From the NCBI GenBank assembly GCA_001799195.1, contig MGSU01000309.1, positions 19,032-44,730 of the forward strand: 25,699 bases of DNA. Reading direction: 5' to 3'. A program made the translations under genes and the position numbers. Under the pieces are notes generated by a model that did no database searches, had not been told where the DNA came from, and saw only the letters and a program-made list of their open reading frames with translations. Shown here one piece after another: positions 1-25,699 of this stretch. The DNA comes from Deltaproteobacteria bacterium RIFOXYA12_FULL_61_11. GTDB taxonomy: Bacteria > Bdellovibrionota_F > JAHFAK01 > YA12-FULL-61-11. How positions within the stretch are numbered: the first letter of the stretch is position 1; the number at the start of each line of letters is the position of its first letter.

Positions 1-27
1 CTCGATGTACCCCGGTTGCCTTGAAGG

Positions 28-88
28 GGGGACAGGTCGTCCCCAAGTGGTTGCTCCCTGGGGTTCCTATGGGGCACTCAGGGCCCCT
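28..88. other. Two GC-rich inverted repeats at the left edge
   Basis: Two short stem-loops are visible. GGGGAC at 28-33 pairs with GTCCCC at 39-44 around a 5-nt loop. GGGGC at 72-76 pairs with GCCCC at 84-88 around a 7-nt loop. Neither is followed by a T-run, so they are not classic intrinsic terminators. They could mark the end of an unseen upstream gene or be part of a leader. The left 120 bases hold no convincing coding sequence. Confidence 0.3.
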
Positions 89-126
89 GGAAGAATACAG
101 CAGCTTGAAATAACTTGTAATATTTG

Positions 127-142
127 TGGCACAGGGCTTGCT
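127..142 (+). promoter_or_regulatory. Sigma54 (RpoN) promoter, -24/-12 type
   Basis: TGGCACAGGGCTTGCT matches the sigma54 consensus TGGCAC-R-N4-TTGC-W at every defined position. The invariant GG (128-129) and GC (140-141) are separated by exactly 10 nt. Transcription would start near 153, about 25 nt before the ATG at 178. Sigma54 promoters need an enhancer-binding activator. Flagellar genes are frequent targets, which fits the flagellar operon further along the window. Confidence 0.8.
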
Positions 143-177
143 TTGATCCGCCGCGATGTACGCATGACGAGGCAACC

Positions 178-384
178 ATGAAGGCGATCCAAGCACCACG
201 GCAGACCGGAAAGCTCATCAACCTCCAGGAGGTGCGGAGCAATCGGGGACGCGGGGACCGCATCCAAGACCTGCTTGATGCCTATAAGTTGAATATCGCT
301 GAGGCCTTGCGTGAATATCAAGCCGAGGTCAGGTCGAGCGTCGATGGTTTTATGGACGAACTCCGCTGCGGGGTGTCCTCCTGA
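178..384 (+). CDS. Small unknown protein under a sigma54 promoter (68 aa)
   Basis: I do not recognise this family. The start at 178 is chosen because GAGG at 169-172 lies 5 nt upstream and because it falls just after the predicted sigma54 transcription start. An in-frame ATG further upstream would place the start before the promoter. The protein has a polar, basic N-terminus (MKAIQAPRQTGKLINLQEV) and then a probably helical stretch rich in Leu, Ala, Glu and Arg, ending in a short tail with one Cys. There is no signal peptide or membrane segment. The size and promoter class would suit a small flagellar or regulatory factor, but no motif shows that. The next gene in the same direction lies 217 nt downstream. 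Confidence 0.6.
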   Translation: MKAIQAPRQTGKLINLQEVRSNRGRGDRIQDLLDAYKLNIAEALREYQAEVRSSVDGFMDELRCGVSS

Positions 385-601
385 ATTCCGCTCCGCTCTC
401 ACCCCGTCTTCGAGAATTTCCCTCACTGTGATAGCTAGGTTGACCCATCGTTGCCCCAATTTCTGCGACATGACCTTCCAGGTGTTTTGAAGGCACGGGT
501 GGATTCCCCCCTGCGGTGGGTTTGAGGCCGTGGGCTTGCCTCGGCTCGAAGAGGGTGTTACACCAAACCCCTGCTAACACGGACTCGACAGAGGTGAGAG
601 C

Positions 602-952
602 ATGAGCGAGCACCATGACGGGGAAGAACGCTCCGAGAAGGAAGACACCCCCTCAGCGGCCAAGACCAAGCAAGTAGCGGTACAGATCCAACTCGATCCT
701 CAGGTGGCACGGGGGACCTATGTCAACCTCGCGCTCATCAATTCCTCGGAGAACGAGTTCGTCCTCGACTTTGCCTTCGTCCAACCGCAAACCCCCAAGG
801 CCTCGGTGGCCAGCCGTGTCATCCTCGCCCCTCGTCAGGCCAAGCGTTTAGCCCACATGCTCACCGCTGCGGTCGAACGCTACGAACGGCATTTCGGGGT
901 CTTGGATGGTGCGGTCGACGGTGCTCAGCCGGAAGTGCGCGTACGGCACTAG
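602..952 (+). CDS. DUF3467-family protein (116 aa)
   Basis: The core, roughly residues 28-101, has the features I associate with DUF3467: a QIQLDPQVARGTYVNLALI stretch, then SENEFVLDF and FVQPQTPKASVASRVILAP, then an AKRLAHML helix ahead of a YERHFG segment. These small cytoplasmic proteins are widespread and have no established biochemical function. The N-terminal 25 residues are charged and probably disordered. The start is supported by GAGGTGA about 5 nt upstream. The gene converges on the minus-strand gene ending at 974, with only 21 nt between them. A partial sigma54-like match lies around 525-540 but is weak. Family assignment is from memory of the pattern. Confidence 0.85.
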   Translation: MSEHHDGEERSEKEDTPSAAKTKQVAVQIQLDPQVARGTYVNLALINSSENEFVLDFAFVQPQTPKASVASRVILAPRQAKRLAHMLTAAVERYERHFGVLDGAVDGAQPEVRVRH

Positions 953-973
953 TTCTGGATCTGGGGCACGAGC

Positions 974-1654
974 TCAGAACCTGCGACGGGTAGTTCGCTG
1001 GATGTGAGCGAGCTTCTGCATGCGGGAGAGTCGATAGAACCCCCGCGCTTCCTCAAACATCAGATGCCAGAGCTTTCCCAGGACGAACGTGCGTCGCAGA
1101 TGTCGGATATACGCATGAGCGAGCTGGTTGGAGCGCTGGTAGCGTTCCAATTCTTCCTCTTCCAAGTCGAGTTGCAGGGAAAAACGCTCGAAGAGCACGA
1201 GTTCGAGTGCCGTTAGGATGTTCTCGAAGGCCAGACCTTGAGTCAGCAGGTACTGACAGCAGAGGAGGTATTTGTCGATCTCTGCTTGGAGTTCCAAGTC
1301 GAAGTGTGAGAGTTGGCGGTCTTCGGCGTTCGACCAGAGTACGAGGACGAAGTGGCTGACTTCTTCGATGACGTTGAGTAGGGCGCTGAGAGTACCTGTT
1401 CCTAGGCGTTTTCGCGGATCCAGGTCCTGGAGGAGTTCGAGCCGGGAGGTGTGCAGATAAACGGCGAGGTCGAGGTGGCCGGGGATTTCCTCGCCGATCA
1501 GCAGCCGGTCTCGTTCGGGTCCGAGAGCCCCCTTGGTGAGGAGGGACAAGAGATGAGCGTCGATGACGTACGCACTGACCGGAACACCGGTATTGATACG
1601 ATAGAGGGCTTCGAGGTCCTGCTGGACCATGTCGACGATGGAAAGACCACGCAT
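974..1654 (-). CDS. Unknown helical protein downstream of the anti-sigma gene (226 aa)
   Basis: This is a soluble, mostly helical protein without signal peptide or membrane segment. It contains the conserved-looking core HLDLAVYLHTSRLELL, then GTLSALLNVIEEVSHFVLVLW and LSHFDLELQAEIDKYLL. The arrangement recalls a conserved bacterial hypothetical family, but I cannot name a function. The C-terminal third is Arg-rich and ends in a basic tail (QRTTRRRF). The ATG at 1654 is the first start after an in-frame stop. Its ribosome-binding site (GGAG) lies unusually close. It lies 93 nt after the anti-sigma gene on the same strand, so it could share the sigma/anti-sigma transcript. Confidence 0.75.
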   Translation of the reverse strand: MRGLSIVDMVQQDLEALYRINTGVPVSAYVIDAHLLSLLTKGALGPERDRLLIGEEIPGHLDLAVYLHTSRLELLQDLDPRKRLGTGTLSALLNVIEEVSHFVLVLWSNAEDRQLSHFDLELQAEIDKYLLCCQYLLTQGLAFENILTALELVLFERFSLQLDLEEEELERYQRSNQLAHAYIRHLRRTFVLGKLWHLMFEEARGFYRLSRMQKLAHIQRTTRRRF

Positions 1655-1747
1655 ACTCCAATACTACCGCGGGGGAACGCACGGGACAACCCTTAGACCA
1701 TTGGAGAACGAACTCTGGGACGTTGGAGTGCTCGGAACCGACCATTG

Positions 1748-2503
1748 TTAGTGGTTGGCGCGATATCCGGTGCGATAGATCCTCGCGGGAAGCTGCTCGT
1801 AAGATCGGCTGTCGGGGGGGAGGGCGTTCTGGTCGGAGTCTACGAGGCGATCCTCGAAGTGGCGTTGGCAATCCGCCACTTCCTGGGCCAAAAGCTCTTG
1901 ATCTTGCCAGGATCCGGGATGTCGGCGCAATCGGTCATAGGTGGCAAGGGCCTCTTTGTGGCGTCCGAGACGCCGATAACTCCTCGCTAGGGTGAGAGTC
2001 GCGAGATAATCGAGGGCCGGGTCGTCGGGAACCCCAGTAGAGAGGTACTGGGTGAGGCGGTGGATGGCGCGGTCATACCGTTGGTGCTGGTAGGCGTCGC
2101 GTCCGAAGGCAAGGAGCCTCAGTGGGTCCTCGCTCGTCGTCGCAGATCCTGCGGATAGGAGAGGTTTTTCTTCTTGGAAGTGGCCGAGCACAAAACCGAG
2201 GCCCAGGAGGACCATGGCCGCGCTGGCCAGACCGGCGAGGCGGAAGGAGCGTAACGCCGGGGTCGCTTTCGCGCGCCGACGGGTTTCGAGGATCGCGGCG
2301 TTGAGTATGGCGCGCTCGGAGAAAGGAGAAGGAGAAAGGTCGGGTTCGGCGCTCAGGTGCTGCTCGATGCTGAGCAGGGTCGCATAATGGGCCCTACAGG
2401 CAGCGCATTCGTCGAGGTGCTGGTGCAGGGAGAACCGAGCTGTGGGACGGAGTTCTTCGCTCCGTTCCTGCAACATCAGTGCCTTGCTCTGTTCGCAGTT
2501 CAT
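1748..2503 (-). CDS. Zinc-finger anti-sigma factor with TPR-like periplasmic domain (251 aa)
   Basis: Residues 1-45 form a ZAS-type anti-sigma domain. An early Cys (MNCEQ) is followed by the zinc motif H29-x3-C33-x2-C36. This domain binds ECF sigma factors and keeps them at the membrane. Residues about 89-109 (LAGLASAAMVLLGLGFVLG) form a single transmembrane helix. The C-terminal domain, about residues 125-220, has TPR-like helical pairs (for example ALDYLATLTLARSYRRLG followed by KEALATYDRL), so it probably senses a protein or peptide signal outside the membrane. The ATG overlaps the stop codon of the sigma gene by 4 nt (ATGA), indicating translational coupling. The TPR sensor fusion is less common than a plain ZAS-TM protein. 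Confidence 0.88.
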   Translation of the reverse strand: MNCEQSKALMLQERSEELRPTARFSLHQHLDECAACRAHYATLLSIEQHLSAEPDLSPSPFSERAILNAAILETRRRAKATPALRSFRLAGLASAAMVLLGLGFVLGHFQEEKPLLSAGSATTSEDPLRLLAFGRDAYQHQRYDRAIHRLTQYLSTGVPDDPALDYLATLTLARSYRRLGRHKEALATYDRLRRHPGSWQDQELLAQEVADCQRHFEDRLVDSDQNALPPDSRSYEQLPARIYRTGYRANH

Positions 2504-3129
2504 GGTTGTCCTCCGGGATCAGCAGTGGAGAGGTCCCCTTTGCACGGGACGTCTTTGGCCGTCAGTTGGCGGGAGAGACTTTCGATGGCATAACGGTAGC
2601 GGCTCTTGGCCGTATTCTCACCGGTGCCGGTGACACGTGCGATCTCTTTGAACGGCATGTCGGAGCGCAACCGCAGGTACACGACCTCGCGCTGCTCGGC
2701 CGGCAGTCCGGTGACCAGGGACGAGACGAGGTCGCGTTGTTCCTGCTCCAGGAGGAGACGTTCGGGATCGTCTCCGAGTGACCCACGGGCGGGCAAGGGG
2801 ACGACCGTCTCATCGTCGAGAGAGCGTTCGAACACGCCTCGCCTCCGACGGAAGTGGTCGATACAGACGTTACGGGCGATGGTATAGAGGTAGGTGGAGA
2901 ACTTGGCCGAACGCAGGTAGGATCCGAAGCGCTTGACCCGCACGAGGCGGAGAAAGGTTTCCTGGAAGAGTTCTTCGGCCGTCTCTCGATCGTTGCCGAC
3001 CATGGTGCGCAGGAACGAATAGATCCTGCGCCGGTAGCGGCGCATCAATTCGGCGAAGGCCTCGACTTCACCCGCTATATAGAGTTCCATCAACTCTTCA
3101 TCGGTATAGGATGTCTGGTCACTCAGCAT
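2500..3129 (-). CDS. ECF-type RNA polymerase sigma factor (209 aa)
   Basis: Sigma region 2 covers about residues 22-98, with ELFQETFLRLVRV and FSTYLYTIARNVCIDHFRRRR, the classic region 2.2-2.4 core and DNA-contacting helix. Sigma region 4 covers about residues 133-192, with LPAEQREVVYLRLRSDMPF and a helix-turn-helix (FKEIARVTGTGENTAKSRYRYA). Regions 1 and 3 are missing, as in ECF sigmas. The protein directs RNA polymerase to its own regulon and is presumably held inactive by the anti-sigma factor encoded next, whose start overlaps this stop. The gene is divergent from the rpmH operon across a 151-nt gap that contains a GGAAC palindrome. The ECF subgroup cannot be assigned by eye. Confidence 0.92.
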   Translation of the reverse strand: MLSDQTSYTDEELMELYIAGEVEAFAELMRRYRRRIYSFLRTMVGNDRETAEELFQETFLRLVRVKRFGSYLRSAKFSTYLYTIARNVCIDHFRRRRGVFERSLDDETVVPLPARGSLGDDPERLLLEQEQRDLVSSLVTGLPAEQREVVYLRLRSDMPFKEIARVTGTGENTAKSRYRYAIESLSRQLTAKDVPCKGDLSTADPGGQP

Positions 3130-3195
3130 GGTTCGTCCCGGCGACTGCGAGATGTGCGGTGCAACGCGGTGTCCAGGGGAAAGTTCTGCACCCAG

Positions 3196-3207
3196 GGAAC
3201 GCGTTCC
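3196..3207. promoter_or_regulatory. GGAACGCGTTCC palindrome in the sigma/rpmH divergent region
   Basis: A perfect 12-bp palindrome lies between the divergent sigma gene and rpmH. Each half carries GGAAC, the usual -35 core of many ECF sigma promoters, one on each strand. Read on the minus strand it sits about 75 nt upstream of the sigma start, where an autoregulatory promoter could lie. I do not see a convincing -10 partner at the right distance. It could instead be an operator. Confidence 0.35.
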
Positions 3208-3225
3208 ATCCAGGTCCCAATCTAC

Positions 3226-3254
3226 TTGACATCTTTCGGGGTGCCAAGTATAGA
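3226..3254 (+). promoter_or_regulatory. Sigma70 promoter of the rpmH operon
   Basis: TTGACA at 3226-3231 is a perfect -35, separated by exactly 17 nt from TATAGA at 3249-3254, a 5/6 match to the -10 consensus. Transcription would begin near 3261, about 20 nt ahead of rpmH. This is a strong housekeeping-type promoter and probably drives the run of genes through mnmE. Confidence 0.85.
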
Positions 3255-3280
3255 GCCCCGAGTCGTCATGAGGTGGAACG

Positions 3281-3430
3281 ATGAAACGGACCTATCAGCC
3301 GAGCCGGATCAAGAAGCGCCGGACCCATGGGTTCCTTGCCCGCATGAGCAGCCAGGGCGGGCGTAAGGTGTTGAGCCGCCGTCGCCGCAAAGGACGTAAG
3401 GTTCTGGTGCCGACAACGTACAAGAAGTAG
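3281..3430 (+). CDS. rpmH: Ribosomal protein L34 (49 aa)
   Basis: The product is the small basic protein L34 of the large ribosomal subunit. It begins [20 protein letters not shown], continues [19 protein letters not shown] and ends in a short LVPTTYKK extension. Nearly all conserved L34 positions are present, including the TYQPS start and the GGRKVL-RRRRKGR core. The 49-residue length is within the family range (44-50). The ribosome-binding site GAGGTGG ends about 6 nt upstream. It is the first gene of the rpmH-rnpA-yidD-yidC-khpB-mnmE block, often found near the chromosomal origin, although dnaA and dnaN are not visible here. Confidence 0.97.
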
Positions 3431-3808
3431 GTGGACGAGCGTCTCGGCCGAGAGCGTAGAATACGCAGTCGCAAAGACATCCGTCTCGTCTTCGCCCGCG
3501 GGAGATCCCTTTATAGAGGTAGGGTACTCACGGTACTGATGGTACCCCGAGAGGGCGACGGTCGCTGTGCCGTCGTCGTGGGCAAGAAATCGGGCAAGGC
3601 TCATGAACGCAACAGGATCAAGAGGGTGACCCGAGAGTTCTACCGACGCTGCAGAACCCTCTTCCCCGGCCTGGATCTCGTCTTCCAGGTCAAGGCTAGG
3701 CGTCCCGTCGATGAGGCCCTCCTGGCCGAGGACCTGAGAGAAACCACGCAGCGGGCTGGCGACGTTGTCCGGAAGCCGATGCCAGAGCACAGGAGCACCG
3801 ACGACTGA
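3431..3808 (+). CDS. rnpA: Ribonuclease P protein component (125 aa)
   Basis: RnpA binds the RNase P RNA and helps it mature the 5' ends of tRNAs. The family signature is clear: [20 protein letters not shown] near the N-terminus, then [20 protein letters not shown], which matches the conserved RNR motif, and [10 protein letters not shown]. The GTG start directly abuts the TAG stop of rpmH with no spacer, so translation is probably coupled. No independent Shine-Dalgarno sequence is obvious because that region encodes the end of L34. Length is typical. The C-terminal tail after about residue 105 is polar and poorly conserved. Confidence 0.95.
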
Positions 3809-3809
3809 T

Positions 3810-4022
3810 ATGGGAGCGCACGTGGCCATTGCCCTGATCCGGGCGTACCGCCTCTTGCTCTCTCCGCTCCTGCCGCGCTCCTGTCGGTTCCACCCGACCT
3901 GTTCCCGGTATGCACTCGAGTGTTTCGAACGTTTCGGCTTTTTCACCGCGCTGGGCAAGACACTGCATCGACTCCTCCGATGCCATCCGTTCCATCCCGG
4001 CGGCCATGACCCGGTGACCTGA
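3810..4022 (+). CDS. yidD: Membrane protein insertion efficiency factor YidD (70 aa)
   Basis: YidD is a small membrane-associated protein, encoded between rnpA and yidC in most bacteria, that assists YidC-dependent insertion. The family core is complete: [36 protein letters not shown], and the C-terminal [13 protein letters not shown]. The ATG at 3810 follows the rnpA stop by 1 nt. An AGGAG at 3791-3795 is somewhat far upstream. A GTG at 3822, preceded by GGGAG, is a possible alternative and would remove four residues. A still earlier in-frame start inside rnpA is unlikely because family members begin just before the ALIR helix. Confidence 0.92.
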
Positions 4023-4035
4023 CAAAAGGAAGGCG

Positions 4036-5634
4036 ATGGATCAGAAGACCTTGTTGGCGATAGTGCTCTGCGTGATCATCTGGATCGTCTTCATGCCCTC
4101 TCCTTCACCTCGTCCGCCGCAACCCGCGAATACCTCTGCCCCCGCAGCCGCGTCTCCAGAAGCCGAGGCAGTGCTCGCTCCTCATCCGACCGAGGTCCAG
4201 CCGGCTCCGAGTACTATCGAGGACCGGGTATTCACCCTGAGGAACGATCGGCAAGAAGTGGAGGTAGGCAGCATCGGTGGGCGCATCCTGAGAGTACGGC
4301 TCAAGGATTTCGCAACCGAACTCGGCAAAGAAACTCGCGTTGTTCTGGACTATGGTAGCGGAAGCGAGGTGCAACGCCCCTTGAACTGGGTCTTCAAATT
4401 GGATCAGGGCGATAGGATCGTGCGCTTGCGCAACCTCGGTTATGTCGTGAGGACCGAGGAACCTGACCACGCCGTCCTCGAGTACGATTTCGAAGGCCTA
4501 TTGACCTTCACCAAACGCTTGGCCCTGGTCGGGGATTACGGGGTCCGCGAGACCATCGACATTGCGAACCACACCTCGGGAGACGTGAGGATTGTGGCCG
4601 AGTGTCCCCTGCATTACGAATTACCGGCCACTCCGCAATCCAGCGGTGGTTGCATGCGCATGATGGGTCAAGTCCCCGACATACCGAACCTGGTGGTGCG
4701 GGTCAACGAGACCATCGAGCGCGCCGAACTCGCCTCGTTGGAGGCGACGCGGCACTTCGAGGGGCGGGTCGGTTGGATGGGAGTGGACAGCAAGTATTTC
4801 CTCTCGGTCATTCGCCCTACCCTGCCTTTGGCCCAGAGTCTGGAGTTCACCAAAGAGGGAAACCGGGTGAGCGGGTTGTTGCGCTACGGTCAGCGCGACC
4901 TGTTGCCCGGACAGCAGGTCCAGTTCGAGACCTCGATGTGGGCCGGTCCGAAAGAGATCGAGAGATTGCAGACCCTCGGCGATAACCTCGAGGCGACGAT
5001 CGACCTCGGGGACTGGCTCGGTCCCCTCGCACGACCCATTCTCAAGCTGCTCCGCTGGATCCACAGCATCGTCCCCAATTATGGTCTGGCCATCATCCTC
5101 CTGACCATCCTGGTCAAATTGCTGCTCTTCCCGCTCAATGTGAAACAATACAAATCGATGAAGGCGATGCAGAAGTTGCAGCCTGAAATCAAACTGTTGC
5201 GTGAGCGTTTTCAAGACAGCAAGGAAAAGCTCAATGCCGAGATGATGGACCTGTTCAAGCGGCACAAGGTCAACCCCATGGGCGGGTGTCTGCCGCTCCT
5301 CTTGCAGATGCCCATCTTCTTCGCCCTCTACCGGGTGTTGTTCAACTCGATCGAGCTCCGCCACGAACCCTTCGCCTTCTGGATCGTGGACCTCAGCTCT
5401 CCCGACCAGTACTTCATCTCGCCGTTGCTCATGGGCGTCATGATGTTCATCCAGCAACGCATGACCCCGACCACCACCATGGATCCGACCCAGGCAAAGA
5501 TGCTGCAGTTCATGCCGGTGATCTTCACCCTCTTCATGCTCGCGTTGCCGTCCGGGTTGGTCATCTACATCTTGACCAACACCATGGTGTCCATCCTCCA
5601 ACAGTGGTGGATCAACAAACGAGTGACCGTCTGA
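4036..5634 (+). CDS. yidC: Membrane protein insertase YidC (532 aa)
   Basis: YidC inserts and folds inner-membrane proteins, alone or with SecYEG. The N-terminal helix is about residues 4-20 (KTLLAIVLCVIIWIVF), followed by a Pro/Ala-rich linker and a large periplasmic beta-domain to about residue 330. The conserved Oxa1-type core follows, with transmembrane segments including YGLAIILLTILVKLLLFPL, the cytoplasmic KQYKSMKAMQKLQPEIK hairpin, GGCLPLLLQMPIFFALYRVL, and C-terminal helices ending near LVIYILTNTMVSILQQW. The long periplasmic domain is the diderm form, as opposed to Gram-positive SpoIIIJ. A good ribosome-binding site (AGGAAGG) precedes the ATG. The gene lies 13 nt after yidD and 31 nt before khpB. 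Confidence 0.97.
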   Translation: MDQKTLLAIVLCVIIWIVFMPSPSPRPPQPANTSAPAAASPEAEAVLAPHPTEVQPAPSTIEDRVFTLRNDRQEVEVGSIGGRILRVRLKDFATELGKETRVVLDYGSGSEVQRPLNWVFKLDQGDRIVRLRNLGYVVRTEEPDHAVLEYDFEGLLTFTKRLALVGDYGVRETIDIANHTSGDVRIVAECPLHYELPATPQSSGGCMRMMGQVPDIPNLVVRVNETIERAELASLEATRHFEGRVGWMGVDSKYFLSVIRPTLPLAQSLEFTKEGNRVSGLLRYGQRDLLPGQQVQFETSMWAGPKEIERLQTLGDNLEATIDLGDWLGPLARPILKLLRWIHSIVPNYGLAIILLTILVKLLLFPLNVKQYKSMKAMQKLQPEIKLLRERFQDSKEKLNAEMMDLFKRHKVNPMGGCLPLLLQMPIFFALYRVLFNSIELRHEPFAFWIVDLSSPDQYFISPLLMGVMMFIQQRMTPTTTMDPTQAKMLQFMPVIFTLFMLALPSGLVIYILTNTMVSILQQWWINKRVTV

Positions 5635-5665
5635 CAGAACGACCTAGCAGACCAGGAGGCATAGC

Positions 5666-6649
5666 ATGAATCCCTACGACGACGCTGGAGAACCCAGCAT
5701 GGAATTCGAGGCCAAGACTCTCGAGGACGCGGTTCGCAAGGCCTCCGCCCACTATGGGGTGGACAAGGATCGACTCGAGGTCACGGTACTCGAGAACACC
5801 CGACGCATCTTCAACATCATGGGCGGCTCCAAGGTTAAGATCAAGGTTCGGCTCAAAGGCCAGTCCCAGCAGTCAGCGACCCCGGCTTCCGGAACCGGTG
5901 GGCGGATCGAGGAGGCCGAACCAGAGGACCTTCGGAACCTACCGGAGGAGGACGAGCCCGAAGAGTTGGGACCTTCTCAGGATCTGCACTCTCAGGCCTA
6001 TCGTTTTCCCGAGGATGATCTGCCAAGGCGTTCAGAGCGTCGTCCGTACCGGGATCCCCAGGAAGAGCGTCCCCACAGGCCTTTACCGGTCGAAGCCGAG
6101 GCGGGCCCCTGGGTACCCGCTACACCCCCCGGCAAGGCTGTCGAGGTGCTCCAGACCATCGCCCGCAATATTGATCCTCAGGCCCAGATTCGTTGGCGTG
6201 AAGCCGAGGAAACCACGGAATTGGAAATCATCACCGACCGGGGCGGCTTGTTCATAGGGAAGAACGGCGAGACGCTGGCCGCTCTGCAATTCGTCATCAA
6301 TAAGATCTTGATGCAAGCCGCCGGGGGGGAACTGCAGAAAAAGGTTCTCATCGATACGCAGGGGTATAGGGAGCGTCGGCGGAACAGCCTGATCGGTCTC
6401 GCGCTGAAAACCAAGCGCAAGGTCGTACGAGCGGGCAGGGAGTGCTTCCTCGACGTGACGAATTCCTACGAACGCTGGATCATCCACAATTATCTCCTCA
6501 ACGATGCCGAGGTTGGTACGCGCAGCGAAGGAGAAGGCAACGAACGCCGGTTGGTCATTTATCCCAAGCATCCGGGTGAGGGTGGAGCACAACCCGACTC
6601 ATCAGGGGAGGACTCCGAGGAACAGCAGGGGAAGGACGAGGTATGTTGA
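5666..6649 (+). CDS. khpB: KhpB/Jag RNA-binding protein (327 aa)
   Basis: This protein has three modules. A Jag-N domain lies at about residues 12-62 (MEFEAKTLEDAVRKASAHYG, then RRIFNIMGGSKVKIKVRL). A KH domain lies at about 175-220, with the RNA-binding GxxG loop GKNG at 198-201. An R3H domain lies at about 232-300 (YRERRRNSLIGLALKTKRK and later RRLVIYPKHPG). Between Jag-N and KH is an acidic, proline-rich linker of about 100 residues that is probably disordered. The C-terminus is an acidic tail. KhpB binds many RNAs, often with KhpA, and has been linked to cell-division and envelope control in Firmicutes. The start follows AGGAGG at 5654-5659. The stop overlaps the mnmE start by 7 nt. Confidence 0.93.
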   Translation: MNPYDDAGEPSMEFEAKTLEDAVRKASAHYGVDKDRLEVTVLENTRRIFNIMGGSKVKIKVRLKGQSQQSATPASGTGGRIEEAEPEDLRNLPEEDEPEELGPSQDLHSQAYRFPEDDLPRRSERRPYRDPQEERPHRPLPVEAEAGPWVPATPPGKAVEVLQTIARNIDPQAQIRWREAEETTELEIITDRGGLFIGKNGETLAALQFVINKILMQAAGGELQKKVLIDTQGYRERRRNSLIGLALKTKRKVVRAGRECFLDVTNSYERWIIHNYLLNDAEVGTRSEGEGNERRLVIYPKHPGEGGAQPDSSGEDSEEQQGKDEVC

Positions 6650-7988
6650 CCGATACCATCGTCGCGCTGGCGACTCCTCGAGGGCAAGGCGCTCTGGGGA
6701 TAGTCCGGTTGAGCGGCGCTGAGTCCCTACAACTTGCCGGGCAGGTCTTCAGGGGAAAAAAAAACTTCGCCCGCGTCGTCCCTCGCTCGGCGATGTGCTC
6801 CTGGCTCGAGGAGTGGTCGATACCGCGCTGATGACCTATTTCCCCGCTCCGGCAAGTCCTACCGGAGAGGAACTGATAGAATTCTCCCTACACGGTAATC
6901 CGGTGCTGCTCGACGCCCTGGTCGAGCGTCTGGTTGGGCTGGGGGCCCGCCATGCCCTCCCCGGCGAGTTCACCCGCAGGGCCTTGCAGAATGGCGCCAT
7001 GGACCTCGCTCAAGCCGAATGCGTCGCCGCCTTGATCGGGGCCCTGAGCCTCGAGGAGGCCGGTGCGATCAAGAGAGGACTCGACGGCGAACTCGGTCGG
7101 CGCATCGACAAGGTTATCGCTGCCGTGAGTGACCTCCTGGTCCGGGTCGAGCATGAACTCGACGTCCTCGAGACCGAGTTGTCCTGGGATCCTCGCACCT
7201 TGGGAACCGAACTCTCCTCGCTGCTCGAGGAGGTCCGAACCTTACGTGCCTGTCGAGATGCGCAGGTCTACCTACGGGGCGAACGTACCATCGTGCTCCT
7301 CGGCGCGGCGAACGTGGGGAAATCGACTCTGTTGAATGCCTTGCTCGGGTACGAGCGCGCGCTCGTCGACTCGCTTCCCGGAACCACCAGGGATTACCTC
7401 GAGGAACAGCTCTATATCGCCGGGCTGCCCGTGACCCTGTGCGACACCGCCGGACTCAGGTCCCAGCCTGAGGGTCTCGAGGCTCGGGGGATCGAAGCGA
7501 CCCGCGAGGTGGTCAACCGGGCAAGCCTGGTTCTGGCCGTGTTCGACGGCACCCGGGAGCCTGACCTTGTCGACGCGGAACTCCCGAGACTGGCAGTTGA
7601 GAAGGCGCTGGTGGTAGTGATCAATAAGTGCGATGCACCTGAGTACCGTTTCGAGCGGTATACCTCTCTTCTGCCGAGGGCCTTGCCGATCTCGGCCCGC
7701 GACGGCGAGGGAATACCCGAGCTACGTCGGCGTCTTGCCGAGGTCTTGACCTCGACGTCGAGCGCTCCCGAAGACGTTCTGTATATCGGCGAGCGGCAGG
7801 CCGTGGCGCTGGACGCTGCGGCCGAAGCCCTCGGTTCCGTGATCTTTGGTCTTGAGCATGGGGCTAGCCTCGATATGGTAGCCATGGACCTGCGCTGGAC
7901 TCTCGACCGTTTGGCCGATATCGCCAGAAAGGTCCCCGCCGAGGAGGTCCTCGAACGTATTTTTTCTCGTTTCTGTGTTGGGAAGTGA
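6643..7988 (+). CDS. mnmE: tRNA-modifying GTPase MnmE, split by a -1 frameshift at an A9 run
   Basis: MnmE, with MnmG, modifies the wobble uridine of certain tRNAs. The first frame (from 6643) encodes the conserved N-terminus DTIVALATPRGQGALGIVRL and stops at 6831 after 62 residues. The second frame continues from the A-run at 6756-6764 to 7988. Joining them there by one extra A, or a -1 slip, gives a 448-residue protein of normal family length, with smooth homology across the joint (FRGKKKLRPRRPSLGDVL). In the joined numbering all GTPase motifs are intact: G1 GAANVGKST 221-229, GTTRD 247-251, DTAG 268-271, NKCD 328-331, and the C-terminal FCVGK with its conserved Cys. The intact downstream part argues against simple decay. 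A sequencing error, transcriptional slippage or ribosomal frameshifting could all explain it. mnmG does not follow. Confidence 0.9.
6752..6764 (+). other. G4-A9 homopolymer run, site of the mnmE frameshift
   Basis: Four G (6752-6755) are followed by nine A (6756-6764). This is exactly where MnmE homology moves from one frame to the next. In the zero frame it reads AGG GGA AAA AAA AAC. With one extra A, or a -1 slip on AAA, it reads Arg-Gly-Lys-Lys-Lys-Leu in the downstream frame. Runs of nine or more A are known to promote RNA polymerase slippage in several bacteria. The purine-rich AGGGG just before it resembles a Shine-Dalgarno sequence, but it is too close to be the usual frameshift stimulator. 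Confidence 0.85.
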
Positions 7989-7995
7989 AGAGAAC

Positions 7996-8010
7996 CAGGG
8001 GCTTCCCCTG
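7996..8010 (+). terminator. Short hairpin after mnmE, possible weak terminator
   Basis: CAGGGG at 7996-8001 pairs with CCCCTG at 8005-8010 around a 3-nt loop, 8 nt after the mnmE stop. No T-run follows, so intrinsic termination is doubtful. Its position at the end of the housekeeping block, just before a new promoter, makes a transcript end here plausible. Confidence 0.3.
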
Positions 8011-8038
8011 AACTCGAAGTACTGGGGAGATTGCGCGG

Positions 8039-8067
8039 TTGATAAAAGGTCCGGCTCTCCCTACAAT
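8039..8067 (+). promoter_or_regulatory. Sigma70 promoter ahead of the peptidase-like gene and motility genes
   Basis: TTGATA at 8039-8044 (5/6) is separated by exactly 17 nt from TACAAT at 8062-8067 (5/6). Transcription would start near 8074, about 27 nt before the ATG at 8101. It probably drives the secreted-protein gene, and by read-through the closely packed genes from 9603 into motA and motB. Confidence 0.75.
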
Positions 8068-8100
8068 CCTCCGGTTGTTGACGAGCGGAGCGTGAAGGGC

Positions 8101-9588
8101 ATGACGAGGCGTTGGACGCCCTGGCTGTTCCTCGTTGGGGTTCTACTGGGCTTGGGTGTGGTGATCGACTCCTCGGCTCAGACGAGCAAGGATGAGGCGG
8201 GACAGCCTCCTTCTCCCCCGCAAAAGCCTCCTGCGCCACCCCCCTCACCGAGCGAATACAATGTTCAGGTAAAAAAAGCTCTGACCACTCTGATGCACCA
8301 GATTGAAAGTGCTGCAGTCAAGGTGGTCGACTACGACGCCCTCAAGGCCCACTACTTCGCCCCGAAGGGTGGGGGGGGATTATCCTCCGAGGAAGTCCTC
8401 AATTCCATGCCGATCTACCAGAAAGGTATGGAGACCTTGAAGGGGCGGCGTTTCAAGCACGCTCTCTCCAACCGGATCGTCACGAAGGAGGAATTCGCCA
8501 AGTACCTTGACAATGGGCTCATCGCCCTGACCTGGGTCGAACGCAGCGCTGATTTGCAGGATAAGTTCAAATACTTCCGGTTGATTCCGTCGACCTACAA
8601 CCTCGTCGAAGGGCTGCGTCCGGTACTCGAGGACGACCTGACCGTGCTGTATGATTTCCATACCAAGGACATGCTTTTCCTCGAATGGAAGACGGTCTCG
8701 GCGCTCTTCGTCCACCTGCCGAGGGTACTTGCCACCGTTTTGGTCGACCAGCATTACCAACTCAAGGACTTGGCCGAGCAATGGCGGGGCAACAATGATG
8801 CCCGGTACGCCCTCGATGCGCTCCTCCAGGGGGACGGGATTTTCTCCCAGGTCGAATATGGCTTCGTCAATCGCAAGGTCGAGGTCACCAATTTCGAGGT
8901 CGCTGAGCAGATTGCTGCCGAACTCGAAGAACGGATGCGGCTCTACCATCAGCAATATGCCATTCCGATGAGTGTCCTGGCCCACTATTTCTATCCGAAA
9001 CTCTATGGAGTGCGCTTCTTCGAATACGGCCGTCGTTACTACCCGCAGGAACGACTCTTCTCGGTCTACAGTCGGTTGCCCAATTCCATGGAAAAGGTGA
9101 TTCACCCCGAGAAGCACTTCAATAAACGCCACAAGGACAATCCCACCCGCCTGATCTTCTCGGCCGAGGTCGAGAATGCTCTGGCCGAGCGTAAATGGAG
9201 GTTGGTCGAGAGGACGGTGTTGGGAGAATTCTTCTTCCAGTTGCTGCTCATGGATGCAATAGGCCAGAAGGACGCGCTCAATGCTGCATCGGGGTGGGAT
9301 GGGGATCTCATGGCTATCTACGCCCGTAGTGAGACCGAGCGGGGTCTGGTCTTGTTCTCGGTCTGGGACAGCATCGAGGATGCCTCGGAAGCCTATGCCG
9401 GATTCCAGAAATCCTTCCTCGGTTTCTATCGCGGTACCAAATACCAGGTGTTACACAACAGCACGGAACTCCTCCATTTGAGCTTGGCCGACACCGAGGT
9501 CAAGCTCAAGCGCAAGGGAAGATATGTGCTCGTGCTGCAGGGCTTCCCCGGATTGCTCACGGCGCAACTCGAGGCGGCTTTCAACTGA
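8101..9588 (+). CDS. Secreted metallopeptidase-like protein lacking its zinc ligands (495 aa)
   Basis: The N-terminus is a signal peptide (MTRRWTPWLFLVGVLLGLGV) followed by a Pro-rich linker to about residue 45. The C-terminal half resembles an uncharacterised secreted family with an HExxH core, which I recall from Chloroflexi and myxobacteria. Shared pieces are SMEKVIHPEKHF, VLGEFFFQLLL, ASGWDGDLMAIY and FSVWDSIEDASEAYAGF. In that family HExxHALQDQH is followed by an EGDA motif. Here the matching segment reads RVLATVLVDQH (residues 208-218), then QGDG (243-246), so both His and both Glu are replaced. The protein is therefore probably not a zinc enzyme. A start at 7975 is ruled out because it precedes the promoter at 8039-8067; a GTG at 8092 is an alternative. 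Family recognition is from memory. Confidence 0.72.
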   Translation: MTRRWTPWLFLVGVLLGLGVVIDSSAQTSKDEAGQPPSPPQKPPAPPPSPSEYNVQVKKALTTLMHQIESAAVKVVDYDALKAHYFAPKGGGGLSSEEVLNSMPIYQKGMETLKGRRFKHALSNRIVTKEEFAKYLDNGLIALTWVERSADLQDKFKYFRLIPSTYNLVEGLRPVLEDDLTVLYDFHTKDMLFLEWKTVSALFVHLPRVLATVLVDQHYQLKDLAEQWRGNNDARYALDALLQGDGIFSQVEYGFVNRKVEVTNFEVAEQIAAELEERMRLYHQQYAIPMSVLAHYFYPKLYGVRFFEYGRRYYPQERLFSVYSRLPNSMEKVIHPEKHFNKRHKDNPTRLIFSAEVENALAERKWRLVERTVLGEFFFQLLLMDAIGQKDALNAASGWDGDLMAIYARSETERGLVLFSVWDSIEDASEAYAGFQKSFLGFYRGTKYQVLHNSTELLHLSLADTEVKLKRKGRYVLVLQGFPGLLTAQLEAAFN

Positions 9589-9602
9589 AGAGAGGTAGTA
9601 GG

Positions 9603-9974
9603 GTGGAAAGCACGGAGCTTAAACAGGACGTGACCTTCGAGGGGCTCGCGGCCCTCTTGGCGAAACCGAGGAGGGGTTTGACCTTGCTCAGGGGTCTGGA
9701 TGAGCTGGCGCCTCTCTCTGCCGAGCCGGACGACCCCACCGCTCGCCCTGACTTCGAAGCGCGGCTCGAAGCCGAGATTCTCGGAGAGGTCGAGCGCAGG
9801 GTCGGGGAGTATCTCGACCGTCGGTTGGAACCCTTGCTCGTGGAGCGCCTGGACAGAGCTATCCGCGAGCGGCTCGAGGAATTGACGGAACTCGCCGCCG
9901 AGGAGGTCGAGCGTCTCGCCGCCGAGACCGCGGCCGAGCCGGCGAGCGCTCGAGACCAAGGTCAGGGAGACTGA
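9603..9974 (+). CDS. Small acidic helical protein preceding motA (123 aa)
   Basis: I do not recognise this family. It starts with GTG after a GAGAGGT ribosome-binding site. The protein is rich in Glu, Leu, Ala and Arg and lacks a signal peptide or membrane segment. Residues about 50-115 look like one long amphipathic helix or coiled coil (for example EILGEVERRVGEYLDRRLE and the Glu/Ala-rich segment after it). The region resembles flagellar assembly chaperones only in general character. It lies 14 nt after the secreted protein gene and 3 nt before motA, so it is certainly co-transcribed with motA. A role as a small motility accessory protein is an inference from position only. Confidence 0.65.
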   Translation: MESTELKQDVTFEGLAALLAKPRRGLTLLRGLDELAPLSAEPDDPTARPDFEARLEAEILGEVERRVGEYLDRRLEPLLVERLDRAIRERLEELTELAAEEVERLAAETAAEPASARDQGQGD

Positions 9975-9977
9975 GAC

Positions 9978-10748
9978 ATGGACATCGCAACCCTGATCGG
10001 CATCGTCGCGGCCTGGGGCCTAACGGTCATCGCCATTGCCTCCGCCCCGGGTGGAGAGGTCTTCGTCGATATCCCTTCGATGATGATCGTGGTCGGCGGC
10101 ACCATCGGCTCGACCTTGATCAACTACCCGTTGAACGTAGTTATGAGCGTGCTCAAGGTGGTCAAACAAGCCTTCCTCCAGCGCGAGACCAAGCCCGAGG
10201 AGTTGATCAAGTTCCTGGTCGAGCTGTCCAATAAAGCCCGTCGCGAGGGCGTGTTGGCCCTCGAGGGGCCGATCAAGAAGGCCAACGACAAGTTCATGCA
10301 GAACGGCTTCCAACTCGTCATTGATGGGCAGGAACCCGAGGTCACCGAGAACGTGCTCAATATCGAGATCGAGAATATCGACGAACGCCATAAACTCGGC
10401 GCAGAGCTTTTCGTCACGCTCGGTACCTTGGCTCCGGCTTATGGCATGATCGGGACCCTGATCGGTCTCGTGCAGATGCTCCAGTCCATGAACGATCCCT
10501 CAACCATCGGTCCGGCCATGGCGGTCGCCTTGATCACCACCTTCTATGGTTCCCTCATCGCCAACTGCCTCTGTCTGCCGATCGCGGGCAAGCTCAAGAC
10601 GCGATCGAAGAACGAACTCCTGGTCAAGGGGCTCATCGCCGAGGCGGTCTTGTCGATCCAGGCGGGTGACAACCCGCGCATCGTCGAGCAGAAGCTGCAT
10701 TCCTTCATCGCGCCCAAGGACCGGATCTCGGTGTTCGACAAGCGATGA
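9978..10748 (+). CDS. motA: Flagellar motor stator protein MotA (256 aa)
   Basis: MotA forms the ion-conducting stator ring around MotB and pushes on FliG. Features seen: an N-terminal membrane helix (IATLIGIVAAWGLTVIAIA), then DIPSMMIVVGGTIGSTLINY as the second helix, a long cytoplasmic loop to about residue 140, and the third and fourth helices starting TLGTLAPAYGMIGTLIGLVQ and MAVALITTFYGSLIANCL. The conserved Pro of the third helix (APAYGMIGTL) is present. Length and layout match MotA/PomA; the ion type cannot be told by eye. GGGAG precedes the ATG. The stop overlaps the first motB start by 4 nt. Confidence 0.96.
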   Translation: MDIATLIGIVAAWGLTVIAIASAPGGEVFVDIPSMMIVVGGTIGSTLINYPLNVVMSVLKVVKQAFLQRETKPEELIKFLVELSNKARREGVLALEGPIKKANDKFMQNGFQLVIDGQEPEVTENVLNIEIENIDERHKLGAELFVTLGTLAPAYGMIGTLIGLVQMLQSMNDPSTIGPAMAVALITTFYGSLIANCLCLPIAGKLKTRSKNELLVKGLIAEAVLSIQAGDNPRIVEQKLHSFIAPKDRISVFDKR

Positions 10749-11467
10749 GCAAGCGAAAACCCAAGACCGAGGACAAGACCCCCGGCGCTCCGGCCTGGAT
10801 GGCCACCTATGGCGACATGATGAGTCTCCTCTTGACCTTCTTCATCATGCTCGTCTCCATGTCGAGTCTGGACATGCAGAAGATCAAGGTCGCCCTGGGC
10901 TCGCTCAAGGGAGCGATGGGCATCATGCAGTCGGGTTTGAAATTGGTCGAAGGCAAGGAAGAAATCCTCTCTCCGCGTGACATGGTCCCGGTGAAGACCA
11001 ACTACACCTCGATCGAGATCTACTACGCGATGAAGAAGGAGTTGAAGAAAGAAACCCAGAACGTCCAAATTATCAAGAAGCGTGCCGGGTTCGTCCTGCG
11101 TATGGACGCCAACCTGGTGTTCAAACCGGGCGGTGACGAATTGCGATCGGAATCCTTCAAGATCCTCGATGCCCTGATCAACTTCTTCGAGGCCTTTCCC
11201 TTCGACATCCGCATCGAAGGGCACACCGACGACACACCACTACGCTCCGCCCGCTTCGATTCCAACTGGGATCTCTCGGTGGCCAGGGCCATTACCGTAG
11301 CCCGCTACATCCTCGAACGCAGTAACATGCCCAAGGAAAAGATCGCGGTAGCGGGGTATGGCGAAGCCAGGCCGATCGCCCCGAACGACACCCCGGAGAA
11401 CCGGGCCAAGAATCGCCGCGTCGATATTGTCCTGGCCACGGCCGAGGGCATCCTGACCATCGACTGA
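10745..11467 (+). CDS. motB: Flagellar motor stator protein MotB, first copy (240 aa)
   Basis: MotB anchors the stator to peptidoglycan and carries the ion-binding Asp. A basic N-terminal tail is followed by the membrane helix beginning at TYGDMMSLLLTFFIMLVSM, with the essential Asp at D24. A linker of about 80 residues precedes a C-terminal OmpA-like peptidoglycan-binding domain (about residues 110-232). This contains IRIEGHTDDTPL (His at 160), NWDLSVARA and AGYGEARPIAPND, ending in NRRVDIVL. All family landmarks are present. The ATGA overlap with motA indicates translational coupling, normal for a MotA4-MotB2 pair. A second motB follows 9 nt downstream. Confidence 0.95.
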   Translation: MSKRKPKTEDKTPGAPAWMATYGDMMSLLLTFFIMLVSMSSLDMQKIKVALGSLKGAMGIMQSGLKLVEGKEEILSPRDMVPVKTNYTSIEIYYAMKKELKKETQNVQIIKKRAGFVLRMDANLVFKPGGDELRSESFKILDALINFFEAFPFDIRIEGHTDDTPLRSARFDSNWDLSVARAITVARYILERSNMPKEKIAVAGYGEARPIAPNDTPENRAKNRRVDIVLATAEGILTID

Positions 11468-11476
11468 GGGTACGAG

Positions 11477-12283
11477 GTGGCCAAAGAACGCAAGACATCC
11501 GAGGACGTCGGAGCACCCGAAGCACCGGGCTGGATCTGCACCTACGGCGACATGATGAGTCTCCTGCTCTGCTTTTTCATCATGCTCTCTGCCATGTCCT
11601 CCCTCGACGCCCAGAAGCTCAAGTACACCCTCGGTTCGCTCAAGGGCTCCCTGGGCATGCTCAAGGCCGGCGACCGGTGTTCGGTGATGAAGAAGGACAT
11701 CGTCATGACCTTCGATTTCGTCAGGGCCGTGGACGTGACCATCGAAAAGGTGGTCAAGAAGGTCCGCTCGAAGAAGAAGAAGGTCGAGTACGTCGAGAAG
11801 CTGAAAATGCACACCGACGAGAGGGGGATCGTGTTCAGGGTCGAGGACGCCGTGCTCTTTGATCCGGGTTTATCGAATCTGAAAACAAGTGGTTATCTTG
11901 AATTGGACAAGATCATCTCGATCGTCGAAGACCTGCCGAATGCGATCCGCATCGAGGGACACTCCGACGCGACCCCGCATGCCAAGGGAGAGGAGGACTT
12001 CAACTGGAAGCTCTCTACTCTGCGCGCGGTCAATGTGCTCAAATATATGATATTCCAAGGGAGGATAAACCCGGAACGGGTATCGGCCATGGGTTTTGGG
12101 GACCAGCGCCCGATTGCTCCGAACGATACCGCGGCGTGGCGCAAGCTCAACCGCAGGGTCGAGGTGATCATCCTCTTCAAGGATTTCGTCGAGGCCAAGG
12201 AAGAACGTGCCGAGCTGGAGCGCAAGCTGCTCGAGCAGGAGGAGGAAGAAGAGGCCGAAGAGGCGCCCGAGTCCGGGAAGTGA
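11477..12283 (+). CDS. MotB paralogue, second copy (268 aa)
   Basis: This second MotB-like protein starts with GTG after GAGGG at 11466-11470. The plug/membrane helix is preserved (CTYGDMMSLLLCFFIMLSAM), with the ion-binding Asp at D25. The OmpA-like domain has IRIEGHSDATPH, NWKLSTLRAVNVLKYMI, MGFGDQRPIAPND and LNRRVEVII. It differs from the first copy by a strongly basic linker (VVKKVRSKKKKVEYVEK), two Cys in or beside the membrane helix, and a Glu-rich C-terminal tail of about 35 residues that the first copy lacks. With only one motA in the window, the two MotB proteins could form mixed or alternative stators, or this copy could be a structural accessory. Confidence 0.92.
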   Translation: MAKERKTSEDVGAPEAPGWICTYGDMMSLLLCFFIMLSAMSSLDAQKLKYTLGSLKGSLGMLKAGDRCSVMKKDIVMTFDFVRAVDVTIEKVVKKVRSKKKKVEYVEKLKMHTDERGIVFRVEDAVLFDPGLSNLKTSGYLELDKIISIVEDLPNAIRIEGHSDATPHAKGEEDFNWKLSTLRAVNVLKYMIFQGRINPERVSAMGFGDQRPIAPNDTAAWRKLNRRVEVIILFKDFVEAKEERAELERKLLEQEEEEEAEEAPESGK

Positions 12284-12317
12284 TGCCGCCGAGGGCGCTA
12301 AAAGGGTTCGACCCTGC

Positions 12318-12346
12318 TTGTCATTGTCGCGGCCTTTCGGTAGCAT
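12318..12346 (+). promoter_or_regulatory. Sigma70-like promoter ahead of fliL
   Basis: TTGTCA at 12318-12323 (5/6) lies 17 nt from TAGCAT at 12341-12346 (4/6). The spacing is ideal, and transcription would start about 26 nt before fliL. Just upstream, AGGGT (12303-12307) and ACCCT (12311-12315) can form a 5-bp hairpin after the second motB, without a T-run. This suggests the switch and export genes have their own internal promoter. Confidence 0.55.
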
Positions 12347-12378
12347 GAGCCGCTTGACCGTTGCTTGAGGAGTACCTG

Positions 12379-12885
12379 ATGGCCGAAGAGAAAACCGCGC
12401 CGCCGCCGGCGGGCAACAAGAAGAAGAAAATCATCATCATCGCCATCCTCGCGGTTGTGGTGCTGGCCGGGGTCGGGGGAGTGCTCGCCTATCTCCAGTA
12501 CCAGATGAAGCAATCCGAGACCGAGGCTACCGACAAGCTCAAGGAGGCCGAGCAGGCGACAGAGAAAGATGCCGCCTTCGCCGAGGTCGGCGAGATGCTC
12601 AAGTTCGACGACTTCATCCTCAACCTCAACACCCCCGGGGATTCCCGTTATCTAAAAATAGGGATCCACTTCGAATTGACCGAGGGGCTGACCGCGGAAG
12701 TCGAGAAGAAGAAACCCGTGCTCCAGGACATCCTGGTTTCCATCATCAGCAGCAAGTCCTACGATGAGATCAAGGACGCCCGCGGTAAAGAGCTGCTCAA
12801 GGAAGAGTTGGTCACCGCGCTCAACCGGGTGCTGACCACCGGACGTATCCGCCGCATCTACTTCACCGAGTTCGTGGTACAGTGA
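12379..12885 (+). CDS. fliL: Flagellar basal body-associated protein FliL (168 aa)
   Basis: FliL is a single-pass inner-membrane protein that surrounds and supports the stator. A short Lys-rich cytoplasmic tail precedes the membrane helix at about residues 16-40 (IIIIAILAVVVLAGVGGVLA). A polar linker and the periplasmic FliL domain follow, with FDDFILNLNTPGDSRYLKI, a KKPVLQDILVSIISSKSYDE segment and the end RIRRIYFTEFVVQ. These match the family core, including the terminal phenylalanine-rich strand. The ATG at 12379 is chosen because GAGGAG at 12367-12372 sits 6 nt upstream. The TTG at 12361 lacks such a site. Length is typical. Confidence 0.95.
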   Translation: MAEEKTAPPPAGNKKKKIIIIAILAVVVLAGVGGVLAYLQYQMKQSETEATDKLKEAEQATEKDAAFAEVGEMLKFDDFILNLNTPGDSRYLKIGIHFELTEGLTAEVEKKKPVLQDILVSIISSKSYDEIKDARGKELLKEELVTALNRVLTTGRIRRIYFTEFVVQ

Positions 12886-12918
12886 ACGTTCTATCCGGCC
12901 TGTCGTGAGGAAGGTGTC

Positions 12919-13923
12919 ATGAGCCAGATCCTGTCCCAGAACGAGGTCGATGCCCTGCTCGCCGCGGTCACCGACGGCAGGTTGGAGACCACCGATGCGG
13001 CGAAACCCGAGACCGAGGAGGTCATTAACCTCGACTACATCAAGTTCGACTTCACCCGCAAGCGGCGCTTCGTTAAGGGTGACATGCCCACCGCCGACTT
13101 GATTTTCATGCTCTACGCGAAAGAGCTCGAGAACTTCCTCACCAATCAGGCCCAGCAACCGGTCACGGTCAACTTCGTCAGCAACGAGATCATCAACTAC
13201 AACGAGTATGTCAATCGATTGCCGGTCCCGATCGGGATGTACCTCATCGACATACCCTCGGCCCTGTGCAAGGGCATCATGTCCGTCGAGACCCAGGTCA
13301 TCTATCACCTCCTGAACATCTTCTTCGGAGGGCGGGCCAATCTCAACGTGGTCGAGGACAAGAACCTCACCGAGATAGAGTTGCAGTTCACCCAGAAGAT
13401 CGTCCAGGGCAACATCACCAAGCTCGAGGAGATCTGGAACCGCTTCACCAGTATCGAGATGAAGATCATCAAGGTCGAGACCGACCCGAATTACATCTCT
13501 GTCTTCCCCAGCGACGAATTGATCCTGCTCTCGACCTGGGAACTCGATTTCAACGTGGTGCGCGGCAATCTCAACCTCGTCCTCTCGCTCAAGGCAATCG
13601 AGACGCTCGAAGACACCAACATTTCCCTCAAGCGCAAGCCAAGCCGCGATGCGATCATCCAGGAGCGGATGCATAAGCATCTCAAGGCGCTCGACCTGGA
13701 GGTCACCGTCGATCTTGGTCAGGCAGCCTTCAGTGTGCGGGAGCTCCTCGGGCTGCAGGTCGGGGATGTCATTCCTATCGAGACCGACAAAGACGAGAAG
13801 CTCCTGCTCAACATCGAGGGTAACCCCAAGTTCTTGGTCAATCCCGGCGCCTTCAAGGGGAAGAAAGCGGTAAAAATCCACAATCCGATTAAAATCTTCA
13901 CCGCAGAACACGAACAGCGATGA
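12919..13923 (+). CDS. fliM: Flagellar motor switch protein FliM (334 aa)
   Basis: FliM forms the middle of the C-ring and binds phospho-CheY. The N-terminal CheY-binding motif is present as ILSQNEVDALLAAV (residues about 4-17). The central domain (about 45-230) has YNEYVNRLPVPIGMYLIDIP, the FFGG turn and LTEIELQFTQKIVQGN. The C-terminal SpoA domain (about 245-315) includes LDLEVTVDLGQAAFSVRELL and IPIETDKDEKLLLNI. Length is typical. A strong GAGGAAGG ribosome-binding site precedes the ATG, 33 nt after fliL. The preserved CheY-binding segment implies chemotaxis genes elsewhere in the genome. Confidence 0.96.
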   Translation: MSQILSQNEVDALLAAVTDGRLETTDAAKPETEEVINLDYIKFDFTRKRRFVKGDMPTADLIFMLYAKELENFLTNQAQQPVTVNFVSNEIINYNEYVNRLPVPIGMYLIDIPSALCKGIMSVETQVIYHLLNIFFGGRANLNVVEDKNLTEIELQFTQKIVQGNITKLEEIWNRFTSIEMKIIKVETDPNYISVFPSDELILLSTWELDFNVVRGNLNLVLSLKAIETLEDTNISLKRKPSRDAIIQERMHKHLKALDLEVTVDLGQAAFSVRELLGLQVGDVIPIETDKDEKLLLNIEGNPKFLVNPGAFKGKKAVKIHNPIKIFTAEHEQR

Positions 13924-14045
13924 CCGGGAGGCCCGTACTCGAGGATTGTCACGATTTTGACGGAGCGGTGGAGAAGTACTGACTAGGACGGTCGTAGGAG
14001 CGATTTCTTGTGCAGTAATTCAAATGGTTGTGGACCGATGAGGAT

Positions 14046-14061
14046 TGGCGCGCAACGTGCT
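14046..14061 (+). promoter_or_regulatory. Sigma54-like promoter ahead of fliN
   Basis: TGGCGCGCAACGTGCT has GG at 14047-14048 and GC at 14059-14060 with exactly 10 nt between. Only two of the defined consensus positions differ. Transcription would start near 14072, about 20 nt before fliN. It lies in a 168-nt fliM-fliN gap, unusually wide for this packed operon. The gap has no other evident gene. Confidence 0.6.
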
Positions 14062-14091
14062 AACCACCCCCACGGTCCTCGGGAGTGAACG

Positions 14092-14403
14092 ATGAGCCAC
14101 AACGACCTAGAGAATGCCTTGATCGGCGGCGATTCGAAGCAGAACGCCAACCTCGATTTCATCCTCGACATCCCGTTGAAGATGACCATCGAGTTCGGCA
14201 GGACGAAGATGCTCATCAACGAGTTGCTCCAACTCGGCATCGGTTCGATCATCGAGTTGGACAAGACGGTTGATGAGCCTCTCGAACTGCTGGTCAATGG
14301 CAAGCTCGTGGCGCGTGGCGAGGTGGTGGTGATGAACGACAAACTGGCCATCAAGATCACCGACATCATCACGCCCAAGGAACGTATCGAGAGTCTGAAG
14401 TAA
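14092..14403 (+). CDS. fliN: Flagellar motor switch protein FliN (103 aa)
   Basis: FliN forms the base of the C-ring and docks the export ATPase complex through FliH. The protein is essentially one SpoA domain: LDFILDIPLKMTIEFGRTKM, LLQLGIGSIIELDKTVDEPL, ELLVNGKLVARGEVVVMND and KLAIKITDIITPKERIESL. This is the complete canonical pattern. The 20-residue N-terminal extension is polar. It is the short FliN form, not the longer FliY type with an extra phosphatase domain. GGGAGTGA lies 5 nt upstream of the ATG. Expression probably uses both read-through and the sigma54-like promoter at 14046. Confidence 0.95.
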   Translation: MSHNDLENALIGGDSKQNANLDFILDIPLKMTIEFGRTKMLINELLQLGIGSIIELDKTVDEPLELLVNGKLVARGEVVVMNDKLAIKITDIITPKERIESLK

Positions 14404-14432
14404 CCACAGTTCCGACAACCCGGAGCACGAGC

Positions 14433-15566
14433 ATGAAGACGATCGCTAAGGTGAGTTGCGCCCTCTCGTTGGCCCTTGCAACCCTTTGTCATGCAGGGCA
14501 AACGACCTCTTTCCAAGAACTCTCGGTCAAGACCGAGGAGCAGCGCTTCTCAGTCGAATTACAGTTTTCCAAGGCTCTTGGGTATGATGCCCGGCCGTTC
14601 TCGAGCTATCGCAACTACCTTCATGTGGAGTTTCCCGAAACTCGGGTCAAGGGCGGCACCCGTTCCTTCCCGGTGCAGGACGACTCCCTGGTCGAGGAAA
14701 TCCTGCTGGTCCAGTTCTCTCCCAGTTTGATGCGCCTGCGGTTAGTCCTCAAACAGGATGCAGCGGCCTTGCTCGAGCACAGCTCCCTGGTCATCGAAGG
14801 CGGAGTAGCCCGGTTGGTCGTGGATCGGCCGCCCGCCGAAACGCAAGCCGCGGCGATCGACGCTCCAACTACGAAGACGGTCGAACCTGCGTTGTTGCCG
14901 GTGCTCACTCCCGAGGAGGGGGACGAATTCGTCCTCGAGAGCTTGACCCAGCCGCGGGTCGAAGGGCAAGCCCAAGAGGTCGCCCATGCTGCTCAATCCG
15001 ACCCCAAACCGGTGGTCGAACCCGAGGACGAATTCATCACCGCTGGGGAGCAAGGGAGCTTTCTCGCGGGGAAGGACCTGGACGGAGTCAAAGCCTTGTT
15101 CGGCGGACGCGTGCTGACCTCTCTGTTCCTGGTCGTGGCCTTGATCCTCGGGCTGGGTTTCGCCTACCGTAAGATCTCCGCCCGGCTCGGGTTGCCCTTC
15201 AAGCAGGCAGGGGGGCTGGGCATCAAGGTTGTGGCCAACCAATTCATCGCGCCGAAGAAGAGCCTCGCCCTCGTCCACATCGGCACGCAGTACTTCCTGC
15301 TCGGAGTTGCCGCCGATGGCATTTCGTTGATCTCCGAGGTCGGTCAAACCGAAGCCGGAGAGGAGCGGAACGCTGCAACGACTGCCTTGCCGAGCAGTCC
15401 CGACGACAAGACCACGTTCAATGAACAACTCAAACGCAGCCTGTTCCAACAGCGCAAGACCGGTGCACCGACCGAGAGCAAGGCCGGGCGCGAACGGCTG
15501 ATGGAGATGGCGAAGTTGTCCGAATTGATCCGGGACAAGGTCAGCATGCTCGGTGTGCAGCGCTGA
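14433..15566 (+). CDS. fliO: FliO-like flagellar protein with a long N-terminal periplasmic domain (377 aa)
   Basis: FliO helps assemble the FliP ring of the export gate. Here residues 1-22 are a signal peptide (MKTIAKVSCALSLALATLCH). Residues about 30-130 form a beta-rich domain reminiscent of an AMIN-type envelope-binding domain (RFSVELQFSKALGYDARPF, then YLHVEFPETRVKGG and later LVIEGGVARLVVDRPP). An acidic linker leads to a membrane helix at about 226-246 (LTSLFLVVALILGLGFAYR). The FliO core follows (IKVVANQFIAPKKSLALVHI, then GTQYFLLGVAADGISLISEV). The total is well above the usual FliO length of about 100-220. The AMIN comparison is a fold-level impression. Position between fliN and fliP supports the identity. 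Confidence 0.85.
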   Translation: MKTIAKVSCALSLALATLCHAGQTTSFQELSVKTEEQRFSVELQFSKALGYDARPFSSYRNYLHVEFPETRVKGGTRSFPVQDDSLVEEILLVQFSPSLMRLRLVLKQDAAALLEHSSLVIEGGVARLVVDRPPAETQAAAIDAPTTKTVEPALLPVLTPEEGDEFVLESLTQPRVEGQAQEVAHAAQSDPKPVVEPEDEFITAGEQGSFLAGKDLDGVKALFGGRVLTSLFLVVALILGLGFAYRKISARLGLPFKQAGGLGIKVVANQFIAPKKSLALVHIGTQYFLLGVAADGISLISEVGQTEAGEERNAATTALPSSPDDKTTFNEQLKRSLFQQRKTGAPTESKAGRERLMEMAKLSELIRDKVSMLGVQR

Positions 15567-15651
15567 CGGTTCGCTCGACCACCTCTCGGCACCGAGGTGC
15601 GCTAAGGCACCCACTTCTCGAGTTCATGGTCCCTCACGCGAAGGCACACTC

Positions 15652-16404
15652 ATGAGAAGCTCGCGCTGGTTTGTCTATCTGTTCCTGGCGTTCATACTGG
15701 TTGGACCTGTGGTGGAAGCCCAGACCATCACCATTCCCAGGCTCAGCCTGGATTTCGAGCAGAGCGATAAACCAAAGGAAATCGTTTCGGCGATCAAGAT
15801 CGTCATTGCCATGACGCTGCTCGCCCTGGCTCCGTCCCTCCTGTTGGCCATGACGTCCTTCACCAGGTTGGTCATCGTCCTCTCGCTGCTACGTCAAGCT
15901 ATCGGAGTCCACCAAGCCCCGCCCAATCAGGTGGTGGTCGGCTTGGCTATCTTCCTCACCTTCTTCATCATGCAGCCCTACCTCAACGAGATCAACGAGA
16001 AGGCACTGCAGCCCTACCTGGCCGAGAAGATCAGCCAAGACCAGGCCCTCGATGGGGCGGTAAAACCCTTGCGCACCTTCATGCTCAAGCAGACCCGAAA
16101 GAAGGACCTGGCCATGTTCCTGTCCCTGTCCAAGGCCCCGAGGCCTCAGACCCCGGACGATATTTCCCTGGTGAGCCTGGTCCCGGCTTTCATCATCAGC
16201 GAACTCAAATCGGCCTTCCAGATGGGATTCATGATCTACATTCCCTTCCTGGTCATCGACATGGTGGTAGCCACCATCCTGATGGCCATGGGCATGATGG
16301 TTTTGCCTCCGATCCTGATCTCGTTACCGTTCAAGTTGATGCTGTTCGTGATGGTGGATGGCTGGAGTCTCATGATGCACTCGGTAATGAAGAGCTTCAA
16401 CTGA
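15652..16404 (+). CDS. fliP: Flagellar export gate protein FliP (250 aa)
   Basis: FliP is the main ring component of the flagellar type III export gate. The N-terminus is a cleavable-type signal (SSRWFVYLFLAFILVGPVVE). The core has TLLALAPSLLLAMTSFTRLV, then IVLSLLRQAIGVHQAPPNQV and GLAIFLTFFIMQPYL, a charged periplasmic loop, and the C-terminal helices LVPAFIISELKSAFQMGFMI, IPFLVIDMVVATILMAMGMM and PPILISLPFKLMLFVMVDGW. These are the hallmark FliP sequences. The ATG at 15652 has GAAGG 7 nt upstream. An earlier in-frame ATG would overlap fliO and lacks family support. Confidence 0.97.
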   Translation: MRSSRWFVYLFLAFILVGPVVEAQTITIPRLSLDFEQSDKPKEIVSAIKIVIAMTLLALAPSLLLAMTSFTRLVIVLSLLRQAIGVHQAPPNQVVVGLAIFLTFFIMQPYLNEINEKALQPYLAEKISQDQALDGAVKPLRTFMLKQTRKKDLAMFLSLSKAPRPQTPDDISLVSLVPAFIISELKSAFQMGFMIYIPFLVIDMVVATILMAMGMMVLPPILISLPFKLMLFVMVDGWSLMMHSVMKSFN

Positions 16405-16414
16405 GGTAGCCGCC

Positions 16415-16684
16415 ATGACCGAAGAATATATCATGGGCCTGATGGCCGGAGCGTTGCGCACGGCACTGTTCGTCGGGGCTCCGTGCCTGCTCGCCGGTTT
16501 CGTGGTCGGCATGATCATCTCCCTGTTCCAGGCGGTGACCCAGATCCATGAGGCCACGTTGACCTTCATTCCCAAGATCGTGGCCATCTTCCTGACCCTG
16601 CTCTGGTTCGGGCCGAGGATCCTTGCCTCGATGATCGATTTCACCCGGCAGATGATCATCTCGATCCCTACCGTCGTGCAGTAA
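16415..16684 (+). CDS. fliQ: Flagellar export gate protein FliQ (89 aa)
   Basis: FliQ is a two-helix membrane protein that packs around the FliP-FliR ring. The sequence has the two hydrophobic helices of the family: GALRTALFVGAPCLLAGFVV joined to GMIISLFQAVTQIHEATLTF, then IPKIVAIFLTLLWFGPRILA and a short tail. The conserved QAVTQIHEATLTFIPK stretch between the helices is intact and diagnostic. The length of 89 residues is exactly typical. A GAGG site precedes the ATG, 10 nt after fliP, and fliR follows after 9 nt. Confidence 0.97.
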   Translation: MTEEYIMGLMAGALRTALFVGAPCLLAGFVVGMIISLFQAVTQIHEATLTFIPKIVAIFLTLLWFGPRILASMIDFTRQMIISIPTVVQ

Positions 16685-16693
16685 GGACGGGCG

Positions 16694-17485
16694 ATGTTCA
16701 CGTTGCCCTTCAGTTATCAGGATGTGCAGTTGTTCCTGCTGATCGCGGCCAGGGTCAGCTCCTTCTTGATGCTCTTCCCGGTGCTCGGCAGCCCGGAGAT
16801 TCCGAACCGCATACGGATCCTCCTTGCGCTGGCCTTTACCCTGGTGTTGTTCCAATTGCGCCGGGCAGGCTGGGTCGGGGTGTCTCAGGATCTCGGAGTT
16901 CTGGCCTATTTTGCTGGCCTCGAAGTGGTAAAAGGCTTGTTGCTCGGTCTCCTCGGGCGTTTCATCATGTCCGCGATCAACCTCGCGACACAGCTCTTCG
17001 GGCAGAACATGGGTCTGGCCATGGCCAACATGTTCGATCCCGTGTCGCAACAACAGGTCTCGGTTGTGCAACGATTGTATGTGCTGTTCTACGTCGTCAT
17101 CTTCCTCCAACTCGATATCCACCACGATGTGTTGCGCATCCTGGCCGTCTCCTTCGATACTATGCCGATAGGTCCGATGAGCCTGAGCGAGGAGACCTTT
17201 AACTTCGTCGTAGCCCAGGGAACCAAAATGTTCGTGGTCGCCCTGAAGATCAGCGCTCCGATCCTGGTGACCGTAACCCTGTCCAACTTGGTGCTCGGTA
17301 TCATCGTGCGCACCGCGCCGCAGATGAACATCTACTTCGCAGTCGGCATGTTCGGGAACATCGTCCTCGGTATGTTGATCCTGTTGTTCAGTCTGCCGTT
17401 CTACCTGCAACTCTTCCGTGACCTTGCGTGGGACATCAACCGCTCCGTGGAGCACTTGGTGCGGCTGCTCGGTGGGGTGGCCTGA
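16694..17485 (+). CDS. fliR: Flagellar export gate protein FliR (263 aa)
   Basis: FliR is the single-copy subunit that completes the FliP5-FliQ4-FliR1 gate. The family pattern is present: FLLIAARVSSFLMLFPVLGS, then PEIPNRIRILLALAFTLVLF, AGLEVVKGLLLGLLGRFIMS, FGQNMGLAMANMFDP, a hydrophobic VVIFLQLDIHHDVL segment, and the conserved RTAPQMNIYFAVGMF near the C-terminus. Length is typical. AAGGACGGG precedes the ATG. In most genomes flhB and flhA follow fliR; here the next gene is a giant lipoprotein, so they must lie elsewhere. Confidence 0.96.
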   Translation: MFTLPFSYQDVQLFLLIAARVSSFLMLFPVLGSPEIPNRIRILLALAFTLVLFQLRRAGWVGVSQDLGVLAYFAGLEVVKGLLLGLLGRFIMSAINLATQLFGQNMGLAMANMFDPVSQQQVSVVQRLYVLFYVVIFLQLDIHHDVLRILAVSFDTMPIGPMSLSEETFNFVVAQGTKMFVVALKISAPILVTVTLSNLVLGIIVRTAPQMNIYFAVGMFGNIVLGMLILLFSLPFYLQLFRDLAWDINRSVEHLVRLLGGVA

Positions 17486-17510
17486 GTTCGGTGGTCGATC
17501 GAGCGAGGCT

Positions 17511-17534
17511 TTCGGTCCACATCCCGAACGTTTT
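17511..17534 (+). terminator. Possible weak terminator after fliR
   Basis: TTCGG at 17511-17515 pairs with CCGAA at 17524-17528 around an 8-nt loop. It is followed after two bases by TTTT (17531-17534). The stem is only 5 bp and the T-run is short, so this is a weak candidate for ending the flagellar transcript before the lipoprotein gene. Confidence 0.3.
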
Positions 17535-17544
17535 CCTATATAGT
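17516..17544 (+). promoter_or_regulatory. Possible sigma70 promoter of the giant lipoprotein gene
   Basis: TCCACA at 17516-17521 (4/6) lies 17 nt from TATAGT at 17539-17544 (5/6). Transcription would start near 17551. This region is strikingly AT-rich compared with its surroundings. The -35 is poor, so the call is tentative. Confidence 0.4.
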
Positions 17545-17586
17545 GTGCGGCCGATGCGAGGAGTTCGAGTGGACAAGGGGGACACG

Positions 17587-20500
17587 ATGACGCGCAGGAC
17601 TTGGCTACTCGGAGGAATGCTTCTTGTGGCGCTGGTTCTGGGATGTTCCCGGGACGACTCGGACTACACGCCCATCGACATCGACCGCGTCCCCAACTCC
17701 ACCGGCGAACTGGACCTGAACGTGGTCTACGAGCAGGGGAAACCCCGCCTCTCGTGGACGTTGCCCAAGAACCTCGCCTTCCGTTACAGTAAGATAGCGG
17801 TATTCCGCGCAGAATTCGAAGCCCTGGACGATGCGGCTGCAGAACCTTCGGCCGCGGCGCTGCCTGCTGCTGCGCTGCCTGCTGCTGCTCTCCCTGCTGC
17901 AGCGCTGCCCTCGAGCGGTATCCCAGGTGGAACATCCGTCACCGGGGTACGGGCGTTCAAGTACAGTGCCCAAGACTATTCCGAAGAGCGCCATACCTAT
18001 GAAGAAATAGCCAGGATTTCCGGTAGTGCTACGACCTATCTCGATGCGAAGACCGAGGAGAACCTCGTCTATCTCTATCGGATCATGGCCATACGCGGGG
18101 GATCGTTCCTGGTTTCCCGGCTGACCAACCGCTCGAGTACGGACAGGGACGGAGACGGCCGTAATGACGACCGCGATGTTTTCCCCGACAATCCCTCGGA
18201 ATGGCGCGATCTCGACCGGGACGGCGTAGGAGATGCTGCCGATCTCGATGATGATGGCGACGGGGTGCCCGATTTCGTCGAAGCCCGGGAGAGCCTGGAT
18301 CCTTCCAACCCCGACACCGATGGTGATGGGATTCCCGATGCAAAGGATTTGGCCGCCAACGAGGGGAAATTCGCCGTGTATTCCCTCTCGCCGAGCCGTG
18401 GGTTCGTTACCGGGGGGATCAGCGTCGAGGTGCGAGGTGAGAACTTCCCGGCCGATCTGAGCGTTCGTTTCGGCACGAAGAGGGCCACGATCACGGCTGT
18501 AGAAGCGGGACGGTGCACGGTCACGGTGCCGCAAGGCGAGGCGGGGACGGTCGATGTTGTCCTGAGTCGCGCGAGCGAACCCTTGGCGGTGCTCCGAGGA
18601 GCCTTCCGGTATTTCATCCCCGGGAAGTTGCCGGCCCTCTTCCTGGTCGAAGGCGGCAAGGTGGCAACCGCACCGATACTTTCCCTAGGACAACAGGGGG
18701 TTCGGCTGTGTCTTGTGGTCGAGAACAGTGCCGAGACGCCGGTGCGGGTCTACGATTGGGATGGGAATGGCGAGCCGGACCTCCATGCCGTGGATTTCCG
18801 CCCGGTGTTCACCCAGGGGGAAGCCGGAGTGAACCAAGACTATTCGGTGCGTCTCGAACGCGGGGTGGGAGCCTCGAATTGCCTGGTACCTCCCTACAGC
18901 GAGGCCGTCCCGAATATCGAAGTCAATCCTCTGACGGTGTTGCCTGGAAATAAGGCGTTGTATTCGTTCCTTTTTAATATTTCACCCGAAGCAGGCGGAG
19001 TAAGCCTGCAGGAGACCGGCAGCGTCGAGGTCGGGGTAGGAGCGAGGACCCTGCTCCTCGACCAGGGCAATCGCATGGTACTCGACGAGGTACTCTCGCC
19101 GGCGACCTTCACGTTGACCGAGCTCTCCGAGCTCGACTACGAGCTCTTCCTGGCCGGCGTCGAGGTTCGCGAGGACGGGTACGTGCTCTCCCCGAGTGTC
19201 GCCGGAGAGGGTTTGGTGGTGGTGGAGGGGCAACCTTTCGCCGTGGTGCTCGAGGCCCAGAACAAAGGGTTCGCCCCGTTCCGAGACCTGACCTTCGAGG
19301 AACTGGTGCTCAGCGGGAGCGGGGAGTTCGGGAAGCTCGGGGTGTTGGAAAGGCCGGATCCCGAGATCCTCGATCTCCCGGGCAAGTCCAAGCACGCTTT
19401 CACGTTCATCTTCCAGGCCGGACCAGGGGGGCGAGGAAGTTACACCTTCAGTTCGAACCTCTCGGGCAGGACTTCGGCAGGGGAAGAGCTTGCTCTGCCC
19501 GACCGGACCAGCGGAGAGCTGCAGGTCTTGACTCCTGCCCGTCTCGTGGTCACCGAGGCGCAGATGCCTGCTGCCCTGAACGTGGGCCAGAGCGGCGGCG
19601 AGGTCGTCCTGAGCGTCTCCAACTTCGGCGAATCCGCTGCCTCGCTCACCGGGCTGACCCTGCACCTCTTTGATCAAGAACACAATTTCATCCCCGATGC
19701 TCCCGTCCGCTTCTTAGCCGCGGGGGCCAATGCCAAGAGTCTGATAGGAGGGGGCAGCGTGCAGCTCCGGGGTACCCTGGGTTTGAAGGCTCAGGCCCAA
19801 CCGGGAGCCTACCTCCTCGCCCCACAGGTCGCAGGCACGGACAGCCACTCGAACGTCGGCATCAGCAGTGAGGTGACCGATGCTGCCACTCCCTTCCGTA
19901 TCCTGGCCCCGGCCCGTATCGCGGTCAGGGCGGTCAGACCCTCGACGAGCACGATCTCGCAGGGCAGGAAGAACTTCGCCATTGAGGTCGAGGTCGAGAA
20001 TCTGGGCGATGCTGCCGCGTTGCTCGTCGAACTGGTCCCGACCATGGTCAATCAGAGCGGCACTGACGCCGGCCAGGCCTTTCTCGGCAGGATCGCCGAG
20101 AACAGTCCGACGTCGGTCGCCGGCAAGCAGCAGTCGGTCTTCCTGTTGGAGGTAGATGTCGCCGCGACGGCGCCGGCCGGTACCTACCAGGTGACGGCTC
20201 GCGCTCGCTGCCGGGACGTGAACGACGGGTCTCTTAGCGAACACGATTCGGCTCTCGACGAGGTGAGTGGGACCTTTTCCGTGATTCGCCCTGCCGAACT
20301 CGAGGTGACGGACGCCACGCTCAGTACCGTGGTGGTCAGTCAGGGCCAGAGCGGCCTGATCCTGTCTTTCACCGGGACCAACCTCGGTTCCGAGGATATT
20401 CTCCTCTCTCCGGTCGAGGCGTCGTTCGCCCTCGGTACTGTCGACCATTCCTATGACTACCTGCTGTTCCCCGATCCCACCAATCCGGTGCTCCTCGAGG

Positions 20501-23500
20501 CCGGGGAGAGCGCCCAGTTCAAAGCGACCCTGGGAGTCCTCGAAGACGCCACTCCGGGGCAGGTCCAGGTGTTTCCCCGGCTGCTCGGAGCAGGGGCCAT
20601 TTCCGGACAGCAGATCGCCGACACGCCCCCGACAGCGCTCGTGCTCAGCGTCAAGCAACGAGCCACCCTCTCGTGTAACCTGCTCTTCGCTCGCAGCCCG
20701 CTGACCGAGGGCCAGGATGTAGCCCTGACCGTCCGGGTCACGAACTCCGGCGAGGCTTCGGCGCTCGCCGCCGAGCTCGACCCCCTGCAACTCGTGCCCA
20801 CCGGCACCGGCCGGGTAACGTACCTCTCCGGGCCGTTGCCGCTCTCGGCCGCAATACCGGGCGGTACCTCGAAGGATTTTGCCTATGTGTATTCCACGGG
20901 CCAGGGGTCGACGGGCTCCCTGAATTTCGCGGTGCGGGCCGAGGCGATCGATCAATATTCCCAGCTCGCCGTGGCCTCGGAGAGCGCCACTGCAGCTCTC
21001 GAACTCCAGACCCAAGCCCGGGTCGAGGTTCTCGCGGTCAACGCAGCCCAAACCCTTGTCAGCAGAGGTCAGAATACCGCGGTCACGCTGAGGGTCAGGA
21101 ATCTCGGAACGGCTGCCCTGCGGTTGGACGAGTCCATGCTCGGCCTCAGCTTCACCGATCCGGCCCAGAACGACCGAGCTGCCGATTATCAGGTCCAACC
21201 AGCCTTTTCGTCGGAAGCCCTGCTCCTCCCAGGGCTCGGGAGCGTTGACCTTCCCTTCACCGTGAGCGTCGTGAGTACCGCGACCGTGGACACGGTCATC
21301 ACCGTGGATGGCAGGGCCGGTGGGAAAGACCTCAACAACGATGCAGTCACGAGCGATAGCACTGCCACGGTCAAGGCCGCGTGGGAGGTGAAAACCCCGG
21401 CCCGGATCGTCCTCGACAGCCTCCAGGTCGGTCCTCAGTCGGTCAATCAGGGTCAGACTGGCCTTCCCGTGGCCTTGAACGTGAGCAACCCGGGCGGTGC
21501 TCCCCTCGAGCTCTCCGCGGCAGGACTCGTGTTGCGCGATGCGAGCAACTCCGATGTTTCCAGCCAGTTCACGGTCGCACCCTCATTCAACAACCCGGAA
21601 CTCATTCCCGGCGCGGGGAGTGTGACCCTGAGCTTCACCCTCGGCGTTTCCTCCACGGCCTCTTCGGGCTTGGTGACGCTCGATGCGGTCGTGACAGGGA
21701 AAGACCAGCTCTCGGGTAACACCATGACAGCGAACGGAGCCACGACCAAAGATACCATCCTGGTCCAGACCCCGGCCCGGTTGCAGTCGACCTTGACGGC
21801 AACGCCGACCCCTCTCTCCGAGGGCCAGACCCTCACCGTACAACATCTCGTCACTAATCTTGGTGAGGCCACGGCTAGGACGGTGTTGCCCGGAACCCCG
21901 ATCCTCTCCGGCCAGGGACATGCGACCCTGGTCAGCGGACCTCTTCCGGCTTCAGCCGATCTCGCCGGAGGGCAGGCCCAAGTCTTCTCGTACACCTATG
22001 CGACCACGAGCGGTAGCGCTGGCACTCTGACCTTCTCGGCCGTGGCCAACGGCACCGATGCCAACGTGGCAACGGCGGTGAGCAGTCAAACGGCCTCGTC
22101 CGGGGTGGTGACCATCCAGAGCCCCGCGAAGTTGGAGGTGCTCGCGGTTCTTTCGACCAAGGCAAAACTGTCCTTGGGGCAACGCAATGTCCCGGTGACG
22201 GTATCGGTCCGGAACCCCGGCCAGGCCTCGGTCGCGATCACCAGCGCGGGGTTGACCCTGCGCGATCGCAACGGCAACGATGTCGCAGCCGAGTACCAGC
22301 TCACGACGGTGCAGGCTCCGACGAGCCTTGCCGGTGGTCTCTCGACGACCTACGACTATACCCTCACCGTCGATGCAGCGGCCACGCTTGGCGACGTCAT
22401 CCTGGATTTCGGCATCAGGGGCCAGGATCAGAACAGCGGCCTCGGAGTGCAGGATCTCGCCGCAGACAGTCCGCTCACGGTCACGGTCCAGACTCCGGCT
22501 GCTTTGACAGTACAGGCAGTCTCGACCGCGGTGGAGACCATCAGCCAAGGCCAACAGAACGTCCAGGTCCAGATGACCGTGGTCAACGGAGGCCAGGCCG
22601 GCGCGACGCTCAATGCACTGAGCCTCTCCTTCACCAAGGACGGCGGTTCGGTCGGAACGGACTACACGGTCGTGCCCGCTCCTTCCAACCCGACGACTAT
22701 CGCCGGTCTCCAGACTTCGACCTTCATCTTCAGCGTGAGTTGCGGTGCCACGGCTACCCGCGGCGGTGTGGTGTTCGATGGTTCCGTGAGCGGCGCCGAC
22801 GGCAATTCCGGCAGCCCGCTTACCGCCAGCGGCGCCCTGAATCCCGACAGTTGGACGGTTCAGAGTCCTGCGGTCCTAGAGGTGGTGAGTGTTGCCTCGA
22901 ACTACGACCAGGCTGTCCGGAGGCAACGGGGGCTCGATCTGCTGGTGACCGCGCGCAATACCGGGGAGGCCGGAGCCACGCTCGGAGCGGTGACCCTGTT
23001 CATAGGTGCTCTCGGGGGGCAGAACCGCCTCGCCGAATACACGGTCACGGCCGCTCCGGGCAATCCCACCGGTCTTGCCGGGGGCGTCTCGGCAGTCTTC
23101 TCCTATTCCCTCGAGGTGAGCGCGAACGCGACCCTCGGCCCCATGACTCTGGATGCCACTCTCTCCGGCAGCGATGTCAACAGCGGGCTTGCGAAGTCCG
23201 ATACCGACGGTGCGACGGCAAAAGATCTCTGGACCGTGGTGCGTCCGGCCGTCCTCGAGGGTTCCTTCGCCCTATCCCGTACGAGGATCTCCGAGGGCCA
23301 GGACCTGAGCGTCACCTTCAGCGTGCGGAATAACGGCGATATCGACGCGCTCGCGGTCACACCCGCGTCCTTGACCCTCAACGGTGTCGCAACCCCGGTC
23401 TCCGGACCCATCCCCGCAAGTGCCACCATCGTCGCGGGCGCCGAGGTCGCGTTCGTCTACCAGTTCCTGACCGGACCCGGTTCGGCGGGCAATCTGGATT

Positions 23501-25699
23501 TCTCGGGTACTGCCACCGGTACAGACCAAGTCCTCGCAACGACAGTCACCTCGACCCCCTTGACCTCTGGACCGGTCACGGTCCAGACCCCGGCCAACCT
23601 CCGTCTGCTCTCCGTCTCCGCCGTTCCATCGACGATCACCAAGGTGAGCCGAGGGCAACAGGAGGTCTTGCTGCGCGCCGTGGTCCAGAACAGCGGGCAG
23701 GCCACGGCGACGATCGGGTCGGTCGAGCTCGATTTCACCTCCTCGGCGCTGGTGGACGTGACCTCGGAGTACGAGCTCACCAAGATCGGCCACGCCTCGA
23801 GTATCCCCGGTGGGAGCAGCGCGAGCTTCGATTTCCGGGTCGAGGTTGGTTCGGCGGCTACCCTCGGGAACATCACGGTCGATGCCACCGCGACCGGGAC
23901 CGATGCCAACTGGAGCAGCCGGGCGCTTGCCGATGACGGCGCGGACACGCCCGACCTGCTCGAGGTCCAGACACCTCCCCAGGTCGAACTCCAGACGGTG
24001 AGCACGGTCCAAACTCAGGTCAGCCAGGGCCAACAGGGACTAGCCGTGGCCGTGACCGCCGCCAACCTAGGTGGAGCCACGGTCAATGTCGGCACCGTCG
24101 CCCTGACCTTCCAGGGGAGCATCGATCGCACCGCGGATTACCTCGTCACGCCGTCCCCGGCCAACCCCGCTTCCATCGTCAGTGGTCAGACGGCGAACTT
24201 CGCGTTCACCGTGACCGTCAAAGCCGCGGCCGCGGCCGAGGTGATCGTCCTCGACGGGACCTTCGTCGGTACGGATGCGAACTCGGGAACCCAGGTGCGT
24301 GATGATGACGGGGCTTCGACGACCGATGCTTGGACCGTGGTCCGGCCGGCGCTCTTGCGTCTCGGGACGGTGAACGCGCTGAAGAGCGCGGTCGTCCGTG
24401 CTGAACAAGGGCTGGTGGTCAACGTCGGCATCACCAACGAGGGCGGTGCGACCGCCAACCTCGGCGCGTCCTCGCTGCGCTTCTCCCAGAGCGGCAACGA
24501 CCTCGGCACCGAGTACACGGTCACTCCTTCCGGCGCCAATCCCGGCACGCTCGGATCGGGTCAGGCCGCGACCCTGGTCTTCACCGTCGATGTCGCTTCC
24601 GCCGCAACCCTGGGCAACGTGGCGCTCGATGCCGCCATCGTCGGTACCGACGCCAATTCGGGCGCAGCCCTGAGCGACCCTGCCGCCGAGACCACCGATA
24701 CCTGGACCGTGCGGAGTCCCGCCATCCTGGTCGCCACCGCTGGAGTAGACCGGTTAGTGCTCTCGGAAGGCCAGACCTTGTCCGTTACTGTGACCGTGAA
24801 CAACACCGGGCAGACGGATGCCCTCCTGGTGAACCCCGACCCGACCCTGACCTTGACCGGCAGCGGCAGTGCCACGCTCGGCGGACCTCCCGGCAATACC
24901 GGAGTGACCATCCCGGCCGGCGGGAGCGCTGCCTTCGTGTATGCGTACTCGACCGATGGTACCAGCGCTGGCAACCTGGTCTTCTCGGGCAAAGTCGAGG
25001 GGGTCAACGATGTGCTCGGCACGGCCGTGGTCTCCACGACGGCCTCCAGCCCAACGGTCATGATCCAGGAGCCCGCGGGGCTCGGGATCCTCAGCGTGAC
25101 CGCTTCGCCGCAACGGGTCAGCCAGGGCCAAGGCGGGATCACGGTCAACGCCGTGATTGCCAACCCCGGTCAGGCCCGGGCCCTGCTCTCCACGGCGCAG
25201 CTCGCTTTCACCGGCAGCATCGATCGCGGTGGCGATTACGTGGTTACACCCGCCCCGGCCAACCCGACCAGCATCAACGGAGGAGGTCAGGTCACCCTCG
25301 CCTACACCGTGGCGGTGAGGACCACGGCCGCGGTTGGGGAGGCCATCGCCCTCGATGCGGCGGTCACCGGCAGTGACGAGAATTCCGGCGCGGTACTCCA
25401 GGATAGCTCCGCTGCCACTCCGGATCAATGGTTGGTCGAGGTCCCTGCCGCGATCGAGGTAGTCTCGGTGAGCGTCGTCCCCGGTACGGTCAGCCAAGGC
25501 CAGAGCGGGGTACCCCTCTCGGTGGCGGTGCGGAACAACGGTCAGGCCGTGCTCGACGGTCTCGCCGTACAGGTCGGTTTTGTCGACGCACAGGGATTGG
25601 GAGTCACCTCGCAGTATGTCCTGACCCCGGTCCCGGGCAATCCGACCAGCGTCGCCGGCGGTGGCAGCGCGACTCTCTCCTATACCATGACCGTCGGCG
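17587..25699 (+). CDS. Giant multi-repeat surface lipoprotein, truncated by window end (over 2700 aa)
   Basis: One frame stays open from 17587 to the right edge (2704 codons, no stop), so the C-terminus lies outside. A lipoprotein signal ends in LVLGC with the Cys at residue 20 and Ser at +2, suggesting outer-membrane sorting and probably surface exposure. An AAALP microrepeat is at residues about 89-108. Asp-rich, thrombospondin-3-like calcium-binding repeats (such as DRDGDG, DLDDDGDGVPD, DTDGDGIPD) are at about 186-254. An IPT/TIG-like Ig domain (SLSPSRGFVTGGISVEVRG) is at about 262-345. Then come less regular beta domains and, from 19531, at least 17 Ig/CARDB-like repeats. In-frame GTG 17569, with GAGGAG 5 nt upstream, is a strong alternative start; ATG 17587 gives the shortest classic lipoprotein signal. 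An adhesin or fibre-like stalk role is an inference. Confidence 0.9.
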   Translation, partial: MTRRTWLLGGMLLVALVLGCSRDDSDYTPIDIDRVPNSTGELDLNVVYEQGKPRLSWTLPKNLAFRYSKIAVFRAEFEALDDAAAEPSAAALPAAALPAAALPAAALPSSGIPGGTSVTGVRAFKYSAQDYSEERHTYEEIARISGSATTYLDAKTEENLVYLYRIMAIRGGSFLVSRLTNRSSTDRDGDGRNDDRDVFPDNPSEWRDLDRDGVGDAADLDDDGDGVPDFVEARESLDPSNPDTDGDGIPDAKDLAANEGKFAVYSLSPSRGFVTGGISVEVRGENFPADLSVRFGTKRATITAVEAGRCTVTVPQGEAGTVDVVLSRASEPLAVLRGAFRYFIPGKLPALFLVEGGKVATAPILSLGQQGVRLCLVVENSAETPVRVYDWDGNGEPDLHAVDFRPVFTQGEAGVNQDYSVRLERGVGASNCLVPPYSEAVPNIEVNPLTVLPGNKALYSFLFNISPEAGGVSLQETGSVEVGVGARTLLLDQGNRMVLDEVLSPATFTLTELSELDYELFLAGVEVREDGYVLSPSVAGEGLVVVEGQPFAVVLEAQNKGFAPFRDLTFEELVLSGSGEFGKLGVLERPDPEILDLPGKSKHAFTFIFQAGPGGRGSYTFSSNLSGRTSAGEELALPDRTSGELQVLTPARLVVTEAQMPAALNVGQSGGEVVLSVSNFGESAASLTGLTLHLFDQEHNFIPDAPVRFLAAGANAKSLIGGGSVQLRGTLGLKAQAQPGAYLLAPQVAGTDSHSNVGISSEVTDAATPFRILAPARIAVRAVRPSTSTISQGRKNFAIEVEVENLGDAAALLVELVPTMVNQSGTDAGQAFLGRIAENSPTSVAGKQQSVFLLEVDVAATAPAGTYQVTARARCRDVNDGSLSEHDSALDEVSGTFSVIRPAELEVTDATLSTVVVSQGQSGLILSFTGTNLGSEDILLSPVEASFALGTVDHSYDYLLFPDPTNPVLLEAGESAQFKATLGVLEDATPGQVQVFPRLLGAGAISGQQIADTPPTALVLSVKQRATLSCNLLFARSPLTEGQDVALTVRVTNSGEASALAAELDPLQLVPTGTGRVTYLSGPLPLSAAIPGGTSKDFAYVYSTGQGSTGSLNFAVRAEAIDQYSQLAVASESATAALELQTQARVEVLAVNAAQTLVSRGQNTAVTLRVRNLGTAALRLDESMLGLSFTDPAQNDRAADYQVQPAFSSEALLLPGLGSVDLPFTVSVVSTATVDTVITVDGRAGGKDLNNDAVTSDSTATVKAAWEVKTPARIVLDSLQVGPQSVNQGQTGLPVALNVSNPGGAPLELSAAGLVLRDASNSDVSSQFTVAPSFNNPELIPGAGSVTLSFTLGVSSTASSGLVTLDAVVTGKDQLSGNTMTANGATTKDTILVQTPARLQSTLTATPTPLSEGQTLTVQHLVTNLGEATARTVLPGTPILSGQGHATLVSGPLPASADLAGGQAQVFSYTYATTSGSAGTLTFSAVANGTDANVATAVSSQTASSGVVTIQSPAKLEVLAVLSTKAKLSLGQRNVPVTVSVRNPGQASVAITSAGLTLRDRNGNDVAAEYQLTTVQAPTSLAGGLSTTYDYTLTVDAAATLGDVILDFGIRGQDQNSGLGVQDLAADSPLTVTVQTPAALTVQAVSTAVETISQGQQNVQVQMTVVNGGQAGATLNALSLSFTKDGGSVGTDYTVVPAPSNPTTIAGLQTSTFIFSVSCGATATRGGVVFDGSVSGADGNSGSPLTASGALNPDSWTVQSPAVLEVVSVASNYDQAVRRQRGLDLLVTARNTGEAGATLGAVTLFIGALGGQNRLAEYTVTAAPGNPTGLAGGVSAVFSYSLEVSANATLGPMTLDATLSGSDVNSGLAKSDTDGATAKDLWTVVRPAVLEGSFALSRTRISEGQDLSVTFSVRNNGDIDALAVTPASLTLNGVATPVSGPIPASATIVAGAEVAFVYQFLTGPGSAGNLDFSGTATGTDQVLATTVTSTPLTSGPVTVQTPANLRLLSVSAVPSTITKVSRGQQEVLLRAVVQNSGQATATIGSVELDFTSSALVDVTSEYELTKIGHASSIPGGSSASFDFRVEVGSAATLGNITVDATATGTDANWSSRALADDGADTPDLLEVQTPPQVELQTVSTVQTQVSQGQQGLAVAVTAANLGGATVNVGTVALTFQGSIDRTADYLVTPSPANPASIVSGQTANFAFTVTVKAAAAAEVIVLDGTFVGTDANSGTQVRDDDGASTTDAWTVVRPALLRLGTVNALKSAVVRAEQGLVVNVGITNEGGATANLGASSLRFSQSGNDLGTEYTVTPSGANPGTLGSGQAATLVFTVDVASAATLGNVALDAAIVGTDANSGAALSDPAAETTDTWTVRSPAILVATAGVDRLVLSEGQTLSVTVTVNNTGQTDALLVNPDPTLTLTGSGSATLGGPPGNTGVTIPAGGSAAFVYAYSTDGTSAGNLVFSGKVEGVNDVLGTAVVSTTASSPTVMIQEPAGLGILSVTASPQRVSQGQGGITVNAVIANPGQARALLSTAQLAFTGSIDRGGDYVVTPAPANPTSINGGGQVTLAYTVAVRTTAAVGEAIALDAAVTGSDENSGAVLQDSSAATPDQWLVEVPAAIEVVSVSVVPGTVSQGQSGVPLSVAVRNNGQAVLDGLAVQVGFVDAQGLGVTSQYVLTPVPGNPTSVAGGGSATLSYTMTVG
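17851..17910 (+). repeat. Four tandem 15-nt units encoding AAALP
   Basis: Four consecutive 15-nt units each encode Ala-Ala-Ala-Leu-Pro, with small synonymous differences among units. The array sits inside the giant lipoprotein in a flexible linker between the N-terminal region and the calcium-binding repeats. Because the unit is a multiple of three, copy number could change without breaking the frame. Confidence 0.9.
19531..25699 (+). repeat. At least 17 tandem Ig/CARDB-like domain repeats, about 372 nt each
   Basis: Each unit opens with a TPARLEV-like segment, then a SQGQ or SEGQ motif and NxG, and ends near GTDxNSG. Units begin at 19531, 19906, 20287, 20656, 21010, 21394, 21769, 22120, 22492, 22864, 23242, 23587, 23971, 24343, 24715, 25069 and 25441, the last cut by the window end. 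Most are 369-384 nt. Four shorter units (345-354 nt, starting 20656, 21769, 23242, 24715) form a second class with SEGQ or TEGQ, a Gly-Pro turn and GSAGxLxF. Units are strongly diverged at DNA level. Resemblance to CARDB-type Ig domains is a pattern-level judgement. Confidence 0.88.

Follow-up and report, generated by a model that had tools for sequence, protein, structure and literature searches.

A one-base frame break at nine consecutive A's in the mnmE gene, otherwise intact, of a GC-rich uncultured bacterium: a candidate for rescue by slippage

Background

Runs of nine A slip in bacteria and this restores broken open reading frames (ORFs), and the genes with 9A or 9T that Baranov et al. 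(2005, PMC1088944) described as 'pseudo-pseudogenes' are broken at a run that is prone to slippage, their homologues are single ORFs, and slippage would restore the whole protein. The mnmE gene described here is like them in each of these respects, but it is a different gene, and its genome, of 4.6 Mb and 60% GC, belongs to a poorly sampled phylum. Poly(A) breaks are also found in the endosymbionts Buchnera and Blochmannia, where, as in mnmE, an otherwise intact core gene is interrupted by one indel within its poly(A) tract, and there they are rescued by polymerase slippage (reviewed in PMC3017870). However, the genomes of Buchnera and Blochmannia are AT-rich and hold more than 100 coding A runs of at least nine, whereas the genome with this mnmE has about five, and some of the endosymbiont breaks are conserved between species and have been seen in mRNA, whereas the mnmE break is known from the DNA of one genome.

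Poly-A sites with a shift in the -1 direction, as in mnmE, are known from dnaX, both from the A9 of Thermus dnaX and from the A10 of the two-ORF dnaX genes. Seventeen two-ORF dnaX genes have been described, 9 of the 17 with exactly ten A's, and in these tau requires recoding (Antonov et al. 2013, PMC3711429), so that here, too, the longer product depends on the shift. In dnaX, however, both products are useful, whereas the 62-aa product of mnmE is without evident use and its break is without conservation in the genomes compared. The prfB gene, which codes for RF2, is like mnmE by hypothesis only, in that a translation-related protein could set the rate of its own early shift; the prfB shift is a +1 shift at CUU UGA that is strongly conserved, to which nothing seen at mnmE compares.

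Results

The window, that is, the whole stretch of 25,699 nt that was analysed, belongs to the draft genome of an uncultured bacterium (4.64 Mb in 342 contigs, 87% complete, about 60% GC, with N gaps in the scaffolds). The gene order at the locus is yidC-jag-mnmE, and the 3' end of jag and the mnmE ATG overlap by 7 nt (Table 1). The 0 frame of mnmE (ORF1) codes for residues 1-38 of MnmE and then for 24 out-of-frame residues up to its TGA, and the -1 frame is open throughout from the base after the A9 run to the end of the gene and supplies about 407 MnmE residues. The initial annotation had divided the protein into 40 and 400 residues; the division stands, and the true N-terminal part is corrected to about 38-40 residues. 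Across the A9 junction the -1 product reads GKKKLRPRRPSLGDVL, just as it was first given, and the junction-spanning stretch in the joined MnmE is VFRGKKKLRPRRPSLGDVL. This run is the sole A9 or T9 in the window, where dinucleotide shuffles gave a mean of 0.02 expected, and it is also the sole run of at least six in the 109-nt zone within which a single shift restores the mnmE frame. A coding-potential HMM that was blind to the site and was run on sampled stretches also switched frame in mnmE.

Table 1. Coordinates of the features in the window
Feature	Start	End	Strand	Details
yidC	4036	5634	+	membrane insertase; neighbourhood gene
jag/eloR	5666	6649	+	RNA-binding, R3H; stop TGA 6647-6649
mnmE ORF1, 0 frame	6643	6831	+	ATG 6643, TGA 6829-6831; 62 aa
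A9 run	6756	6764	+	0-frame codons GGA AAA AAA AAC
mnmE remainder, -1 frame	6765	7988	+	TrmE_N end, helical and G domains, C-terminal FCVGK
TGATG	6829	6833	+	ORF1 TGA (6829-6831) overlaps MnmE-frame ATG (6831-6833); read from sequence
Flagellar cluster	9978	16684		motA, motB-like pair, fliM, fliO, fliP
OmpA/MotB-type protein, first of tandem	10745	11467
OmpA/MotB-type protein, second of tandem	11477	12283
Long ORF	17428	25698		at least 2757 aa; runs off window end

When the two parts were compared with family profiles, ORF1 matched positions 1-41 of TrmE_N and the downstream frame matched TrmE_N 54-116, MnmE_helical and MMR_HSR1. With NF003661 the scores were 24.1 bits for ORF1, 270.4 for the downstream part and 300.5 for the joined protein, the last falling short of the cut-off of 380, and with TIGR00450 they were 19, 255 and 280.6 bits, the last exceeding the cut-off of 252.6. 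The joined protein of 448 residues spans positions 3-448 of the 448 in NF003661, which bears out the earlier proposal of a full-length 448-aa product, as the profile is covered end to end. The profile matches change frame at the A9, where the junction had originally been placed, and because homology and profile coverage are continuous across the run, the observation of a frame break is correct. The junction falls in what we take to be, from the secondary structure of MnmE, a variable linker that leads from the first helix to the next strand. A phmmer alignment with PDB 3GEH covered residues 2-448 with just a two-residue gap beside the junction. Judged by its sequence, the joined product is a complete MnmE (TrmE) GTPase, with domains along its whole length and the terminal FCVGK.

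The view that the gene is not decayed was upheld: the 1.2 kb downstream of A9 contain no second stop or shift, FCVGK is present, mnmE is single-copy in a genome-wide search of the draft, and mnmG, which codes for its partner, lies intact on a different contig (767 bits). Such a state would fit a gene that is still used or one that was broken very recently. Downstream of mnmE the window continues with a flagellar cluster and its tandem OmpA/MotB-type proteins, and then with a long ORF that has TIG/IPT, thrombospondin-3-like and CARDB-like matches and may code for a giant surface or adhesin-like protein.

When mnmE was compared in 58 other genomes, none of them close, it was a single open frame over the whole protein in most and was cut by contig ends or matched in part in a few, and a frame break at this site was found in 0/58. 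The one other genome compared from the same phylum has an intact mnmE. No closer relative came from an MnmE scan of wider genome contigs, and in a FliP scan the best segment had at most 64% identity. The idea that the break might be conserved in orthologues therefore gained no support, since the orthologues in these genomes were intact or uninformative, and over all 59 genomes the same ORF layout together with the slip site was seen in no non-identical homologue. With the break absent from the other genomes compared and with no stimulatory RNA structure found (see below), the mnmE site does not look programmed. Of the features that mark a pseudo-pseudogene, homologues that are a single ORF (most of the 58 genomes) and an A/T run of at least nine at the break are present at this locus.

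The genome contains just 12 distinct A/T runs of at least nine in its 4.64 Mb, both strands included, and on its GC-rich contigs about five such runs lie inside genes. The A10 on contig C38 and the A9 on contig C76 are in frame, the A10 of dnaX and the A9 of mnmE are at frame breaks, and the A9 on contig C341, close to where two radical-SAM ORFs in tandem meet, is ambiguous. Another contig, C303 (stretch L056), carries a gyrB-like ORF within a stretch of 29% GC, against about 60% for the genome, and probably entered the bin as contamination.

The behaviour of homopolymers in the draft was examined with a purpose-built frame-tracking HMM that was trained on this genome and covered 99 stretches (1.6 Mb). 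The coding G/C runs of at least seven were in frame in all 167 cases, 15 of which are of at least nine, the 32 coding A/T runs of 7-8 were likewise all in frame, and of the coding A/T runs of at least nine 2 were broken and 3 were called in frame. The broken share of A/T runs of at least nine differs from that of the shorter A/T runs and the G/C runs with a Fisher p of 0.0005, or 0.02 without dnaX, but as the stretches were non-random and contigs with known A9 runs were chosen deliberately, the counts for A/T runs of at least nine are enriched. With about 199 in-frame coding homopolymers of at least seven and none broken, the draft is not homopolymer-error-prone in general, and a generic homopolymer error was set aside as an explanation, which weakens it for the A9 as well. 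An assembly homopolymer error, which the initial annotation had named as the main competitor, is thus weakened, while the A/T runs of at least nine are too few to exclude it. The HMM also lists further apparent breaks in the sample, away from homopolymers, some of which border N gaps. A minus-strand 'break' near window position 3291 was false, as it lies on the strand opposite an rpmH-like gene, and therefore the background list of breaks contains false positives. A codon-usage comparison of the frames flanking the runs left most runs 'unclear' and was too weak a test.

In dnaX (contig C26, stretch L062 17855-17864) the 0 frame stops directly after the A10, its product ending in ...VREKKKT, whereas the tail of tau is encoded in the -1 frame, so by its layout this gene reads as a further instance of the published two-ORF A10 type, in which tau would need recoding. 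The prfB gene (contig C263, stretch L286) has kept the classical +1 site CTT TGA C with a G-rich Shine-Dalgarno-like GGGGGTAT just before it. As the draft retains these two known recoding genes, slippage in mnmE is plausible. At the A9 of contig C341 (stretch L065, minus strand 17143-17151) the run stands in GAG GTA AAA AAA AAC shortly before the first radical-SAM ORF ends; the second radical-SAM ORF is then in the -1 frame, TTG is the only kind of start candidate near its beginning, and over the 48 nt after the run the frames are indistinguishable. This site may be a slip fusion, or the two ORFs may simply overlap, with the second starting at TTG.

According to the slip-site classes taken from PMC5009743 and PMC1088944, the mnmE A9 holds the in-phase -1 heptamers A_AAA_AAA and A_AAA_AAC, and its length suffices for slippage by RNA polymerase. 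In E. coli A_AAA_AAC is far weaker than A_AAA_AAG (PMC5009743). Poly-A is also less slippery there than poly-T, with insertion at A7 amounting to 0.39% (PMC6260861), so that the yield of MnmE may be low. A search for a 3' stimulatory structure at the mnmE site revealed no unusual folding (z = -0.01 and 0.38). Directly 5' of the A9 is CAGGGG, whose Shine-Dalgarno likeness is at the 14th percentile. The dnaX and mnmE runs have in common a TCAGGG(G) flank, which stands before 0/397 other coding A runs of at least five in the sample, but it was spotted post hoc and the genome has TCAGGG before an in-frame A7 as well, and for these reasons it is given little weight. As a specific signal the flank was rejected, CAGGGRA6 being present six times genome-wide and two of these in genes with an in-frame A6 or A7.

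The wobble modification mnm5/cmnm5 of tRNA-Lys(UUU) is made by MnmE. Pattern and tRNA scans of the draft did not find a tRNA-Lys(UUU) gene and found tRNA-Lys(CUU) alone, which says little in a draft that is 87% complete. Sliding-linked loss of frame on consecutive AAA codons was 25-fold lower with modified than with unmodified tRNA-Lys in a reconstituted E. coli system, and in that experiment every tRNA-Lys modification was removed, MnmE's among them (PMC9207662).

Discussion

The best explanation, to which we give a probability of about 0.48, is that mnmE carries a true or segregating one-base break at A9, is otherwise intact, and is leaky via slippage with its expression reduced. RNA polymerase realigning on the A9 would give some transcripts that gain one A or lose two, some ribosomes would slip -1 on the Lys codons of AAA AAA AAC, and either slip would lead to MnmE of 448 (or 447) residues; of the two, we infer that realignment of RNA polymerase would be the larger contributor. 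All this supposes that the DNA truly has nine A's, that slippage takes place at mnmE and that its yield is sufficient. The locus would then be a 'pseudo-pseudogene' and not a conserved programmed switch, and as far as its sequence goes it fits a new gene for a known phenomenon and a new member of the group of Baranov et al.

The frame break would need no slippage at all if the organism had ten A's, or a mixture in which ten dominates, and an intact mnmE of which the draft shows nine. Such a run-length artefact is unlikely but carries real weight: ten A's in frame would yield an ordinary MnmE, the draft is in 342 contigs with N gaps and is 87% complete, and when a core gene is broken in one genome only, sequencing error is the classical explanation (PMC3711429). 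Moreover, the sample has just two to three other coding A/T runs of at least nine in frame, so few that errors could affect tens of percent of such runs. However, three such runs were called in frame, and the 199 other coding homopolymers of at least seven, with the 15 G/C runs of at least nine among them, had 0 breaks. The slip could also be real and inactivating, mnmE having only lately become a pseudogene or segregating in the population as an A9/A10 on/off variant, with negligible MnmE in A9 cells. Poly-A runs are hotspots of replication slippage, mnmE is dispensable in some bacteria, and the other breaks that the HMM finds in the sample mean that some decay or misassembly is present, but the absence of a second lesion over 1.2 kb and the retention of mnmG speak for a gene in better standing, and as A9 messages always slip somewhat a clean null is unlikely, so we regard inactivation as improbable.

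A programmed, autoregulatory -1 frameshift would work in such a way that low MnmE leaves tRNA-Lys(UUU) undermodified, this increases sliding on AAA AAA AAC, and more MnmE is made. Since MnmE modifies tRNA-Lys and modification of this tRNA has a 25-fold effect on frame loss at AAA codons, feedback of this kind is conceivable, and both the in-phase heptamers and the flank shared with dnaX would be in keeping with it. We nevertheless consider it very unlikely, because the break is absent from the 58 other genomes, the 3' structure was not found, the flank is post hoc with an unexceptional Shine-Dalgarno match and recurs at an in-frame A7, A_AAA_AAC is the much weaker heptamer in E. coli (PMC5009743), and all tRNA-Lys modifications, not MnmE's alone, were stripped in the experiment concerned (PMC9207662). 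We give hardly any credence to a split gene in which ORF1 works together with a downstream chain reinitiated at TGATG or at GTG 6795. The TGATG overlap is in its favour, but neither chain would contain N-terminal-domain residues 39 to about 61 (fewer would be missing if GTG 6795 were used), and the ATG at 6831 is merely a residue within the folded domain; reinitiation there may possibly give a truncated MnmE.

Conclusions

If mnmE is indeed expressed by slippage across a true A9 break, a GC-rich bacterium would rely on poly(A) slippage to make one of its core tRNA-modifying enzymes, a reliance that is otherwise known mostly from AT-rich endosymbionts and mobile elements. The slippery codons are decoded by a tRNA-Lys that MnmE itself modifies, so that control by the enzyme of its own production is a concrete hypothesis, and such autoregulation, if true, would parallel, for tRNA modification, the feedback loop of RF2 (prfB). 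Rescue by slippage, if true, would also be a caution to annotators against labelling such genes by default as pseudogenes or as sequencing errors.

Follow-up and report, generated by a model that had tools for sequence, protein, structure and literature searches.

Giant lipoprotein gene at the window end

The window, a stretch of 25,699 nt, corresponds to positions 19,032-44,730 (forward strand) of contig MGSU01000309.1 (C309) from Deltaproteobacteria bacterium RIFOXYA12_FULL_61_11 (assembly GCA_001799195.1). Its last third is occupied by a single open reading frame encoding the N-terminal part of a giant lipoprotein. The gene comes directly after fliR. Upstream of it, window 4036-17485 carries yidC, jag and mnmE, followed by the flagellar genes motA, two consecutive motB-like genes, fliL, fliM, fliO, fliP and fliR. 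The features of the lipoprotein gene within the window are listed below; A and B denote the two classes of Ig-like repeat units described in the next section.

17587-25699, + strand: giant lipoprotein coding sequence, N-terminal 2704 aa; frame open to the window end, with an in-frame 28-nt overlap with contig C172
17587-17646, + strand: signal peptide with lipobox LVLGC, from the translation; Cys codon at 17644-17646
18130-18360, + strand: thrombospondin type 3-like repeats of the calcium type, DxDxDG (Pfam TSP_3 at 23.2 bits, below its cutoff of 25)
18376-18576, + strand: IPT/TIG domain (Pfam PF01833, E 1.3e-9, passes the cutoff)
19183-19533, + strand: unit 2, B, diverged (B model 33.5 bits, A model 5.0 bits; B side of the wide tree)
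19534-20658, + strand: units 3-5, A, diverged (profile parsing, A/B scores)
20659-21012, + strand: unit 6, B, TEGQ (reading frame, A/B scores, tree)
21013-21771, + strand: units 7-8, A, just two between the flanking B units (profile parsing, A/B scores)
21772-22122, + strand: unit 9, B, SEGQ (reading frame, A/B scores, tree)
22123-23244, + strand: units 10-12, A (profile parsing, A/B scores)
23245-23592, + strand: unit 13, B, SEGQ (reading frame, scores, tree; Ig-like fold modelled with confidence in A-B-A)
23593-24717, + strand: units 14-16, A (profile parsing, A/B scores)
24718-25071, + strand: unit 17, B, SEGQ (reading frame, A/B scores, tree)
25072-25699, + strand: unit 18 in full and unit 19 up to its residue 85, A (profile parsing; remainder of unit 19 on C172:29-147)

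The protein starts with MTRRTWLLGGMLLVALVLGC, a signal peptide with lipobox and Cys as expected of a secreted lipoprotein, and its N-terminal Cys would thus be lipidated. The thrombospondin type 3-like stretch alone gave matches to the cohesion proteins MtsC/MtsD, at 20.8 and 17.6 bits against NCBIfam equivalog cutoffs of 350 and 800, respectively, and an identity with these proteins was rejected. A 15-nt tandem repeat in the N-terminal part (window 17857-17909) codes for AALPA-type repeats and is the sole tandem DNA repeat found by TRF in the gene.

The window stops at a gap in the assembly, where the scaffold has 55 N followed by sequence with early stops in the lipoprotein frame. C172 begins with exactly the 28 bases with which the window closes, and these occur at no other site in the genome, even when three mismatches are allowed. 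C172 keeps the lipoprotein frame open for 2737 codons. The window end matched positions 1-85 of the A profile, and the start of C172 matched positions 77-125; the joined sequence thus contains one whole A unit (unit 19). In a profile search of the whole genome, A-unit matches were confined to C309 and C172. Because of the exact and unique overlap, the shared frame, the completed unit 19 and the restriction of all A units to these two contigs, we take C172 to be the continuation of the gene, on the basis of overlap, frame and uniqueness rather than of reads. The window part and C172 positions 1-8214 together encode 5432 aa. The sequence past the 55 N was rejected as a continuation in favour of C172, as it is unrelated and has stops in the frame.

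The segment beyond the 55 N (L007 8332-10061, i.e. C309:44731-46460) offers no open frame for the lipoprotein gene and conflicts with the 28-nt overlap; the scaffolding of C309 past this point is probably an error. Downstream of the lipoprotein gene, C172 carries an open frame that encodes a staphylococcal nuclease-like domain (L005 8367-10391). The C-terminal region of the lipoprotein is FG-GAP-like, judged by a weak FG-GAP_3 match. A search of 98 genomes for orthologues of the N- and C-terminal parts returned partial matches of TSP3, TIG or Ig type only and no close relative.

Two classes of units in the domain array

A profile built from the repeats resolved an array of 37 units of about 125 residues, numbered 2 to 38, in the order B-AAA-B-AA-B-AAA-B-AAA-B-A×18-B-AA (31 A and 6 B units). 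The B units comprise 116-118 aa and the A units mostly 123-128 aa, in agreement with the short and long length classes that had been proposed from the window sequence. In leave-one-out profile scoring, units 6, 9, 13 and 17 favoured the B model by 56-78 bits, while the remaining units from 3 to 35 favoured the A model by 47-122 bits. The two sets of scores did not overlap. Units 2 and 36 favoured the B model as well, by 28 and 15 bits, respectively.

The earlier note on this window had listed short B units at 20656, 21769, 23242 and 24715. All four are real: the frame opens TEGQ/SEGQ units at these positions, which the HMM parsing places one codon later. The list missed unit 2, which starts at 19183 and precedes the first unit of the list by 1476 nt.

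In a maximum likelihood tree, a branch with a support of 95/100 has the B units 6, 9, 13, 17 and 36, and no others, on one of its sides; the joining of unit 2 to them was not rejected (AU p = 0.33). The B units thus belong together. Identities among the B units were 47.8% for units 13 and 17, 45.2% for units 9 and 13, 42.6% for units 9 and 17, and 36.2% for units 6 and 9; neighbours along the array were most alike.

Spacing of the B units

The last three B units in the window had been reported to lie 1473 nt apart, and the SEGQ motifs at 21817, 23290 and 24763 show exactly this spacing. The equality arises because unequal unit lengths compensate each other (117+124+124+126 aa compared to 116+127+124+124 aa) and does not reflect exact copying of a block. 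TRF found no domain-sized tandem repeat in the DNA of the array. Compensating domain lengths can thus give an old repeat protein an exact nucleotide period, and such a period can end abruptly.

From the four-domain spacing a further B unit had been predicted near 26188. This position corresponds to C172:517, where an A unit is found instead: unit 21 (SQGQ), at C172:532-909, follows A unit 20. The lack of a B-type unit there had been named beforehand as evidence against the proposal. The four-domain period is also not a feature of the whole array, since it stops after unit 17. Units 18-35, nearly all of them beyond the window, are 18 A units in a row, and the first B unit after unit 17 is unit 36 at C172:6145.

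If whole B-A-A-A blocks had been duplicated, A units were expected to group by their position in the block. The tree requires 4, 4 and 3 changes to accommodate such a grouping, about as many as in shuffled assignments. With blocks taken after units 9, 13 and 17, same-position A pairs were 38.0% identical and different-position pairs 37.7%, and 42% of permutations gave a value as high. Given that no B unit lies at 26188 and that the A units show no positional likeness, the B spacing alone is no evidence of copied B-A-A-A blocks.

The placement of the B units was compared with random placement of six B units among 37. At least three gaps of exactly four were obtained in 0.9% of the draws, and four leading gaps that were all 3-4 in 0.17%; both criteria were chosen post hoc.

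Similarity at a lag of four units

Identity by lag, when left uncorrected, was raised at lags 3 and 4 for all A units. In the lag test, unit-specific divergence was therefore removed first. Units 18-35 then proved more similar than expected at lag 4 (p 1e-4 to 2e-4 when scored by BLOSUM62 and 0.003-0.006 when scored by identity) and, to a lesser extent, at lag 3 (p about 0.01-0.06). The effect at lag 4 is small, about 2% identity. It was present in strand, loop, odd and even columns and persisted without the ten strongest columns. As four domains had been proposed from other data, the result for units 18-35 comes close to an independent test.

Among A units 7-20 a lag-4 excess was absent (p = 0.30), in a comparison with few pairs and little power; a weak excess was observed at lags 1 and 2. 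Identical codons gave no lag-4 excess (p = 0.51), at synonymous sites that are probably saturated, which leaves room for old duplications.

Because the signal is spread over many columns, descent is a better explanation for it than selection acting on a few surface sites, and the lack of a codon excess implies that any four-domain duplication is old. The lag-4 signal is thus consistent with old four-domain duplications. Selection for a periodic arrangement could still be its source, as the effect is small and lacks a codon signal. Growth by duplication of four-domain blocks, as the earlier note had suggested, hence retains a faint trace in units 18-35 and finds none in units 7-20 or in the grouping of the A units.

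Fold and family membership

The whole protein matched the CARDB family (PF07705) at 46.6 bits, the cutoff being 22.7. Single units gave matches at E < 0.1 for 7 of 25 A units and 3 of 6 B units, one B unit reaching 16.8 bits, which is below the cutoff. CARDB is an Ig-fold domain of the E-set type that occurs in large secreted proteins of prokaryotes; it has been described as related to cell adhesion in bacteria, and large archaeal secreted proteins carry several copies (PMC8416519). The whole-protein score, the weak matches of several A and B units and the predicted Ig-like sandwich connect the array to this family, although many single units are not significant alone and A and B are distinct subfamilies. 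Pfam DUF4832 and DUF4352 gave matches as well, in places that overlap with Ig-like units.

Structures of both classes, as called for in the earlier note, were predicted with AlphaFold2. The A-A-A model had a mean pLDDT of 97.4 and the A-B-A model one of 96.7, and all units were modelled as nearly all-strand Ig-like sandwiches. A and B are thus predicted to share an Ig-like fold. The long strand formed by A residues 37-48 is replaced in B by two short strands (residues 161-172 of the A-B-A model).

Foldseek/VIA-align returned the Ig stalks of bacterial adhesins, namely FdeC (4e9l, Z 10.8), an ice-binding adhesin region (5irb, Z 9.8) and PrgB (8beg, E 2e-11). Their fold is alike, but their identity to the units is just 9-17%. 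Since unrelated Ig chains (integrin alpha, TRAP-beta) score equally, these matches show the fold only. In a PDB sequence search, the Q-beta coat protein was matched with E 9e-5 for one fusion and with 0.1 or more otherwise, which was judged to be chance; a baseplate hub matched B with E 0.044.

Relatives and origin of the two classes

Contigs of public genomes were scanned for related loci with a profile built from six units. Arrays composed purely of A units were found in Planctomycetota (L043, 32 units) and Wallbacteria (L045, 25 units), arrays purely of B units at four loci (L047, L050, L131 and L132), and mixed arrays at four others (L122, L123, L124 and L126). The only same-class relative in the comparison, G001, encodes a protein with a lipobox, units arranged A-A-B-A-B-A×6 and, at the C-terminus, an FG-GAP/ASPIC region; its B units are two domains apart. 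The order in G137 is A-A-A-B-A-A-A. In G119, three paralogues each have a pair of B-like units at a distance of 341-347 aa.

In a tree of 119 units from several lineages, A and B fall on two sides of a branch with an SH-aLRT support of 97; the alignment has few columns and many forks are open. All six B units of the lipoprotein are on the B side, amid B units of other lineages. They are therefore not a local offshoot of the protein's own A units. A and B appear in this tree as two old CARDB-like families that split before the lipoprotein existed.

Origin of the B spacing

The lipobox, the TSP3-type repeats, the TIG domain, the CARDB-like stalk and the FG-GAP-like end fit a surface stalk or adhesin. 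The earlier description as a giant surface lipoprotein agrees with these features, and display at the surface is presumed from them. The protein is a well-resolved yet largely ordinary giant repeat surface protein of a kind already known. It illustrates how giant bacterial surface stalks can be assembled from two old Ig-like families.

We consider it likely that the protein is a lipid-anchored surface stalk grown via old multi-domain duplications. The anchored N-terminus would bear the calcium-type repeats and the TIG domain, and the stalk of 37 tandem CARDB-like Ig domains would hold the C-terminal FG-GAP-like region off the cell. Old unequal duplications, each spanning a few domains and some of them four, would have enlarged the array and been followed by long divergence. 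The B units may stem from the founding array or may have been gained by recombination between arrays, and would have been passed on in the part close to the N-terminus, where their near-regular spacing would be a trace of this growth history.

Copying of whole B-A-A-A blocks, with the positional signal among the A units later lost through divergence or gene conversion, would explain why B units adjacent along the array are most alike. It would also accommodate the further four-domain interval of 1476 nt added by unit 2 at 19183 and the lag-4 trace in the A-only stretch. We regard it as unlikely, because 26188 has no B unit and 18 straight A units follow the last B unit of the window, because the A units do not group by position, and because TRF found no domain-size DNA repeat and the codons no lag-4 signal. 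The equal spacing, moreover, is built from unequal unit lengths. A chance period, in which a formerly mixed array has left behind scattered B units that by luck lie 3-4 domains apart, is comparably doubtful. Only five intervals are available, one of them three and one 19 domains long, and B positions vary among the relatives; however, three gaps of four occurred in just 0.9% of random draws, and units 18-35 independently give a significant lag-4 signal.

Selection for a periodic fibre is improbable. Here the B units would be evenly spaced special modules, such as a kink or a ligand- or partner-binding site, as has been suggested for the super-repeats of titin. The A-band of titin has super-repeats of 7 and 11 domains in which Ig and FnIII domains are mixed; their order is kept from copy to copy many times over, and domains that share a position are alike, most clearly in the central super-repeats (PMC10665226). 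The lipoprotein resembles titin in having two related beta-sandwich classes at near-regular intervals in a giant chain. It differs in that its B rhythm ends after five B units and its A units have no positional likeness. The domain families differ too, and no homology is claimed. A spacing of 3-4 domains that is rarer than under random placement (0.2-0.9%) and the recurrent distance in the three G119 paralogues agree with a selected fibre, but the rhythm spans less than half of the stalk, the B units of G001 are two domains apart, pure-A and pure-B stalks of similar length are known, and A and B are predicted to share one Ig-like fold. Less probable still, and a speculation at best, is a bacterial counterpart of the mixed titin super-repeats, in which B units would be functional marks every ~3-4 domains in the anchor-proximal stalk while the A-only stretch would keep the four-domain geometry.

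Internal periods in related arrays

The proposed growth of the stalk by old multi-domain duplications has parallels elsewhere. Domain repeats often expand by several domains at once, as found by Bjorklund et al. (2006), who used the autocorrelation of internal similarity (PMC1553488). The lags of four in the lipoprotein, three in L045 and two in L047 and L046 are of this kind, although the signal in the lipoprotein is faint and old. At 35-40% identity, internal similarity can thus still reveal that duplication proceeded by two, three or four domains at a time.

The frame starting at 1286 of L045 encodes 3698 residues with 25 A-type units. It has a strong period of three, with 42-46% identity at lags 3 and 6 compared to about 32%, which is clearer than the higher-order repeat of the window protein. 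For L045, L047 and L046, the lag controls were a simpler test of the same kind. L047 and L046, from the groundwater genome Hainich-H43-bin172-1, are giant B-type arrays with a two-domain period, which is backed at the codon level too. Units in L047 are up to 95.7% identical, and this near-identity points to recent block duplication there.
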